Positions 1-64,000 of a DNA stretch of 64,000 bases are shown here, one piece after another; position 1 is the stretch's first letter; each line of letters begins with the position of its first letter. Position numbers and translations under genes: made by a program. The DNA lies in the NCBI RefSeq assembly GCF_000685155.1, contig NZ_JMIY01000001.1, positions 306,493 to 370,492 of the forward strand, given 5' to 3'. Source of the DNA: Candidatus Methanoperedens nitratireducens (lineage in GTDB: Archaea; Halobacteriota; Methanosarcinia; Methanosarcinales; Methanoperedenaceae). The notes below the pieces were generated by a model that saw only the letters and a program-made list of their open reading frames with translations, was not told the DNA's origin and searched no databases.

Positions 1-415
1 CATTTTAACTTCTCCATGACATCCTTATCTTAGCAAATTGTCTAAATTGGATTTTTAGATGTATTCACATTGTCCCAGGAGCTTTGCACCTCTGTATTAC
101 TGCAAAAGCACATCCCGGTAAGATTACCCCAAATGGAAGGGGTAGCTCGTTGGCAATTCATAGCATAGCTTTCTTGTCGCACCGAACTCGATACGAACTC
201 GAGCTGATGAGTTCGTTTAAGTTCGTTTTGAGTTCGTTGTTAATCGTCTTTTTCATTGTTATCTATGAACCACAGTTCATAGCTGACTTTGCGGTGAGCG
301 ATCTACACATTAAACCGCGAAGAACGCAAAGTACGCAAAGAAATAAAATCATACCAACACATAATGTAACGGCCCCTGAATAAATTATAAGTGCATACGG
401 ATATTATATTTGATT
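1..415. other. Intergenic region with dispersed repeats, no gene
   Basis: No convincing coding sequence is present. The stretch holds one copy of a CGAAC/GTTCG repeat element (180-277), whose second copy lies at 37104-37212. It also holds a purine-rich GAACGCAAAG-type repeat at about 313-345, a motif that recurs at 37058-37071. The end contains AT-rich TATA-like sequence (about 384-391 and 401-410) that could start transcription of the nnr gene. The open frame at 84-383 runs through the repeats and looks like chance. Confidence 0.7.
180..277. repeat. Dispersed CGAAC/GTTCG inverted-repeat element, copy 1
   Basis: The 5' part has two CGAACT modules. After a short loop come three AGTTCG modules, so the first part can fold as a hairpin, and about 55 bases of AT-rich tail follow. 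From 183 to 270 the sequence matches 37117-37204 at all but one base. Compared with copy 2 it lacks one 10-base module near its left end. No open frame or transposase is associated. It looks like a REP/BIME-like or miniature mobile element. Confidence 0.85.
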
Positions 416-1882
416 ATGGAAGCAATTACCTCATCACGGATGGCGGCAATTGATGCTAATTGTGAATATCTTGGTATAAAAAGGCTTCAGCTCATGGAAA
501 ATGCCGGGGCTGCTGTCGCCCATGCCATAAAAAAAAGGATAACATCAGGCAGGATCGTGATCATAGCAGGCCGCGGGAATAACGGGGGAGATGCCTTCGT
601 AGCTGCGCGGCACCTGTGTGATTATGATACCACGGTCATACTTATTGGCAGAAAAGAGGGCATTAAAACACAGGAGGCAAGGCATAACTGGAATATACTT
701 GAGAAGACATCAATACCCCTGATCCAGATCACAGATTCAACAATGTTAGATACATCGCTGGTAAAGAACGCAGATATCATCATAGACGGGATCTTTGGAA
801 CAGGTATAAAAGGAAAAATATCTGAACCTGAATCAACTGCAATAGACATTATTAACGAATCAGGCTCCCAGATTGTATCAGTTGATGTACCCTCAGGTTT
901 TGATCCTGATGGAGGAGAGTTTGAGAAATCTGTCAGGGCGGATCTGACCCTGACATTCCATAGGATGAAAGTGGGCCTGCTTGCAGGCGGTGCTGGTAAA
1001 TACACAGGTGAGATCCAGGTCGTTGATATTGGTATTCCCCGAGAAGCAGAGCTCTTTGTCGGGCCAGGGGATATACAGCCGTTCCTGAGGCGGGCCCCCT
1101 CAAGCCATAAAGGCGACGCAGGCAGGGTACTGATCATAGGCGGCGGGGCATACTCAGGCGCGCCTGCGCTGTGCGCCATGGGAGCGCTGCGTGCGGGTGC
1201 GGATATTGTCACGGTGGCTACGCCAGAAAACGTCTCTGGCATAATTGCCTCGTTCTCACCCAATCTTATTGTTCGCCAGCTTTCAGGCGATAGGCTTGTA
1301 GAGAACGATATCCCGCTTATCTCAGATCTGATCAGAAGACATGATGTTGTGGTCATTGGCATGGGTCTTGGAACAGCAGAGGATACTATCCGTGCTGTCA
1401 CAAAGATAGTTCCACTGTGCAGGAAGGCTGTGATAGATGCTGATGCGCTCGGGCCTTTCCTGCGTCCTCTGCTGCATAAGAATATCATCATTACCCCTCA
1501 TGCAGGTGAAATGAAGCGCTTATCCGGCGCTGATGTGCCAGAAGATGAAAAAGAAAAGATTAGTTTTATCAAAAATTTTGCCCGGGATAATAACGTCACA
1601 GTCTTATTAAAAGGCGTTATTGATATTATCTCGGACGGTAGCGAAGTTCGCGCCAGCAGAACAGGAAACGCAGGTATGACCGTGGGCGGGACTGGAGATG
1701 TGCTTGCAGGTTTGACAGGCGCTCTATTTGCAAAGCACGATGCCCTTGAGGCAGCGAGCGCAGCGGCTTTTATTAACGGGGCAGCAGGTGATATGGCTTT
1801 TGAAGAATTCGGATACGGTCTTCTGGCTACGGACGTTATTGATTATATAACGGAGGTAATGTATGAGAGAGATTCTGGCTGA
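416..1882 (+). CDS. nnr: Bifunctional NAD(P)H-hydrate epimerase / ADP-dependent dehydratase
   Basis: This cytosolic metabolite-repair enzyme epimerises hydrated NADH and NADPH (NADHX, NADPHX) and dehydrates them back to the normal cofactors. Residues 1 to about 215 form the YjeF-N epimerase domain, with the NGGDAF motif near residue 58. Residues from about 225 form the ribokinase-like dehydratase domain, which contains a GGGAYSGAP loop and the NAGMTVGGTGD nucleotide-binding motif. The fused length of about 488 aa is normal for the family. The ATG at 416 is preferred; a TTG two codons upstream at 410 is also in frame. The next gene overlaps its 3' end by 20 bases, so the two are probably translated together, with moaC behind. 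Confidence 0.95.
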   Translation: MEAITSSRMAAIDANCEYLGIKRLQLMENAGAAVAHAIKKRITSGRIVIIAGRGNNGGDAFVAARHLCDYDTTVILIGRKEGIKTQEARHNWNILEKTSIPLIQITDSTMLDTSLVKNADIIIDGIFGTGIKGKISEPESTAIDIINESGSQIVSVDVPSGFDPDGGEFEKSVRADLTLTFHRMKVGLLAGGAGKYTGEIQVVDIGIPREAELFVGPGDIQPFLRRAPSSHKGDAGRVLIIGGGAYSGAPALCAMGALRAGADIVTVATPENVSGIIASFSPNLIVRQLSGDRLVENDIPLISDLIRRHDVVVIGMGLGTAEDTIRAVTKIVPLCRKAVIDADALGPFLRPLLHKNIIITPHAGEMKRLSGADVPEDEKEKISFIKNFARDNNVTVLLKGVIDIISDGSEVRASRTGNAGMTVGGTGDVLAGLTGALFAKHDALEAASAAAFINGAAGDMAFEEFGYGLLATDVIDYITEVMYERDSG

Positions 1883-2033
1883 TATAGAACGCAATAGAAT
1901 ACGAATCGTAATTAGATACGATGAAGATGAGATGGTTGTAAGACTAAAACTAAATGAAGCAAGGGAGTTATCAGAGAAACTGAATGAGCTACTCCTGGAT
2001 TTTGAAGAAAGAAAAAAGATAAGGATAGATTGA
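1863..2033 (+). CDS. 56-aa charged protein of unknown function
   Basis: This short gene lies between nnr and moaC and is supported by a clear ribosome binding site, GGAGGT at 1852-1857, five bases before the ATG. It begins inside the end of nnr, overlapping by 20 bases in another frame, and ends just before the moaC start. The protein starts MREILADIERNRIRIVIRY. It has a predicted beta strand, then an acidic and basic helical half with LNEARELSEKLNELL, and a Lys/Arg-rich tail. No cysteines or signal peptide are present. No family is recognised. Position suggests co-expression with nnr and moaC. Confidence 0.75.
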   Translation: MREILADIERNRIRIVIRYDEDEMVVRLKLNEARELSEKLNELLLDFEERKKIRID

Positions 2034-2035
2034 AT

Positions 2036-2494
2036 ATGTTTTCGCATATCCAGGATGACAGGGCAAGGATGGTTGATATCAGCAGTAAGCCCGATTCTGT
2101 AAGACGAGCGGTCGCTATGGGAGAGATACAGTTAAAACCAAGGACCCTGGAGGCTATAAAGAACAGGCAGATTGAGAAAGGTGAGGTACTTGAGACTGCA
2201 CGTATCGCTGCTATTATGGCAGTCAAGCATACATCGTTCGTTATCCCCATGTGCCATACGATACCGATAACAAGTATTGATGTTAGATTTGATGTCGGCA
2301 TTGATATCATCAAAGCAACAGTTGAAGTCAAATCAACAGGACAAACCGGGGTTGAGATGGAAGCGCTTCATGGTGTCAGTGTAGCACTGCTGACAGTCTG
2401 GGATATGGTTAAATCTGCTGAGAAGGATGAGACAGGCAATTATCCGTTCACCAGGATAGATAATATTAGAGTTTTAGAGAAATCTAAACAATAA
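2036..2494 (+). CDS. moaC: Cyclic pyranopterin monophosphate synthase MoaC
   Basis: MoaC works after MoaA, converting 3',8-cyclo-7,8-dihydro-GTP to cyclic pyranopterin monophosphate in molybdopterin synthesis. The protein (152 aa from the ATG at 2036) has the family hallmarks: MVDIS near the N terminus, the conserved CHTIPI segment, GVEMEALHGVSVALLTVWDM, and a C-terminal Lys/Asp-rich stretch followed by ending strands. A TTG two codons earlier is also in frame, but the ATG fits the family. It is the last gene of the nnr run. Its partner moaA is about 59 kb away at 61561, beside the molybdoenzyme clusters. Confidence 0.96.
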   Translation: MFSHIQDDRARMVDISSKPDSVRRAVAMGEIQLKPRTLEAIKNRQIEKGEVLETARIAAIMAVKHTSFVIPMCHTIPITSIDVRFDVGIDIIKATVEVKSTGQTGVEMEALHGVSVALLTVWDMVKSAEKDETGNYPFTRIDNIRVLEKSKQ

Positions 2495-2509
2495 GCCCTG
2501 GAAAATAGG

Positions 2510-2589
2510 AGTAGTGATCAGGTATCTAATTAAAACGATGGGTCGAAGGAGACTGAGGGTACTAAAGGCGTTAGATACCTGATCCTACT
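2510..2589 (+). ncRNA. Candidate structured RNA: 19-bp stem with 41-base loop
   Basis: Bases 2516-2529 are exactly complementary to 2571-2584. The stem continues through 2510-2514 pairing with 2585-2589, with a single bulged T at 2515. The 41-base loop is G/A-rich. The element begins 16 bases after the moaC stop and does not end in a run of T, so a simple terminator is not obvious. It could be the 3' UTR structure of the moaC message, a small RNA or a small inverted-repeat element. The strand is assumed from moaC. Confidence 0.45.
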
Positions 2590-2593
2590 ACAT

Positions 2594-2667
2594 TGATAAT
2601 GATGGTTTTACAAGTATTTAATATTTACGCATATATTATTTGATGTTTATAATTATTATCATTATCA
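2594..2667. terminator. AT-rich inverted repeat between convergent moaC and gatD
   Basis: TGATAATGA (2594-2602) is complementary to TCATTATCA (2659-2667), with AT-rich sequence and T runs between. It sits between two genes that converge, where termination on both strands is expected. The loop is long (56 bases), so the assignment is weak. Confidence 0.3.
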
Positions 2668-2685
2668 CCATAATTATGTTAATTA

Positions 2686-3930
2686 TCATAGGGATATGCT
2701 CTGCATGATCTCACCTGCTATACTGGTGTGCATCAGCTCTCTCACTTTTTCAAGATCGGATGTCTGACCCAGTACCCACATCAGTTTCACAAGAGCTACT
2801 TCAGGCAGCATATCCTCACCTTCGATTGCACCTGCTTTTAATATATCCCTTCCCGTGTCATACACACGGTCGCATACCCTGCCGTTGATGCACTGCGATG
2901 TCATGACAACAGGTATCCCGGCATCTGTGGCATTCCTGATAAGAGGAACCCATTCAGTTGATACATGGCCAAGACCTGTGCCTTCTATCACGATACCTTT
3001 ATATCCTGAGCCTGAATGGAATAATAGGGATTCGCCACTTGCTCCTGCGGCGTATTTTATCAATGCGCACTTTGGTTCAAGCTTATCATGAAGAGCAAGC
3101 TTATTCTCTCCCTGCCTTGCGTATGTAGATATTGTTTTTATCTCGCGGGAGGGATACTCAACGTGTCCAATTGGTCCTGAGTTTATCGACTGGAAGGCGT
3201 CGCGCCTTGAGGTATGCATCTTCCGAACTCTGGTTCCCCTGTGTATATAGCAGAAATCGTCACTTGTTGAGCCGTGCATCACCACGCAAATCTCGGCGAT
3301 ATCGCTTGTTGCAACAGCAGCAGCACAGACCGCGTTCATGGCATTATCGCTGCTGGGCCTGTCCGCGCTTCTCTGGGAACCGACAAGGACGATAGGAACC
3401 GGGGTTTTGATCATGAACGACAGCGCAGCAGCCGTATATGTCATAGTATCAGTGCCGTGTGTGATGATGATACCGTCTGCGCCGTTCTTTATTTCCTCGT
3501 GTACGGCGCGTGCAAGCTCAACCCAGTAGGAGGGGCGCATATTCTCACTCAAGATATTGTAGATCATACGGCAGTTGTAATTTGCTATTCCCTCAAGTTG
3601 GGGTATTGCGCTCAGGATGTCCTCTGCTGAGAACTGTGATGTGACTGCCCCTGTGCGGTAATCTATCCTGCTGGCAATCGTGCCGCCTGTTGAGAGTATG
3701 GAGATACTGGGCAGATCTTTTTGCTTTTTAACGGGTATTAAAACGGGTTTAGGGATTTTTTCTTCTTTCTTCTCAAGCAGAGTTATAGATGCGGATTCAC
3801 GCTTTATCCCGATATTATAGCCATTTTTTAACTTTAAAACGACTTTATCCGTCTGTGAAGGCATCAGGGTTCCTTCATAACTGACACCTTCGCTCTCTAT
3901 TCTGACTTTATCGTATTCTTCGGCTTGCAT
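2686..3930 (-). CDS. gatD: Glu-tRNA(Gln) amidotransferase subunit D
   Basis: GatD is the asparaginase-like subunit of the archaeal GatDE complex. It releases ammonia from glutamine, which GatE uses to turn Glu-tRNA(Gln) into Gln-tRNA(Gln). The protein has 414 aa, the usual length. An N-terminal small barrel of about 70 residues precedes the L-asparaginase fold. That fold shows the catalytic motifs STGGTIASR (about residue 80) and IITHGTDTM (about 157), the nucleophile and second active-site threonines. The partner gatE is not adjacent and must lie outside the window. Confidence 0.95.
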
Positions 3931-3999
3931 AACTCGTTATTCATATCTGTTAAAGATAAAAAACTATCTTCCATCCGGGTTTATATATGCCAGGGATAT

Positions 4000-4794
4000 T
4001 TACGAGCTATCAGGAATAATATATTTCAGTGCATCATCGATCAGAAACACTTCTTTAACCTCCAGATCTTGAATGCTCACGTTCTGCCCGATAGGAACAA
4101 TAAACTTTTTTGCCCCAAATTCTTTTGCAGCCATCCCTTTTTCTTTTACAGCGCCCACTTTTCCTATAGTATGATATTCCTCAATAGTTCCTGTAATTAG
4201 TACATCTTTGCTGATGTTACGTCCTTCTATTGCGGCTATGATTGCAATAGTCATTGCTGCACCGCCGCTGCCCCCGCCAATCTCAGATCTCTCACTGCTC
4301 ACAGGGGCATGTATGACGATTAGAATATCCTTTTCTTTAGGGTTGATTTTAGTTATTTTACTGGCAACTTTGACCGCAGTCTGGACAGAGGATTGCAGGG
4401 TCTCATCGAAAAGAACATTGGCCACATCCACAAATAGACTGCCGTTGCCACTTTTAATTATGACCTCTAATGGAATAACTGCGCCCTTGCCCTGTGAATC
4501 TACCCCTATGATAGCATAGTTGCTTTTTGCGGTTTTTTTCAGTTCAAAGAGTTCTTGAACAAATGTCTCTTTCTGCGCTCTCTCCTCGCTCAATTTTGCT
4601 TCAGAGAGATTTAGCTTTGATTCTAAATCTATAAGGCTATTTTTCAAATCCAGTATCTGTTTTTGTTGCTCATCTGAGCGCTCAGTGAATTCTTGTATAA
4701 TCCTATTCTTTTGCTCAAATTTTTCGTAGACTGAAACAAAGCTAAACAAAACCAATATCAAAAGAAGTATTAATAATAATTTTCTTATATTCAT
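4000..4794 (-). CDS. Membrane-anchored Lon-type (S16) protease domain protein without ATPase
   Basis: An N-terminal hydrophobic helix (about residues 5-22) anchors the protein. A coiled coil (about 25-90) follows, and then a Lon proteolytic domain. The serine-lysine dyad is visible as Ser176 in GGGSGGAAMT and Lys217 in VGAVKEKG, 41 residues apart, close to the spacing in Lon. There is no AAA+ module, so ATP-driven unfolding must come from elsewhere or the enzyme cuts exposed peptides. The ATG at 4794 is preferred over the in-frame GTG at 4800, part of a GTGAG ribosome binding sequence. Substrates are unknown. The next gene upstream, a lipoprotein on the same strand, may share its site at the membrane. 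Confidence 0.8.
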   Translation of the reverse strand: MNIRKLLLILLLILVLFSFVSVYEKFEQKNRIIQEFTERSDEQQKQILDLKNSLIDLESKLNLSEAKLSEERAQKETFVQELFELKKTAKSNYAIIGVDSQGKGAVIPLEVIIKSGNGSLFVDVANVLFDETLQSSVQTAVKVASKITKINPKEKDILIVIHAPVSSERSEIGGGSGGAAMTIAIIAAIEGRNISKDVLITGTIEEYHTIGKVGAVKEKGMAAKEFGAKKFIVPIGQNVSIQDLEVKEVFLIDDALKYIIPDSS

Positions 4795-4855
4795 GCTCAC
4801 TTTCTCTCAATAAGGGTGTAAACAGGGAGTTCATTGATAATAATTGAATTATCGA

Positions 4856-6349
4856 TCATGATAGAATATACTTATTAGGACTTCCTTTTATAAAAAACGA
4901 ATTTACTATATTATCAAACATGGGCTTATATGAGTTATAAACTGTGCCAAGAGAATATCCGCTGATAGTGTAACCTTTTCCATCCACTACAAAAATGACC
5001 TGTTTTGCTTTAAAGCCTATAGGAGGATATTCGTATACCCATTCTAACCCATCCCTTCCGTTTATTGTCACATTTTTTTCCTCTGAGATTTTTAATCCAG
5101 GTACGAGTTTTTTAAGATACTCCAGGCGAGTTTCACGATACTCCGCTAAGTTAAGCTTACCCACAGATTCAACAACCACTTGAACGGTATAAATAGAACC
5201 ATCACTAAATTCAAAAGATGAGCCGTATCTATCCTCTGTAGAACTAAAGTCCCAATTTTTAGGGTATGCAATACGGAAGTTTAGTTCATCGTTTTTATAT
5301 AACTTATACCCTTCAGGTAATTTTATATCTGGTTGGATCTGGCGGGGTTTTGCTGGCAGTTTACCATATTCAAGCAGTTCAAGCTCATCTTCAGTGGTTG
5401 TTCCCAGCGCATTTGTTGACATCCGGTATTTTGCAAATCCATTTAATTCTGGAACATACCATCCCTCCCCAACACCTGTTGCCATTGAGTAACTCATTTT
5501 TTTCCGCAGGTAATAACCTGTATAAGTACCGCCAGGAACAGTGATTTTTTCTTTTTTAACTACCTCACCATTAATCTCAGTCTTACCTATCCCGGTAATC
5601 GATCCACTCCAGGTCTCTTTCATTCCGATTTTGAAGGGGAAGTTAGAACCTGGAGGATCCATTTCTATAGTCTTACCTCTCAATAGTGAGCCATCTTCAT
5701 AGTATTCTGTCATTCTTAATGAGAAATCATCTACTGAATAATATGATAGGGCATATGTTCCATTAAGATCACCTTCCCATGTTTCCTTTATCACATAATA
5801 TTCCCTGTCTTCTATAGTATCCTTATGAGTCACTTCCCTGGCCTGTAACCCTGAAGCTTTTCCTTTTGTTTGATTATAAATCCAGAATTCGCCTATCTCC
5901 AATTTAGGTGCCGGAACATAAGAATTGACCGTGATAGTATAATTTGTAGTGTTGATATTGGTTTTGACCTCAAGGGTAAGATTAAAAGTCCCGTCTGATA
6001 AAGCACTATAATTGAAGGGAATAATAACTTTTTGATCTTTAGGTAATATTTTAACTTCCTTGCTATATTGCTGGTCTACAAGCGATATTTCTGGTGGCAC
6101 TGAGAGGCTAACTACAATATCCGTAGCATCAACCTCCGGTGACATAACCCCTACTTCAAGTACATCCTGTTCGCCAATCAGGACTTCAATGCTCTCAGGC
6201 ATAAAAATTGTCAGATTATACGTTTGAGAGCCAATGCAACCGGATGATAGAATCACTAAAAAAAAGATAATTAGTATGCTCATACCAGGGCATAATTTTC
6301 TGGTTCCAGGCTGCTCTAAAATCCTATCTGATCTTGTATATCCATTCAT
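4856..6349 (-). CDS. Secreted lipoprotein with C-terminal PsbP-like domain
   Basis: The protein has 497 aa. A hydrophobic signal segment (about residues 23-37) ends in the lipobox LSSGC, so it is probably lipid-anchored on the outer face of the membrane. Residues about 45-145 look like an Ig-like beta domain with several N-glycosylation sequons. A beta-rich middle region follows. The C-terminal 150 residues (LNFRIAYPKNWDFSS onward) resemble PsbP/DUF1795-type domains of surface lipoproteins. The start could also be at internal Met23, which would give a conventional short n-region. Function is unknown. It lies just upstream of the membrane-anchored Lon-type protease, suggesting an envelope pair. 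Confidence 0.7.
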   Translation of the reverse strand: MNGYTRSDRILEQPGTRKLCPGMSILIIFFLVILSSGCIGSQTYNLTIFMPESIEVLIGEQDVLEVGVMSPEVDATDIVVSLSVPPEISLVDQQYSKEVKILPKDQKVIIPFNYSALSDGTFNLTLEVKTNINTTNYTITVNSYVPAPKLEIGEFWIYNQTKGKASGLQAREVTHKDTIEDREYYVIKETWEGDLNGTYALSYYSVDDFSLRMTEYYEDGSLLRGKTIEMDPPGSNFPFKIGMKETWSGSITGIGKTEINGEVVKKEKITVPGGTYTGYYLRKKMSYSMATGVGEGWYVPELNGFAKYRMSTNALGTTTEDELELLEYGKLPAKPRQIQPDIKLPEGYKLYKNDELNFRIAYPKNWDFSSTEDRYGSSFEFSDGSIYTVQVVVESVGKLNLAEYRETRLEYLKKLVPGLKISEEKNVTINGRDGLEWVYEYPPIGFKAKQVIFVVDGKGYTISGYSLGTVYNSYKPMFDNIVNSFFIKGSPNKYILS

Positions 6350-6450
6350 CTACATCCCAGTCAGATTACTTGGTAGTTATAAAAATAGTTTTTGCTATAT
6401 CAAAGTAATAGAGCCCATACTAAAGATATTACATATATTCCCCTGATAAA

Positions 6451-6475
6451 AGCCCTGAAAGCTTTCAGGCTTTTT
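6451..6475 (-). terminator. Perfect hairpin terminator after the lhr helicase gene
   Basis: CCTGAAAGCTTTCAGG (6454-6469) is a 16-base perfect palindrome flanked by AAAAGC and GCTTTTT. Read on the minus strand it begins about 5 bases after the lhr stop and is followed by GGGCTTTT. This is a strong intrinsic-type hairpin with T tracts on both strands. Confidence 0.65.
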
Positions 6476-6479
6476 GCAT

Positions 6480-9302
6480 TCACCCATCCCAGAACCTCTT
6501 CGTCTTAGCATAATTTCTCTCAGCGATCAGGATATCCCTGTAAAACTCCTCCTCGTCCTCCCTCATCTTCCTGATAACCCGTGAAGCAGTCTCAGGCCCT
6601 ATGCCTCTTGATGCAAGCGCAATCGCCGCGGTCTTTCCCTGCGAGAGCACAAGGTTCGCATTCCTGTAAACCCGCATCGTCCTTTTCTTCTCTTCTTCTG
6701 TCTTTTCTTTCTCAGGCTTTTTTACTATCTTGATCTCCTCTTCCTCCCAGGGTTTTAGCGCGGCTATCAGCCTGCTGCTGCATAATGGGCATTCAGGGGT
6801 CTCTGGCACGCTCTTTACCATCTTACTGGATTTCCATTTCTTGCAGTTCACGCAGAACAGGATAACACGGTCTTCCATTATCCTGTTCTTCAGCGCCATT
6901 ATTATAGAGCTGTCAGCCCTCTCAGGCGCCATCAGCTCCCTGCCGCCCAGGAAACCCGCCTCGCCTATCGGACTTGGTGGCTGGATCACAAGCTTTATAC
7001 TGCCGCTGTGGATTTTGCCCAGTACTGTTTTTGCGCCCTCTATATCAAGCTTGTTATGGAATATCTCGCGCACTGCCTCATCATACATGGGCGTATGCTC
7101 AAACACATCAAGCAACTTCCTCATACTTATGCGGTCATAATCAATATCCCTGCTCAGAGCGCCGAATTTCCTGGCAACATGAACCATCTTCCATTTAAGC
7201 AGTATGGTGTTCTTCAGCATCATCTCTATAATCGGCTCTATGTAATCAGGGCTTGTTTCAAGAAGCAATTCTTTTACCCTATATGCGCCAAACATCTTTG
7301 GGAGCTCAAGTTTAATCCTGTACGGGTCTATCTCCATTGCAACACTTGCGCCGAACCTGGCTGCAAGTAAAGACGTCACCACGCGCCCCAGGGTCTCGTT
7401 CACTTTATGCCCGCCGCAGATGTTGATCACGATTGTTTTCTCATCCTGTTCAATCACCACGATATCATCTGTTGGCACAGTACGATTGGCTTTTACCTGG
7501 TTCCTGATCAACTCCAGTATCCCAGTTGCTGCCTCGCTGTCTGCTGGATAATTCTCTCTATAGTCTTCTATGATTTTTTCAGTGCTATTACCGCTTATGA
7601 TCTTTTCCAAGATGCGCTTTCTTATAACCCCCACTTCCTGTGCCACCTCATACGGCACAGGTATCTCCTCACCAACCCAGTTCGGGATCTCGCCCTGCGG
7701 GTCACTGATTGGCTCCACCTTTATCCTGCTTTTTTCACCTATCATTTCGATTACGCGCCACATCTCACCCTTTGCTATGAACACAGCGCCAGCTTTCGCA
7801 AAATTTACCACGAACGCCTCATCGAGTGCCCCAATCGTCCTCCCGCTCACTATATCAAATATCTCAAAACGTTTTTCATCAGGGATCATGGAGAGGTTCT
7901 CATAGAAATACTGCCAGGTCTTCTTTTTCCTGCTGATCGTATCATTTTCGAATCGTATAAGCCTGTTATCGTTTAATTGTTTGATTACTCCAGATAAAAG
8001 CTCGATCTTGAGATTCCGATAAGGGTATGCCCTTTTTACAATTGAATATGCTCTTTTGAGCTGAATCTCACTTAAATCAAGTGCTAGCCCGCATATCTGG
8101 TTTGCAAGTGTATCTGTGCTGTTCTCATGGATATCGACAGTCTCGATCTCCCCCGCCTTTGCCCTCCGTGTGATCGCAGAGGACTCAGCCGCATCATCAG
8201 CACTGGTTGTAATTATTGTTCCACTTGAGATCTCACCCACCCAGTGTCCTGCCCTTCCTACCCTCTGTATCAGGCGGGTAACCTCCCTGGGTGACATATA
8301 CTGGATTACATGATCCACATCTCCTATATCGATCCCGAGCTCCATTGATGATGTGCAGATCAGTCCTGAAAGTATGCCTCTTTTAAAATTACTTTCAGCC
8401 TCTATGCGTGCCTCTCTTGAGAGACTGCCGTGATGTACTCCGATAGGGATATTGAGCATCCTGAACCTGGAGCCAAGCATCTCTGCTGCTTCCCTTGTAT
8501 TTACGAATATGAGCGTGGATTTATGTTTCCCGGCGATATCTGCTATAACACGGATATGTGAGGCCACATCGGGTGTGCACATCAGTTTTTTTGAAGACTG
8601 CATATCCTCTGGCGTCGGTCCCGGGCATACCACATTAAAATCAAGCTGTTTGATAAGAGAGACCTCGATCACGCGGGCAATTCTATTAGTTCCTGCAAGA
8701 AAACGTGCGATCTCCTGTGGCCTTCCAACTGTTGCAGAGAGCCCGATCCTCTGGAACTCACCGCATACCTCAACAAGCCGCTCAAGAGCAATGGACAACT
8801 GCGCCCCGCGCTTTGAAGAGGCAAGCTCATGCACCTCATCAATAATCACGTGTGAAACTGTCCTCAGGTTCTCCCTGAGCCTCTTTCCTGTAAGCATTAC
8901 CTGCAGGGTCTCAGGTGTTGTGACAAGAAAATCAGGTGGTTTTAATGATTGTTTTTGCCGCTCATATGCAGTCGTATCTCCATGCCTGACCGCAACTCTG
9001 ATATCAAGCTCATTCTCCCACCACTCAAGACGTGAGAGCATATCCCTGTTTAAGGCGCGAAGCGGGGTAATATACAGAACGGAGATACCGCGTCTTTCCT
9101 CCTCTTTTTTCTGCATAATGCTATCAAATACCGGAAGCACTGCTGATTCTGTCTTACCTGAGCCAGTCGGTGCAATCAGCAGTACATGCTCTTTGCTCAG
9201 CACAGCCGGGATAGTTTCCACCTGAGGCTGGGTGGGAGCAATAAAACCCTGCTTTACTAATGCACCCTGAAGTCCGGGATTAAGTAAGCTGAACACGCCC
9301 AT
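6480..9302 (-). CDS. lhr: Lhr-type superfamily 2 ATP-dependent helicase
   Basis: This large helicase (940 aa) belongs to the Lhr (large helicase-related) family, 3'-5' DNA translocases linked to repair and replication-fork rescue in archaea. Visible motifs are Walker A APTGSGKTES, the DEVH box in IIDEVHEL, motif III SATVG, and motif VI QRVGRAGH. Beyond the two RecA folds are a winged helix and the Lhr-specific domain. Near the C terminus is a zinc-ribbon pair (FCVNC and ECPLC), then an HhH-like helical end. ATG at 9302 is preferred; a GTG at 9308 is in frame. Start context is weak, with no clear ribosome binding site. Confidence 0.92.
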   Translation of the reverse strand: MGVFSLLNPGLQGALVKQGFIAPTQPQVETIPAVLSKEHVLLIAPTGSGKTESAVLPVFDSIMQKKEEERRGISVLYITPLRALNRDMLSRLEWWENELDIRVAVRHGDTTAYERQKQSLKPPDFLVTTPETLQVMLTGKRLRENLRTVSHVIIDEVHELASSKRGAQLSIALERLVEVCGEFQRIGLSATVGRPQEIARFLAGTNRIARVIEVSLIKQLDFNVVCPGPTPEDMQSSKKLMCTPDVASHIRVIADIAGKHKSTLIFVNTREAAEMLGSRFRMLNIPIGVHHGSLSREARIEAESNFKRGILSGLICTSSMELGIDIGDVDHVIQYMSPREVTRLIQRVGRAGHWVGEISSGTIITTSADDAAESSAITRRAKAGEIETVDIHENSTDTLANQICGLALDLSEIQLKRAYSIVKRAYPYRNLKIELLSGVIKQLNDNRLIRFENDTISRKKKTWQYFYENLSMIPDEKRFEIFDIVSGRTIGALDEAFVVNFAKAGAVFIAKGEMWRVIEMIGEKSRIKVEPISDPQGEIPNWVGEEIPVPYEVAQEVGVIRKRILEKIISGNSTEKIIEDYRENYPADSEAATGILELIRNQVKANRTVPTDDIVVIEQDEKTIVINICGGHKVNETLGRVVTSLLAARFGASVAMEIDPYRIKLELPKMFGAYRVKELLLETSPDYIEPIIEMMLKNTILLKWKMVHVARKFGALSRDIDYDRISMRKLLDVFEHTPMYDEAVREIFHNKLDIEGAKTVLGKIHSGSIKLVIQPPSPIGEAGFLGGRELMAPERADSSIIMALKNRIMEDRVILFCVNCKKWKSSKMVKSVPETPECPLCSSRLIAALKPWEEEEIKIVKKPEKEKTEEEKKRTMRVYRNANLVLSQGKTAAIALASRGIGPETASRVIRKMREDEEEFYRDILIAERNYAKTKRFWDG

Positions 9303-9343
9303 AAACACTAAAGAAGGTGGTGATGTTATATATATTTGTTCGT

Positions 9344-9898
9344 CTATAGACCAACAATCCCTTTTTTATTCTTCTTAAGTAGCATCTCAAGATAAGACTC
9401 ACGGACTGTCGATACCCTGCTTATACCCAGTTTCTCAATCAATTTAAAAATGGTCTCAACTTCTTCTTCATAGTTCCTGGAATCATTAATGGATGCTTCA
9501 ACCTCTATAAAATCACCGAGATTTCGCACATTATCAAGGGCTATAAAATAATTCCCGAGCCTGTATATCTTTCTTTTTTTAACTATAGTCGTAACAGGAG
9601 AGAAACCCAGGGACGATAATATGTTTCCCATGTTACCGGCATCGTTTACCTCGACTTCGAATTCTTTTCTTGTTTTAGATACACTGTCCATCTTTGGACC
9701 TTTATATGTTAAAAAATATTTGCTGCCCTGGGATCTTATTCTTAATGCTTCATCTGTCACCCAGAAGTCACGAAATGGTGCATTGTAATAAGTATCCGCC
9801 TGATTCTCTATCCCGATAGGAACTGCCCCAAGCTCGATTATTGATCTCTCGATTCTCTTTGGATCTTCTACACGTGCTTTTACTTCAACTTCTATCAT
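9344..9898 (-). CDS. CYTH-domain protein (CyaB class IV adenylate cyclase / triphosphatase fold)
   Basis: The protein has 184 aa and starts with the EVEVK signature (ExExK) of the CYTH superfamily, whose members hydrolyse triphosphates or cyclise ATP in a beta tunnel. The tunnel-lining charged residues are present: RIRSQG, YKGPK, RKEFEVEV, KRKIYRLG, the ALDNV segment and EVEAS near the end. This is the archaeal CyaB-like type. Known members differ in activity (class IV cyclase, thiamine triphosphatase, inorganic triphosphatase), so the reaction is not assigned. It is divergent from alba. Confidence 0.85.
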   Translation of the reverse strand: MIEVEVKARVEDPKRIERSIIELGAVPIGIENQADTYYNAPFRDFWVTDEALRIRSQGSKYFLTYKGPKMDSVSKTRKEFEVEVNDAGNMGNILSSLGFSPVTTIVKKRKIYRLGNYFIALDNVRNLGDFIEVEASINDSRNYEEEVETIFKLIEKLGISRVSTVRESYLEMLLKKNKKGIVGL

Positions 9899-9984
9899 TT
9901 ATTATCTGTTTGTCTTACCAATATATGAAATTGTTTATTTTTACCTCCAGAAGGACTGATACATTGATTATGGCAATAATTCAG

Positions 9985-9998
9985 TTAAATATATGTAG
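9985..9998 (+). promoter_or_regulatory. TATA-like promoter element for alba
   Basis: The sequence TTAAATATATG lies about 45 bases before the alba start in the gap between two divergent genes. This is compatible with an archaeal box A and a short leader of about 20 bases. No experimental start is known. Confidence 0.4.
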
Positions 9999-10039
9999 CA
10001 TGGTTGTAATTCATCTTCTATAAGTTCAGGGATGAGGAC

Positions 10040-10309
10040 ATGACAGAAGACAATGTTGTATATATTGGAAGCAAACCTGTGATGAATTATGTTCTCGCAG
10101 TGGTTACGCAATTTAACAATGGTGCGTCAGAAGTTACTATCAAGGCAAGAGGAAGGGCAATATCAAGAGCGGTGGATGTAGCAGAAGTCACAAGGAATAG
10201 ATTCGTGGCAGAATCTAAAGTAAAGGATATAAGAATCGCTACTGAAAGGATTGCCTCAGATAAAGGGGATTCTAATATCTCTACAATGGAAATCGTGATG
10301 ATAAAATAA
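10040..10309 (+). CDS. albA: Alba family DNA/RNA-binding chromatin protein
   Basis: Alba is a small, abundant archaeal nucleic-acid-binding protein that dimerises and coats DNA, and also binds RNA. The 89-aa sequence has the family pattern: [21 protein letters not shown] at the N terminus with the conserved lysine, then [20 protein letters not shown], followed by the beta-hairpin arm and a final strand. Length is normal. It has its own upstream AT-rich promoter region and is followed by the cytochrome pair after a 130-base gap. Confidence 0.96.
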
Positions 10310-10439
10310 TAGGATTTTTAGAGATAGAATCACAAATTATTTAAGGCATCAAGATAAAGATTATTTATAACCCACACAGTGGAAGCGGGGTTCAATACAG
10401 GATAGGAAGAACCTAAGATAATTAATGAGGTAGTGGATA

Positions 10440-11396
10440 ATGCTATTCATCGGCATGAATTTATGCTCTTTATTGAGAAAGCGATGTGTTTTGATCTTAA
10501 TAATATCATTCTTTGTATTAATTACGATCGTTTCTGCAGACGATGATCTCCCCTGTTATCACTGTCATACTAAAGTAGTCAATGAATTCAGGAACAATAT
10601 CCATTATCATAAAGGTTTTACCTGTACCGACTGCCATGGAGGGAGCACACAATCCAATACTACCTCCATATCGATCGGTGTGATGTCAGGGGACTTCATC
10701 GGTGGGCCAACAAGAAACAATATAACAAATACCTGCTCAAACTGTCATGTCCAGGAAGCTACAGATTATAAGCAGAGCATACACTGGGAAGAGATTGAGA
10801 AAGGCCATCCAGAGGCAGCAACTTGCACAGATTGTCATGGAATACATGAGATACGTGCGATAAACGATCCGAAGTCATTATCAAACCATCAAAACAGCCC
10901 GACAACATGTGCAAAATGCCATTCTAACCCGGAAATCATGAGCGCATGGTACTATGGAATCAAGACAGATCGTTTTGATACATATAAAGAATCTTTTCAC
11001 TGGAAGGCATTGAAGAGCGGGTATGTTGTAGTTGCAACATGTGCCGATTGCCACAACAACCACGATACAAAGTCGCATACAGATCCCACTTCAAGCACAT
11101 ATCCGGATAACCTGCCACAGACATGCGGCAAGGCGAACTGCCATCCTGGAACCAAATTCGATGCCAAGATAGCTGCAGGCCTTATACATGACAAGGAATC
11201 CCTGCACACAGGCAGACTGGTATTCAATAAAACAGGTATGGATGTGCAGATGAAGTCATACTATCTGGGTCCATTCGATCTTGCTTACTGGATAGCTATA
11301 TTTTTCAAGATACTGACAGCAGGGGTCATAGGTCTCTTTGCAGGCATGGTGATTCTGGATTTTCTCTCACGACTGAGGATTTACAGGAGATGGTAG
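10440..11396 (+). CDS. Membrane-anchored multihaem c-type cytochrome (seven haem sites)
   Basis: An N-terminal signal segment (about residues 16-32) exports the protein. Six CxxCH haem motifs lie at about residues 39, 62, 99, 129, 157 and 201. A seventh unusual site, CGKANCH (CX4CH), lies at 229-235. A C-terminal transmembrane helix (about 286-308) ending in basic residues holds it in the membrane with the haem domain outside. GAGGT at 10427-10431 supports the start. The gene lies four bases before a cytochrome b gene. The pair looks like a quinone- or methanophenazine-to-cytochrome-c module as described in methanogen and ANME archaea; that role is inferred. Haem axial partners cannot be assigned. 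Confidence 0.9.
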   Translation: MLFIGMNLCSLLRKRCVLILIISFFVLITIVSADDDLPCYHCHTKVVNEFRNNIHYHKGFTCTDCHGGSTQSNTTSISIGVMSGDFIGGPTRNNITNTCSNCHVQEATDYKQSIHWEEIEKGHPEAATCTDCHGIHEIRAINDPKSLSNHQNSPTTCAKCHSNPEIMSAWYYGIKTDRFDTYKESFHWKALKSGYVVVATCADCHNNHDTKSHTDPTSSTYPDNLPQTCGKANCHPGTKFDAKIAAGLIHDKESLHTGRLVFNKTGMDVQMKSYYLGPFDLAYWIAIFFKILTAGVIGLFAGMVILDFLSRLRIYRRW

Positions 11397-11400
11397 ATAT

Positions 11401-12153
11401 ATGCAAAAACCCAGATTGCTGGAAGTCACAGAACCTGAAGGTTCAGAACTTACAGAAGGTATAGCGGGTGAAGTACTCTTTAAGCGGTTTACGTTCAATC
11501 AGCTTGTTGAGCACTGGGTAATGATCGCGACCTTCATGCTCCTGGTAGTCACCGGTATGCCTGTTAAATTCCCGGATGCCTGGTGGTCGCCTGTGATTAT
11601 CAATCTTGTAGGGGGATTTGAGATGCGAACGCATATACACCATTTTGCAGGCATCGGGATGGTTCTTCTCGGGATATACCATGTTGTCTACCATGTTTTT
11701 ATTGATAAGGAGCCACTTCTTGAGAGGAAAGTGTGGCCGACCTTAAAAGATGCAGGGGATTTCTGGCAAACGATTCTCTTTTATTTCGGGAGGGCAGAGC
11801 ATCCTAAATACGGCAGGTATAGCTGGAAAGAGAAGTTCGATTATTGGGGAGCTTTCTGGGGAATGGTTATGCTTTGCGTTACCGGGCTTATAATGCTGTA
11901 TCCTTTCGTTGCAATGAACTATATACCCTATGCATATGTTCATCTTGCGACCATTGTCCATACAGATGAGGCATTACTGGCAACATTGTTTATTTTCATA
12001 GTCCACTGGTGGAATGTACATTTCAGTCCTGAGGTGTTTCCAATGTCGAAAGCCTGGATCACAGGAAACCTGTCAGAGCAGCAGATGAAGCATGAACACC
12101 CGCTTGAGTACGAAGAAGCTATGAGGCAGATGCAAACGAGCGAAAAGCCCTAG
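11401..12153 (+). CDS. Cytochrome b561-like membrane subunit
   Basis: The protein (250 aa) has about four transmembrane helices and the histidines expected to bind b-type haems. These include VEHWVMIATF in the first helix, HIHHFAGIGM and YHVVYHVF in the second, and FIVHWWNVHF in the last. It belongs to the Ni/Fe-hydrogenase cytochrome b / formate dehydrogenase gamma family, which oxidises or reduces a membrane electron carrier. It follows the multihaem cytochrome by four bases and surely acts with it. In this type of archaeon the lipid carrier could be methanophenazine or menaquinone; the sequence does not say which. Confidence 0.88.
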   Translation: MQKPRLLEVTEPEGSELTEGIAGEVLFKRFTFNQLVEHWVMIATFMLLVVTGMPVKFPDAWWSPVIINLVGGFEMRTHIHHFAGIGMVLLGIYHVVYHVFIDKEPLLERKVWPTLKDAGDFWQTILFYFGRAEHPKYGRYSWKEKFDYWGAFWGMVMLCVTGLIMLYPFVAMNYIPYAYVHLATIVHTDEALLATLFIFIVHWWNVHFSPEVFPMSKAWITGNLSEQQMKHEHPLEYEEAMRQMQTSEKP

Positions 12154-12244
12154 GAATGCACGATACCTTAATTTTTAAAAAAAAATCTGGCACGAGAGCA
12201 GTATAGAAAATTATTAGATATCTTACCGAGTATTTTAAACGAGT

Positions 12245-13384
12245 ATGCATCACATGAAACATAATTACTGGGCAGGTAAACCGATTTCTCCCATACCCCT
12301 TGACAGAGGCATGACCATAACAGAATTAGTCGACGATGTGTTCGACGGCATGGGGTATAATGCGAGAAGACTGGCTGAGGCATGTCATTTGTTCAAGACA
12401 ATGATCGATGAGAACTCGACTGTATGCCTGACGCTTGCAGGAGCTATGACCCCTGTGGGCATGGGGGGCAGTATCATCAAAATGATAGAGAGCGGTTTTA
12501 TCGATTGGATTGTTACCACCGGCTCAAACACCTATCACGATTTGCATTTTGCATACGGGTTACCTGTGCACCAGGGGAATTACACAGCAGACGACAATGA
12601 ACTGGCTGAGCATGATGTTGTCCGGATCTATGACGTATTTATCGATATGAAGCGTACGCTTATAGCCCAGGACAGGATTATCCTGGCACTTACCCGGAAG
12701 GCTATTGAAAGAAATAAATTCCCGGAAAGATTCTCGACCGCGTACTATTATAGAACCCTTGGTGAAGGAGTGCTGGAGACCGCGAGAAATCCTGAACACT
12801 CATTCCTTGCATCTGCCTCAAAACACGATGTCCCTGTCTTTGTTCCGGCATTTGCGGACTCATCTGTCGGGATGAGCACAAGCTATCTTCCCATCATAGC
12901 CTGTGCAGGATCGAAGTCAAAGGAGCTCAATCCCGGGGATTTCGTAGACCCAAGCCCGACAATGGATGTTCTTGAGAGCGCGGCCATCGTGTACCACAGC
13001 ATGATAAATAATATTGCCCGTGGCGCACTTGAGGTGGGCGGAGGCGTACCAAAGAACTTCCTGCAGCAGACAGCACCTACGCTTTCCCAGATCCTGGGCA
13101 TAGAATGTCCGGGTGAGAACTATGTTATTCAGGTAACTGTTGACCGCCCCGATGTTGGAGGGCTCTCAGGCGCTACGATCAATGAGGGCAAATCATGGGG
13201 GAAAATCCCGAAGGCAGGTGAGGGAAATGTTATACCATATCTTGATGCCACTGTAGGGGCGCCAATAATATTCGCTTATGCCCTTGAGAACTGCAAGCCA
13301 AGGAAGCCCAAGAGGTTTGGCAGCGTACTACCTGACATAACACAGGAGCTCATTGAGGCTGCGGTAGCACAGGTTGAAAAATGA
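12245..13384 (+). CDS. dys: Deoxyhypusine synthase family protein
   Basis: Deoxyhypusine synthase transfers the aminobutyl group of spermidine to a lysine of archaeal initiation factor 5A. The 379-aa protein has the NAD-binding Rossmann-like core (TTGSNTYHD, VPVFVPAFADSSVGM) and the segment SWGKI, which in the human enzyme contains the active-site lysine. The family also includes homospermidine synthase-like members with changed substrates, and archaeal genomes often hold two paralogues. So the specific substrate is likely but not certain. The start is at the first of two close ATGs (12245 and 12254). An AT-rich stretch with TTTTAAA lies just upstream. Confidence 0.85.
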   Translation: MHHMKHNYWAGKPISPIPLDRGMTITELVDDVFDGMGYNARRLAEACHLFKTMIDENSTVCLTLAGAMTPVGMGGSIIKMIESGFIDWIVTTGSNTYHDLHFAYGLPVHQGNYTADDNELAEHDVVRIYDVFIDMKRTLIAQDRIILALTRKAIERNKFPERFSTAYYYRTLGEGVLETARNPEHSFLASASKHDVPVFVPAFADSSVGMSTSYLPIIACAGSKSKELNPGDFVDPSPTMDVLESAAIVYHSMINNIARGALEVGGGVPKNFLQQTAPTLSQILGIECPGENYVIQVTVDRPDVGGLSGATINEGKSWGKIPKAGEGNVIPYLDATVGAPIIFAYALENCKPRKPKRFGSVLPDITQELIEAAVAQVEK

Positions 13385-13412
13385 GTATGACAGGACATGA
13401 ATTCCGCAGCGG

Positions 13413-13652
13413 TCACTTCTCATCATGCGTTATCCAGTAAATGGCTTTATACTTCTCTGCAAAAGTATAGATATTCTTAGCCATCACAGCCCTGCCGTAT
13501 TCCCTGAGTTCTCCTCCCTGGTCTAATATATACGTATTCTCGCCAAGTTTGGTTATTTTAAAAATCTCACCCTTATCCTCTGTCCCTACGTGCAGGATGT
13601 CTCCTATTTTTAATTTCCTGAGATCCGGTCTTTTGGTTGTTTTTTCTACCAT
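13413..13652 (-). CDS. Small conserved-looking protein of unknown function
   Basis: The protein has 79 aa from the ATG at 13652; an upstream ATG at 13682 would add ten residues. The sequence reads as a compact beta barrel: LKIGDILHVGTEDKGEIFKI, then NTYILDQGGELREYG and a last helix. The KIGDILHVG start resembles small SH3-like barrels, but no family is recognised. It lies 13 bases before the tyrA gene start region in the same direction's downstream position, so it is probably the last gene of the aroE-tyrA operon. Confidence 0.6.
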   Translation of the reverse strand: MVEKTTKRPDLRKLKIGDILHVGTEDKGEIFKITKLGENTYILDQGGELREYGRAVMAKNIYTFAEKYKAIYWITHDEK

Positions 13653-13694
13653 CGTATCACTGCCCTGTTTGCGGGCGTTCATAAATAATAAACC

Positions 13695-14996
13695 TTACCT
13701 TATAGTACATCCAATCCCCCGCAGAAGCGTCTCAACGTTCTGCTGTATGCCTGCTGCATCACAATCCCCATATATCGTTATACGGTATGTAATGCTTATA
13801 GCGTTTTGTTTGTTATAAACATCGATTATATCAGCAGATATCACTCCATCTGACCTGCTGACCACGTCTCTTATAATCTGCGGATCAGAGCCATGCGGAA
13901 TGAAGACTGAAATGTCCCGTATCACGCTTCTCAGGGCAGTGGCTTTCCATGCCAGCAGTTCTTTCTCATCCAAAAGCCTTACATTCTCTATTAGAAGCTC
14001 TGCAGTCTTTCCCACTCGCTCTAAAATAACAGTCCTGGGAGTTACTTTTTTAATGATCCCGAAGTGAACCACACCTGAATATATATGCTTGAGCGCACGC
14101 TCGTATCCTATGGAGCGAACGAGTTCCTCATGCTCTGCTATCTTGGTGCCTATTAATTTTTCAGATCGCCGGAGTGCAGATTCTGTATCACCGAAATGAG
14201 ATGAGGCTTTCTTCATGAGGTCCACAAAACCTTCAATATCCCTATCTCTGACAATCTCTGCCATGAGATTGCACCGGTTAATATAGGCCTTATGCACCCC
14301 TGCTACTTCGGGGTTCATCTGTATCATCGCATATAGATATGGGTTCTGGGCAAGTATCCTTCCAACAAGATCCAGCATAATGTCATACATCGGGCTCATG
14401 AATCTCCTGGATTGCGCTACATCGAACTCAAGCTCACTGAAAACAGAACCAATCGAGATATAGGCAAAATGGGTAAGACCCTGGACAACAGCCATCATTT
14501 TATCATGCTGCACGGCACCCATTACCTCTATATGCGCGCCATTATCCTCGTACATACCCCTGATCAAAGGGAACCACCTGGAAGACCTTCCCTCAATCGG
14601 AGTGAAGATCACGATCTGGCCCCTTATATCAGGTATTGAAGGCCCGAACATGGGATGCGTCCCCAGGATCTCAACATCAGCAGGCGCATATTTCTTCATT
14701 GCCTCAATCGGTCCTGTTTTAATTGATGTTATATCCATGAGTAAGCTCTCTTGAGGCATTTTTGGGGCTATTTCCTCTATGGTCTTTTCTGTGATATTGA
14801 TAGGAACCGAGATCATGACGATGTCGCTTGTCGTTATCTCTCTATCAAGGTCATCTGCAAATTTAACGCCAAGCTCTTGCGCAATCTCTTTTTTCTGATT
14901 TATTCCCCAGATTATGACATCAAATCCATGTTTTTTATAAAATTTAGCAAACCAGCGGCCTGTCTCACCTGTCCCGCCGATTATCAGTATTTTCAA
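13695..14996 (-). CDS. tyrA: Prephenate dehydrogenase (TyrA), archaeal type with C-terminal extension
   Basis: TyrA oxidises and decarboxylates prephenate to 4-hydroxyphenylpyruvate in tyrosine synthesis. The N terminus has the Rossmann NAD(P)-binding motif GGTGETGRWFAKF. Other family features are ISVPINITE, GTHPMFGPS (substrate region) and the helical dimer domain with VQGLTHFAYI. Residues from about 290 onward form an archaeal extension. The last 70 residues (SVFIPHGSDPQIIRDVVSR onward) look like a small ACT-like regulatory fold, so feedback control by an amino acid is possible. It overlaps aroE by four bases. Confidence 0.93.
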   Translation of the reverse strand: MKILIIGGTGETGRWFAKFYKKHGFDVIIWGINQKKEIAQELGVKFADDLDREITTSDIVMISVPINITEKTIEEIAPKMPQESLLMDITSIKTGPIEAMKKYAPADVEILGTHPMFGPSIPDIRGQIVIFTPIEGRSSRWFPLIRGMYEDNGAHIEVMGAVQHDKMMAVVQGLTHFAYISIGSVFSELEFDVAQSRRFMSPMYDIMLDLVGRILAQNPYLYAMIQMNPEVAGVHKAYINRCNLMAEIVRDRDIEGFVDLMKKASSHFGDTESALRRSEKLIGTKIAEHEELVRSIGYERALKHIYSGVVHFGIIKKVTPRTVILERVGKTAELLIENVRLLDEKELLAWKATALRSVIRDISVFIPHGSDPQIIRDVVSRSDGVISADIIDVYNKQNAISITYRITIYGDCDAAGIQQNVETLLRGIGCTIR

Positions 14997-15808
14997 CTCA
15001 GTCTCTCCCGAACAGCTTTTTCCATCACATCAACTGGCGGTGTACAGCCAGTCCAGATTTTAAAGGCTTCTGCACCCTGATATACAAGCATCATCACGCC
15101 ATCGATAGTTCTTGCACCGGCTTTTTTTGCCTCCTGAAGCAACATGGTATTGATGGGATTATACACGATATCGAAAACAACAAGGTTCTTATGCATCATA
15201 TCCGAGGTTACTATTGTTTCGGATATTTTTGGAGACATGCCAGCAGCAGTTGAGTTTATGAGAATATCGCAATTCTGGATCTGGTTTTTCAGGTCATCAA
15301 GACCGCAGGCGGTGGATCTGCCAACCCTGCTCACTTCACCTGCAAGTGATTCTGCCCGCTCAACTGTTCTGTTGGCGATAATTACGCTGGCACCATCCTT
15401 TGCAAGCTGGAATGCAATCGCCCTGGCTGCGCCGCCTGCACCCAGGAGCAACACCTCCTTTCCTTTGATCTCAATCCCGCTTCCTGTAAGTGCCATCCTG
15501 GCCCCGACACCATCCGTATTATAGCCAGTGATCCCTTTTTTGAAATCTATGGTATTCACAGCGCCTATCTGTTTTGCAGGGTCTGCTGGATCAACTATTC
15601 CAAGTGCTTTCTCCTTTAGCGGTATCGTGAGGTTCAGTCCTCCGAATCCAAGGGCATACGCTCCGTATATCGCATTGTACAGATTATCCTTATTCACCCT
15701 GAACGCATGGTATTCGCAGTCCATACCAAGTGCTCTGAAGGCTGCATTGTGCATAACAGGTGAAAGGCTGTGGGATACAGGGTCGCCAAGAACGCCGAAT
15801 AGCTTCAT
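14993..15808 (-). CDS. aroE: Shikimate dehydrogenase
   Basis: AroE reduces 3-dehydroshikimate to shikimate with NADPH in the common aromatic pathway. The 271-aa protein has the substrate motif SHSLSPVMHNAAF at residues 12-24, the catalytic lysine segment NLTIPLKEKA, the nucleotide loop LLGAGGAARAIAF and NRT, and the closing GVMMLVYQGAEAF. Length is typical. It precedes and overlaps tyrA by four bases (ATGA), showing translational coupling in a small aromatic amino-acid operon. Confidence 0.97.
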   Translation of the reverse strand: MKLFGVLGDPVSHSLSPVMHNAAFRALGMDCEYHAFRVNKDNLYNAIYGAYALGFGGLNLTIPLKEKALGIVDPADPAKQIGAVNTIDFKKGITGYNTDGVGARMALTGSGIEIKGKEVLLLGAGGAARAIAFQLAKDGASVIIANRTVERAESLAGEVSRVGRSTACGLDDLKNQIQNCDILINSTAAGMSPKISETIVTSDMMHKNLVVFDIVYNPINTMLLQEAKKAGARTIDGVMMLVYQGAEAFKIWTGCTPPVDVMEKAVRERLS

Positions 15809-15941
15809 GCTATCTTAATTATTGGTAGTGGTTAAAAGTATTTTGATATGCCAAAGGCTGGGTCTGAAAAATAAAAAAATAAAATGAAAATCTCAAAATC
15901 AGTTAGCTATCTGGTTACTGGTTGCCTGTGCCCCTGTGATA

Positions 15942-16175
15942 TTACCTTGTAAGTGAAAGCATCTGACCTGATAATCTTTTTTCCTTCCTCTCCCTCTCGA
16001 TCCTGAGCAGGGCCTCTTTTGCGCTCTTTGAATAGTATTCCTCTTCGCATTCACAACACTTTACATAAGGTTCAGATCCCCAGTGGGCGAAGACATGGAA
16101 ATAGAAGTTATCTATATCACTGTTTCCGCATACCTCGCAGGGTATGAATTCCTGTATTATTTCCTGGATTCTCAT
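15942..16175 (-). CDS. 77-aa protein with two CxxC pairs (possible zinc ribbon)
   Basis: The protein begins MRIQEIIQEFIPCEVCGNSD and later contains YVKCCECEEEYYSKSAKEAL, giving CEVC and CCEC pairs that can bind one zinc ion. A basic helical tail follows. The start is supported by GGGGGA seven bases upstream. No family is recognised. Small proteins of this type are often nucleic-acid or protein adaptors. It stands alone between aroE and a region with decayed sequence. Confidence 0.65.
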   Translation of the reverse strand: MRIQEIIQEFIPCEVCGNSDIDNFYFHVFAHWGSEPYVKCCECEEEYYSKSAKEALLRIERERKEKRLSGQMLSLTR

Positions 16176-16543
16176 AGCTTATTCCCCCAAGTTTTTCATT
16201 GTATACCGGGCTAAATTATTCAGTTCTGGAACTCTTAATCTAACCCGACACTCTAATTATCACTTAGTCGTAATAATATAAAAAGATTGCCTTATCGTCG
16301 AGATTATCCACTAAGAGTCTATCTGAAAAATCAATCCTTGATTCCCTTGAGAAGCGGATTCCTGTGATCGAAAAGATAACCGCCCTTTAGCTTAAGATCG
16401 CAGACCTTGAGAAAAGGCTGGCAGCAGCAGAGACGTAACGTGAGCGTGAGAACTGCTAAACTCAGCATGTTTTGCAGGCCTTCTATTTAATATATCTAAC
16501 GCTTGCAGCGGCGGACGGTCAGTTTATATTGTTCGGAGGCTTT
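16176..16543. other. Intergenic region with a possible decayed coding stretch
   Basis: At 16325-16435 on the plus strand one frame reads a heptad-like helix (KSILDSLEKRIPVIEKI, then after a stop LKIADLEKRLAAAE) broken by TAG and TAA. This resembles the coiled-coil N terminus of a transposase or similar protein and is probably debris. The remaining sequence carries no recognisable gene. A ribosome binding site for the next gene is at 16535-16539. Confidence 0.4.
16325..16435 (+). pseudogene. Possible coiled-coil gene fragment, degraded
   Basis: One reading frame encodes a leucine-zipper-like segment interrupted by two stop codons. IS66-type transposases carry similar helices at their N terminus, but the fragment is too short to name. 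No inverted repeats or target duplications are seen around it. Confidence 0.25.
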
Positions 16544-17437
16544 ATGTACATCGCAATATCAGCCATGTATCAAATCTCCCTAGCCCACATCGCCCGGTGC
16601 GCGCAGCTCGCAATGCTGCTTGAAGTCTCAGCCACGCCAAAGCCCGGAAATATCGATAGAGACCACAACTACACAGATACCCGTTTTGAGCATTTTCTGG
16701 TAAGCGCGGTGGGTGTGTATCCCGTGCTTGAGAAGACCGCAGGTTCGAAATCTGGCGTTGGCTTGCTCATACGTGAAGCAGTTATCGAAAGCAGCCGCTG
16801 GCAGAACGGCGGCAACACCCACTTCGGGGCATTCATACTGCTCATCCCGCTTGTAATGGCGGCAGGAAAATGCAAGGATAAAGAAGATCTAAAAGTGCAG
16901 GCTCAGAAGGTTGTAAGAGAGACCACAGTTGAGGATGCCATAGAATTATATAGGGCGTTCTCAGAGACAAAGGTGAAAGTTAAACCTGTAGATGATCTTG
17001 ACCTTGGCGATACTGCATCCATTGATAATATACAGAAACGAGGACTGACCCTTTTTGATCTGATGGAGATATCCAGCAGCTATGATATGATCGCAGAGGA
17101 GTGGATAAACGGCTTCCAGAAGACCTTTAAGTGCGCTGCATCGATCCAGGATAAGATCAAACGATATGGTATTAATGATACTGTGGTTCTTACGTTTATG
17201 GAACTTCTATCAAGCAATAAAGATACCTTTATCCAGACAAAATTTAACAGCAAAAAAGCAGAGGAGATTTCCATGAGAGCAAAAGATATCCTGAAAAAAG
17301 GCGATATCGAGGATATAAGGGATGAGATACATTCTTTTGATGAGGAATTATTAAAAGAAGGCATCAACCCCGGTTCAACTGCAGATATAATCATTGCAGG
17401 ATTATTTGTATCACTTTTTGAGGGGATGAGATTTTGA
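16544..17437 (+). CDS. CitG/MdcB-like triphosphoribosyl-dephospho-CoA synthase family protein
   Basis: The protein belongs to the family that makes 2'-(5''-triphosphoribosyl)-3'-dephospho-CoA in bacteria. Visible features are SATPKPGNIDRDHNY, the conserved histidine/aspartate region NGGNTHFGAF, and the C-terminal NPGSTADIIIAGLFV. In archaea and H4MPT-using bacteria, members of this family occur without citrate lyase and are linked to tetrahydromethanopterin-related pathways; the precise reaction is not established here. The ATG at 16544, with GGAGG four bases before it, is chosen over an open upstream extension from 16472. It overlaps the next gene by four bases. Confidence 0.8.
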   Translation: MYIAISAMYQISLAHIARCAQLAMLLEVSATPKPGNIDRDHNYTDTRFEHFLVSAVGVYPVLEKTAGSKSGVGLLIREAVIESSRWQNGGNTHFGAFILLIPLVMAAGKCKDKEDLKVQAQKVVRETTVEDAIELYRAFSETKVKVKPVDDLDLGDTASIDNIQKRGLTLFDLMEISSSYDMIAEEWINGFQKTFKCAASIQDKIKRYGINDTVVLTFMELLSSNKDTFIQTKFNSKKAEEISMRAKDILKKGDIEDIRDEIHSFDEELLKEGINPGSTADIIIAGLFVSLFEGMRF

Positions 17438-18012
17438 TCGATATCGAGGAATTCGGGATACATGAGGGGATATCTGAGATCATTCTTACAACCCTCTCGC
17501 AGGATGGTGTGCCCAATGCTGCACCGATGGGCCTGCATAGAAGAGGGAACAGGCTTTTTGCCAGGATCTATAACTCAAAGACACTGGATAACATACTGAA
17601 CAGACCCACGGCGGCGGCGAATATCGTTGACGATCCGTTTTTATTCGTGCAGTCTTCCCTCTCAGATCTTGAGCCTGAAAGATTTGAGCTCATGGAAGGT
17701 TTTTCAGTTCTGAAGGATGCCCTGGGGTGGATCGTGTTTGATTGCAGCTATAAAAAAGGCACGAATGTAACGGTTGTTGAGCTATCACCCATAAGAGGAA
17801 AGATAAACCGCACAACTATAAAGCCAGTGTATCGGGGCTTCAATGCAGTTATAGAGGCTGCGGTTCACGCTACAAGATATGTGGTTTTAAAAGAACAGAA
17901 ATACCTCGATTACATCAGGTATTATAATACTGTTGTCCAGAAATGCGGTGGGACGCGGGAGAAGGAAGCGATGAGGTTGCTCTATGAGCTTATCGGAATC
18001 CAGGTCAAGTGA
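17434..18012 (+). CDS. DUF447 family protein, split-barrel flavin-binding fold
   Basis: The 192-aa protein starts with a TTG (17434) overlapping the stop of the CitG-like gene. Its N-terminal half (EIILTTLSQDGVPNAAPMGLHRRGNRLF) matches the split barrel of flavin reductase-like proteins. The C-terminal half is helical. The DUF447 family is common in methanogens, and family members occur near one-carbon or methanopterin genes. Overlap with the CitG-like gene suggests the two act in one pathway. The reaction is unknown. Confidence 0.82.
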   Translation: MIDIEEFGIHEGISEIILTTLSQDGVPNAAPMGLHRRGNRLFARIYNSKTLDNILNRPTAAANIVDDPFLFVQSSLSDLEPERFELMEGFSVLKDALGWIVFDCSYKKGTNVTVVELSPIRGKINRTTIKPVYRGFNAVIEAAVHATRYVVLKEQKYLDYIRYYNTVVQKCGGTREKEAMRLLYELIGIQVK

Positions 18013-18030
18013 TAGCCCTATCCATGATCT

Positions 18031-18086
18031 TTAGTCCAGCCCTTTCCAGTTCAGAAAATTAGTCCAGCCCTTTCCAGTTCAGAAAA
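18031..18086. repeat. Perfect 28-bp tandem duplication
   Basis: The unit TTAGTCCAGCCCTTTCCAG, continuing TTCAGAAAA, occurs twice head to tail (18031-18058 and 18059-18086) with no mismatch. It lies between the ends of the convergent DUF447 and secY genes. It looks like a recent slippage or duplication in non-coding DNA. Confidence 0.9.
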
Positions 18087-18106
18087 AAAGAAGAGATAAG
18101 ATTGCT

Positions 18107-19594
18107 CTAATCTCTTCCAAAGAAGCTTCTCATCATTGGGTGCATCTCCATCATCTGCTGGCTGGCGATGTCCTCATACAGTCGATACATGATACTTACT
18201 GTCAGCAGTAAGCCTGTTCCGCCTGCGCCTCCTACCGTTCCGAGAAGACTGGCTATTAGCGTTAGCAATCCAATGAATGCTCCTCCGATTATCGTCACTC
18301 TGGGGATATACCGCTGCATCACACGCTCAAGCGTGCCGCTACTTCTTCTATAGCCCGGTATCTGCATTCCTGATCTCTGTATCTTCTCAGCTACGCTCTT
18401 TGCACCCATGCCTGTTGTTTCAACCCAGAAAAGGGCAAATACAATACCGCCAATGATTAACATAGCAGCATCGGTCACAACATGAAGCGCGATCTGCCAG
18501 ATCGCTGGCGGCGCAACCTCAAGACCTGTGAACTGGGCTGATACAAGGGAAGGTATCCAGTCATTAGGGCTGTTAATCGGGGAGAGATAATACATAAGAC
18601 CGTTTACAGGTTGTGCATTTACATAATCCCCAAATATCGTAATGTCTCTGCTTGAGAGGATAAGTCCAATCATCTGAATATTTGCCTGGAGTGCCCGCAC
18701 GAGGATCATGGGCAAGACACTGGCATATATCAGTTTCACAGGGAAACGGCCGCGTGCTCCTCTTACCGCAGCATGAGCAAGCGGTATCTCGATTCGTGTA
18801 CTTTCCACATATACTACCATGAGGTAGATGATTATCGTACTCAGAAGCGCCAGAATACCGCCTTTGACCAGTATGAAAAGCAAGCCTGAACTATCGAACC
18901 CTATTGAATCCAGAACACCGGATGATGGATTTAGAATGTGTATCCATTTCGGGATAAGCCCTTCAGGTAATGAATCGCCATCAACATCTCTCCAGTTAAA
19001 CACGCCTGTGACTATCTGCTGTGATACACCCGCAATAATGAACAATCCTACGCCAGAGCCTATGCCCCATTTGGAGACAACCTCATCCATATACAGGATT
19101 AGTATACCTCCAAGGCATATCTGGATGAACAGTAGTAAGGTTATAACACTGACACTTACACCAAGCATGGCAGCAAGCCCTGCATCAGGCATAATAAACC
19201 CGCCAAGGATCTGCGGCAGTGCCTCCAGAACTATCATCACAAAGACAAGAAGTTTCTGCAATCCCTGGAAAATAGCCTGTTGATGCGGATCGGTCATGTC
19301 CATTTTAATGACATTAGCTCCCACAAGTAACTGCAGTACTATTGAGGCCGTTACTATAGGTCCTATTCCAAGAACCATGAGTGAACCTGAAGCGCCTGCA
19401 AAGAATGCACGGTAAAGCTCAAAAAGATCAACCGAATTTGCATCAAGTCCGAATAGAGGTATGTTTGCCAGAACAAAATACAGGATGAGAATGCCTACTG
19501 TCCACCCTAATTTTTTCTTAAAATGTACATGACCCTCAGGTCGTGATACTGCAGGCAGACGATTCAATAAAGGTGCAAGACTTTCAAAAGCCAT
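18107..19594 (-). CDS. secY: Preprotein translocase subunit SecY
   Basis: SecY is the protein-conducting channel of the membrane. The 495-aa sequence has about ten transmembrane helices, the N-terminal amphipathic segment and the plug region after helix 1 (ANIPLFGLDANSVDLFELYRA, in archaeal style). The cytoplasmic loop RGARGRFPVKLIYASVLPMI contacts the ribosome or SRP receptor. Extra loops on the outer side fit archaeal SecY. It is the last gene of the ribosomal operon, five bases after rpl15. adk and cmk, often next in related operons, are absent here. Confidence 0.97.
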   Translation of the reverse strand: MAFESLAPLLNRLPAVSRPEGHVHFKKKLGWTVGILILYFVLANIPLFGLDANSVDLFELYRAFFAGASGSLMVLGIGPIVTASIVLQLLVGANVIKMDMTDPHQQAIFQGLQKLLVFVMIVLEALPQILGGFIMPDAGLAAMLGVSVSVITLLLFIQICLGGILILYMDEVVSKWGIGSGVGLFIIAGVSQQIVTGVFNWRDVDGDSLPEGLIPKWIHILNPSSGVLDSIGFDSSGLLFILVKGGILALLSTIIIYLMVVYVESTRIEIPLAHAAVRGARGRFPVKLIYASVLPMILVRALQANIQMIGLILSSRDITIFGDYVNAQPVNGLMYYLSPINSPNDWIPSLVSAQFTGLEVAPPAIWQIALHVVTDAAMLIIGGIVFALFWVETTGMGAKSVAEKIQRSGMQIPGYRRSSGTLERVMQRYIPRVTIIGGAFIGLLTLIASLLGTVGGAGGTGLLLTVSIMYRLYEDIASQQMMEMHPMMRSFFGRD

Positions 19595-19599
19595 ATTCT

Positions 19600-20055
19600 T
19601 TACTCGGGTTTAGACGCCCCCATTTTCCCAGCCGATCCTATTGCTTCTCCCTCAGCTTCTTCGATCTTCTGTTTAGCAGTGGATGAGAACTCGCCGGCTG
19701 TAACAAAGAGAGCTTTTGTTACCTTTCCGCTGCCAAGCACTTTTTCAATGCCTATATTTGTAAGATCGATATGAAATGCATCATCCCTCTTCTGTGCAAA
19801 TCCATCTGCTACAAGCTGTTCGATGGCCTCATCGATCTCACCTACATTGACTATGACCTTATCTTCAACTACGATTGAAGGTCTCTTGAATCCGTGTTTT
19901 CCAAAACTTAAACCTCGCTGCATTGCTCTAATAGTGTGATGCTTACCAATCCCTGCATTTCCACGTCCGCCGCGGCTACCTCCGCCTCTTCGGTTCTTGT
20001 GCGTACCGCCGCCGCATGTTCTTGATCCTCTGAATTTCTTTGTCTTTTGCTTCAT
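19600..20055 (-). CDS. rpl15: 50S ribosomal protein L15 (uL15)
   Basis: This 151-aa large-subunit protein has the Gly/Arg-rich N terminus of the uL15/L27Ae family ([21 protein letters not shown]), which threads into the rRNA, then the globular C-terminal domain ending near [15 protein letters not shown]. It lies between rpl30 and secY, the usual archaeal order. Five bases separate it from each neighbour. Confidence 0.97.
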
Positions 20056-20060
20056 TTAAG

Positions 20061-20522
20061 TTACCTCATCTTTTTCAGCAGGGAGTTTATTTCAGTTCCG
20101 TGGAATCCCAGGTCTCCCCCTTCCAGAAATGTTCTTTTGGTACCCCTGAGACCTTTTCTTGCAGGATGCAGCCTGAAGATAGGCTTTAGTCTAGGAACAT
20201 CAGTTATTGATGCATTCGATTCACAAATTGCTTTTGCCAGTTCATCAAATGATTTGAATTTTGTGTTCTCACTCAGGTATTCTTCTGTCAATGGCTTTCT
20301 ACCCTCAAGTTCGCCTCTGTTTTCCAGCATCTGCGCAAGGGCCTCCGGGCTAATAGTACCCCATGCAACATAATCCTTTGCCTTCTGAACCATACCCTGA
20401 TAATTTGGTGTCTCAGGAATAATTACACAGTGGTTTATTCTATCAAGATGCATCATGGTGAGGGTATCCTTTATATCCTGTCTTGTTTTTACTCCACCCC
20501 GAAGTCTTACTACTGCGTACAT
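20061..20522 (-). CDS. rpl30: 50S ribosomal protein L30 (uL30)
   Basis: The 153-aa protein is the archaeal uL30 form, longer than bacterial L30. It starts MYAVVRLRGGVKTRQDIKDTL and contains LTMMHLDRINHCVIIPETP, typical of the family. The C-terminal segment FRLHPARKGLRGTKRTFLEGG is the archaeal/eukaryotic L7-like end. It directly abuts rps5. Confidence 0.97.
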   Translation of the reverse strand: MYAVVRLRGGVKTRQDIKDTLTMMHLDRINHCVIIPETPNYQGMVQKAKDYVAWGTISPEALAQMLENRGELEGRKPLTEEYLSENTKFKSFDELAKAICESNASITDVPRLKPIFRLHPARKGLRGTKRTFLEGGDLGFHGTEINSLLKKMR

Positions 20523-21146
20523 CTATTTCACCTTCATAGTAGTGGTCTTAATGAGTGCGTTAAATGTTGCCTTCGCAAAATTAATTGTTGTTCTCGTCTC
20601 ACCATTTGCTCTTGCCCATACATCTTTTATACCTGCGATCTCAAGCACTTTTTTAGCCGTTCCACCTGAGGCTAATCCAAGTCCCCGCGGAGCTGGTTTA
20701 AGCTCTACCTCTACACTTCCTGCACTGCCTGTTACTTCAAATGGAACCGTATGTCCAAGACCGCAGCCGCATTCCCATGAACCGCAGCCCCTCTTAATAC
20801 CCACGATATTCATTTTGGCATTATCTATTGCTTTTCTGATTGCTATGCCCACCTGAACATCCTTGCCTTCTCCTAAACCGATAAACCCATCTCCATTACC
20901 TACTATTACAGCAGCTCTGAATTTTACCCTTCTCCCCGAGTCTGTCATTCTTTGAACCATGTTTATATCCAGTACCTCATCTCTTATATCTGGAATTAAT
21001 GCATCCACTATTTGAGGCTCCCTTATCGGCAATCCTGATTCAATGGCCTCGCTTATCGTTGTTACCTGTCCCTCCTTGACAAGCTTACCCAACCTTGTCT
21101 GGGGGGCCCATTCTACTCTTTCCTCTTCGAATCCTCTGTCTCTCAT
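20523..21146 (-). CDS. rps5: 30S ribosomal protein S5 (uS5)
   Basis: uS5 helps shape the decoding site and mRNA entry channel. The sequence contains the double-stranded RNA-binding domain ([20 protein letters not shown]) and the conserved [10 protein letters not shown] and [10 protein letters not shown] segments near the C terminus. ATG at 21146 is chosen because AGGTGA overlaps the rpl18 stop just ahead of it; the in-frame GTG at 21155 is part of that binding site. About 207 aa, normal for archaea. Confidence 0.96.
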
Positions 21147-21151
21147 GTCAG

Positions 21152-21670
21152 TCACCTAAATTCGCCTTGAATCTTTTGCTTAGCTGCCTCAAATTGCTCT
21201 TTTATGTTAGTTTTTCTATATCTATCTATGTGCTCACCCATAATCCTGTCTTCTGATGGGAATACCTCTGGATTATGAGGTATATCCAGCCCTGCATCTA
21301 CTGCACCTTTTAGAGCTGCATATAATATACCGCCACCAGTTGTATGATATAACCCCAGATCAAGTATTGCTTCTGTTTGTCCTGTTTTCTTTGCGCGGTA
21401 TCCAAGTAATAATCCGGCCAGGTAGGCTGATGGAATATTTCCAGTCCCCCCTGTATAATCATATTTTTTAAGCTCCACGGTAGTTGCTGAAGCCAGGGTC
21501 ACATCACCTTCCTTTGCAGGCAGTATCAACTGGATAGTTGTATGATTTAGACTTTTTCTAACAACAAGCCGGGGTTTTTTTGATATGAGCAGTTGTTTTC
21601 TTGCCCTGTAATCCGTTTTTCCTTCTCTTGCACGCCTTAATTGTACCCTGTATCTTGGACCTGTAGCCAT
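21152..21670 (-). CDS. rpl18: 50S ribosomal protein L18 (uL18)
   Basis: uL18 binds 5S rRNA in the central protuberance. The 172-aa archaeal form (L5e-related) has [22 protein letters not shown] at its N terminus, followed by the Rossmann-like core with [17 protein letters not shown] and a C-terminal basic helix. It follows rpl19e after two bases, and its stop overlaps the ribosome binding site of rps5. Confidence 0.97.
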
Positions 21671-21672
21671 AA

Positions 21673-22125
21673 TCAGACCTCCTTGCCTTTGAGCTGCTCT
21701 ACATGAGACTTCAGGTGTGCCCTGCTTCTAAATTCTCCACCTTTTGCCTTGGCGTATAATCTCCTGTATGTAGATACATCAATAGTATTATTCTCTCTTA
21801 GTTCTCGAAGCTGTTTGCGCAATGCCCTGATCCTCTTCATCCACTGTTCTTTCCTGGGCCTGCGTGCGCCCTTTGCACCATTTCGCGAGCCGTGTCCTTT
21901 CCTGTGCCCGTATGCACGTGCCTCATTAAGCCTGCGCGCTCTTACACGACTTATTCCTATAATAGGCCTTTTGCCGATCTTATCTTCTTCTATTAATCTG
22001 TGGATATCCTCGCGTGTCAGGGCTGCAGCTATATCCTTTGAAGCCTCAGGATCCAGCCATACCCTGTGTACTCCTATATCCATCACCTCTGCAGCCAATC
22101 GTTTCTGGTTAGATAGATCTGTCAT
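21673..22125 (-). CDS. rpl19e: 50S ribosomal protein L19e (eL19)
   Basis: eL19 exists only in archaea and eukaryotes. The 150-aa protein shows [20 protein letters not shown], then the basic [20 protein letters not shown] stretch that penetrates the rRNA, and a long C-terminal helix. It is placed between rpl32e and rpl18 as in other euryarchaeal spc operons. Confidence 0.97.
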
Positions 22126-22129
22126 ATGA

Positions 22130-22579
22130 TTATCCCTCCCTTACAGGATTTAAAATCCTCAATCCTAACTCATCGGCTCGCTTCTGAATTAGCATGCGCT
22201 TCCTTGATCCCACGGTATGAGCGATTCTGGCTGCCTGTTTGCCCGCATCCATGGATTCAAGATCATCGGGATTATTCACGATCACTTCTTTAAACCCTGA
22301 TGGGTGAAGTCCCCTTACAAGCGCCGGACTTCCATATCCTGCTTCTACGAGTGCAGGTTTTCCTCTCACTGAATACCTCATCTTATTATGAATACCATCT
22401 GGTCTTCTCCAGTAATCGGCAAGTTTCTTTTTCTTGTGGGAATCAGTCTGTCTGAAGGCTGGTTTTTTGCTTTTTTGTTTCTTTCTGATATCAAGAAGTC
22501 TCTTTGTCTCATCATCCAGAGTTATAGTAATCAATGGAGCCTCTTTATTTTCTATCTGCTTCTCATCTTCCTCGTTCAT
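22130..22579 (-). CDS. rpl32e: 50S ribosomal protein L32e (eL32)
   Basis: This archaeal/eukaryotic large-subunit protein has [19 protein letters not shown] and the conserved [21 protein letters not shown] region. A charged N-terminal extension ([13 protein letters not shown]) precedes the core. The ATG at 22579 is chosen because GGTGAG lies five bases before it and overlaps the rpl6 stop. An upstream in-frame ATG at 22600 would overlap rpl6 by 16 bases. Confidence 0.95.
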
Positions 22580-22584
22580 GCTTC

Positions 22585-23115
22585 TCACCGCCCTGACCAT
22601 TCGATCAGATATATCCCATCCTGGAATACTCTTGGATCAAACCTTTTTATCTTTGTAGCCTGCTGAATATTAGCTGCTGTCTGTCCCACATCATCTTTGT
22701 TAATACCGTTAATAATCACCTGGTCTCCATTTATTGTGATCTTGGTGTTACCCAGGATATTGGCTTTTCTTGGTTTCTTCTCACCAAGGAAATTACTTAT
22801 TAATAGCTTATCTCCCTGTGTCTTTAGTTGAATTGGAAAATGTGAATAAACCATCTTCATCTTATACTCGAATCCTTTGGTTACTCCTGTGATCATATTC
22901 TTCAGGTGAGACTCAAACGTACCCAGCATTGCAAGCTTCTCTCTTCTTTGTTCATCAGCTTCCACAATGACTTCAGAGTCAGCTTTCCGGATCATAATCC
23001 CCGGATACCAGAGTTCTCTCTGGAGTGATCCAAGTGGACCTGATATCGATACTTTTATATGATCGATAGTGACGTTCACGCCCTGCGGAATCTCTATTGT
23101 TCTATTAGTCTCCAT
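22585..23115 (-). CDS. rpl6: 50S ribosomal protein L6 (uL6)
   Basis: uL6 sits near the factor-binding site of the large subunit and consists of two similar alpha/beta domains. Visible are the N-terminal IEIPQGVNVTIDHIKVSISGPLG and the C-terminal domain around INGDQVIINGINKDDVGQTA, with the usual closing DGIYLIEW. ATG at 23115 follows AGGTGA; the in-frame GTG at 23124 belongs to that site. Confidence 0.96.
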   Translation of the reverse strand: METNRTIEIPQGVNVTIDHIKVSISGPLGSLQRELWYPGIMIRKADSEVIVEADEQRREKLAMLGTFESHLKNMITGVTKGFEYKMKMVYSHFPIQLKTQGDKLLISNFLGEKKPRKANILGNTKITINGDQVIINGINKDDVGQTAANIQQATKIKRFDPRVFQDGIYLIEWSGR

Positions 23116-23124
23116 GATCTTCAC

Positions 23125-23514
23125 CTAATAAACGTACGCGAGTAATTGCCCACCGATACCATGCTCTCTGGCTTCAGAGTGGGTCATAACACCATCTGGT
23201 GTGGTTAAAATAATCGATCCAAAACCCCTTGCAGGTAAGAACCGCTTTTCCCATTTCTCAAATTCAATATATTTAACAGCATGTCGTGGTCTTATTACTC
23301 CGCATCTATTAATTTTTCCTTTAAGCTGTACTTTGAACAGGCCAGATTTTCCATCATCGATGAATTCAAATTCCCCTATATATCCCTTATCCTTCATAAC
23401 TTTTAGTACACTTCCTGTAAGCTTTGAAGCAGGGCTAATCGTACATTCGGGTTTGCCTGTAGTCTCTGCATTTTTTATTGTTGATAATGCATCTGCTAGT
23501 GGATCTAATAACAT
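23125..23514 (-). CDS. rps8: 30S ribosomal protein S8 (uS8)
   Basis: uS8 binds the central domain of 16S rRNA. The protein begins [17 protein letters not shown] and ends with GGQLLAYVY. The conserved EAREHGIGG signature near the C terminus gives high certainty. The ATG at 23514 follows TAGGTGATTTTA; the GTG at 23523 is within the ribosome binding sequence. It is next to rps14 and rpl6 in the standard order. Confidence 0.97.
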
Positions 23515-23523
23515 TAAAATCAC

Positions 23524-23676
23524 CTAAGTATATTTCTCAAAGCCCATATTATATGCCATTTCCCGGAAGCACTGCCTGCAGAGGTATATGCCGTACTTTC
23601 GAACAAGCCCCTGTTTTCTGCCGCAGCGTTTACAGGTATTCTCACCTCTTCCGAATTTTTTCTTACTTTTCTCCAT
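23524..23676 (-). CDS. rps14: 30S ribosomal protein S14, zinc-binding type (uS14)
   Basis: This 50-aa gene encodes the zinc-ribbon form of uS14. The four cysteines are in [12 protein letters not shown] and [10 protein letters not shown], two CxxC pairs, followed by the usual GFEKYT end. Its start codon overlaps the rpl5 stop by one base (TAATG), and GGAGGTAA lies four bases before the ATG. It sits between rpl5 and rps8 as in other archaea. Confidence 0.97.
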
Positions 23677-24182
23677 TAAATTACCTCCACGCCGTACTTC
23701 TCTTTTACAAAAGAAATTGCATCTTCCTTTGTCAACCTGTGACTTTGCGGTATTTTATGCCTCTCGATCTTTCTCCTGCTTATCCTGTAGCCAGGTCTTT
23801 TAAGCGCCACGTTAATATCCATACCAAATATTCCTATTGATGGGTCATATTTCATCCCGGGAAAATCGGTGTGCTCCTCAATACCAAATGAGAAATTACC
23901 ATTATCATCGAACTGGGATGCATTCAGTCTATTATCTACTATCTTCAAAGCAGTCTTAATGAACTCACTGGCTCGAGCGCCCCTTAGTGTCACCTTGCAC
24001 CCGATCGGCTCTCTCTTCTTTATTGAGAATGCAGGTATAGTCCTCTTTGCCTGAGCCCTGACTGTTCTTTGTTTAACAATCGTCCCAAGCAGTTTCTCTG
24101 CATTCATCAATCTCTCACCGCTTTCTCCTGTGCCAATATGTACGGTGATCTTATCGATTGAGGGTATTCTCATTGGATCCAT
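23676..24182 (-). CDS. rpl5: 50S ribosomal protein L5 (uL5)
   Basis: uL5 binds 5S rRNA and contacts the P-site tRNA. The 168-aa protein begins [21 protein letters not shown] and has [22 protein letters not shown], both typical of archaeal uL5. The [19 protein letters not shown] segment is the basic C-terminal part. A GGTGA site supports the start. Confidence 0.97.
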
Positions 24183-24875
24183 CTAAATCACCTTGATCTC
24201 AGGCGCTGACTCACCTATAATGAATACATAACCTTCAATGGTCTCGAATTCCTTTTCGTTGGATAACACCACCGTATTTGTTCCTGAGCCTCTGACCTTG
24301 CGGATTTGTTTTATCTTCCCGACTTCTCCTGAATGCTCGCCTCCAACAATCATGGCAAGGTTGCCGGATTTATATGGTATATGCTTTATGATCTTCCGGT
24401 CTGGTAAAGATAAGATGACTGTATCAAAGGTCTTATAATCGTTGGATGCAAGTATATTGCTTCCATCATGCAGATTAAGCTGTACTGTCCCTTTTTTTAT
24501 GATTGTTTTATTGTTGATCCTGCATAACTTGACTGCATCAGGGCCTTCTTTATACAGTTTAAACCTGTTATTCGCATCTAACAGAACACGGTAATGCTCA
24601 TTAAGCGCAGGAAGTGATATTATATCGAAAAGACCGGTTGTATATTTATAATCCTTTCTGGCCACGCCATCAACGAGAATTCCACCTTCGTTGATTATTC
24701 TTTTAGCTTCCCTTGCGTTATTAGCGATTTTAAGCATATCCCTGATAACTATAAGCAATGGAACTCCTGTTTCCTTTGAATGAGCACCAGCATTTGTGCC
24801 AACTACCCATGTGTGTGTCTTTCTTGTTATCGGCCAGAATGTTGGAGATGCTATTCTTTTTTGATGTTTTCCCAT
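24183..24875 (-). CDS. rps4e: 30S ribosomal protein S4e (eS4)
   Basis: eS4 is an archaeal/eukaryotic small-subunit protein. The 230-aa sequence has an N-terminal region (MGKHQKRIASPTFWPITRK), an S4-like RNA-binding domain (REAKRIINEGGILVDGVARKD) and a C-terminal KOW-like barrel with GGEHSGEVGKIKQIR. All three expected parts are in order, and the length is standard. Confidence 0.97.
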   Translation of the reverse strand: MGKHQKRIASPTFWPITRKTHTWVVGTNAGAHSKETGVPLLIVIRDMLKIANNAREAKRIINEGGILVDGVARKDYKYTTGLFDIISLPALNEHYRVLLDANNRFKLYKEGPDAVKLCRINNKTIIKKGTVQLNLHDGSNILASNDYKTFDTVILSLPDRKIIKHIPYKSGNLAMIVGGEHSGEVGKIKQIRKVRGSGTNTVVLSNEKEFETIEGYVFIIGESAPEIKVI

Positions 24876-25217
24876 TTAATCACCTAAGCGCCTCTCGTCT
24901 TTGAGTTCTAATTTAGTTATAGTTACTTTTGAGGGATGGATCGGTCTTGGTACCTCAGTGCCATCTGCTTTAGTTACTGTAACACCGTCAACAGTAACCG
25001 TCATTTCCTTAAGATCAACTGCAGCAACCTTTCCCTCTGTACCTTTATAGTCTCCACGCAATACCCTGACAGTATCGCCTGTCCGTACCGGCAAACTCTT
25101 TACTCCGTGTTTTTCTCTAAGCTCGCTGCTTAGCATAGAGCCCATGAATTTATGCCTTGTATGAAGCGGCGCCTGATATCTGGATTTTCTCTGTTTTCTT
25201 GGCTGTGATGATATCAT
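24876..25217 (-). CDS. rpl24: 50S ribosomal protein L24 (uL24)
   Basis: uL24 nucleates assembly of the large subunit. The 113-aa archaeal protein shows [21 protein letters not shown] and the KOW motif [21 protein letters not shown]. It precedes rps4e directly, with no gap between stop and start. Confidence 0.97.
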
Positions 25218-25224
25218 AACTCAC

Positions 25225-25623
25225 CTACACTATAATTGAGGCTGCAGATGCTATTTTTGTATACCGCTCAGCAGCTTCCCTGGCAACCGGTCCTTTTATC
25301 TCCGTACCTTTCGGTACACCTTCGTCATCAACGATCACGCAGGCATTATCCTCAAATGAGACCCGCAATCCATCAGGCCGCCTGAATTCCTTCTTCTGGC
25401 GTACTATAACAGCTTTGAACATCTGTTTTCTCATTTCAGGCGTTCCTTTCTTAACGCTTACGATAAGGGTATCTCCAACACCGGCTCTGGGCTGTCTGTT
25501 CTTGACACCGCGATATTTTAATACTGAGATCACCTCGACCACACGCGCACCCGTATTATCTGCGCATTCCATTCGAGCCGCTGCATTTATCGAGCGCGGG
25601 ATCTTAGCTTTCATTCCCCTCAT
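25225..25623 (-). CDS. rpl14: 50S ribosomal protein L14 (uL14)
   Basis: uL14 lies at the subunit interface. The sequence has [20 protein letters not shown] and [22 protein letters not shown], typical of the family. The ATG at 25623 has GAGGTG eight bases upstream; an internal ATG at 25614 is a possible alternative. Length (132 aa) is normal. Confidence 0.96.
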
Positions 25624-25657
25624 AAAGCGACACCTCGCTTTATGTTCATAAAGTTTT

Positions 25658-25981
25658 TCATAAAGCCACCTCTACTACAACATACGATTTTGTCTTGCTG
25701 AGCGGCCTGCATTCGGCTACGGTCACAGTATCGCCCTCTCCAGCATTTATGCACGGCGGATTATGGGCATGTACCTTGGTCTTTCTCTTCTCATATCGCT
25801 CATATTTTGCGATCTTTTTCTCAAATGATCTCTGCACTACCACTGTTTTATCCATTTTGTCGCTGACAACGACTCCGCTGATAACCTGTCCTCTTACAGG
25901 TAGCACTCCATGGAATGGACAGTTTGGATCCGTACATTCTTTTTTTGGTGGCTGAACATCCAGCCCAATATCACGTGCCAT
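25658..25981 (-). CDS. rps17: 30S ribosomal protein S17 (uS17)
   Basis: The 107-aa archaeal uS17 contains [20 protein letters not shown] at the N terminus and the OB-fold core with [20 protein letters not shown], ending with the loop [19 protein letters not shown] 34-base gap separates it from rpl14. It follows the RNase P protein gene as in many euryarchaea. Confidence 0.97.
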
Positions 25982-25995
25982 TATGAATACCTCTT

Positions 25996-26307
25996 TTATC
26001 TCCTGAATTTCTTCTTGAATTTTGTCTGAATTCTGTTTTCGGGCTGCGAGAGCAATAATCTTCCATCAACCTTAATTTTTAACGGCAAGTAACGTTTACC
26101 GTTAGAGGATGGAATCGTAAATATGAAAGATGAGGAGGATTTTGGAATCTCCTTCTCCTCTGCATCAGTTTCTATGACCAGTATATTTTTAGTTTCATCT
26201 ATTATTCGTCCCCCTAATCCGATGAGGGATCTATTTGTGCTGTCCACTACCTTGGTATCAAGACCTATGAGTTCATGGTGTATGATATTCTGTGGTGTCA
26301 GCTTCAT
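25996..26307 (-). CDS. rnp1: Ribonuclease P protein component 1 (Rpp29/POP4 type)
   Basis: This small protein is an archaeal subunit of ribonuclease P, which trims the 5' ends of tRNAs. The 103-aa sequence has an Sm-like barrel: [19 protein letters not shown], then [19 protein letters not shown] and a C-terminal basic tail. Its position between rpl29 and rps17 inside the S10-spc operon is characteristic of archaea. The eIF1/SUI1 gene found here in some relatives is absent. Confidence 0.94.
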
Positions 26308-26309
26308 TA

Positions 26310-26507
26310 TTATTTTAACTCCTCTTGGATTGTTTTTATCCTGGCGATTGTTCTTCTGATCTCTCTGATTCTGCCCGGATTCTCAGGGGCACCGCCTGCT
26401 GATGCAACCGCACGCTCGCGGATTAGCTCCAGTTTGAGTTTATCCAGCTCCTCCTGCCGTTCGGTAGAGTTCATATTCCTGATCTCATCGTTACGCAGTA
26501 TAGCCAT
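26310..26507 (-). CDS. rpl29: 50S ribosomal protein L29 (uL29)
   Basis: The 65-aa uL29 is a two-helix protein near the exit tunnel. The sequence [20 protein letters not shown] and the end [19 protein letters not shown] match the family. Its ATG overlaps the rps3 stop (ATGA-type), so translation is coupled. Confidence 0.96.
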
Positions 26508-27391
26508 CAGCTCTCCTCCTTCTTATGTATGCGTGATGCAGGATGCCAGTAGTTATATTCCGGGTGTTTATGTTCCAAGATATTGTCATGCATCCTCTCT
26601 TCAACATCAGTATTCTGGACCTGAGGTTCCTGCACCTCTGAGGATTCAGGCGTTGCCTGTTCTGATGCTATTGCTTCGGGTTTCGCTTCCGCTGGTGCCA
26701 CTGGAGCTTCAGGCTTTGTTTGCACAGTAGCTTCAGCTTTAACAAGTTCCTCAATACCTGCCTGTTTTACCTCTTTTGCCTCTTTTATGCCCTCAGGGAC
26801 CTTTTCAGTCTTAAACCTGCCTGGAAGTTTAATAGTGGGCGGTACTATTCGCACACGGCATCCGATTACACCTAATTTTTTAATTGCAACAGCAAACCCT
26901 TTATCTACCAGTTCCATTGCCGGGTTACCTGCATGGAGTATATTCCCTGCAACGAATTTTTCAGTCCTTTTCCTTGGACCTGTTAGTTTGCCAGAGATAT
27001 CTATCTCACATCCGAGCGCACCAGCCTCCATTATTCTGCGGAGCATGTTGTGGCCTGCTTTCCTGAAGTAAAGCCCGCGTTCTATTGCCGCAGCAAGCCG
27101 TGAGGCCATCATCTGTGCATTCAGTTCAGGAACTTTTACCTCCTGAACATCGATCTGAGGATTATCAATACGGAAAATTGATTCAAGGTCGTGGGTAAGT
27201 CTGTGTATCGTCTTACCACCTTTTCCGATAATCATACCCGGTTTTTCGGCAAATATTGTAATCTGAGTACCCATCGGTGTCCGGTTAATGCTCATGCCGC
27301 CGTAGCCTGCTCTCTCTAACTGCTTGGAGAAGTATTCTGCAATCTGTGCTCTGTCAAGCCCGCTCTTGACGAATTTTTTCTCAACTCCCAT
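26507..27391 (-). CDS. rps3: 30S ribosomal protein S3 (uS3) with long C-terminal tail
   Basis: uS3 guides mRNA at the entry tunnel. The KH domain ([20 protein letters not shown]) and the C-terminal globular domain ([20 protein letters not shown]) are present. After residue about 205 the protein carries a low-complexity tail of about 90 residues rich in Ala, Pro, Glu and Val, and ending in His/Lys. Archaeal uS3 often has such a tail; here it is at the long end, giving 294 aa. Function of the tail is unknown. Confidence 0.96.
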
Positions 27392-27837
27392 TACTGTCCC
27401 TCCAGTATCATCTCAATACTAACCGTTTCATGATTCTTTGGTGTTGCTCTGCCCTGTGCTCTTGGGAATGCTCCCCTGAAGGTATGGCCTTTATTTGTAG
27501 TAATATGCGAGATTCTCATGTTCTCAGAATCAAGGCCTTTATATCTGGCATTATTCTCAGCATTCTGTAATACCCTGAGAAATTCTCTTGCTGCCTTCTG
27601 CGGGTATCTTCCAGCACACATACCTCTTTTATGTGGAACGTTTCTTCTGTATCTTTTATAAGGTACAGCCTGTTTCAGCACAGCCACACCCCCAAGAAAT
27701 CCTCTTGCAGTATCTACTGTCATACCTCTTATTGCTGATGATATCTCATGCGCATGTTTTCTTGATATATGAAGCTCTTTACCGATCGCCTTTGAGGTTT
27801 TCTCAGGATCTGGTTTAATCGAGTAGTTTAATTTCAT
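27391..27837 (-). CDS. rpl22: 50S ribosomal protein L22 (uL22)
   Basis: uL22 lines the exit tunnel. The sequence has the archaeal form: [20 protein letters not shown], the hairpin region and the C-terminal [21 protein letters not shown] segment that reaches the tunnel. ATG at 27837 is preceded by GTGAT from the rps19 end; the GTG at 27846 is in the same frame but is part of that site. Confidence 0.96.
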
Positions 27838-27842
27838 GTGTA

Positions 27843-28256
27843 TCACTTCAGTGGAATGAATTTGCTTGATCTTGTGGCTCCTACACCTGCCGCGCCATGG
27901 GAAACTCTCTTACGTGTCATGACGAACTCTCCGAAATAATGACCTAACATCTCAGGTATCATCTCTATCGGGGTAAACTCCTTACCACTATGGATAGCGA
28001 TCTTCATACCCAGCATCTCAGGCAGGACTATCATATCCCGCAGATGTGTCCTGATATTCGGATCGCTGGATCTAACTTTATGTAATAATTTTTTATGTTG
28101 TTCAGAGAACCCCCGCTGTATAGTACGGCGCTGCCTTGCAGGTACAAGCAGTGCAAACTCCTCAAGACTTAACCTTTTGAGCTCCTCTAACGACTTCCCA
28201 TGATATGTGAATTCGCCCTTTCTTTTGGGTAATTTTGATAATGTTTTCTTTGCCAT
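27843..28256 (-). CDS. rps19: 30S ribosomal protein S19 (uS19)
   Basis: uS19 sits in the head of the small subunit. The 137-aa archaeal protein includes [20 protein letters not shown] and the conserved signature near the C terminus, [18 protein letters not shown]. Its end overlaps the ribosome binding region of rpl22. Confidence 0.97.
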
Positions 28257-28263
28257 ATACTGC

Positions 28264-28974
28264 TCACTTCCTTCCTGTCCTTCTTGAAGCTATTGAACCG
28301 ACTTTCCGGCCTGGTGGTGTACCTCGTGACACGGTCTTGGGCCTGCCTGGATGCTGCTGTCCGCCACCTCCAAAGGGATGGTCAACAACATTCATAGCCA
28401 CACCCCTGGATCTGGGCCATTTTGTTGCTCTCACTCTCATCCTGTGGAATTTTTTACCAGCTTTAATAAAAGGCTTCTCTGTACGTCCGCCTCCTGCGAC
28501 TACACCGATAGTAGCTCTGCATCTGGGATTGAGCCATTTCATCTCTCCGCTTGGAAGCTGGACCACGGTCTTACTCACGTCGTGCGCTATAAGGATCCCG
28601 TACATTCCCGATGCCCTCGCAAATTTCCCGCCATCGCCGGGCTGAGATTCTATATTGCATATAGGTACACCTTCCGGTATCTCTGCCAGGGTCAGTATAT
28701 TGCCTGGCTCTACAGGAGCAGAGACACCACATTGTATGATCTGATCGACTTCCACGCCTTCAGGTACAAGCACAAGCCTCTCCTCTTCATTACTGAACGA
28801 CACACGGGCAATAGGAGCAGATCGTGCAGTATCATGGATGATCTCAAGTATTTTTCCTGTGATAAGTCCTTCCTGTACCTTTGGATGCTCAAGGTTTGCT
28901 TTAAATTTATGAGAAGGCGCCTTGTATGTCGGAGAACCTTTTCCCCTGCTTTGAGCAATAATTCTATGTCCCAT
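28264..28974 (-). CDS. rpl2: 50S ribosomal protein L2 (uL2)
   Basis: uL2 is essential for peptidyl transfer and subunit joining. The 236-aa archaeal form begins [20 protein letters not shown] and contains the conserved C-terminal [19 protein letters not shown] loop with the key histidine, followed by the basic tail. Confidence 0.98.
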
Positions 28975-28983
28975 TTTCTCACC

Positions 28984-29229
28984 TCAAAATATTCCTAGCC
29001 TTGAGGCCAATTCTGTCGCTGTATTTGATTCTTTGAATACTACCATGGCTTTTTTCTTTCCTTTGGATGTCAGCATTGTATTAACATACAACACCTTCAC
29101 ATTATAGAGTGCCTCAATCTCTTTTTTCACTGTATCTTTAGTATCATTAATACCGACTATGAACTGGAGAACATTATTTTTCTCAGCCTGTAGTGTTGCT
29201 TTTTCTGTAACATATGGATGTAATATCAT
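28984..29229 (-). CDS. rpl23: 50S ribosomal protein L23 (uL23)
   Basis: uL23 is at the tunnel exit and is the docking site for SRP. The 81-aa protein begins [20 protein letters not shown] and has the family motif [19 protein letters not shown]. It overlaps the rpl4 end by four bases. Confidence 0.97.
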
Positions 29230-29978
29230 TGTATCGCCTCCTCGAGTTTTGCAATAGCTGATTCTGTATAAATGGTCAGGCGTCCAGTATATGTCCCGGG
29301 TGCCAGTAATTCGGCATTAAGCTGATCAGAGGTTACGATATCCACTCCTGCAAGATTACGTGCCGCCTTGGCTATTCCCTTATCCTCCGAAGTAACAATT
29401 AGAATACTCTTAGCACGCTTATATTTTCTACCGCGACGCTTGCCTTTTCCTGCCCTTATTGTCTTATCTTTCGCCCGGAGGATATCATCCCATACCAGGA
29501 CTGCTTCCATGAATGATTTAACATCCTTTGTCTTTGTAATGGCTGCAAGATCATCAACTGCAACTAATGGTAATTGGGCCTGGAACCTGTGCCCTCTCTC
29601 TTTTACAAGCTGCTCATTACCAGTCGCAGCTATTGCAGATCTGATGGCTTTTTTGCGCTCTCTATCATTTATCTTCTCTGTCCTGTCGGTCTCAGGTTTA
29701 GGAGGATGTGCCTGTCTTCCTTTGACTGCCTGGGGAATTCTGGCTGCGCGTCTGCTGTTCCTAAGTCTGGCAACCCTTGATACGCCGCGTCCGGGTCCCC
29801 AGCCTTCGGCTGAGGTCCTCATGCCTGCGTATGTATGAGGGCCGTATGGCTGCTGGCGGTTTGCCTGGGCTGCAAGTACGGCTTTCTTGATAAGATCAGG
29901 ACGTAGGGGCTCATCAAAGAGCCTTGATGCGATCTTTTTTGTAGTGTTTCCAGATAAATCGATTATGTTTACTTCCAT
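29226..29978 (-). CDS. rpl4: 50S ribosomal protein L4 (uL4, L1e type)
   Basis: uL4 lines the tunnel constriction. The archaeal/eukaryotic form shows [20 protein letters not shown] at the N terminus, the Arg-rich loop ([20 protein letters not shown]) that reaches into the tunnel, and a globular end. The ATG at 29978 is preferred: GGGTGATTCT before it supplies the binding site, so the GTG at 29987 is not used. Confidence 0.96.
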
Positions 29979-29983
29979 TAGAA

Positions 29984-30991
29984 TCACCCTTGTTTTGATT
30001 CTGTACTTAAATACGTTATCTCCGGAGCAGGTAGCTGTCTCTTTGATCTGATAGCAGGTCGTATGCGCACCAGTCTTTTAACAGGGCCGGGTACACTTCC
30101 CTTGATAACCACATAATCATTTCTTACGATACCGTAATTTAAAAATCCGCCCTCTGGCGTCACAGTTTTACCATCCTTGCCGATTTGCATTATCCTTTTA
30201 TTGAATTCCGTTCTCTGATGGTATCCTGTCTGTCCGAGCTGCGGGACTCTCCAGCTTACATGAGATGGATGCCACGGCCCCAGTGTTCCGATCTGTCGTA
30301 CACTGCCTGCCCTTGAGTGTTTGGATTTCTGTAACTGTATGCCCCAGCGCTTTACCGGTCCCTGGGTCCCTTTACCTGTTGTTATAGCAAGAACATCTAT
30401 CGTATCCCCGTTGTTGAATACATCGCTTATATTGATGGTCTTACCAAGAAGCGTCTTGGCATACTCAAAGCGCGCCTTTAAATCAGTGCCGCCGATGTTA
30501 TTCTCCATAATCTCAGGTTTTTTCTTGGGAATGCCTGTCACTTTATCTGGCAATGTATACATTATAATCCTCAAATCCTTCGCAACTCCGTCATTGATAA
30601 GCTGATCAATCCTGGCTAATGCGGCAGAAAGGTCATTTTTCTTTGGAACCGTTATTGTGCGGTTGAGTTCTTTATCAAGTTCGGTTGTCCATGCTTCAGC
30701 GATTGTATGAGCGCCATAAGCAGTACTGTCATAAATCCGTATACCTGCAGCCCTCATTGGAGGAGCCTCCAGAATGGTCACTGGTATTGAAACTTCCATC
30801 CCTGCCGTTAAGCTGTTAGGGACATCATCTATCATAATGATGTGTGTCATACCTGCTTTATAACCAGCAAATCCTAATAGCTTCGGCTCTTTCTTCATAG
30901 GCCATGCTCTTACACGCGGGATTTCACTTCTTGCTCTTACACGCGGGCTGTATGCTATAGACCCGCGCCTTGGTCTGTGAGGATGTGACAT
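29984..30991 (-). CDS. rpl3: 50S ribosomal protein L3 (uL3)
   Basis: First gene of the operon. The 335-aa archaeal uL3 begins [20 protein letters not shown] and contains [20 protein letters not shown] and [20 protein letters not shown], conserved segments near the peptidyl transferase centre. AGGAG lies seven bases before the ATG, and a TATA-like box about 45 bases upstream gives the operon its promoter. Confidence 0.98.
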
Positions 30992-31347
30992 TTTCTTTCT
31001 CCTTGATCAATAATGAATACTAATACGAGAGGTTTTTTATACAAGTTGCAAACCCCAATGAACCCAATACTATATCTAAGATGAGTTCACCAAACCAGCA
31101 GGTTTGCAGATATGTCTTCGCAAATAGATTTTGACTTACATGCTCTTGTGGGCATACGATAACCGCATTGGCCCGGCAGTTCATCAAATCCGACTGTGAT
31201 CGACTTCAACTTGCGTTATATTAACGCTTCGTACTTTACTTCATAAGTGATGTAGATGTATATAAATGCTTTGGGCATATCAAAGGAAACCTAGATAAGT
31301 GAACAGGAAGATTGTTACTATAGGGAAAAGTAAAAGATGGGGGAAAA
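30992..31347. other. Divergent promoter region between rpl3 and the PHP gene
   Basis: About 350 bases separate the two divergent genes. A TATA-like box for rpl3 (31033-31045) and one for the PHP gene (31259-31267) are visible. Between them the minus strand has a stretch of about 100 bases reading FDELPGQCGYRMPTRACKSK in one frame, but stops interrupt it on both sides; it may be debris of an old gene. GCAAACC (31048-31054) and GGTTTGC (31101-31107) form an inverted repeat that competes with a smaller AAACC/GGTTT hairpin. Confidence 0.45.
31033..31045 (-). promoter_or_regulatory. TATA-like box of the ribosomal operon
   Basis: On the minus strand the sequence CTTGTATAAAAAACC lies about 45 bases before the rpl3 start, with transcription expected about 25 bases downstream. 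This would leave a 20-base leader containing the AAGGAG binding site. It fits the archaeal box A consensus well. Confidence 0.5.
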
Positions 31348-32223
31348 GTGAAAGAGCTTGGAATCGCTGATATCCACACACATACTATGTATTCAGGTTT
31401 CTCTAAATATTCGTATGTATCATTACCAGATTGTGTTACCAGTCCTGAGAAATCAGTCAGGGTCGCTGAAAAGCTGGGACTTGATATTCTCTGTATAACA
31501 GATCATAACACAATTGAAGGTGCAATTAAGGCCAAGAAATACAATAATCAGCTCGTGGTAATCGGGGAGGAGATTCTATCAAAGGAAGGTGAAATAATAG
31601 GTTTGTTCCTTCAAGAACCTGTGAAGCCGGATATGAGCGCAGAGGAGACCATTGAGCATATACACGAGCAAGATGGGATAGCCATCGCACCGCATCCATT
31701 CAGTGTATCATGTCCATGCGTAGATCAAAGAATACACACGTTAAGTTTTGATGGAATAGAGGTATTCAATGCACTGCACAGGGATGGATATTCAAATGCC
31801 ATGGCGCTTGAAAATTGTAATGGATATGCGAAACTGGGTGGAAGCGATGCACATTCAAGTTTCATGATCGGGAACGGCTATTCTTTATTCAGTGGTTCCT
31901 CTCAGGAGGATCTGCGAACTGCCATAAAGAACAGACGAACATACTATGGTGGAAGATTAACAACTCTTAAGGACCTGATTAATTACAGTATCCGTGTGGC
32001 GTTTGAATCCTCAAAGATTATCCTGCATTTTAATAATACAGAATGCCAGATATCTACCAGGGTATCCAGGATAAGCAATTCGTACAAAATGCTGTACCTG
32101 CTGGGTTCTATTGTATATGCATTCTCACCGCTGCCACTGGCCTGCGCCCTTATCGGGGACAGGATTATAAAAAATAGGGGACGCAGAATGTGGAGAAACA
32201 GGAAGTCGCAACTTCGTTTTTAA
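31348..32223 (+). CDS. PHP-domain metal-dependent phosphoesterase
   Basis: PHP proteins are trinuclear metal hydrolases that cleave phosphate esters of nucleotides, histidinol phosphate and similar substrates. Metal ligands are visible in the expected order: DIHTHTMYS (8-16), ITDHNTIEG (about 50), the glutamate in EEILS, the histidine in APHPF, and GGSDAH (about 170). Residues after about 205 are an extra C-terminal part with a hydrophobic segment (MLYLLGSIVYAFSPLPLACALI) and basic end, so the protein may be membrane-attached. GTG start with a G-rich binding site upstream. The substrate is unknown. Confidence 0.85.
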   Translation: MKELGIADIHTHTMYSGFSKYSYVSLPDCVTSPEKSVRVAEKLGLDILCITDHNTIEGAIKAKKYNNQLVVIGEEILSKEGEIIGLFLQEPVKPDMSAEETIEHIHEQDGIAIAPHPFSVSCPCVDQRIHTLSFDGIEVFNALHRDGYSNAMALENCNGYAKLGGSDAHSSFMIGNGYSLFSGSSQEDLRTAIKNRRTYYGGRLTTLKDLINYSIRVAFESSKIILHFNNTECQISTRVSRISNSYKMLYLLGSIVYAFSPLPLACALIGDRIIKNRGRRMWRNRKSQLRF

Positions 32224-32260
32224 AAAAAAGTAGGAATTATTGGATGGTCTCGACTCAAAT

Positions 32261-32270
32261 TTTATATATG
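32261..32270 (+). promoter_or_regulatory. TATA-like box for truA, probably leaderless transcript
   Basis: TTTATATATG is centred about 25 bases before the truA ATG and no ribosome binding site precedes that ATG. In archaea this spacing usually means transcription begins at or next to the start codon. Confidence 0.5.
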
Positions 32271-32289
32271 CGCCTATCAATTTAAACTC

Positions 32290-33099
32290 ATGCGGATTGC
32301 TCTAAGAGTTGCATACATAGGCACTGATTATCACGGCTTCCAGATACAGCCTGATGTTGAAACTATAGAGGGTGAGCTCTTCAGGGCACTTGTCGAATTA
32401 AACATTATCACTAATCCGCATGATGCGAACTACGCAGCCGCAGGTCGAACTGATAGAGGCGTTCATGCGCTCGGTCAGGTGATAGCGTTTGATACTGAAA
32501 ATCCCGAAATTACAAGACCCGGGGCTATTAATAGCAGGCTACCACGATCAATATGGACATGGGCCAGGGCACATGTACCTTCTGATTTTGACCCGCGCCG
32601 CGATGCCCTGATGCGGGAGTACAGGTATATTATGTATGGAGAATATGACATATCATCGCTTATGAGTGCCTCAAAGCTATTAGAAGGAATACATGACTTC
32701 TCTAATTTTACCACGCCGGATAAGGAACGAACCAGTATATGCAGGATAGAGAAAATAGAGATTAAAATGGAAAGGGAATTCATTATTATGGATATCAGGG
32801 CAAACTATTTTCTCTGGCATATGGTACGGAAGATCGCAACTGCGATGAGAATGGTGGGCTGCGGGGAGCGGGACTTATCATGGCTTGAGCGGATGCTTAA
32901 TCCAGCACAGTTTAGCGAGGGTCTCAGGCCGTCTGCGGCCTACGGGCTCATCCTGAAGAACGTGGAATACAGGGGTATAACCTGGGATGAGGATGCATAT
33001 GCAAAGAGGACAATAAAAGGATATCTTGATGAGCAATTTCTATGGCATGGTGTTATGGCAAAAATGATCATGGAATTAAAAGGGAGAATGGCAGTATAA
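32290..33099 (+). CDS. truA: tRNA pseudouridine synthase A
   Basis: TruA converts uridines 38-40 of tRNAs to pseudouridine. The catalytic aspartate is in AAGRTDRGVHALGQV at about residue 58. Other family motifs are RVAYIGTDYHGFQIQP and the C-terminal LWHMVRKIATAMRMVG. The 269-aa length is normal. It is followed after nine bases by the Trm-G10 gene, giving a tRNA-modification operon. Confidence 0.96.
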   Translation: MRIALRVAYIGTDYHGFQIQPDVETIEGELFRALVELNIITNPHDANYAAAGRTDRGVHALGQVIAFDTENPEITRPGAINSRLPRSIWTWARAHVPSDFDPRRDALMREYRYIMYGEYDISSLMSASKLLEGIHDFSNFTTPDKERTSICRIEKIEIKMEREFIIMDIRANYFLWHMVRKIATAMRMVGCGERDLSWLERMLNPAQFSEGLRPSAAYGLILKNVEYRGITWDEDAYAKRTIKGYLDEQFLWHGVMAKMIMELKGRMAV

Positions 33100-33108
33100 G
33101 TACAGGTT

Positions 33109-34137
33109 ATGCTACTGGCATTTGAACTTTCAGGCGAGCACGACACTATCCCTGCAGCCGAGGCTCTGGCGTGTCTTGAGTCAATAAATGCGGATTTTAA
33201 GGTTTACCTCAGGCTGGATGGATGTCTGGTAGTGGATTTAAAGAATGATATCAAGCGTATCGCCCAGGTTCTATCAAAAAGACTTTCGATGACCCGTAAT
33301 ATCATCGTGGTTCTAGGAATCGGCGGAGCAGGTGAAGAGGATATACTGGATACTGTGAGTAAAGCCGACATAGAGCCTGAGGGAACGTACAGTATCAGGG
33401 TCAGGCGCATAAAGGAATATTCTCATGTAAACACGGAACTGATGGAGCGGCGCATAGGTGAGATCTTCTATAGAAGAGGGGCACATGCCGATTTGAGGAA
33501 TCCTCAGATACAGCTAAGAGTCCTGCTAACCGAGGATAAGAGCATTTTTGGGTATATTGCAGGCTCGGTTGATCGGGGAGCGTTTGAGGCCAGAAAACCC
33601 CATTACAGGCCATTTTTTTATCCCGGCGTCCTGATGCCCAGGCTGGCACGCGCGCTTGTGAATATATCAAAACCGGAGGAGTACATGCTTGACCCGTTCT
33701 GCGGGACAGGCGGGATTCTCATAGAGGCCGGGTTGATTGGCATAAAGGTCATAGGCGGGGATATACAGCGAAAGCTGCTGCTCGGGGCTAAAATGAATCT
33801 TGATTTCTATAAAATCAACTACTCCCTTATGTACCAGGATGCATGCCGCATGTCGCTGTGCGATGAGAGTGTAGATGCCGTTGTCACAGATCCGCCCTAT
33901 GGCAGATCGGCTGCAATCATAGCTGAATCCCTGGAGCACCTGCTCACCTGTTCCCTGAAAGAGATCCACCGTGTTCTAAAAAATGGAAAACGCGCTGTCT
34001 TTGTTTCAGAGCGCAAGATTGAGGATCTCGCACATGAAGCGGGTTTTAAAGTAGTCGAGATCCATATACAGAGAGTACATAAGAGCCTCACCAGGCGAGT
34101 TTATATCCTTGAAAAAGTTACTTTTGATTTTGAGTGA
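33109..34137 (+). CDS. tRNA (guanine10-N2)-dimethyltransferase Trm-G10
   Basis: Archaeal Trm-G10 methylates G10 of tRNA twice using S-adenosylmethionine. The N-terminal half has a THUMP RNA-binding domain. The C-terminal half has the methylase motifs MLDPFCGTGGILIEAG (SAM binding) and VTDPPYGRSA (catalytic DPPY). The 342-aa length fits. It follows truA after nine bases and its last 20 bases overlap the end of the convergent gene at 34118. Confidence 0.93.
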   Translation: MLLAFELSGEHDTIPAAEALACLESINADFKVYLRLDGCLVVDLKNDIKRIAQVLSKRLSMTRNIIVVLGIGGAGEEDILDTVSKADIEPEGTYSIRVRRIKEYSHVNTELMERRIGEIFYRRGAHADLRNPQIQLRVLLTEDKSIFGYIAGSVDRGAFEARKPHYRPFFYPGVLMPRLARALVNISKPEEYMLDPFCGTGGILIEAGLIGIKVIGGDIQRKLLLGAKMNLDFYKINYSLMYQDACRMSLCDESVDAVVTDPPYGRSAAIIAESLEHLLTCSLKEIHRVLKNGKRAVFVSERKIEDLAHEAGFKVVEIHIQRVHKSLTRRVYILEKVTFDFE

Positions 34138-34867
34138 TTATTATGTTAGAGCGCCCTTTTTTTATTTTTTTTATTAGACCCCTCTCTTCCAGGTCATCTA
34201 ACATCAGACTGACCTTTGCCTCAGAGTATGCCATCTTTTTCCTCAATTCTTTTTGAGTCGTTCTTCCGCCCATTCCCAGTATTATATCGTACAGGCCATG
34301 AAGGTCTTCAGGAAGCTCTTTAATTCTGGTTACATCTTCAGGCGGCTGCATCATGGGTACCACTGGTTCATCTGCAGCAGGTTTAGATATGGTTTTTTTC
34401 TTTTTAACCCGGTAAAGAACAACCAGTGCACAGAGAAGTAAAATCACAAGGACAGGTATTACATAATTATCTGGATCATCCTCGCTTTTTATATCTATAT
34501 CACCGATCAGGTTTATGTCTCCAAGGTATTCGTATTCCGTGTCAGTGGGCGGAAAAAGCAGGAGGTCATGAATGAAAACACCCTCCCTGTCTATCTGGAT
34601 CTCCTCTTCGGTTGTATATTCAAGGATATTATTCCGGTAGTATTTAGCCTTGATTAAATAGCTCCCGGTTGAAAGATTGAATGAGTACGTCCCTGTAGTC
34701 GCTACCATATACTGCGCTGGCGTGGAGTTCACCTCGATTATTGCATTCTTAAGAGGTTTCTCAAAATCCGCCCATTCGTAAATAGTGCCGTGTAAAGTTG
34801 CCGCCTGTGCTCCAGCAGTAAGGCTGGCTATTAGAATTATTATTAGTCCCTCTATTACCCTGACCAT
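34118..34867 (-). CDS. Secreted-face membrane protein with C-terminal winged-helix domain
   Basis: The protein (249 aa) has an N-terminal signal segment (about residues 6-22), an outer carboxypeptidase-regulatory-like beta domain (HGTIYEWADFEKPLKNAIIE), one transmembrane helix (about 133-152) and a cytoplasmic tail. The last 70 residues are a MarR/TrmB-like winged helix (GGRTTQKELRKKMAYSEAKV, then LEERGLIKKIKKGRSNIIIT). It is likely a membrane-tethered transcription regulator sensing something outside the cell, as seen in methanogens; the signal is unknown. A TATATATA box about 29 bases before the ATG and the lack of a binding site suggest a leaderless transcript. It overlaps the Trm-G10 gene end to end by 20 bases. 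Confidence 0.8.
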   Translation of the reverse strand: MVRVIEGLIIILIASLTAGAQAATLHGTIYEWADFEKPLKNAIIEVNSTPAQYMVATTGTYSFNLSTGSYLIKAKYYRNNILEYTTEEEIQIDREGVFIHDLLLFPPTDTEYEYLGDINLIGDIDIKSEDDPDNYVIPVLVILLLCALVVLYRVKKKKTISKPAADEPVVPMMQPPEDVTRIKELPEDLHGLYDIILGMGGRTTQKELRKKMAYSEAKVSLMLDDLEERGLIKKIKKGRSNIIITQNQK

Positions 34868-34889
34868 ATACTCTATTAATCTTAAAAAA

Positions 34890-34899
34890 CTGTATATAT
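34890..34899 (-). promoter_or_regulatory. TATA-like box for the membrane winged-helix gene
   Basis: TATATATA-type sequence is centred about 29 bases upstream of the ATG at 34867 on the minus strand, with no ribosome binding site between. The leader would be nearly absent. Confidence 0.5.
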
Positions 34900-35012
34900 A
34901 GTTTGTTATAAAGTTAAAAAGGCATTAATAAAGGTTTGTGAAGGATTATCAAGTTTAAAAAACCTTTATTTTTCAGCCACATAAAAGTATATTTATCTAT
35001 TCAGTGGTTTTA

Positions 35013-35054
35013 GTATCGGGCAAGCAATCGCACGATACATTAAGCGATTGATAC
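35013..35054 (+). promoter_or_regulatory. Competing hairpins in the leader of the Ser/Asp-repeat gene
   Basis: GTATCG (35013-35018) can pair with CGATAC (35033-35038). CAATCGC (35025-35031) can pair with GCGATTG (35044-35050), which ends five bases before the ribosome binding site AGGAGG (35055-35060). The two stems exclude each other. Such an arrangement can control translation, but no known riboswitch is recognised. Confidence 0.35.
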
Positions 35055-35067
35055 AGGAGGAACTAAA

Positions 35068-36420
35068 ATGAAAAACAGACATCGGCTCAATATACTGACA
35101 TCGCTAATTGCTGTGTTGTTTATACTGAGCCTGTTCTCAGGGATCGCAAGTGCGAGTAACCCTAAGGAACAGTACGAAAAGGCGCAGAGACAATATCAGA
35201 TAAACAAGGAGAAATACGACAGCGCAAAAGAAAAATTCAATAAAGCAGAAGAAAGATACAATGCAGCAAGACTTAAATTCAAATCTGCAAAAAATGATAA
35301 ATCAAGGGCTGAACTGAAGGAAAGAACCAAAGAATATCTTGAAAGAGCAATAGACCAGATGGTCGCTCATCTTGAAGCCCTAAAATCCAGAATAGAAGAT
35401 CCGGAGTATACAGGAGCCATACCCTTCAATGCTTCTGAGAATATAGATGCCCGCATAATGCAGCTTGAGAATATAAGAACAGATATACAGCAGGCAAATA
35501 CGAGGCAGGAGATCGAAGAGCCTATACGCGAACTAAGAGACATATGGACCAGGATAAGACTTGAGACCCGCTACTACCTTGGAATACTGGCAAATCACAG
35601 AGTCAGCGTATTCCTTGAAAATGCAGATAATGTCTCAGTGAGAGTTAACGAAACAATCCAGCAACTGAAAGACCAGGGCGAAGATACTACTAAACTTGAG
35701 AGAGATGCATCAAGATTCGATAATCAGGTGGATGAAGCAAAAGAAAGCTATCAGAAAGTCCTGGATTTATATGCAATCCACAGAGGATTTGATTCAAGCG
35801 GAATAGTAACATCCAATCAGGAGGCTCAGGCCTTTGTCCGTGAATCTGACTCTCTGCAGAAGAATACCCTCAAGGAACTGAAGGATGCCAGCAAGCAGTT
35901 GCGCGGTCTTTTCGAAGATACTAAAAAATTAGAAGGAAAAGACAAAAAAACCATAGTTAATGGAACACTTGAAGTAAGCGGCAACGGCAGGGCAGTACTC
36001 GAAGGAGATCTTAATGTGACACTATCCGCAATCAACGGTACCCTGATAGTATCGGGTAATGCAAATGTTACGACCGATGGAGTAGGAACGAGAGAGGTTC
36101 TTGGAAACGGAGATGTCAAATACCAGGGATTCGGACAGGCAACAATTGAAGGCGATAATATCAACATAAAGATATCAGGCAATGGCATCAATCTGACAGC
36201 CACAGGTACGGGCTTTGCGATTTTTAACGGTAATGGAACCTATCGCACTACAGATAAGTCCAACAATACAAATGAGTCCGACAGTACAGATGAGTCCAGC
36301 AATACAGATGAATCCGACAATACAGATGAGTCCGACAGTACAGATGAGTCCGACAGTACAGATGAGTCCGACAATACAGATGAGTCCGACAGTACAGATG
36401 ATCCCAGCACGAGCGGTTAA
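35068..36420 (+). CDS. Secreted protein with coiled coil, beta region and Ser/Asp repeat tail
   Basis: A signal peptide (about residues 8-29, ending SASA-like GIASAS) exports the protein. Residues 30-95 form a highly charged coiled coil with heptad pattern (YEKAQRQYQINKEKYDSAKE). A helical middle domain follows to about residue 290. Next comes a Gly/Asn-rich beta segment (about 298-390) with repeated GN/GT motifs, similar to beta-helix adhesin-like proteins. The last 60 residues are eight six-residue units of the ESDSTD type. The gene has a strong AGGAGG site. It is followed by a small lipoprotein with one-base overlap, so the two probably form one envelope pair. Function is unknown. Confidence 0.8.
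   Translation: MKNRHRLNILTSLIAVLFILSLFSGIASASNPKEQYEKAQRQYQINKEKYDSAKEKFNKAEERYNAARLKFKSAKNDKSRAELKERTKEYLERAIDQMVAHLEALKSRIEDPEYTGAIPFNASENIDARIMQLENIRTDIQQANTRQEIEEPIRELRDIWTRIRLETRYYLGILANHRVSVFLENADNVSVRVNETIQQLKDQGEDTTKLERDASRFDNQVDEAKESYQKVLDLYAIHRGFDSSGIVTSNQEAQAFVRESDSLQKNTLKELKDASKQLRGLFEDTKKLEGKDKKTIVNGTLEVSGNGRAVLEGDLNVTLSAINGTLIVSGNANVTTDGVGTREVLGNGDVKYQGFGQATIEGDNINIKISGNGINLTATGTGFAIFNGNGTYRTTDKSNNTNESDSTDESSNTDESDNTDESDSTDESDSTDESDNTDESDSTDDPSTSG
36256..36399 (+). repeat. 18-bp tandem repeats encoding ESDSTD-type units
   Basis: Eight copies of an 18-base unit (consensus GAGTCCGACAGTACAGAT) run without spacers through the end of the gene, varying at few positions, most often by a single G/A change. 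The array keeps the reading frame, so length changes add or remove six residues at a time. Confidence 0.9.
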
Positions 36421-36680
36421 TGATAAGAATGAACACGAGAAATATCTATATACTGATGCTGCTTCTACTTGCTGCATCAATTTTAGGCTGTGTCGGTAAA
36501 GGGCCTGAAGAGATGGCTGAACCCTCTACAGTGATTACCAAAGAGGCACCTGTTCCTCCAAGCAGTATTACTGAGGGTGATGAAGCCTGGATCGAAAGTG
36601 ACCTTGCTCAGGTTGATTCAATGTTCAATGAATTGAACACGGATATTTCCCTGGAGATAGATACATCCGCGTTCACCTGA
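36420..36680 (+). CDS. Small lipoprotein
   Basis: The 86-aa protein has a hydrophobic signal and the lipobox SILGC, so it is lipid-anchored on the outer face after cleavage. The mature part is short, acidic and rich in Ser, Glu and Asp. Its ATG overlaps the stop of the repeat protein (TAATG), indicating coupled translation and a joint role. A T-rich terminator-like stretch follows at 36681-36700. No family is recognised. Confidence 0.75.
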   Translation: MIRMNTRNIYILMLLLLAASILGCVGKGPEEMAEPSTVITKEAPVPPSSITEGDEAWIESDLAQVDSMFNELNTDISLEIDTSAFT

Positions 36681-36769
36681 TTTTTTTAATTTTTAATTTT
36701 ATATCAGGAATGCTGCTATTTAACATGTCGCGAGGGAGGCAGTAATGGATCTGGAAAGGAGAGGATAAA

Positions 36770-36973
36770 ATGAGTGATCAACATTTCATTTCAAATACTG
36801 AATTAATACAGCTTAGCGTGGAGAGGAAGATTGACAATGTCTTTGCCACAGCCAGTATCGAATACAGGCATCGACACTACCAGATTAAGGCGCTGGTATC
36901 GGATGGTGTGTGGGTAGTGCCAATTGCCTGTGGCTCGACCGGTGAAGCGGTGCAAATTGTTGGAGGTGATTAA
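36770..36973 (+). CDS. 67-aa protein of unknown function
   Basis: A strong GGAGAGG sequence lies just before the ATG. The protein (MSDQHFISNTELIQLSVERK...) has a strand-rich middle (IDNVFATASIEYRHRHYQIK) and ends VGGD. No signal peptide, cysteine pair or known motif is present. It is the last gene before the repeat-rich region and may be a small conserved archaeal protein. Confidence 0.55.
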   Translation: MSDQHFISNTELIQLSVERKIDNVFATASIEYRHRHYQIKALVSDGVWVVPIACGSTGEAVQIVGGD

Positions 36974-37103
36974 TATTGATCCTATTGATATGGTGTGGAG
37001 ACCATCCGCCAATTCAGATGATATAAAATATAGACTCATATTTCATCGTGGAGGGCACAAAGAACGCAAAGCTTAGACCCGTATGTGGTTCAGTTAATAT
37101 AAA

Positions 37104-37212
37104 CACCGAACTGGTACGAACTCGATACGAACTCGGGCTGATGAGTTCGTTTAAGTTCGTTTTGAGTTCGTTGTTAATCGTCTTTTTCATTGTTATCTAT
37201 GAACCCACAGTT
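37104..37212. repeat. Dispersed CGAAC/GTTCG inverted-repeat element, copy 2
   Basis: Three CGAACT modules (37107, 37117 and 37128) are followed by three AGTTCG modules, so the element can fold into one long hairpin, with a T-rich tail after it. Bases 37117-37204 match copy 1 (183-270) at all but one position, and copy 2 has one extra module at its left end. No gene is associated. Confidence 0.85.
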
Positions 37213-37354
37213 AATGTATGTTGAATTAGCGGATGGGTTCACGAACAGATAAAGGTTCAAATACAGGCGCCCGCTGCTTCGGGAAAACTGCCAGAGATGC
37301 GGGAGAATATCGTGTTTACCGTGCATAAGGGTTCGGTGAGGAAGTATATTCATC

Positions 37355-37405
37355 AGATTCTTGAACACGGATTTACACGGATACGCACGGGTTTACATGG
37401 ATTCT
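37355..37405. repeat. Short dispersed repeat, ACACGGATTTACACGG type
   Basis: The motif occurs as imperfect tandem units (cacggatttacacggat, acgcacgggtttacatgg). A complementary version lies at about 37762-37800 downstream of the restriction-gene stump, so the two face each other around it. Confidence 0.65.
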
Positions 37406-37555
37406 TTTCTCTTAACAGATGATGATTGAATTATTAAGAGAGCTTACGGATATTATGTAAAGAGCAATAAAAATAAGTAAATCCAATACAATACTCAACA
37501 AGAATTAAATAGACCTTGTTAAAATCTAATAAATCTGATGGTTAGAGGCAGTAAG

Positions 37556-37762
37556 ATGAGAAAAGAGGCAGAAGCGCGTATTAAAATCAAGAAACTCCTT
37601 GAGCAATCAGGTTGGAGGTTTTTCAATAATGAAAAAGGTAAAGCAAATATTGTTTTAGAAAATAATATAAAATGTACTAAGAAAACCATAGATGAGTTTG
37701 GCAATGATTTTGAGAAGATTAAAAAAGGTTTTATTGACTTACCCCTGACCGAAGATCAATGA
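37556..37762 (+). pseudogene. N-terminal stump of a type I restriction endonuclease HsdR-like gene
   Basis: The 68-aa product begins MRKEAEARIKIKKLLEQSGW and continues RFFNNEKGKANIVLENNI, matching the start of HsdR/DEAD-like restriction subunits, including the region before the catalytic PD-(D/E)XK motif. It stops at TEDQ just where the nuclease core should begin. A normal HsdR has over 700 residues, so this is a truncated relic. No hsdM or hsdS is nearby. It is framed by dispersed repeats. Confidence 0.7.
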
Positions 37763-37805
37763 AAATCCGTGTAAATCCGTGCGCATTCGTGTTCCGTTTT
37801 ACATG
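37762..37805. repeat. Short dispersed repeat, ATCCGTGTAAATCCGTG type
   Basis: The reverse-complement form of the motif at 37365 is found here, immediately after the restriction-gene stump, suggesting the relic was placed or excised between two repeat copies. Confidence 0.6.
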
Positions 37806-37994
37806 GCTGTTGGCTGTTACACATGTAACCAGGCGCAGGAGGCAGATGAAAAACGTCATTATACTGATGGCACTAAGATTTAAATAATTATAGTACAATA
37901 TAAACGCTAACGCCTGCACCTGTCATCCTACCGCCTGAAGATGCTGTACATAAGCGAAGAACATATATTAGCAAAAACAAATTACAGAGTATGC

Positions 37995-38411
37995 ATGATA
38001 CCATATGAAAAAGAATTAACAGAGTATTTCAGCAGCAAAGATAGTATAATACTTGCTTATCTTTTTGGTTCAACAGTCAGGGGCGATACAGGTAGATTGA
38101 GCGATATAGATATTGGAGTTCTGCTGGATGAAAAATTATCTAAAAAAGATCGCTTCGATATGGAGTTAGAATTAATAAGTGAAATAGCCACTTTAATTAA
38201 GAAAAACAAAATAGATTTGATTGTTTTAAACGAAGCACCCTTGCTTCTGGCACACAACATTATAAAAAATGGAATTATTTTAAAATCCAATGAAATAGAG
38301 AGAGTTAAGTTCGAAACAAAAATCCTTTCTATGTATATGGATGAAAAATATTACATAAAGAGGCATACGGAACAGACTCTGAAAAGGATTGCCGAGGTCG
38401 GTTTCGCGTGA
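37995..38411 (+). CDS. mntA: MntA-type nucleotidyltransferase antitoxin
   Basis: This 138-aa protein has the minimal nucleotidyltransferase signature GSTVRGDTGRLSDIDIG, the GSX10DXD motif of MntA antitoxins. In studied bacterial pairs MntA transfers AMP groups from ATP to a tyrosine of HepT and so silences it. The ATG at 37995 is chosen: a CATATATTA box lies about 30 bases upstream, which fits a leaderless start. An in-frame ATG at 37941 would add 18 residues. It overlaps hepT by four bases. Confidence 0.88.
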   Translation: MIPYEKELTEYFSSKDSIILAYLFGSTVRGDTGRLSDIDIGVLLDEKLSKKDRFDMELELISEIATLIKKNKIDLIVLNEAPLLLAHNIIKNGIILKSNEIERVKFETKILSMYMDEKYYIKRHTEQTLKRIAEVGFA

Positions 38412-38824
38412 AAGATGAAATTGTATCTAAACTTGAACAACTTGAAGAATATGTTCACATACTAAAAGGCTATCAACATTTTAAATTAGAAGACCTACAG
38501 ACAGACCACACCCTTAAGGGAGCAGTTGAGCGATATTTAGAGATCGCATTAGAATGTACCATCGACATCGGTGAAATGATAATATCAAGGGAAAAACTGA
38601 AACGACCCGAAACATACAAGGAAGTGTTTTTGGTCCTTGGAGAGCATGGTATTTTGCCAGGGGATTTTGCTATAAAATTTGCACAATCTGCAGGATTTAG
38701 AAATATACTCGTTCATATGTACGCAAAAATAGATATTGAGAGGCTCTACTATTACTTGCAGAATAATATTGAAGATATTGAACAGTTTGCTAAATACATA
38801 GCACAGTATCTGATAAAATATTGA
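38408..38824 (+). CDS. hepT: HepT-type HEPN ribonuclease toxin
   Basis: The 138-aa protein is an all-helical HEPN domain with the RX4-6HXY active-site motif visible as RNILVHMY near residue 98. HepT toxins cleave tRNA or mRNA, and their tyrosine is AMPylated by MntA. GTG start overlaps the mntA stop. The pair sits at the edge of the repeat-rich zone, in line with an acquired toxin-antitoxin cassette. Confidence 0.88.
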   Translation: MKDEIVSKLEQLEEYVHILKGYQHFKLEDLQTDHTLKGAVERYLEIALECTIDIGEMIISREKLKRPETYKEVFLVLGEHGILPGDFAIKFAQSAGFRNILVHMYAKIDIERLYYYLQNNIEDIEQFAKYIAQYLIKY

Positions 38825-38872
38825 AACGTAGTGTGGGGAAGATGTATGGAGCTAATAAACCCAATACAACCT

Positions 38873-40066
38873 CTAACGATGCCTGTGCCTGTTATGCTGC
38901 TGCCCTCTTCTAACAATGGGCTTATTCATTCTTCTTTCCGGCTTTCTCATTGCAGCCTTCTCCAGAACGGGCATTATCTCTTCCTCAATCACCACATCAT
39001 TTTCTTTCAACACATTTGAGAAATTATCATAATCCTTGCTGGAAAGTATATTTATCGCCTTTCCTTCTGCTCCTGCTCTTGCAGTCCTTCCGATCCTGTG
39101 GATATACTGCTTGCTCTCCCTGGGAATATCGTAATTGTAAACATGAGAAACACCCTGGATATCAAGCCCCCTTGCAGCCACATCCGTGCATACAAGGACA
39201 CAGGAATCCCCGGAATGGAACAACCCCATAACATTGTTCCGCTTGCCCTGGGTTAATCCGCCATGAATAGCAAGGGCATCGATACCCGAGAATCTTAAGT
39301 TTTTTGCAACCTTGTCTGTATTTCTTTTGGTATTGCAGAAAACCATAACAAGCCCTGAGTTCTCATGCTTCAGCAGGTGCACCAGTAAAGAAAATTTTAA
39401 ATCCTCGCCAACATCATAATAAGTCTGAACCAGTTTTTTCGGGTCAACGTAAGACTCAACTGAAACCTGAAGCGGTTTTTTCATGTGCCTCTGGGCAAGC
39501 CGGACTACATCTTTTGAGATCGTTGCCGAGAACAGAAGAGTCTGCCGATCTTCAGGACATTTTTTGATTATTCTCTCTACATCTTCTTTAAATCCCATAT
39601 CAAACATCCGGTCTGCTTCATCCAGGACAAGGGTTTTTACACTGCCCAATTTAATAGTGTTTCTTCCGATATGGTCAAGTATCCTGCCTGGTGTTCCCAC
39701 CACAACATCCGCAGTCCGTAATCCCTGGATTTGCGGATTTATTCCAACACCCCCGTAGACCGCAATAATTCCCAGAGGTCTGTACTTTGAAAATTTCGTT
39801 AAAGCCTTTGCGACCTGCTCTGCCAGTTCTCTTGTTGGAGTCAGGACTAAAGCCTGTATACCTTCTCCTCGCTCAGAGCTCTGTAATATACCGGAGGCAA
39901 ATGCAAGTGTCTTTCCAGAACCTGTTGCAGACCCGGCAATAACATCCCTTCCGGCAAGGATTAAAGGAATCGATTTTTCCTGTATTTCGCTTGGGCTTTC
40001 AAACTTCTCATCATTTATTGATCTCAAAAAAGGCCCACTGATACCCAGATTTCTAAAACTTTCCAT
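38873..40066 (-). CDS. DEAD-box ATP-dependent RNA helicase
   Basis: The 397-aa protein is a compact RNA helicase with all classical motifs: Q motif near residue 26, Walker A AGSATGSGKT, PTRELAEQV, DEAD in VLDEADRMFD, SAT in LLFSATIS, and HRIGRTARAG. A basic C-terminal tail (RRGQQHNRHRHR) follows. Such proteins unwind RNA duplexes, often in ribosome assembly or cold response. It is a single gene with its own upstream region. Confidence 0.94.
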   Translation of the reverse strand: MESFRNLGISGPFLRSINDEKFESPSEIQEKSIPLILAGRDVIAGSATGSGKTLAFASGILQSSERGEGIQALVLTPTRELAEQVAKALTKFSKYRPLGIIAVYGGVGINPQIQGLRTADVVVGTPGRILDHIGRNTIKLGSVKTLVLDEADRMFDMGFKEDVERIIKKCPEDRQTLLFSATISKDVVRLAQRHMKKPLQVSVESYVDPKKLVQTYYDVGEDLKFSLLVHLLKHENSGLVMVFCNTKRNTDKVAKNLRFSGIDALAIHGGLTQGKRNNVMGLFHSGDSCVLVCTDVAARGLDIQGVSHVYNYDIPRESKQYIHRIGRTARAGAEGKAINILSSKDYDNFSNVLKENDVVIEEEIMPVLEKAAMRKPERRMNKPIVRRGQQHNRHRHR

Positions 40067-40445
40067 AATCTCTTTGAAAAAGCATAATACTCTTTCTTAT
40101 TAACCTCATTAATTTATATTTAAAACAATTAAGAGCTATAAGCACCACTTTATAAAAGTTTAGATTAATTTACTGCTTAAAAGTTTCTCTACAGAATGCT
40201 TAACTACAATTATTTGCATAGTTAAGCAAGAGTAGTCCATTATAGACTTAAAGAAGGTATATACGGATAAGCTTTATGCTACGTGGCTAAGTAGCCTCAA
40301 ACCCATGACCGCTTCAACTTACAGGTATGGGCTATTTAGATTTTGCTAATATTGAAATTTTCATGCTCATATAGGCGCATTAGCCGATAACTATAAATGC
40401 ACCGGATGATGTTCTTTTATTTGTAATCTAAAGTGAGGTGGTTAG
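40067..40445. other. Intergenic region with hairpin, no gene seen
   Basis: About 380 bases lie between the divergent helicase gene and the next gene. It contains one clear inverted repeat (40198-40227), a smaller GGCTA/TAGCC pair around 40288-40303, and a TATA-like box (CTATAAAT at about 40389-40396) for the following gene. No coding frame or tRNA is recognised. Confidence 0.6.
40198..40227. promoter_or_regulatory. Perfect 9-bp inverted repeat with 12-base spacer
   Basis: GCTTAACTA (40198-40206) and TAGTTAAGC (40219-40227) are exact complements. The position, about 130 bases upstream of the DEAD-box start and 220 before the plus-strand gene, suits an operator or RNA hairpin. Confidence 0.5.
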
Positions 40446-40742
40446 ATGGCGAAGTTTCTAATACTTTGGAGAGTGGATACAATGAGGGTACCTGAGAATA
40501 TTAAAGAGCAAATGACACTCTCTGCAAAGCTTCTGGATATGGTTAAGGAAGATTTCAAAAAAGGCCTGTTGGACTGGGGAGAATTTGTAGGCGGTAACGT
40601 AGGATATGCCATAGCTGAAGGAACTGAGCAGGAGATTGCTCTGACATTAGCGAAGTACATGCCATATGTCAGGTTCAAGGTGAAACCGGTACTTTCATTA
40701 AGCCAGGTAGAGGAAGTTATGAAAACTTTATCGCAGGCTTGA
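40446..40742 (+). CDS. 98-aa protein of unknown function
   Basis: The protein begins MAKFLILWRVDTMRVPENIK and looks like a small ferredoxin-like (alpha/beta) fold, with a GEFVGGNVGYAIAEGTEQEI middle and a last strand and helix. Similar short proteins with the same MAKFLVLW start occur in archaea and some bacteria without known role. A GAGGTGG ribosome binding site precedes the ATG. A T-rich stretch after the stop (about 40785-40800) may end transcription. Confidence 0.65.
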   Translation: MAKFLILWRVDTMRVPENIKEQMTLSAKLLDMVKEDFKKGLLDWGEFVGGNVGYAIAEGTEQEIALTLAKYMPYVRFKVKPVLSLSQVEEVMKTLSQA

Positions 40743-40849
40743 GATTATTCTATGGCGATTCAGGAGTTCTGAATTGCCTCTCTCTTTTTTCTATTTTTTT
40801 CTATAATAGAAGCTCCCTGGTTCGGTGGATTAACGATAAAGAAACACAT

Positions 40850-42595
40850 CTACCCTATCTTCTTCAATTGTGCCTTATACATATCCACGATCTCATCAAC
40901 AGTAGTGGCATCCTCAGGCGCTTTATCCTTCCTCCACCTGTGCGTAAACCTGGGGAATCTCACAGCTATGCCCGCATTCTCCCTTATCTCATTATAAGCG
41001 CACGGGTGAACAGGACTTAGAGTAAGCTCATCCCCGATCATCTCCATCACAAGGGCAGGCTCAAACCAGATATCTGCCTCAAGCTTGCTCTCGACCCTTG
41101 CGTGCTTGTGCTCCAACCTGTATGGTGAAAGGATCTCAGGCAAATTCTTGAGATCCTCATCAGTAAAGCCGCTTCCAAGCTTGGTTATCGTCGGGAAGAC
41201 ATCCCGCTCGTGGTCATAGACCGCGACTAATAGCGCGCCGTAGCTTCCTGACCTTCTTCCCCTTCCCATAAGTGCGCCCACGATCACAACATCTATCGGC
41301 TCGATCATCTTTGACTGAAAGCTGCGTTTGAGTTTTATCCAGAGCCAGCTCCTTGCACCTGCCTGGTAAATCGAATCCTCATCTTTTAATATAAGCCCTT
41401 CACATCCGTTCTCTATTGCGCTCTCAAAAAAAGTCTCGATCTCTTCTACATTATCAGAGATCAGGGAATATACCAGCCTGAACCCGTTGGTCTCTGCTAT
41501 CATATCTCTCAATCTCACCCTGCGCTCGATCAGTGGCTTCTGGGTTAAATCCTCACCCTCAACAAGTAATGCATCAAAAAGGTACATGTGGGCAGGGAAT
41601 TTCTTAGCTGCCTCTTCTATCCCGTACTTTCGCCTTCTGTGCATCAACTGCTGGAACGGGAGCATAGTGCCGGTATCAGGATCAACCGCAACGCACTCCC
41701 CCTCTATTATGGCCTCGTTTACCTTTAGATTGTGCCTTACAAGGGCTGCTACATCGGGATACTGCCCTGTGATATTCTCAAGCCTTCTTGAGAACAGCGA
41801 TACCTCATCCCCGAACTTGTGAATCTGGATTCTTTCACCGTCGTATTTCCACTCACATATCGCTTTTCCCAGCTTCTCAACGATCTCGCCTGCCCTCTCA
41901 AGGCGCTGGGCAAGCATCATCCTGACAGGTCTCCCTACCTTTGAATGATATTCCTTTATGCCCTCAATACCTTCCCTGCTCAGCGCCCTGGCAACATCCC
42001 CAAGATCAGAGGTAAGGTTGTACGCCCTCTCTATTGCTCTCCTTGCATCTTTACTGGCAAATGCCCGGGCAAGGGCATCAAGTATCGTCATATCCGCAAT
42101 GCCAAGCCTCATCTTGCCAGTAACGGTACGCATAATGTACTTTGCCTCAACAGGCCCGGCATCTGAGAGCAGCCCTGAGAGAGTCCTCACCTTCATATCA
42201 ACGCTTCCAGCTCCTGTTGTTCCTGCGATCCTGTCAAGAGCATAGTAAACATCCTGTACCAGAAGCTCTCTTTTATGAAGTGCAGTCTGCTTTTTTGTCT
42301 TTAGCAGGTTTTCTGCGGCAAGGCCTATGTCTCCTTTTCTATTAAGTTCCTGCTTCACTTCATGCATAGATAGCCCGGAAGCCATGGCAAGTGCCCTTAG
42401 CGCCATCTTCTCGGCCATGCCTATCTCTATCCCGGCAAAATCCGGGTATAGTTTGCCCTGCGTCAGGTACACGACCTTATCTATCACATCGCCGGGCGTA
42501 CTTTTAAAAAGGTTTACCAGATGATCCGTCATCTCAAGTCGCTTTGTGGTTGCAGAGATCATCTCATAAAAATCAACAAGCTCTATATATCTCAG
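40850..42595 (-). CDS. lig: ATP-dependent DNA ligase, probable CTG start
   Basis: The archaeal DNA ligase joins nicks using ATP. The catalytic lysine is in CEWKYDGERIQIH; downstream motifs III, IV and V are LFDALLVEGEDL, EGLILKDEDS and SWLWIKLKRSF. An N-terminal domain and an OB fold complete a family-typical 570-581 aa. The first ATG (42562) would cut the N terminus. Upstream, in frame, the codons CTG AGA TAT ATA GAG (from 42595) give xRYIELVDFYE, which matches usual ligase N termini, and GGTGAG lies three bases before that CTG. A non-ATG start is therefore proposed. Confidence 0.9.
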   Translation of the reverse strand: MRYIELVDFYEMISATTKRLEMTDHLVNLFKSTPGDVIDKVVYLTQGKLYPDFAGIEIGMAEKMALRALAMASGLSMHEVKQELNRKGDIGLAAENLLKTKKQTALHKRELLVQDVYYALDRIAGTTGAGSVDMKVRTLSGLLSDAGPVEAKYIMRTVTGKMRLGIADMTILDALARAFASKDARRAIERAYNLTSDLGDVARALSREGIEGIKEYHSKVGRPVRMMLAQRLERAGEIVEKLGKAICEWKYDGERIQIHKFGDEVSLFSRRLENITGQYPDVAALVRHNLKVNEAIIEGECVAVDPDTGTMLPFQQLMHRRRKYGIEEAAKKFPAHMYLFDALLVEGEDLTQKPLIERRVRLRDMIAETNGFRLVYSLISDNVEEIETFFESAIENGCEGLILKDEDSIYQAGARSWLWIKLKRSFQSKMIEPIDVVIVGALMGRGRRSGSYGALLVAVYDHERDVFPTITKLGSGFTDEDLKNLPEILSPYRLEHKHARVESKLEADIWFEPALVMEMIGDELTLSPVHPCAYNEIRENAGIAVRFPRFTHRWRKDKAPEDATTVDEIVDMYKAQLKKIG

Positions 42596-42657
42596 ATTCT
42601 CACCATGTATTTATCTTGATTATGTATAAATAAAACCATGCCAACTTGAGATCGGGA

Positions 42658-44030
<1,373 letters not shown>

Positions 44031-44071
44031 CTATAGGTAACATTCTAATTTAAATTTATTGATGATTCAGA

Positions 44072-44230
44072 CTATTTGTAGAGTTCCAAAAGCCTGGCAT
44101 CGATGTGGAGCGTCCAGCCGTCATTCGGTCGCGTCACTTCTGCAGGTATTATCGTTAGAACCTGCGCTACCGCGCCGTCAGAGTTGAAATGGGTGGCACT
44201 ACTATCGTCGGGATCCGCAGTTCTGATATA
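44072..44230 (-). pseudogene. Out-of-frame C-terminal coding tail of the repeat protein
   Basis: Past the stop of the repeat protein, another frame is open for 52 residues. It reads YIRTADPDDSSATHFNSDG, then AVAQVLTIIPAEVTRPNDGW and an ending HIDARLLELYK before TAG at 44072. The composition looks protein-like and follows on from the repeat tract. It has no start codon of its own. A +2 frame change within about 44218-44232 would join it to the repeat protein. It may be the lost C-terminal domain. Confidence 0.5.
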
Positions 44231-44937
44231 TCATCTATTGTTTCTGTGTATCTTTCCGATGTTTCTGTTACTGTTCTTTCGTATGTTTCTGATATATCGT
44301 CTATTGTTTCTGTGTATCTTCCCGATGTTCCGGTTGCTATTCCTGTATATGTTTCTGATATATCATCTATTGTTTCTGTGTATCTTCCCGATGTTCCGGT
44401 TGCTATTCCTGTGTATCTTCCCGATATTCCAGTTGATACTCTTGCGTATCTTCCCGATATTCCGGTTGATACTCTTGCGTATCCTCCCGATGTTCCAGTT
44501 GATACTCTTGCGTATCCTCTCGATGTTCCAGTTGATACTCTTGCATATCCTCCCGATGTTCCGGTTGATACTCTTGCGTATCTTCCCGATGTCCCTGTTA
44601 ATATTCGAGTAGGATTTTCTGTTACGATCACTGTTTCAACCCTGGATGGGCTACTTCTATAATAATTTCTATATATTTCGTCTTCATTATATCTGTAATC
44701 AAGGGAATCTCTTTGTCTTAGAATATCTGTAGTAGAGATGCCATTTCCATTTATTACGGTTAGAACATTATCATCCTGTACCCGGGTTACAGCTGTTTCC
44801 CTCGATATAGCATAATCTTCCGCAAACTCAGAGTCCTCAATCACAACCCTAACAGGTATGGCTGATAAGGCATTTGGTAAACTAGCTAAGATCGCTGCTG
44901 CTAGTAGTAATAACACCAGTATTATGCTTCTGTTCAC
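44167..44937 (-). CDS. Secreted protein with tandem 11-residue repeats
   Basis: A signal segment (about residues 4-25) suggests export. The mature N-terminal region (about 27-113) is acidic. Residues 114-245 consist of about 12 units of 11 residues, typified by TGTSGRYARVS and variants DDISETYTGIA. Such repeats may build a flexible or beta-rich surface stalk. GTG start with GGTGA upstream. It lies 71 bases after torD of cluster A on the same strand, so it could be co-transcribed. Its C-terminal end appears frameshifted (separate entry). Confidence 0.7.
   Translation of the reverse strand: MNRSIILVLLLLAAAILASLPNALSAIPVRVVIEDSEFAEDYAISRETAVTRVQDDNVLTVINGNGISTTDILRQRDSLDYRYNEDEIYRNYYRSSPSRVETVIVTENPTRILTGTSGRYARVSTGTSGGYARVSTGTSRGYARVSTGTSGGYARVSTGISGRYARVSTGISGRYTGIATGTSGRYTETIDDISETYTGIATGTSGRYTETIDDISETYERTVTETSERYTETIDDISELRIPTIVVPPISTLTAR
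44218..44598 (-). repeat. 33-bp tandem repeat array in a coding sequence
   Basis: About 12 units of 33 bases, without spacers, vary at a few positions. Neighbouring units are nearly identical, a sign of recent expansion. The last six units form 66-base pairs (TGTSGRYTETI plus DDISETYTGIA type). Confidence 0.88.
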
Positions 44938-45008
44938 TTACTCACCCCCCTTCTCTCCCTATATCCCTGAAGGTACTATTGAATCTAATTATTAAGCTTT
45001 TATGAATC

Positions 45009-45587
45009 TTATCTTATAAGCCTTACGCTCATTTCGAGCCCATCCAGTAATTCCAACCTTTCTAATACTCTGGCTGCATTCCTGTAGAAGCCGACTCTAT
45101 CATTTTTTTCTACCTCTTCGCAGAATTTTGGAACCCATTTCGAAAAATGCTCCCGTATGAAGGAATCATAGGCTTCTGTATTCTCATTGCTCGCAAGGTA
45201 ATAGAGAAATTCAAGTTCAACAGCTATATGGTCAGGCAGATCATGGAAGTTCTCCATGACCTTCAATCCTGCCCTGCTATAGCTATCAATCACTCCCAGA
45301 GTAGAATTTCCCATTACAGTATCTTCCCTGTATATTGACTCATAGGGAGGACAGGGTAGCCCTGGGATTGCGGTAATAAAAAGCCTTGTGTATTCAACCG
45401 CGATCAGGTTATAGAATTCCTCATCGTCTTTATCTCTATTCTCCTCCAGGAAATTAGAGAAGCCGGCGATTGCATCACTATCTAAAAACTCTATGTCCTT
45501 TATGAAGCCATTCCTCAGGTATCTGGTGAATTCTCTGTCAGGCCTGTGGAATATGAGGCTGAATATCCTGCAAAACTCTTTATTCAT
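45009..45587 (-). CDS. TorD/NarJ-like chaperone of molybdoenzyme A
   Basis: The 192-aa all-helical protein belongs to the TorD family, which loads and proofreads molybdenum cofactor enzymes and guards Tat export. The hallmark PCPPYES segment (residues about 77-83) and FHRPDREF at the N terminus are seen. It resembles the chaperone of cluster B (56512) along its length but is 12 residues longer. It follows the NrfD gene of operon A by six bases. Confidence 0.88.
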   Translation of the reverse strand: MNKEFCRIFSLIFHRPDREFTRYLRNGFIKDIEFLDSDAIAGFSNFLEENRDKDDEEFYNLIAVEYTRLFITAIPGLPCPPYESIYREDTVMGNSTLGVIDSYSRAGLKVMENFHDLPDHIAVELEFLYYLASNENTEAYDSFIREHFSKWVPKFCEEVEKNDRVGFYRNAARVLERLELLDGLEMSVRLIR

Positions 45588-45593
45588 AAAAAA

Positions 45594-46766
45594 TTAAATC
45601 CGGGAGGGGAGGAATTTGATCATCCTCAGCCCTACCATATAGAGAATTCCTAATGCTCCGATTACTCCAAGGACTATAGCAACCTCTGCTCCTGACACTG
45701 AGTACACTGCCGGCTCGCCGTAGAATCCCATTATGGTTCTTCCAACCACCTGCTGTGCAGGAACTGACTGACCCGGTATAACAAGGCTGAACCTCTCTGC
45801 AAATACTCCTATCACAGCAAGTAATGAGGCTAACTGCACTGTGAACATGTTCTTCCTTGCGAACAGGATACCTATCGGTATCAGGGTTCCAAGGAATATC
45901 TGGAGTCCCCAGAACACAAAGCTATATGGCCCTGAGAACAGGAATTTTGTCATCTCTCCGCCTCCGATCCCGCCGTAGGTTCGCACCATGTTCTCTATAA
46001 ACACAAGGAATAACTGGATGAGCAGGAAGACTGTTAGATATTTACCCAGACCAACTACCAGCTTCTCATCCATTCTCCTGCCTGTAAGCTTGAATGTAGT
46101 TGTCAGTATCAGTATCAACAGAGCTACTCCTGAGGTCAGGGCAGCTACGATGAAAAGTACAGGAAGCAATGGCGAGAACCAGAGTTCTTTTGCTACTATG
46201 AAGCCGAATATAGAACCTGTACCTGCATGGACGAATATTGCAAGAGCGGCAGCCGCAGCACCAAGAATCTTGGTCACTTTCAGCAGATCAGGTTTAAAGG
46301 TGGTCCAGAGATATACTAACGACAGAGCGATATATCCACTATATAAAAATGAATTTATAGCAAACATCGAGGTCAGATTCTGAGGCCCATAGATCATAAG
46401 GTTCATGAATCTCTCAGGGCGGCCCAGTTCACCCAGTATAGTCGCCAGTGCTCCAATTAATAAGAGGATTGCCAGGAATATGGATATCTTTGAGACAGGC
46501 TTATATTCCTCTTTTCCAAATACATAGGTAAGAGAGGACAACATAAGAGCTCCTGCACTTGCACCTATGAGAAATATCACTGCAGTTATGGGCAGACCCC
46601 ATGGAACTAAATTATTCGTACCGAAAGTCTCATGTCCATATCTTATACCGCTAATGAATTCGTATAATCCAATAGCTACCATTACCAGAAATGCCGCTAT
46701 CAGCCCGTAATACCCTATTGATTTTCCTTCAATTTTAACATATTCAGTTTGTTTGGCGTATTCCAT
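45594..46766 (-). CDS. NrfD/PsrC-like membrane subunit of molybdoenzyme A
   Basis: The 390-aa protein has about nine or ten transmembrane helices with conserved charged residues inside membranes, typical of the NrfD/PsrC/TtrC family that exchanges electrons with quinones or methanophenazine. It begins MEYAKQTEYVKIEGKSIGYY. The copy in cluster B has the same length. It lies 11 bases after the Fe-S subunit gene in the operon. Confidence 0.88.
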   Translation of the reverse strand: MEYAKQTEYVKIEGKSIGYYGLIAAFLVMVAIGLYEFISGIRYGHETFGTNNLVPWGLPITAVIFLIGASAGALMLSSLTYVFGKEEYKPVSKISIFLAILLLIGALATILGELGRPERFMNLMIYGPQNLTSMFAINSFLYSGYIALSLVYLWTTFKPDLLKVTKILGAAAAALAIFVHAGTGSIFGFIVAKELWFSPLLPVLFIVAALTSGVALLILILTTTFKLTGRRMDEKLVVGLGKYLTVFLLIQLFLVFIENMVRTYGGIGGGEMTKFLFSGPYSFVFWGLQIFLGTLIPIGILFARKNMFTVQLASLLAVIGVFAERFSLVIPGQSVPAQQVVGRTIMGFYGEPAVYSVSGAEVAIVLGVIGALGILYMVGLRMIKFLPSRI

Positions 46767-46777
46767 ATTTTAACCTC

Positions 46778-47431
46778 CTAATCCATATAATATACCTGTG
46801 GTTCTGTACCCAGATCAGCCCTGAGCTGGTAGTTCCTCCTGCTGCTAAGTAGCTTTGAAACTTCGCTCTCAGGGTCATCAAGGTCTCCAAAGATCCTTGC
46901 CTTACCGGGGCATGCCTGGGCACAGGCGGTTATAACGCCATCAGGCGAACCTATCTTATTCCCCTCAGCTTTCGCTTTATCTATCCTGTGTACGCACAGG
47001 GTACATTTCTCCACTATGCCTGCTATTCTGGGCGGCACATCTGAATTATGATAGTCCTTCTCTTCCTGTTTATAGAAATTGAAGAACCTCTGTCCATAGG
47101 GACATGCCACCATACAGTACTTGCATCCTATGCAGCGCTCATACCTCTGGAGCACAAGACCATCCTCTCTCTTATATGTGGCATCCACCGGGCACACCTT
47201 TACACATGGAGCTTTCTCGCAGTGATTGCATAAGATGGGCATGATGCTTGCGCTCGCATTAGGATACTTGCCTTTGAACACAGTGATAACACGGTTCCAT
47301 TCTATCAGTCTTCTCTTCTTGTAATCCTCAGGCGTGGATGATGTCACGCTGTTCTCTGCCTTGCAGGCTACTGCACATGCCTGGCATCCCACGCATCTAT
47401 CCAGATCAATGACCATTCCATATTTTACCAT
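46778..47431 (-). CDS. Four-cluster Fe-S subunit of molybdoenzyme A
   Basis: The 217-aa protein has four groups of cysteines for [4Fe-4S] clusters: CVGCQACAVAC, CNHCEKAPCVKVC, CIGCKYCMVAC, and CTLC with CAQAC near the end. This is the PsrB/NrfC/ArrB type that wires the catalytic subunit to the membrane subunit. It has no Tat signal and must be exported with its partner. The next gene starts after 11 bases. Confidence 0.93.
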   Translation of the reverse strand: MVKYGMVIDLDRCVGCQACAVACKAENSVTSSTPEDYKKRRLIEWNRVITVFKGKYPNASASIMPILCNHCEKAPCVKVCPVDATYKREDGLVLQRYERCIGCKYCMVACPYGQRFFNFYKQEEKDYHNSDVPPRIAGIVEKCTLCVHRIDKAKAEGNKIGSPDGVITACAQACPGKARIFGDLDDPESEVSKLLSSRRNYQLRADLGTEPQVYYMD

Positions 47432-47440
47432 AAAATCACC

Positions 47441-49993
47441 TCACGCCCTGTACACCCTGACCATCGTAGCATTGGTACAGCTCTGTGCAGATATCGGATC
47501 TGAGAGGTTGGCTAGAATCTCGTTGGGATTTGCCCCTAAGCCTTTGGCGTACCTGCCATAGTTCCAGTGTCCGTGCTCGAAGGGGAAGACCACGATCCAT
47601 GGCGGATTGCCCGGGTTTATCACGGCTATCGTCTTCACTTTTCCTACAGGTGATTCAACCCATACCACATCACCGTTCTTGATCCCAAGTTCATCTGCCT
47701 TATCAGGATTGAGCTCTACCCAGTTAGTCCACCCCTCTCCTACTATTACTCCGAACCTCTCCTGAAGCCACTGGGCATTCGCACCCCTGCCCTCTGCATG
47801 GGTTATCATCTTAGGAGAACTCATATGAAGCGGAAAGCCCTCAGCTTTACCCGCGAATGTGGGTTCTTCATAATGAGGATATTCAAAGAGATCAGGAATC
47901 TTCAGTTTCTTCTTAATTACTTCCTTCTGATTATCTGTAAATCCCCCAAGCTTTGAGCTTCTGAATTCAAACTTACCTGACTTTGTTTTCAGTAACTTAT
48001 CCTTAACAGGATCTTTGATAGCCTTTGTTTCAACTTCCTTGCCGTCCTTTGTCTCCTTTACAGTCTCCTCAGTCTTCTTAAGCTCCTTGTTGTATCCTAC
48101 ACCATCCCATTCATAGAACTTTCCATTAGAGTAGCGGTAGAGGTAAGGCTTCTTGTACCATGCTCCTTTCTCAGCCCATAAGTCAAAGCTGTTAACTCCG
48201 TTATCTCCGGGGGCTGTTTCAAAGCCTTTTGCTATGCTGTGGAGCATGTTCTCGAAGCTTCCAAGAGCGTTGTAGTATTCTCCCATCTTTCCGTCCATTC
48301 TCTTACCAAGATCGATGATGACTTCCATGGAGTTCCTGTTATCGTATACAGGCTGAACAGCAGGTACTCTGAGTCCGGTCACCGGGTAGCCTGTGCTTGC
48401 ATATACTGTATCGTCCTGCCATCTCTCAAGGTAATAAGCATCAGGCAGGATATAATCAGCGTACAGCGCTGTCTCGCTCAGGTAGCTTGAGGTCTCAACT
48501 ATGAATACGTCCTTGAAAGCCTCGTGTGCCCTCTGCGGATTGGGATTTGAGAACAGCGGATTTGTATAGTAGGTGAACAGAACGCTCAGCTTATAGGGAT
48601 TCCCATTCGCATGGTTATCTGGTATATTCTGATACACATTGCTTGCGATTGGCCATTCATCGCTCTTTGCCTTATCGATGCGATCAAGCGTATGCTCCTT
48701 GAAATCCTTCTCAACCTTCTTGGCGATATCATCCATGTACTCTGTATCATCGATCGGGAGCTTGCCATATGGTACACCTATCTGGTACATCACACCGCCT
48801 AAGGCGAACATGCTTCCTACGAGTGCATTTAACGCATGGATCGACATGTGGTTATAAGCACCGTTAGTATGTGCGCCTGCTCCCCTCTCTCCACCTGCGA
48901 TAGCAGGTTTTGTTGTAGCGAATTCCCTGGCTATCCTGATGATTGTTCCAGCAGGTATGCCTGTGATCTGGCTTGCTCTGGATGGTGTAAAATTAATTAG
49001 CACATTGTTCCACCAGTCCACCAATCCAGATGTCCAGACCTCTTCAAAGTCTTCGTTTGCTACGGTTTCTCCAGTTATGAACTTTCTTCCAATCTCCTTG
49101 AAGTCGCCCACAAAGCTTCTATCCCACAGTCCCTCTGTGAGTATGACATGCGCGATTCCAAGGGCAAGTCCACCGTCAGTGCCTGGTTTTACTGGAAGCC
49201 ACTCATCCGCTTTTATAGCAGTCGTTGAGAACCTTGTATCCGCTATGACCTGCTTGGCTCTGACCGGTCTTCCTCTTCTCATATGCGCCCATTTCTGGAG
49301 CATTAGATTCGTAGGTCTCCATGCCTCAAGGGTAGCCCCTCCGAAGTTCAGTACATAATTACAATTTTCCCAATCATAGGCACAGTAATCATCAGTACCG
49401 TCCAGGCAGAGCCTTGCTTTTTTACTGGCATCTGCGCATATAGATGAATGGCCAAGGTTATTGGGAGTACCGTATAGTTTTGTGAATGTGCCCCAGACAG
49501 TGCCAGCTCTACCACGGTTTCTGCCGCTCAGGTAGGCTACAGTATGGGACTTTCCCTCATCCCTGATCTTCTTCAATCTATCAGCTATATCATCCAGTGC
49601 CTCATCCCATGTAACAGGCACGAATTTCGGGTCTTCGTTCTGACCTTTGTTTGGATTTGTCCTCTTGAGAGGAGATTTCACCCTGTCCACATCATAAAGC
49701 AACTGAAGCCCTGCATATCCCTTGGGACAGAGCTTGCCGTTGCTGTATGGATGTTCGGGATTACCCTCTATTTTTACAGCCTTGCCATTTACAACCCTTA
49801 CCTTTGTACCACAGCCTGCAGGGCATTGAATACATACGCTTGAGATCCATTTCTCTTCTCTGGCCGCATCTACACCCTGAGCTAGGGCTTTAATGACCGG
49901 TTGGCCTAAAGAAGCGTAACCCATGGTTGCCGCGCCAACAGCACCTGCAACTTTTAAAAAACTTCTTCTATTGATTTTTAGTTCTGAAACCAT
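47441..49993 (-). CDS. Molybdopterin oxidoreductase catalytic subunit A (PSR/ARR/ARX group)
   Basis: This 850-aa enzyme carries bis-molybdopterin guanine dinucleotide and one [4Fe-4S] cluster. The N-terminal Tat signal NRRSFLKVAGAVGAATMG exports the folded enzyme. Cluster ligands are C54, C57, C61 and C89. C186 in GHSSICADAS is the likely molybdenum or tungsten ligand, as in PsrA-type enzymes. Near the active site stands SGRNRG (156-161), in place of the RGRY seen in the B copy. About 110 residues from about 635 are a charged insert (KKTEETVKETKDGKEVETK). The family includes polysulfide, thiosulfate, tetrathionate, arsenate and arsenite enzymes; substrate is not assigned. It heads operon A. 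Confidence 0.93.
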   Translation of the reverse strand: MVSELKINRRSFLKVAGAVGAATMGYASLGQPVIKALAQGVDAAREEKWISSVCIQCPAGCGTKVRVVNGKAVKIEGNPEHPYSNGKLCPKGYAGLQLLYDVDRVKSPLKRTNPNKGQNEDPKFVPVTWDEALDDIADRLKKIRDEGKSHTVAYLSGRNRGRAGTVWGTFTKLYGTPNNLGHSSICADASKKARLCLDGTDDYCAYDWENCNYVLNFGGATLEAWRPTNLMLQKWAHMRRGRPVRAKQVIADTRFSTTAIKADEWLPVKPGTDGGLALGIAHVILTEGLWDRSFVGDFKEIGRKFITGETVANEDFEEVWTSGLVDWWNNVLINFTPSRASQITGIPAGTIIRIAREFATTKPAIAGGERGAGAHTNGAYNHMSIHALNALVGSMFALGGVMYQIGVPYGKLPIDDTEYMDDIAKKVEKDFKEHTLDRIDKAKSDEWPIASNVYQNIPDNHANGNPYKLSVLFTYYTNPLFSNPNPQRAHEAFKDVFIVETSSYLSETALYADYILPDAYYLERWQDDTVYASTGYPVTGLRVPAVQPVYDNRNSMEVIIDLGKRMDGKMGEYYNALGSFENMLHSIAKGFETAPGDNGVNSFDLWAEKGAWYKKPYLYRYSNGKFYEWDGVGYNKELKKTEETVKETKDGKEVETKAIKDPVKDKLLKTKSGKFEFRSSKLGGFTDNQKEVIKKKLKIPDLFEYPHYEEPTFAGKAEGFPLHMSSPKMITHAEGRGANAQWLQERFGVIVGEGWTNWVELNPDKADELGIKNGDVVWVESPVGKVKTIAVINPGNPPWIVVFPFEHGHWNYGRYAKGLGANPNEILANLSDPISAQSCTNATMVRVYRA

Positions 49994-50066
49994 TATACAG
50001 CCTCCGTTTTATCCATAATAAGTACCAGTTCTTGAGTTCCTATCATGAGCTTTCCTGATTCCAATT

Positions 50067-50100
50067 ATGATAGAGTTGAACGGCTACATATAAAATATTT
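50067..50100 (-). promoter_or_regulatory. TATA-like promoter of molybdoenzyme operon A
   Basis: On the minus strand, TTTTATATGTAG (about 50085-50097) lies about 95 bases before the catalytic gene start. AT-rich flanks and an inverted repeat (CTATCAT at 50040-50046 with ATGATAG at 50067-50073) are nearby. Confidence 0.4.
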
Positions 50101-50132
50101 TTTAGAAATAAATTTCAATCAATAGCTTTTAC

Positions 50133-50148
50133 TTGAAAAAAAATTCAA
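50133..50148 (-). promoter_or_regulatory. TTGAA-N6-TTCAA dyad upstream of operon A
   Basis: TTGAA (50133-50137) and TTCAA (50144-50148) form a dyad with six A residues between. It overlaps the last codons of the response regulator gene A and lies about 50 bases above the TATA-like box of operon A. The same dyad with equal spacing is found upstream of operon B at 61483-61498. It is a candidate binding site of the paired response regulators. Confidence 0.45.
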
Positions 50149-50780
50149 AGCTCAGCAGCCTTTAGAGCTTCAAGAAGTCTTTTTCCAAGAGGTGTTAGCA
50201 TATACACTTTCTCACTATCTTGCTCTATTATTGCATGGGATTTCAGTACCCTGAGATGGAAACTCAGCTTGGTGGCATCCTCGATACCAAGCCCACGCTG
50301 AATTTCTGTGAACTTAAGTTTCCCGGCTTGATTCAGAAGTCTTACCGCGTCTTTCCTTATTGGATTTGAGATAGCCTTAATGACATCGGAATTAATGATT
50401 TGAGAATGTTTTTCAAACTCTGCTTCTGCAAGAACCTTTCGAATCTTTGTTTGAACCTCGTCTATCTTAAATGGCTTTGTTATGTACTCAGAAGCCCCGG
50501 CTTTCATCGCTTCAACTGCATTTTCAACGGTTGCAAATGCTGTTATCAGGATCACATGAGCTTTGGGTCTTATACGTCTTGTTTCCCTTAAGACCTCCAT
50601 TCCCCCCATAACTGGCATTATGAGATCGGTCAGGATAACATCATAATCCTTCTTCTTTATCATATCAAGCCCAAGTTGACCATTCTGGGCAGAATCTACA
50701 AGATAACCTTCATCCTTCAATATTTCGACAAGCCCATCCCGCATTTTCGGGTCATCTTCAATAACTAAAATACTTTCCAT
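50145..50780 (-). CDS. Response regulator A with ArsR-like winged-helix output
   Basis: The 211-aa protein has a receiver domain (residues 1-120) with the acidic pair D9/D10, phosphoacceptor D52 in LTDLIMP, and the conserved lysine in YITKPFK. After residue 130 comes an ArsR/HTH_20-like winged helix (NPIRKDAVRLLNQAGKLKFT, then KLSFHLRVLKSHAIIEQ). This output is archaeal in style, unlike the bacterial OmpR, NarL or Fis types. It follows kinase A by four bases and precedes operon A. Confidence 0.9.
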   Translation of the reverse strand: MESILVIEDDPKMRDGLVEILKDEGYLVDSAQNGQLGLDMIKKKDYDVILTDLIMPVMGGMEVLRETRRIRPKAHVILITAFATVENAVEAMKAGASEYITKPFKIDEVQTKIRKVLAEAEFEKHSQIINSDVIKAISNPIRKDAVRLLNQAGKLKFTEIQRGLGIEDATKLSFHLRVLKSHAIIEQDSEKVYMLTPLGKRLLEALKAAEL

Positions 50781-50784
50781 AATA

Positions 50785-52545
50785 TCATACCGGTAATTTT
50801 ATTGTAAATGTTGTTCCTATCCCGACTTCACTTCGCACGTCGATTGTGCCATTGTGGCGGTTTATGATCCCGTAACAGATCGAGAGTCCAAGGCCTGTCC
50901 CTTCACCCGGCTCCTTGGTTGTAAAAAATGGGTCAAATATTTTGTCCATATTTTCCCTGGGTATGCCGTAGCCGTTATCAGATATACTGATCTCTATATG
51001 ATCATGATTTGCTGTAGTTCTGATCATTATTTCTCCGTTTTTTGTAATAGCCTGTATTGAATTTGTCAGTATATCTATGATGACCTGTCGGATCTGCCCG
51101 CTATCAGCATAGATAAGGGGTAGAGGCTCAAGGAGAGTTGTAACCTTGATATCATTGAACTGATGGTTCAGGATGCTCAGTACTTTATCTATCTCAATAT
51201 TTATATCTATTGGATTTAATTTGAGTTCTGATCGGCGCGCAAATTCAAGCAATCCCTGAACGATATGTGCCGCCCTGTTTGCCTCATCATCAATGGTTTT
51301 TAGCTTGCTTTTAGCATTCTCATCCTCTGTTTTCTTAAGGAGCATCTGTGCATACAGGGATATATTAGCAAGGGGATTATTGATCTCGTGGGCCACGCCT
51401 GCAGCCAGTTGACCTATAGTAGCAAGCCTGTCGGATTGCAAGAGCTGTTTCTCAAGCTTTTTCATTTCTTTCTGGTGTGTGATATCTCTGATAACAACTA
51501 CTCTACCCACATCCGCACCCTCCTGCAGGGGTCTGCTGCTCACAACGCCCGGAAAGAGCATGCCATTCTTTTTAATGAAAACGCCTTCACCATCAAGAAT
51601 CTCTCCCATGTTATCAGTAACTATACCTTTGAAGGGAGAGTACAGCATATTTATGCTCTTACCAACAACTTCTTCAAAACTATAGTCGAATATCTCCTGT
51701 GCTGCACTGTTCCACGAGAGAATATTTTTTTGTGAATCTATCAATATCACTGCATCGCTTATACCATCAACAAGTTTTTTGTATCTCTCCTCTGAAGTAC
51801 GAAGTTCGTTTATACTGTTATTCAGGTTATGTGACATCTGGTTGAATGCTTTTGAAAGGATATGGATCTCATCAGTAGACTCAGTCTCTATCTGATATCC
51901 AAGGTTCCCCCTGCCGATTTCTTCGGCTCCTTTTACCAGAGCGCGTATCGGTCTTGTTAAATAATCTCCAGCTATATATGCCATGAAAACGCCCAGTGCC
52001 CCTACTATAAATGTGAGCATCATTATAATACGACTTGTCTGGGTTATCTTCTCGTTCAGGGATGTCTCATCCAGTCCAATATGGACAAATCCCGCCCTGC
52101 CATTCAGTATCGGAGCTTTAAAATCAATAACATAGCCATCACCGGTGTCAAGAAGCCTGGAGCTACTGCTGGTTTCAGTATGAGCAGTAAGGAGTTCACC
52201 TGGAAAGCCAGCATTAAAAGTATGCACCAGCACTTTACCCTTTGCATCAGTTATGAATATATACTCAACATCCTTCTCTGTCTTCTTGATATTCCCAATA
52301 AGCCGGTTGAGGCTCACCGTATCCTCGATCAATAAAGGCTCAGTACTGCTTGCAGCCAGGTTCCTTGATATAGCCATCCCTCTCTCATGAAGTTCCTCGG
52401 ATAATGTACTGGTAAGGCTTATTTGCACGAAGATCGTGGTCAGAGCACCGAGGAGCATTATAATAACGACTATCCAGACAACGAATTTTCTTACCAGTCC
52501 CCCCCCTATAAAATTATTTATTTTAATTACTGTATCCTTTAACAT
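50785..52545 (-). CDS. Membrane histidine kinase A with Cache-like sensor, HAMP and PAS domains
   Basis: The 586-aa protein has TM1 (about 20-42), an outer Cache-like domain (to about 170; [18 protein letters not shown]), TM2 (about 173-193), HAMP ([20 protein letters not shown]), a PAS domain (about 252-357), and the kinase core. The phosphorylated residue is H386 in [10 protein letters not shown]. Then come the N box [20 protein letters not shown] and [10 protein letters not shown]. It lies after the binding protein A, overlapping it by 23 bases. The extra PAS domain is absent in kinase B. Confidence 0.93.
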
Positions 52546-53455
52546 CTTTGACTACCTTTTTCATCTCCCTTATAGAGTCATAGAGGCTGTCGTTCGCTTC
52601 TGAGAATCTGTCTATCATGATATTGTTCAGGATCTCTTTGCCTTTTTCATCCTCATGCATTTGAAGAAGAATCGTCTTTAGCCTCTCTTTAAGTTCAGGG
52701 TCTATATCCTTTGAGACTACCACAGGGGGAATTCCGTATGGCCGGGATTTATTGATAATCCTGGTTCTTGAAGTGAACTTCGGATCAGTGGTGTCTTTAT
52801 AGTCCCAGACCAGACTATCCACAGCAGCACCATCAACCATCCTCTCTGCTACCGCCTCAATGGATTTATCGTGACTGTAGGTGAAAAACGTTAGCCTGAA
52901 AAAAGTCTCTGAATTTTCACCCATCTGCGCTAATATATATTCAGGTGATAGTTTCCCTGAATTGGATAACGGATCTGAAAAGGCAAAAGTTTTGCCTTTA
53001 AGCTCCTTCAGGTTGTTAACATCGCTGTCTTTTGGAACTATTATATATGAGTAATAATAAGTTTCTCCTCTCATTACGGGCACTACAAGGAGTTCCATGC
53101 CGAACTGATCGTACCCCTCTACATATGCCAGACTGCAAACGAAAGCTGCATCCACACTGTTCCTGCGGATAAGGTCATTTACCTCCTGATAGGTCTTGCG
53201 CTGGACAAGTTTGACCGGAACACCCGTTTTCTCGGAGATATAATCGAGCATATCCTGATAATAGACCAGCGTCTCCTCAGGGGAAATTATTGCGGAGACA
53301 GCAATCCTTATGCTCTCTGTATCTGAATTATCACCAGCATCAATAGTTCTATTTGAGAGATCGACCCTTGCAGCTTCTTCGGTATTCAAACACCCGCTCA
53401 AGGTTAAGACTAACAGGAGCATCGACATCAGAATAATACTTTTTTCAGGGTACAT
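52523..53455 (-). CDS. PhnD-like substrate-binding lipoprotein A
   Basis: This 310-aa lipoprotein has the lipobox LSGC (C22) and a two-lobed PhnD-like fold, seen in phosphonate/phosphite binding proteins: NDLIRRNSVDAAFVCSLAYV and FAFSDPLSNSGKLSPEY. No ABC transporter genes are near. Instead it is fused in operon order to a histidine kinase, as are AioX and ArxX, PhnD-like proteins that sense arsenite in bacteria. C107 is the only cysteine in the mature part besides the lipid cysteine, so it could bind a thiophilic ligand such as arsenite. The ligand is a guess. Confidence 0.85.
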   Translation of the reverse strand: MYPEKSIILMSMLLLVLTLSGCLNTEEAARVDLSNRTIDAGDNSDTESIRIAVSAIISPEETLVYYQDMLDYISEKTGVPVKLVQRKTYQEVNDLIRRNSVDAAFVCSLAYVEGYDQFGMELLVVPVMRGETYYYSYIIVPKDSDVNNLKELKGKTFAFSDPLSNSGKLSPEYILAQMGENSETFFRLTFFTYSHDKSIEAVAERMVDGAAVDSLVWDYKDTTDPKFTSRTRIINKSRPYGIPPVVVSKDIDPELKERLKTILLQMHEDEKGKEILNNIMIDRFSEANDSLYDSIREMKKVVKDVKGYSN

Positions 53456-53499
53456 ACAGGTTAGTTTTTAAATTCTTTATTTAACTTAATATATTTTTC

Positions 53500-54147
53500 T
53501 CATAACTGAGATTCCATCTGCAGCAGGATATTCAGTGCTTTTTTACCACCGCCAGTCAGGAAATACTTTTTGCTTTCGTCCTGCTCTACTAATTCACACG
53601 ATTTTAGCTTCTGGATATGGAAGCTTAACTTCGACAGGTCATCCATTTCCACCGCTCTTAGTATCTCGGATAAGGTAAATTTTCCCTTGCTAAGATACAG
53701 CAGTATTCCTCTGCGGATCGAACTGTTGAGAGCACTGAGCAATTTTTCACTCTCAACAGATTTTGCAATATCTGTAATGTTAAATTTGATTTCCTCAAGC
53801 GTTCGTTTCACCGCAGTCTGTATTTCGTTTGTTTTGAAAGGCTTTGTGATATAATCTGCTGCCCCCATTTTCATAGCTGCAACTGCATTTTCAATCGTGC
53901 CGAAGGCAGTTATCATTATAACCTGTGTATTCGGATCACTTTTGCGCAGCTCATAGAGCAGCTCCATCCCGTTCATATCAGGCATAATAAGGTCTACTAT
54001 AGCCATATCAAATCTCTTGTTTTTGAGAAGCTTAAGAGCCACCTCTCGAGAAGTGGCAGTCTCAACTGAGTAACCCTCGTCTATCAAAATCTCTGACAGA
54101 TTCCTGCAAATCCGTGGGTCGTCATCAACTATCAGAATGTTTACCAT
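53500..54147 (-). CDS. Response regulator B with ArsR-like winged-helix output
   Basis: The receiver domain has its phosphoacceptor aspartate in VDLIMPD (D52 from the ATG at 54147, the same place as in regulator A), the acidic pair near DDDPR, and the conserved lysine in YITKPFK. The C-terminal part is a winged helix (NSSIRRGILLYLSKGKFTLS, then KLSFHIQKLKSCELVEQ), close to that of regulator A. The ATG at 54147 is preferred over the in-frame TTG at 54156; both overlap the kinase B gene. Confidence 0.9.
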   Translation of the reverse strand: MVNILIVDDDPRICRNLSEILIDEGYSVETATSREVALKLLKNKRFDMAIVDLIMPDMNGMELLYELRKSDPNTQVIMITAFGTIENAVAAMKMGAADYITKPFKTNEIQTAVKRTLEEIKFNITDIAKSVESEKLLSALNSSIRRGILLYLSKGKFTLSEILRAVEMDDLSKLSFHIQKLKSCELVEQDESKKYFLTGGGKKALNILLQMESQL

Positions 54148-55516
54148 ATCTATCAACAGGAAGCCTCACTGTAAATGTACTTCCTTCTCCTACTTTACTA
54201 TTTACCTTTATTTCTCCTTCGTGCTTCTCCACTATTCCCAGGCATATTGACAGACCCAGACCCGTGCCTTCTCCAACTTTTTTTGTTGTGAAGAATGGAT
54301 CGAATATCTTTCCAAGACTTTCTTCCGGAATTCCAACGCCTGTATCTGAAATACTTACTTCAACGAAGCCGTTGGCCTCTCCTGCAGAAACGCTGAGTCT
54401 GCCTCCCTTTGGCATCGCCTGCACTGCATTAATGATTATGTTCAAAAATACCTGCTGGAGCTGGGAAGGGTCTCCCTCCAGGATAACTGACTGAATATCC
54501 CTTTCCACCCTGATATTTTTAATGCGTATTATGCCCAGGATTCTCTCCAGTATTTCTTTTATATCCATCTCTTTGATCTCTGGCTCCACCTGCCTGGAAA
54601 ACTCACTTAGATTCCTTGTTATTATTCTGGCATGCTCAACTTCAGAAATTATCTCCTCCAGCTTCTGCTTTAAAGTGTTCTCATCTGTTCGCTTGCGCAG
54701 CAGTGATTCAGCACTCAGTAAAATATTGGTCAGGGGGTTATTTATCTCATGCGCTACTCCTGCTGCAAGCATTCCTATGGAAGCAAGCTTTTCTGACTGG
54801 ATTAATCGAACCATACTTTTTTTTAACTCAATGATCATCTTGTTGAAGGCATCTGCAAGGATTGCAACCTCATCTTCTGTGGAAATGTTTATTCTTGTGT
54901 CAAAGTTGCCCTTGCCTATTTCCTCAGCACCTTTAGTAAGTACATAGATAGGTTTTGTTATCAGGTTTACTGTAAAATAAGCCAGAAGGATACCAGCGCC
55001 TATGGCAATAAAGGTGAGAATGAATAGCGTCTTCGTAATATCTGCTATTTTTTCTCTTATTGAACTTTCTGATATGCCGACGTAAACAAAGCCTGCCTTT
55101 CCATCAAGTACTGGAGTTGCAATGCTGCGTATAAACCCCTCTTCTGTTTCGAGCAGACGTATGTCGCCAGAACTATGCAGTTCAAGCAGTGCCTTTGGAA
55201 ATCCATCCTCAAAGGTATGCACTATAATATCCTTCTTTGAATCCAGGATATACACATAGGCTATGTCTTTCTCAGCCTCCTTGGCATCAAATATCAGACG
55301 CCTGAGTTCAACAACATTGTCGGTAAGTATGGCATCTATGCTGTTCGCAGCCAGGTTCTTACTTATAACTGTGCCCCTTTCCTGAAGCTCCCGGGTAAGC
55401 GTCGAAGTTAAAGTTGAGTGAACGAATATCGTGGTGACTGCGCCCAGTAATAAGATTATCCCGATTATCGGTATGATGAACTTGGCTCTCAGGCTAAGAG
55501 CTATTCTACTTTCCAT
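54125..55516 (-). CDS. Membrane histidine kinase B with Cache-like sensor and HAMP domains
   Basis: The 463-aa kinase has TM1 (about 13-33), an outer Cache-like domain (IAYVYILDSKKDIIVHTF), TM2 (about 164-184), HAMP and then straight to the kinase core with H256 in [10 protein letters not shown]. The nucleotide-binding motifs ISDTGVGIP, FDPFFTT and [10 protein letters not shown] follow. It has no PAS domain, unlike kinase A. It overlaps the binding protein B by 11 bases, showing one transcript. Confidence 0.93.
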   Translation of the reverse strand: MESRIALSLRAKFIIPIIGIILLLGAVTTIFVHSTLTSTLTRELQERGTVISKNLAANSIDAILTDNVVELRRLIFDAKEAEKDIAYVYILDSKKDIIVHTFEDGFPKALLELHSSGDIRLLETEEGFIRSIATPVLDGKAGFVYVGISESSIREKIADITKTLFILTFIAIGAGILLAYFTVNLITKPIYVLTKGAEEIGKGNFDTRINISTEDEVAILADAFNKMIIELKKSMVRLIQSEKLASIGMLAAGVAHEINNPLTNILLSAESLLRKRTDENTLKQKLEEIISEVEHARIITRNLSEFSRQVEPEIKEMDIKEILERILGIIRIKNIRVERDIQSVILEGDPSQLQQVFLNIIINAVQAMPKGGRLSVSAGEANGFVEVSISDTGVGIPEESLGKIFDPFFTTKKVGEGTGLGLSICLGIVEKHEGEIKVNSKVGEGSTFTVRLPVDRYGKHSDS

Positions 55517-56420
55517 AAGCTTCTACTCTGGCACGCATCTCTCGAATTGAATTATAATCAGCATCATCTCCCAGAATAAATTTATCTATCATGATCCTGG
55601 AGAGTATTGCTCTTCCTTTCTCATCCTCGTGCATGCGCAGGAGGACCTCTCTGAGTTTATTCTTCAACTCTGGATCCAGATCTTTGGGAACCACTACCGG
55701 GGACATACCATACTGCTGTGATTTCTTTATTATTTTTGTTTTTGATGTGAATTTTGGATCTGTAGCGTTTGCATAATCCCATATAAGGCTGTCCACGTTT
55801 GCTGCATCTACGAGCTTCTCTGCAACAACCTCAATTGATCTGTCGTGACTGTAAGTAAAGATGTAAGACTTGAAGAAGGAGTCAGGAGTTTCGTTAATCA
55901 TAACCAGATAATAGGCAGGGACTAAATATCCTGAGTTAGAGAGAGGATCGGAGAACGCGAAAGATCTTCCTCTGAGCTGCTCAAAGTTTTCTATATCGCT
56001 ATCTGTAGCAACGATTGTGTAGGAGTAATAAACAGTCTTTCCATTAACGACAGGAATAACAAGAAGCTCCATCCCGGAGCTGTCATGGCCTTCTACGTAT
56101 GCAGTACTGCAGATAAATGCTGCGCTAACATAGCCTGTTTTCACAAGTTCGTTCATCTCATAGTACGTTTTTCTCTGCACAAGTTTTACGGGTCTTCCTA
56201 TTTTCTCTGAGATATAATCGAAGATCTCCTGATAGTTAACAAAAGTTTTCTCAGGAGAAACTATCGCAGCTACGCCTATCCTGATAGATTCATTTTCTGC
56301 CACAGGTGAAAACTCTATTTTCTCCTCAAAGCTTACCTTTTTTGCATCTTCTTTTTCTATGCAGCCTACAAGTCCAGGTGCGAGTAGAAATAATATGATA
56401 ATTAAGACCGTTTTTATCAT
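55506..56420 (-). CDS. PhnD-like substrate-binding lipoprotein B
   Basis: The 304-aa lipoprotein has lipobox LVGC (C20) and a PhnD-like fold with MNELVKTGYVSAAFICSTAYV and FAFSDPLSNSGYLVP. Again only one other cysteine exists in the mature part, C104, at the place matching C107 of protein A. It is paired with kinase B. AGGAGG lies seven bases before the ATG. It follows torD B after 91 bases, possibly from its own promoter. Confidence 0.85.
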   Translation of the reverse strand: MIKTVLIIILFLLAPGLVGCIEKEDAKKVSFEEKIEFSPVAENESIRIGVAAIVSPEKTFVNYQEIFDYISEKIGRPVKLVQRKTYYEMNELVKTGYVSAAFICSTAYVEGHDSSGMELLVIPVVNGKTVYYSYTIVATDSDIENFEQLRGRSFAFSDPLSNSGYLVPAYYLVMINETPDSFFKSYIFTYSHDRSIEVVAEKLVDAANVDSLIWDYANATDPKFTSKTKIIKKSQQYGMSPVVVPKDLDPELKNKLREVLLRMHEDEKGRAILSRIMIDKFILGDDADYNSIREMRARVEAYGK

Positions 56421-56457
56421 TTATATGCCTCCTTATAACCCATGTGAGATAAATTTT

Positions 56458-56470
56458 TTTCTTCAAGAAA
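56458..56470. promoter_or_regulatory. TTTCTTCAAGAAA palindrome upstream of sensor set B
   Basis: A 13-base perfect palindrome sits about 40 bases before the binding protein B start. It includes the same TTCAA/TTGAA core letters as the two dyads near the enzyme operons, but arranged without the six-base spacer. Significance is uncertain. Confidence 0.3.
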
Positions 56471-56511
56471 TATGGTTTTTAAGAAAGGCCCTCTCCAGCA
56501 GGTTATGCTGT

Positions 56512-57054
56512 TTACGAAATTAGATTTCCTAATACTGTGCATGCATGCCTGTAAAATCCTGTTCTATCATTTTCCTCAACTCGCTTGCAGAATTCAGGAA
56601 ACCATTTTGAAAAGTGCTTTTGCATGAAGGAATCATGCATCTCGGTATTTCCTGTATCAGCGAGATAATAAAGAAATTCAAGCTCCACTGCTATATGGTC
56701 TGGCAGATCATGAAAATTATTAGTAATCTTTAATCCTGCCTTATTATAGCAGGCAAGCACATCCAGAGTAGAATCTCCCATTACAGTACCCTCTCTATAT
56801 ACTGATTCATACGGAGGACAGGGCACATTCGGGATCGCATTAATAAAAAGCCTGGTGTATTCAACCGCAATCAGGTTATAAAATTCCTCATCGCTTTTCT
56901 CTTTTGTTTCCTCCATGAATTCGGAGAATCCAGTGACTGCATCACTGTCCAGGAACCCTATGTCCTCTATGAAGCCATCTCTTAAATATCTGGCAAATTC
57001 CCTATCTGGCCTGTGGAAAATGAGACTATAAATCTTATAAAACTCTTTGTTCAT
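56512..57054 (-). CDS. TorD/NarJ-like chaperone of molybdoenzyme B
   Basis: The 180-aa chaperone starts MNKEFYKIYSLIFHRPDREF and contains PCPPYES, closely matching the A copy. This family delivers the molybdenum cofactor and checks the Tat substrate. It ends operon B. Confidence 0.88.
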   Translation of the reverse strand: MNKEFYKIYSLIFHRPDREFARYLRDGFIEDIGFLDSDAVTGFSEFMEETKEKSDEEFYNLIAVEYTRLFINAIPNVPCPPYESVYREGTVMGDSTLDVLACYNKAGLKITNNFHDLPDHIAVELEFLYYLADTGNTEMHDSFMQKHFSKWFPEFCKRVEENDRTGFYRHACTVLGNLIS

Positions 57055-57059
57055 AAAAA

Positions 57060-58232
57060 TTAAGTCCGGGAGGGGAGGAGTTTAAACATCCTCAACCCTA
57101 CCAGATATAGGATCCCTATTCCTCCAATCACTCCAAGAATAATGGAAAGCTCTGCTGCCGAGACTGAATAGACGGCAGGCATCCCTTCGAACCCCATAAT
57201 GGCTCTTCCCGCCACCTGCTGCTGAACCAGGTCCTGTCCTGTTATTATAAGGGTGTATTTCTCGGCAAGGATTCCTATCATTGCAAGGAAAGAAGCAGCC
57301 ACAACACCATAAAGTTTCTTACCTGCCCCTGATAGCAGTATTCCGATCGGTATTGCTATGCCAAGCAGTACATACACTACCCAGAAAACAGAGCTATAGG
57401 GTCCGGTCAGGAAGAACTTCAAGCCCTCCCCGCCTCCCTCGTTCCCATACATTCTTGTGAAAGCTTCTATCAGTGCAAAGAATGCCAGTATAAGCAGGAA
57501 GGACAGCAGATATTTTCCAAATCCTGTTATTATTTTTTCATCGATTGGTTTGCTTTCAAGCTTTGTGGTTGCTATCAATATCAGTATTAGCATCGAGACA
57601 CCTGAAACCAGGGCTCCGGTTATAAACAATACTGGAAGGAAGGGAGAGTACCAGAGTTCTCTTCCAATCATAAAGCCGAATATCGAACCTCCTGCAGCGA
57701 TAACCGCCACCGACAGTACAATACAGGCTGTTCCAAGGTATCTGGCAAGCTGTGTTCTCTCACCGAGTATCGACCATAAGTAAGCTATTGCTACCACGAT
57801 AAAGCCAGAGTACAGGAAAGAGTTCAAAGCAAATACTGAATTAAGATATGCAGGTCCGTATATGAAAACGTTTATAAATCTCAGAGGCTTGCCAAGCTCA
57901 CCTAATATCATAGCCATGGCACCTATAAGCACTACAATAGCAAGAAAAGCTGCTATCCTTGAAATTGACCTGTATTCATTTTTACCAAACACATATCCAA
58001 GCGTCGAAAACAGCAGCAGACCTGCGCTTATTCCTTTCAGGAATTCTATCATGACAATAGGCATCCCCCACGGCACACGATCGCTTACTCCCAGATCCAC
58101 CTGTCCTGTCTGCAGTGTTTTGAAAAATTCAAATACACCTGTTACTATAAACAGCCCGAATAGTATAATCAATCCGTAGTATACTATGGATTTCCCTTCA
58201 ATTTTATTATATTCTATATTCTTGTATGCCAT
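57060..58232 (-). CDS. NrfD/PsrC-like membrane subunit of molybdoenzyme B
   Basis: The 390-aa protein has about nine or ten transmembrane helices and matches its A counterpart in length and design (start MAYKNIEYNKIEGKSIVYYG). It passes electrons to or from the lipid carrier. Confidence 0.88.
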   Translation of the reverse strand: MAYKNIEYNKIEGKSIVYYGLIILFGLFIVTGVFEFFKTLQTGQVDLGVSDRVPWGMPIVMIEFLKGISAGLLLFSTLGYVFGKNEYRSISRIAAFLAIVVLIGAMAMILGELGKPLRFINVFIYGPAYLNSVFALNSFLYSGFIVVAIAYLWSILGERTQLARYLGTACIVLSVAVIAAGGSIFGFMIGRELWYSPFLPVLFITGALVSGVSMLILILIATTKLESKPIDEKIITGFGKYLLSFLLILAFFALIEAFTRMYGNEGGGEGLKFFLTGPYSSVFWVVYVLLGIAIPIGILLSGAGKKLYGVVAASFLAMIGILAEKYTLIITGQDLVQQQVAGRAIMGFEGMPAVYSVSAAELSIILGVIGGIGILYLVGLRMFKLLPSRT

Positions 58233-58242
58233 ATTTTATCTC

Positions 58243-58902
58243 CTAATCAAGATAATATATATGTGGTTCTGTGCCGAGATCAGCCCTTAGTTGATAATTT
58301 CTCCTGCTTGCAAGCAGTTTTGAGACCTCACTATCGGGATCATCAAGATCCCCGAATGTTCTTGTCCCGGCAGGACATGCCTCGGTGCATGCTGGTACAA
58401 CACCGTCAGGCGAGCCTATTTTCTTACCCTCAGCGATTGCTTTATCCAGCCTGTGCACGCAGAACGTGCATTTTTCAACGATCCCGGCATCTCTTCCTGG
58501 AACGTCAGGATTATGATACTCAAGTTCAGGCTGCTCTGTGAAATTAAAGAACCTCTGTCCATATGGACATGCGATCATGCAGTATTTGCATCCTATGCAG
58601 CGCTCGTATCTCTGAAGCACCATGCCGCCATCCTCTCTTTTATAGGTGGCACCCACAGGACATACTTTTACGCATGGGGGGTTCTCGCAGTGGTTGCATA
58701 AGATGGGCATTATGCTTGCGCTTACATTCGGGTATTTGCCCTCTTTATATACTGTTATCACCCTGTTCCACCTTGTCAGTCGTTTCTTTGCATATTCATC
58801 AGGTGTTGAGGATGCAACGCTGTTCTCTGCCTTGCATGCTATCACGCATGCCTGGCATCCAACACATTTATCCAGATCAATTACCATTGCATATCTTACC
58901 AT
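58243..58902 (-). CDS. Four-cluster Fe-S subunit of molybdoenzyme B
   Basis: The 219-aa subunit has the same four cysteine groups as the A copy: CVGCQACVIAC, CNHCENPPCVKVC, CIGCKYCMIAC, and CTFC with CTEAC. It connects catalytic and membrane subunits. It follows the catalytic gene by eight bases. Confidence 0.93.
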   Translation of the reverse strand: MVRYAMVIDLDKCVGCQACVIACKAENSVASSTPDEYAKKRLTRWNRVITVYKEGKYPNVSASIMPILCNHCENPPCVKVCPVGATYKREDGGMVLQRYERCIGCKYCMIACPYGQRFFNFTEQPELEYHNPDVPGRDAGIVEKCTFCVHRLDKAIAEGKKIGSPDGVVPACTEACPAGTRTFGDLDDPDSEVSKLLASRRNYQLRADLGTEPHIYYLD

Positions 58903-58910
58903 AACTCACC

Positions 58911-61370
58911 TCACGCCTTCTCTATTTTAACCCTGGTGTTGAAAAATGCAGCCATGCCTGTGATGTGGTCGTACATAACACCCGTGATCGCATTGGGATT
59001 AGCTCCTCTGTTCTTTGCAAATTTGCCGTAGGAGAAATGCCCCTGCCCGTATGCCATGGAAACCACCTCAGGGTGTATCCCGTGGAATACCTTTGCCCTT
59101 GCTCTTATCTTCCCGACCTCAGACTCCACGTATATGGTATCCCCGTCCTTTATACCGAATTTCTCTGCTGTTTCGGGATTTATCTCTGCAAGGTTTGTCC
59201 AGCCGGTATCATACAGCGGCAGATAGATCTCCTGTGCCCACTGAGAATTATGGCTCCTGCCCTCCTGGTTCAGCATGGGCTTGTAGGTTATCAATGACAG
59301 CGGGTAGGTTCCCTTATCGCCTATGAATATGGGGTTCTCAAAATGCGGCACATATACAACATCGCCTCTGGCCTTGATCTGTATCTTATCCAGATCCTCA
59401 TCCGTCATATTGAGCTTCTCAAACGTAGCTTTAAGGGTGCTTGAATAGAACTCGAACTTCTTGGACGGGGTTGAAAACTCCGTCTTTGGCTTATAGGAAT
59501 GGTTTGTTGCGCCTTTTTGCCTGAACTCATCCCAGCCTCCAGGAAACGCGTTCCACTGCTCCTCGGTTCTTGCTCTGACATAGCCTTCAGCAGTATCGCC
59601 GTAGTTTCCGCCTATACCTTCAAAGGACTTATTTATGCTCGGGTAATATTCGCCAAGCCTTTTTCCAAGTTCCAGCCCGAGCTCAAGTTCGCTCTTGCAA
59701 TCATACAGAGGCGCAACCGCAGGCTGGAATAACGTTGTTCCTCTTGAGAGCCCTGCTGTACCTGCAGGATGACCGTATCCCCATTTCTCTATGTAGGTCT
59801 TTGCAGGCAGGAGTATGTCTGCGTATATACTGGTATCGCTTATATGCGTTGTATGATGCACCACGAAAGGTACTTTTTTGAACACATCTTCCCAGCGTTT
59901 AGAACCTGGAGTTGAGTGGGCGAAGTTGCTCCACCATGCAAGTATAACCTCTACAGGATATGGATAATCTCTCAGTATATTATCTGCTACATTGTTCGTG
60001 ACCACGCTTGCAAAGGGAAATTTCTTTGTCTTGGACTCGTCTATCTTCTGCTTTTTTGTTCCTTCCTCTGCGACCTCATCCTGCTCAAGCTTGACCGCTT
60101 CTTCTGAATACTTCACACTCGGTCTGTGGTTGACCACCTTCTCTATACTGCCTGAGAGCGCGTTGAGGGACATAACCGCATATGAGTTAAATGAGCCACT
60201 TCCCGGCCATGCATCACTGCCCCTGCCACTTGCTGCTATTGATGGTTTAGCTTTTGCAAATTCCCTTGCCAATCTTTTTATGGTCTCTGCCGGCACTGTG
60301 GTCTTCTGCGCGGCTATTTCAGGTGTAAAATCCTTTAGATATACATTCCACCATTTGATAAGTCCGTATGTGGAGGCCTCTTTAAAGGTCTCCTCCTTCT
60401 CCCCCGCTTCTGTCGTGTAGTCTTCAGATATTGCTTTTCCAGTCTCGAATCCCTTTACGGGTGAGTTCTCATTAAAGTCTCCTACAAAGCTCCTGTCCCA
60501 CAGACCCTCTGTGAGTATAACGTGCGCCATTCCAAGGGCAAAAGCGGCATCTGTTCCGGGATTTACAGGTATCCACTCATCGGCCTTTGATGCTGTTACC
60601 GAGTATCTGGGATCGACCATCACAAAATTAGCCCTTGCTTTTCCACCTCTTCGAACCTCGCCGAATGCGACTATATTGCCGGTGACAGGTCTGTGTGCCT
60701 CAAGCAGAGGAGCACCAAAGCTGATAATGTAGTTAGCGTTATACCAGTCATAACCCGAGTAGTCGTAGTCACCCATAGACATCCACCTTCCGGCCTTGGT
60801 GGATTCAGCACAGATAGCTGAGTGGGAGACACTGTTAGGGGTTCCGTATGCCTTTGTAAACCTTGAATATAATAGATCCGCAGAAGCTGAGTCGTATCTT
60901 CCGCGCAGGGACACGAACCTCTCTGGCGTACCTTTATCCCTCAGTTCCCTGAGCTTGAGCGTAATTGTACTGAGCGCTTCCTCCCAGGTTATCGCCTCCC
61001 ACCCTGGATCTTGATCCCTTCCTTTATTCGGATTAGTTCTCTTAAGTGGTGTTTTAATCCTGTCAGGATCATAGAGCATCTGTAGATTCAAATGAGCCCT
61101 GGGACATACCTTGCCTCTTGTCCATACAGAATTTTGATTCCCTCTTATCTTCACTGCTCTGCCATTTGCCACTCTTACCTGAAGTGGACACCAGCCCACA
61201 CAGCCCACGCACCCTGTAGCTACCCATTTCTCTTCACTGGCAGCATATGTGCCCTGGGCAAGGGCCTTAATGACCGGCTGATCAAGACTCAGGTAGCCAA
61301 GCGACGCTGCGCCCGCTATACCTGCAACTTTTAAAAAACCTCTTCTATTCATTTTTAGTTCGAAAGCCAT
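58911..61370 (-). CDS. Molybdopterin oxidoreductase catalytic subunit B (PSR/ARR/ARX group)
   Basis: The 819-aa enzyme has the Tat signal NRRGFLKVAGIAGAASLG, iron-sulfur ligands C54, C57, C61 and C89, and C187 in SHSAICAEST as likely metal ligand. RGRY stands at residues 156-159; from the literature a similar RGRY motif marks respiratory arsenate reductases (ArrA), but the motif alone does not prove the substrate. It is clearly related to copy A yet differs in this pocket and lacks the charged insert. A TATA-like sequence (about 61443-61452) precedes it by about 75 bases. Confidence 0.93.
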   Translation of the reverse strand: MAFELKMNRRGFLKVAGIAGAASLGYLSLDQPVIKALAQGTYAASEEKWVATGCVGCVGWCPLQVRVANGRAVKIRGNQNSVWTRGKVCPRAHLNLQMLYDPDRIKTPLKRTNPNKGRDQDPGWEAITWEEALSTITLKLRELRDKGTPERFVSLRGRYDSASADLLYSRFTKAYGTPNSVSHSAICAESTKAGRWMSMGDYDYSGYDWYNANYIISFGAPLLEAHRPVTGNIVAFGEVRRGGKARANFVMVDPRYSVTASKADEWIPVNPGTDAAFALGMAHVILTEGLWDRSFVGDFNENSPVKGFETGKAISEDYTTEAGEKEETFKEASTYGLIKWWNVYLKDFTPEIAAQKTTVPAETIKRLAREFAKAKPSIAASGRGSDAWPGSGSFNSYAVMSLNALSGSIEKVVNHRPSVKYSEEAVKLEQDEVAEEGTKKQKIDESKTKKFPFASVVTNNVADNILRDYPYPVEVILAWWSNFAHSTPGSKRWEDVFKKVPFVVHHTTHISDTSIYADILLPAKTYIEKWGYGHPAGTAGLSRGTTLFQPAVAPLYDCKSELELGLELGKRLGEYYPSINKSFEGIGGNYGDTAEGYVRARTEEQWNAFPGGWDEFRQKGATNHSYKPKTEFSTPSKKFEFYSSTLKATFEKLNMTDEDLDKIQIKARGDVVYVPHFENPIFIGDKGTYPLSLITYKPMLNQEGRSHNSQWAQEIYLPLYDTGWTNLAEINPETAEKFGIKDGDTIYVESEVGKIRARAKVFHGIHPEVVSMAYGQGHFSYGKFAKNRGANPNAITGVMYDHITGMAAFFNTRVKIEKA

Positions 61371-61442
61371 TATAAGCCTCCATTTTTCCTGTAACTCAAC
61401 TATCCATTTCTCAGATTTTTTTATTGTTATTATACGTCAGGA

Positions 61443-61452
61443 GTATAAATAT
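61443..61452 (-). promoter_or_regulatory. TATA-like promoter of molybdoenzyme operon B
   Basis: On the minus strand the sequence AAATATTTATAC lies about 75 bases before the catalytic gene B start, in the gap shared with moaA. Its layout below the dyad at 61482-61499 mirrors operon A. Confidence 0.4.
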
Positions 61453-61481
61453 TTAACTAGAATTCAATTTTATAGGAATTT

Positions 61482-61499
61482 ATTGAAATTTTATTCAAT
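61482..61499. promoter_or_regulatory. TTGAA-N6-TTCAA dyad upstream of operon B and moaA
   Basis: ATTGAA (61482-61487) and TTCAAT (61494-61499) frame six AT bases. The core letters and spacing equal those of the dyad at 50133-50148 near operon A. A further half-site TTCAAT lies at 61463-61468. Since moaA starts at 61561-61609 on the other strand, the site could serve either gene or both. Confidence 0.45.
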
Positions 61500-61560
61500 C
61501 CTTAAAACTTTTAAAGGATAGTAAAGGAATGGTCTATCAACCATTCCCTCCTCGTCGCAT

Positions 61561-62523
61561 GTGAGACAAATGTTTATGAGTACCATGCTTACATTTAAGA
61601 ATAGTATGCTTACAGACCATTACGGCAGGGCTGTTACAAGTCTACGCATCTCGATAACGAAAAAGTGTAATCTAAACTGCATCTACTGTCACCAGGAAGG
61701 TGAGAGCGATAGTTCTAATCGGGAGATAGCACTCGATACAATAGTCAAAATAGTAACATCTGCAACCGAATTCGGTGTAAGGAAGGTAAAATTCTCGGGA
61801 GGCGAGCCGTTAATGAGAAGCGATTTTGAGGATATAATAGTGGCATTACCTGAATTAAAGGATATATCGGCCACTACAAACGGCGTGCTACTCTCACAGC
61901 GGGCAGCATCTCTTGCAGATAGCGGTCTTGATCGTGTGAACATAAGCCTCCCCTCACTGAATAAGGAGCACCACAGGACAATAACAGGAAATCCACATGC
62001 ACTTCCTAAAGTAATCGATGGGATCAATGCTGCAATAGATGCAGGATTAACCCCTATAAAACTTAATATGGTGCTATTGAGAGGGATCAACGAGTCTGAG
62101 ATCGATGGGGCTATAAATTTTGCAGCCAGGTTTGATGGAGATGTGATCCTGCAGTTGATCGAACTCATGAATTTTAAAAACATCAGTCAATTTATGGTTG
62201 ATATAGACAGCGTAGAGAGAATGCTGGAATCGAGATCTGTTTTTACTAAGGAACGCCAGATGCATAGAAGGAAAAAATATCTAATAGACGGAGTTGAGGT
62301 CGAACTCGTAAGACCAATAGATAATTCAAAATTCTGCGCAAGCTGCAACAGGCTGCGTGTAACTTCAAGTGGCAAGCTTAAACCCTGCCTGATGAGGAAT
62401 GATAACCTGGTAGATATCAGCGAAAAAGCCACTGTAGAGGAGATACGTGAAAAGCTTAAAAGGATAGTAGAACTAAGAGAGCCTTATTACAAGAACGTAG
62501 CACCCAAAAAAACGATACCATGA
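61561..62523 (+). CDS. moaA: GTP 3',8-cyclase MoaA
   Basis: MoaA is a radical SAM enzyme that begins molybdopterin synthesis from GTP. The CNLNCIYC motif (residues about 37-44) binds the SAM iron-sulfur cluster, and the second cluster ligands are in FCASCNRLRVTSSGKLKPC. The GGEPLMR motif is present. The start is uncertain: GTG at 61561 or ATGs at 61570, 61576, 61585 or 61606; the last (MLTDHYGRAVTSLRIS) matches many archaeal MoaA N termini. No clear ribosome binding site exists for any. It overlaps moeA by four bases. Confidence 0.94.
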   Translation: MRQMFMSTMLTFKNSMLTDHYGRAVTSLRISITKKCNLNCIYCHQEGESDSSNREIALDTIVKIVTSATEFGVRKVKFSGGEPLMRSDFEDIIVALPELKDISATTNGVLLSQRAASLADSGLDRVNISLPSLNKEHHRTITGNPHALPKVIDGINAAIDAGLTPIKLNMVLLRGINESEIDGAINFAARFDGDVILQLIELMNFKNISQFMVDIDSVERMLESRSVFTKERQMHRRKKYLIDGVEVELVRPIDNSKFCASCNRLRVTSSGKLKPCLMRNDNLVDISEKATVEEIREKLKRIVELREPYYKNVAPKKTIP

Positions 62524-63707
62524 ACTCACAGATAGCCCTGAGTGAGGCGTTAGAAAAAATAAAAGAGTTAAAGGATATATTCTACTTCAGGCGTGAGGCT
62601 GGACAGGTAGATCTCAATGACTCGGTAGGCAGAGAACTCAGTGAAACTATTTTTGCAAATTCCATATCGCCTGAACTCGATATAGCTGCAATGGATGGGT
62701 TTGCGGTTCGCAGCGATGATGGTTATCCTCTGAGAATATCAGGAAGTGCATATGCAGGCGATAGAATAGTAAATATGAACCGTGGTGAGGCGATCTCAAT
62801 AGCAACAGGTGCATTCCTTCCGCGCGGTGCAGATGCCGTGTTAAAAATCGAGGATGCAAGGATAAAGGATGATCTACTTTACGGCAAAAGCCTGAAGAGA
62901 TGGGAAAACGTATTCCGCGCAGGCTCGGATTACAGTGCGGGAGATAAGATTTTTGAGAAGAACCACCGCATCATGCCACAGAGCGCAGCGCTCCTGTACA
63001 GCCTTGGTATCGAAAAAGTCCCTGTATACAAAAAAATAAGAGCCGGCATAATATCCACAGGCACAGAGATTCATAACGGCATGATCAAAAATACCAATGC
63101 TATGCTGATACATGGATTCATGAAGGAACTGGGCTGCGAATCCACATTTATAGGCACTGTACCTGATGAATATGATAGAACAAAAGAACTGCTGCTAGAT
63201 TCAGCAGGTAGATACGATACAGTATTCACTACAGGCGGAGTCTCGGTTGGGGAGAGAGATTATGTTGCGGATATCATAGCAGAGGCAGGAGAACTTATGT
63301 TCCACAGGGTAGCCATCAGACCAGGAAAACCAATAGCTGTCGGAATATTGAATGATACGCCTGTGTTTGCCCTTCCAGGAAAACCCACAGGAGCGTTTGC
63401 TGCGCTTGAGATGGTGGTGCGCAGTTATTTCACGGATATACCCAGGGCAACGAGCGAGATTACGATAAATGAGGACGTTGTACTGCAGGAGAGAGGCTTT
63501 AATTATATCCTGTTCGTTAAAATATCAAAAACAAAAAACACAGCAAACACCATGGGATATGATGGCTCAGAGATGAAGCTGTTTGATAAGGAGTACAAAA
63601 CAGCGATCATCTCTGCCTCTCCACGCTCAACGATCGTAGATGGGTATGTTATAACAGACAGAGATATTGAAAAAGGCGAACAGGTTAAGGTATATCTTTT
63701 CAGTTGA
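62520..63707 (+). CDS. moeA: Molybdopterin molybdenumtransferase MoeA
   Basis: MoeA inserts molybdate into adenylylated molybdopterin. The 395-aa protein has the MoeA order: domain with DIAAMDGFAVRSDDGYPL and GAFLPRGADAVLKIEDA, the central MoaB-like domain with IISTGTEI and TTGGVSVGERDYV, and the C-terminal beta domain. PGKPTGAFAALE completes the motif set. Start overlaps the moaA stop. Confidence 0.96.
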   Translation: MNSQIALSEALEKIKELKDIFYFRREAGQVDLNDSVGRELSETIFANSISPELDIAAMDGFAVRSDDGYPLRISGSAYAGDRIVNMNRGEAISIATGAFLPRGADAVLKIEDARIKDDLLYGKSLKRWENVFRAGSDYSAGDKIFEKNHRIMPQSAALLYSLGIEKVPVYKKIRAGIISTGTEIHNGMIKNTNAMLIHGFMKELGCESTFIGTVPDEYDRTKELLLDSAGRYDTVFTTGGVSVGERDYVADIIAEAGELMFHRVAIRPGKPIAVGILNDTPVFALPGKPTGAFAALEMVVRSYFTDIPRATSEITINEDVVLQERGFNYILFVKISKTKNTANTMGYDGSEMKLFDKEYKTAIISASPRSTIVDGYVITDRDIEKGEQVKVYLFS

Positions 63708-63715
63708 GGTAGAAT

Positions 63716-64000
63716 ATGGATAAAAAAACGGTTGATCTTGCTACTGCGCTGCACGGTCATCTTGCGCCTGGCATTGCTCTCGGGCTCAGGATGAGTGAGA
63801 TTGCGCTTTTGAGATTGAATACGAAAAAGGGAGATAAGTATCTTATCGGGGTATCCGAGACCGCACGCTGCCTTGCAGATGCCATGCAGGCGGCAACAGG
63901 CTGCACCCTTGGACACGGGAATGCCTGTGTTGAGGACTATGGTAAACTTGCCCTTACCATAGGAGACACCAGGACCAGAAAAGGCGTGCGTGTGGCGCTT
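63716..64000 (+). CDS. FmdE family protein, cut by the window end
   Basis: The visible 95 residues begin MDKKTVDLATALHGHLAPG and include SETARCLADAMQAATGCTLG, the cysteine-bearing core of FmdE-like proteins. FmdE homologues occur near molybdenum or tungsten formylmethanofuran dehydrogenases and other molybdoenzymes, with unsettled function. It follows moeA by eight bases, so it is probably part of the cofactor operon. The 3' end lies outside the window. Confidence 0.8.
   Translation, partial: MDKKTVDLATALHGHLAPGIALGLRMSEIALLRLNTKKGDKYLIGVSETARCLADAMQAATGCTLGHGNACVEDYGKLALTIGDTRTRKGVRVAL

Follow-up and report, generated by a model that had tools for sequence, protein, structure and literature searches.

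The gene that follows torD A in the window, the whole stretch of 64,000 nucleotides from the methane-oxidizing archaeon “Ca. Methanoperedens nitratireducens” analysed here, likely encodes a probably secreted protein in which a relative of the cupredoxins without copper ligands is joined to an in-frame tandem repeat, and which was truncated long ago, with the debris of a DUF1264 domain left behind the array. Judging by the comparison with the one close relative found, here called G024, the early stop of the gene is fixed and old, and it predates the split between the two. An earlier reading of the window made from its letters (the sequence-only reading) had described the repeat protein as frameshifted after its array. 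The remains of the DUF1264 domain do lie out of frame behind the array, but the recent indel, the assembly error and the switching of frames that had been offered as causes were not borne out. The case is an ordinary but real instance of old gene truncation and domain decay.

Organization of the repeat gene

The layout given in the sequence-only reading, an open reading frame with an in-frame array of 33- and 66-base units followed by a +2 frame that stays open for 52 codons, was confirmed together with its coordinates (Table 1). About 85 residues lie between the signal-like stretch and the array. Tandem arrays were found with a period of 33 at 44380-44603 and a period of 66 at 44221-44482, and the in-register 33-base units start at 44598 on the minus strand. 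The units are imperfect, with several differing positions between them, and the array contains 44% A on the coding strand, as compared with 26-33% in eight neighbouring genes. After the last unit, the array frame runs through a short non-repeat stretch to the TAG at 44167. The tail frame is shifted by +2 (equivalently -1) from the array frame; it begins just inside the last unit at 44230 and is open for 52 residues to a TAG at 44072, and the other two frames stop sooner. Of 2000 dinucleotide shuffles, a proportion of 0.1235 (about 12%) had 52 or more open codons in whichever of the three frames was best, so the open length of the tail is no evidence by itself. It is the match to DUF1264 domains that suggests that part of the tail was once coding. 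The product of the repeat gene is predicted to be secreted, based on a signal peptide recognized by eye and on a match to a protein of genome G030.

Table 1. Coordinates in the window of the repeat gene, its parts and the adjacent genes
Feature	Position	Strand	Description
Repeat-gene ORF	44167..44937	-	256 codons from a GTG start; runs from a signal-like stretch through a degenerate cupredoxin-like region and the repeat array to a short end
Signal-peptide-like part, codons 1-26	44860..44937	-	Hydrophobic; by eye and by match to the G030 protein
Cupredoxin-like region, codons 27-109	44611..44859	-	From comparison with G024 and ligand columns
Repeat array	44222..44598	-	11-residue units (33 bases), then 22-residue units (66 bases), in frame
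TAG stop of array frame	44167..44169	-	Equivalent site in G024
Tail frame (+2), 52 codons	44072..44230	-	Out of frame relative to the array
Putative DUF1264 remnant, second half of tail	44072..44161	-	Contains GWTLHID; internal deletion, presumably at the GATGCCA word
Spacer between torD A and repeat gene	44938..45008	-	From alignment with G024
torD A (Nitrate_red_del family), upstream gene	45009..45587	-	Family match
pyrB-like carbamoyltransferase, downstream gene	43116..44027	-	Family match

The end of the array frame was also considered as a possible sorting signal of the PEF-CTERM type. There was no NCBIfam match, and the pairwise similarity was weak and found for the G024 end only (3% of shuffles, as compared with 28% for the window end). 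In 34 genomes of the family, this end was matched only by the genome of the window (G000), G024 and one weak hit. A second coding tandem repeat, with units of 18 and 54 bases that are also divisible by 3, is located at 36245-36409 in the window. It encodes the Ser/Thr/Asp/Asn/Glu-rich C-terminus of a 450-residue protein, for which no family match exceeded the cut-off.

The early stop is shared with the one close relative found

Beyond its own genome, a close homologue of the repeat protein was identified only in G024, both in a search of 60 genomes and again in the 34 family genomes. G024 was matched to the MAG of “Ca. Methanoperedens nitroreducens” isolate BE2012_43_12, and everything stated here about the age of the stop and about decay rests on this one homologue. 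Elsewhere in the family, matches were weak and fell on cupredoxin-like stretches, several of which are intact cupredoxin domains of other proteins, and scans of viral contigs revealed no relative of the repeat protein.

The G024 homologue aligns in two pieces with 73 and 75% identity. Its array frame comprises 215 codons and stops at the corresponding TAG, and its tail begins in the same relative frame. Measured from the start codon to the first tail bases that both have in common, the window and G024 differ in length by 123 bases (41 codons). Neither of the two open reading frames contains a stop or a frame-breaking indel. The surroundings are also shared, in that 19 of the 20 open reading frames listed in a 19.9 kb stretch of G024 have a counterpart in the window in the same order, the repeat gene included. 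For 13 neighbouring genes, dS between the window and G024 is 0.10-0.26, and the truncation should thus be at least as old as the divergence of the window from G024.

The sequence-only reading had taken a recent indel at the end of the array as the most economical cause, and it had advised a check for an assembly error near the same place. Repeat arrays are error-prone in assembly generally, as stated in the part of PMC9879509 used here, but the separately assembled G024 has this stop and this frame relation too. A recent indel is therefore unlikely, and an assembly error, which we rejected, is hardly credible. The same reading had held that a frameshift would lose its support if homologues ended where the frame of the repeat gene ends, and the only homologue found, that of G024, ends there.

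No indication of frame switching

Slippage of the array had been suggested as a means of switching between frames. The units are 33 and 66 bases long, and since these lengths are divisible by 3, slippage of the array cannot change the frame; the difference of 123 bases between the two genomes also corresponds to whole codons. A programmed shift that joins the array to the tail would agree with a tail frame that is open for 52 codons and partly protein-like. However, the elements of a programmed -1 frameshift, a slippery heptamer and then a stable RNA structure, were not found. Neither genome has a slippery heptamer around the junction, homopolymers of at least five bases are absent from the stretches examined in both, and the RNA fold z-score of 0.20 is no better than that of shuffles. 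Furthermore, the tail frame is interrupted in G024, which already contradicts switching. We rejected phase variation and programmed frameshifting on these grounds and consider either of them extremely improbable. As far as the two genomes tell, nothing here switches frames, which removes a candidate for repeat-driven frame switching.

The tail contains remains of a DUF1264 domain

The frameshift had also been thought to be unsupported if the tail resembled nothing, and its second half does match DUF1264. Residues 24-46 and 21-46 of the tail match intact DUF1264 proteins that carry PF06884 (per-genome E-values of 0.0026 and 0.0066). One of these proteins has 375 residues and two such domains and is encoded on another contig of the window's genome; the other has 396 residues and comes from G030. 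In the DUF1264 fragment of G024, the identity is 67% across 27 residues (E 1.5e-6), and blastn with a set of two sequences gave E 7e-16. The DUF1264 scores of the second tail half of the window and of the G024 piece were reached in none of 2000 shuffles. The tail does not exceed the curated DUF1264 score, as the window protein had no Pfam match at E-values up to 1, and G024 had no PF06884 match at E-values up to 0.01. The tail thus has the sequence relation to DUF1264 that a relic would have, and it differs from DUF1264 (PF06884) proteins in that it lacks most of the domain and is out of frame with the repeat gene.

The tails in the window and in G024 are damaged at different places, so the two genomes hold different deletions. 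While the second tail half of the window matches the start of DUF1264, the G024 fragment matches the start and the end. The matching piece in G024 runs to the end of the domain, with a change of two bases that leads into the third frame and with the middle of the domain missing. The join in the window is placed at the word GATGCCA, and since the G030 gene contains two copies of this word at a distance of 108 bases, the join may reasonably be attributed to a deletion between short repeats. With the G030 gene as a stand-in for the ancestor, the deletion would amount to 108 bases in the window and to about 273 bases in G024 (BLAST coordinates; 275 from another anchor). If G030 does represent the ancestor, both deletions are multiples of 3, which would hint that the tail was translated when they arose. 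In the overlapping frames, 23 codons of the tail frame contain two synonymous and four nonsynonymous changes, and 15 codons of the array frame contain none and three, respectively. Taken by its sequence, the DUF1264 part of the tail is dead remains in both the window and G024.

The first half of the tail had no significant match (shuffle fractions of 0.18 and 0.73 for the window piece, and 0.39 and 0.98 for the G024 piece), and its interpretation as a further DUF1264 fragment was rejected, as it failed the shuffle test. Because of this unmatched half, a single ancestral frame for DUF1264 and the array is something that we infer. It is also possible, though not probable, that a DUF1264 gene once lay downstream of the repeat gene and was stripped of its 5' end and the greater part of its body, with what is left of it now adjoining the repeat gene, in which case the two would never have been one protein. 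This is consistent with the unmatched first half, with the lack of any protein that joins the cupredoxin or the array with DUF1264 among the genomes searched, and with the intact DUF1264 proteins of the window's genome and of G030, which have their own N-termini and C-terminal sorting motifs. However, Thr and Pro abound in the stretch just before the shift in G024, as they do in the linkers of the C9 DUF1264 protein (3% of shuffles reach the score), which would be expected for one modular surface protein.

From the stop shared by the two genomes, the DUF1264 match, the differing deletions and the frame break in G024, we infer the following course. The DUF1264 part would once have been in the same reading frame as the array, from which an indel at the array's end would have severed it long ago. 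The remains of the DUF1264 part would then have decayed separately in the lineages of the window and G024, and the array would have changed its length in threes with the frame untouched. The remaining protein would be under weak constraint, or its gene would be turning into a pseudogene, with no frame switch involved. The locus may thereby serve as a small worked case of the decay of a modular archaeal surface gene.

In this order, DUF1264 is rare: matches above the cut-off were found in 2 of 34 genomes of the family and in 2 of the 149 genomes sampled from the order, which are the same two and do not include G024. The 375-residue protein, located at positions 940-2067 of L018 on a 53 kb contig of the window's genome, contains a PEF-CTERM motif in addition to its two DUF1264 domains. 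No paper that names both DUF1264 and Methanoperedens was present among the literature matches listed.

A cupredoxin-like front with altered ligand columns

Residues 1-107 of the repeat protein match the signal peptide and the cupredoxin domain of a surface protein in G030 (33% identity, E 8.3e-7). In an alignment with five cupredoxin domains, all four columns that we take to be the type 1 copper ligands (His, Cys, His, Met) are changed in both the window and G024. One of the five aligned domains, L006, is itself without the first ligand column. The homology to cupredoxins rests on pairwise matches to intact members, and neither the window protein nor the G024 protein had a Pfam match to PF00127 or PF13473 at E-values up to 1. 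A profile of all seven aligned sequences, mostly built from the intact domains, finds amicyanin and plastocyanin chains. The structure model, which was made from two sequences, is poor (mean pLDDT 51.6, pTM 0.29). The front is similar in sequence to the surface cupredoxins of Methanoperedens (PF00127, PF13473), the signal part included, but differs from them in the ligand columns. By this comparison, the front of the repeat protein is a cupredoxin relative in which all four copper ligands are missing.

Constraint on the remaining reading frame

In the comparison with G024, dN/dS was 0.87 for the mature part and 0.81 for codons 2-109, which include the signal part, as compared with 0.03-0.25 for the 13 neighbours. 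A Fisher test of the repeat gene against its neighbours, with a pool of six of the 13 genes and counts entered by hand, gave p 1.5e-8. Codons 2-109 contain 12 synonymous and 29 nonsynonymous changes. Neutral simulations of 41 changes, in which 41 distinct sites are fixed, gave a mean of 12.4 synonymous changes, as compared with 11 observed by the same counting, and 75% of them had at least the observed number. One of three neighbour checks, that of the large subunit, returned one single-step change classed as a stop; codons with changes at several bases are scored one change at a time. The mature part thus appears to evolve at about the neutral rate.

The signal part differs from G024 at 4 of 78 bases, the mature N-terminal part at 37 of 249, and the spacer to torD A has one mismatch in 69 aligned bases and two gap columns (Fisher p 0.0012 for the spacer and 0.029 for the signal part, each against the mature part). 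Either export and expression may have been retained as the exported part drifted, or another reason may underlie the conservation of the front. What remains of the open reading frame either belongs to a gene that is dying or encodes a secreted repeat protein under weak constraint. The near-unchanged spacer, the better-kept signal part, the open frames of 256 and 215 codons and the changes of the array in threes argue against a fully dead gene.

These same features, and the two frames free of stops and frame-breaking indels, would suit a truncated reading frame that is a living, fast-evolving secreted repeat protein in which only the tail is dead. We regard this as a serious possibility that falls somewhat short of probable, and it is compatible with the old truncation preferred here. 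However, the mature dN/dS and the changes in all four copper-ligand columns speak against it. Moreover, an N-terminal part without a stop is expected in 28% of the neutral simulations, and an array built of stop-free units stays open even in the absence of selection.

Comparison with Borg repeats

Similar in-frame tandem repeats (aaTRs) are known from Borgs, and according to the part of PMC9879509 used here, host draft genomes rarely carry such repeats, with 1 to 4 regions each. Like the Borg aaTRs described in that part, the array of the window lies in an open reading frame with unit lengths divisible by three, has an A-enriched strand, belongs to a probably exported protein and differs in copy number between relatives. 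Unlike the near-perfect units of Borgs, its units are imperfect, and it appears to be located on the host chromosome rather than on a Borg. This placement is suggested by the ribosomal protein and pyrimidine genes alongside the array, since the same window contains the gene for ribosomal protein L3 and a carbamoyltransferase gene. Provided that the remaining reading frame is expressed, it would exemplify, on a host chromosome, the A-rich three-base tandem repeats that have mainly been described for Borgs. A more far-reaching scenario, which we consider unlikely, is that a former copper protein beside an ArrA-like reductase operon has become a disordered surface repeat, with the upstream region and the signal kept, the mature part drifting and the repeat growing in a Borg-like manner.

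Gene neighbourhood

The sequence-only reading had suggested that the repeat gene may belong to the enzyme operon, as it follows torD A. The gene is located 3' of torD A in both the window and G024, which agrees with this suggestion, but no such repeat gene follows the second torD of the window (56512-57054). The pyrB gene was found in 59 of 60 genomes, and 28 of the 30 loci listed, in flanks of 1.5 kb (less at contig ends), have neither torD nor a repeat gene beside it; the two loci that contain both are those of the window's genome and G024. No Rfam family was matched in 43900-45100. The 3' end of torD A (window 45009-45077, compared with L067) has 62 gap columns and 16 mismatches in 69 positions from G024, so the C-terminus of TorD has changed as well.

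The window contains two paralogous operons, located at 45009-49993 and 56512-61370, with genes for a molybdopterin subunit, a 4Fe-4S protein, NrfD and TorD. The large subunits of both have their best match to ArrA (E 8e-142 and 1.6e-182), far below the ArrA cut-off of 1600 bits. Between the two operons, at 50145-56420, there are two successive and mutually paralogous sets of a PhnD-like binding protein, a histidine kinase and a response regulator.
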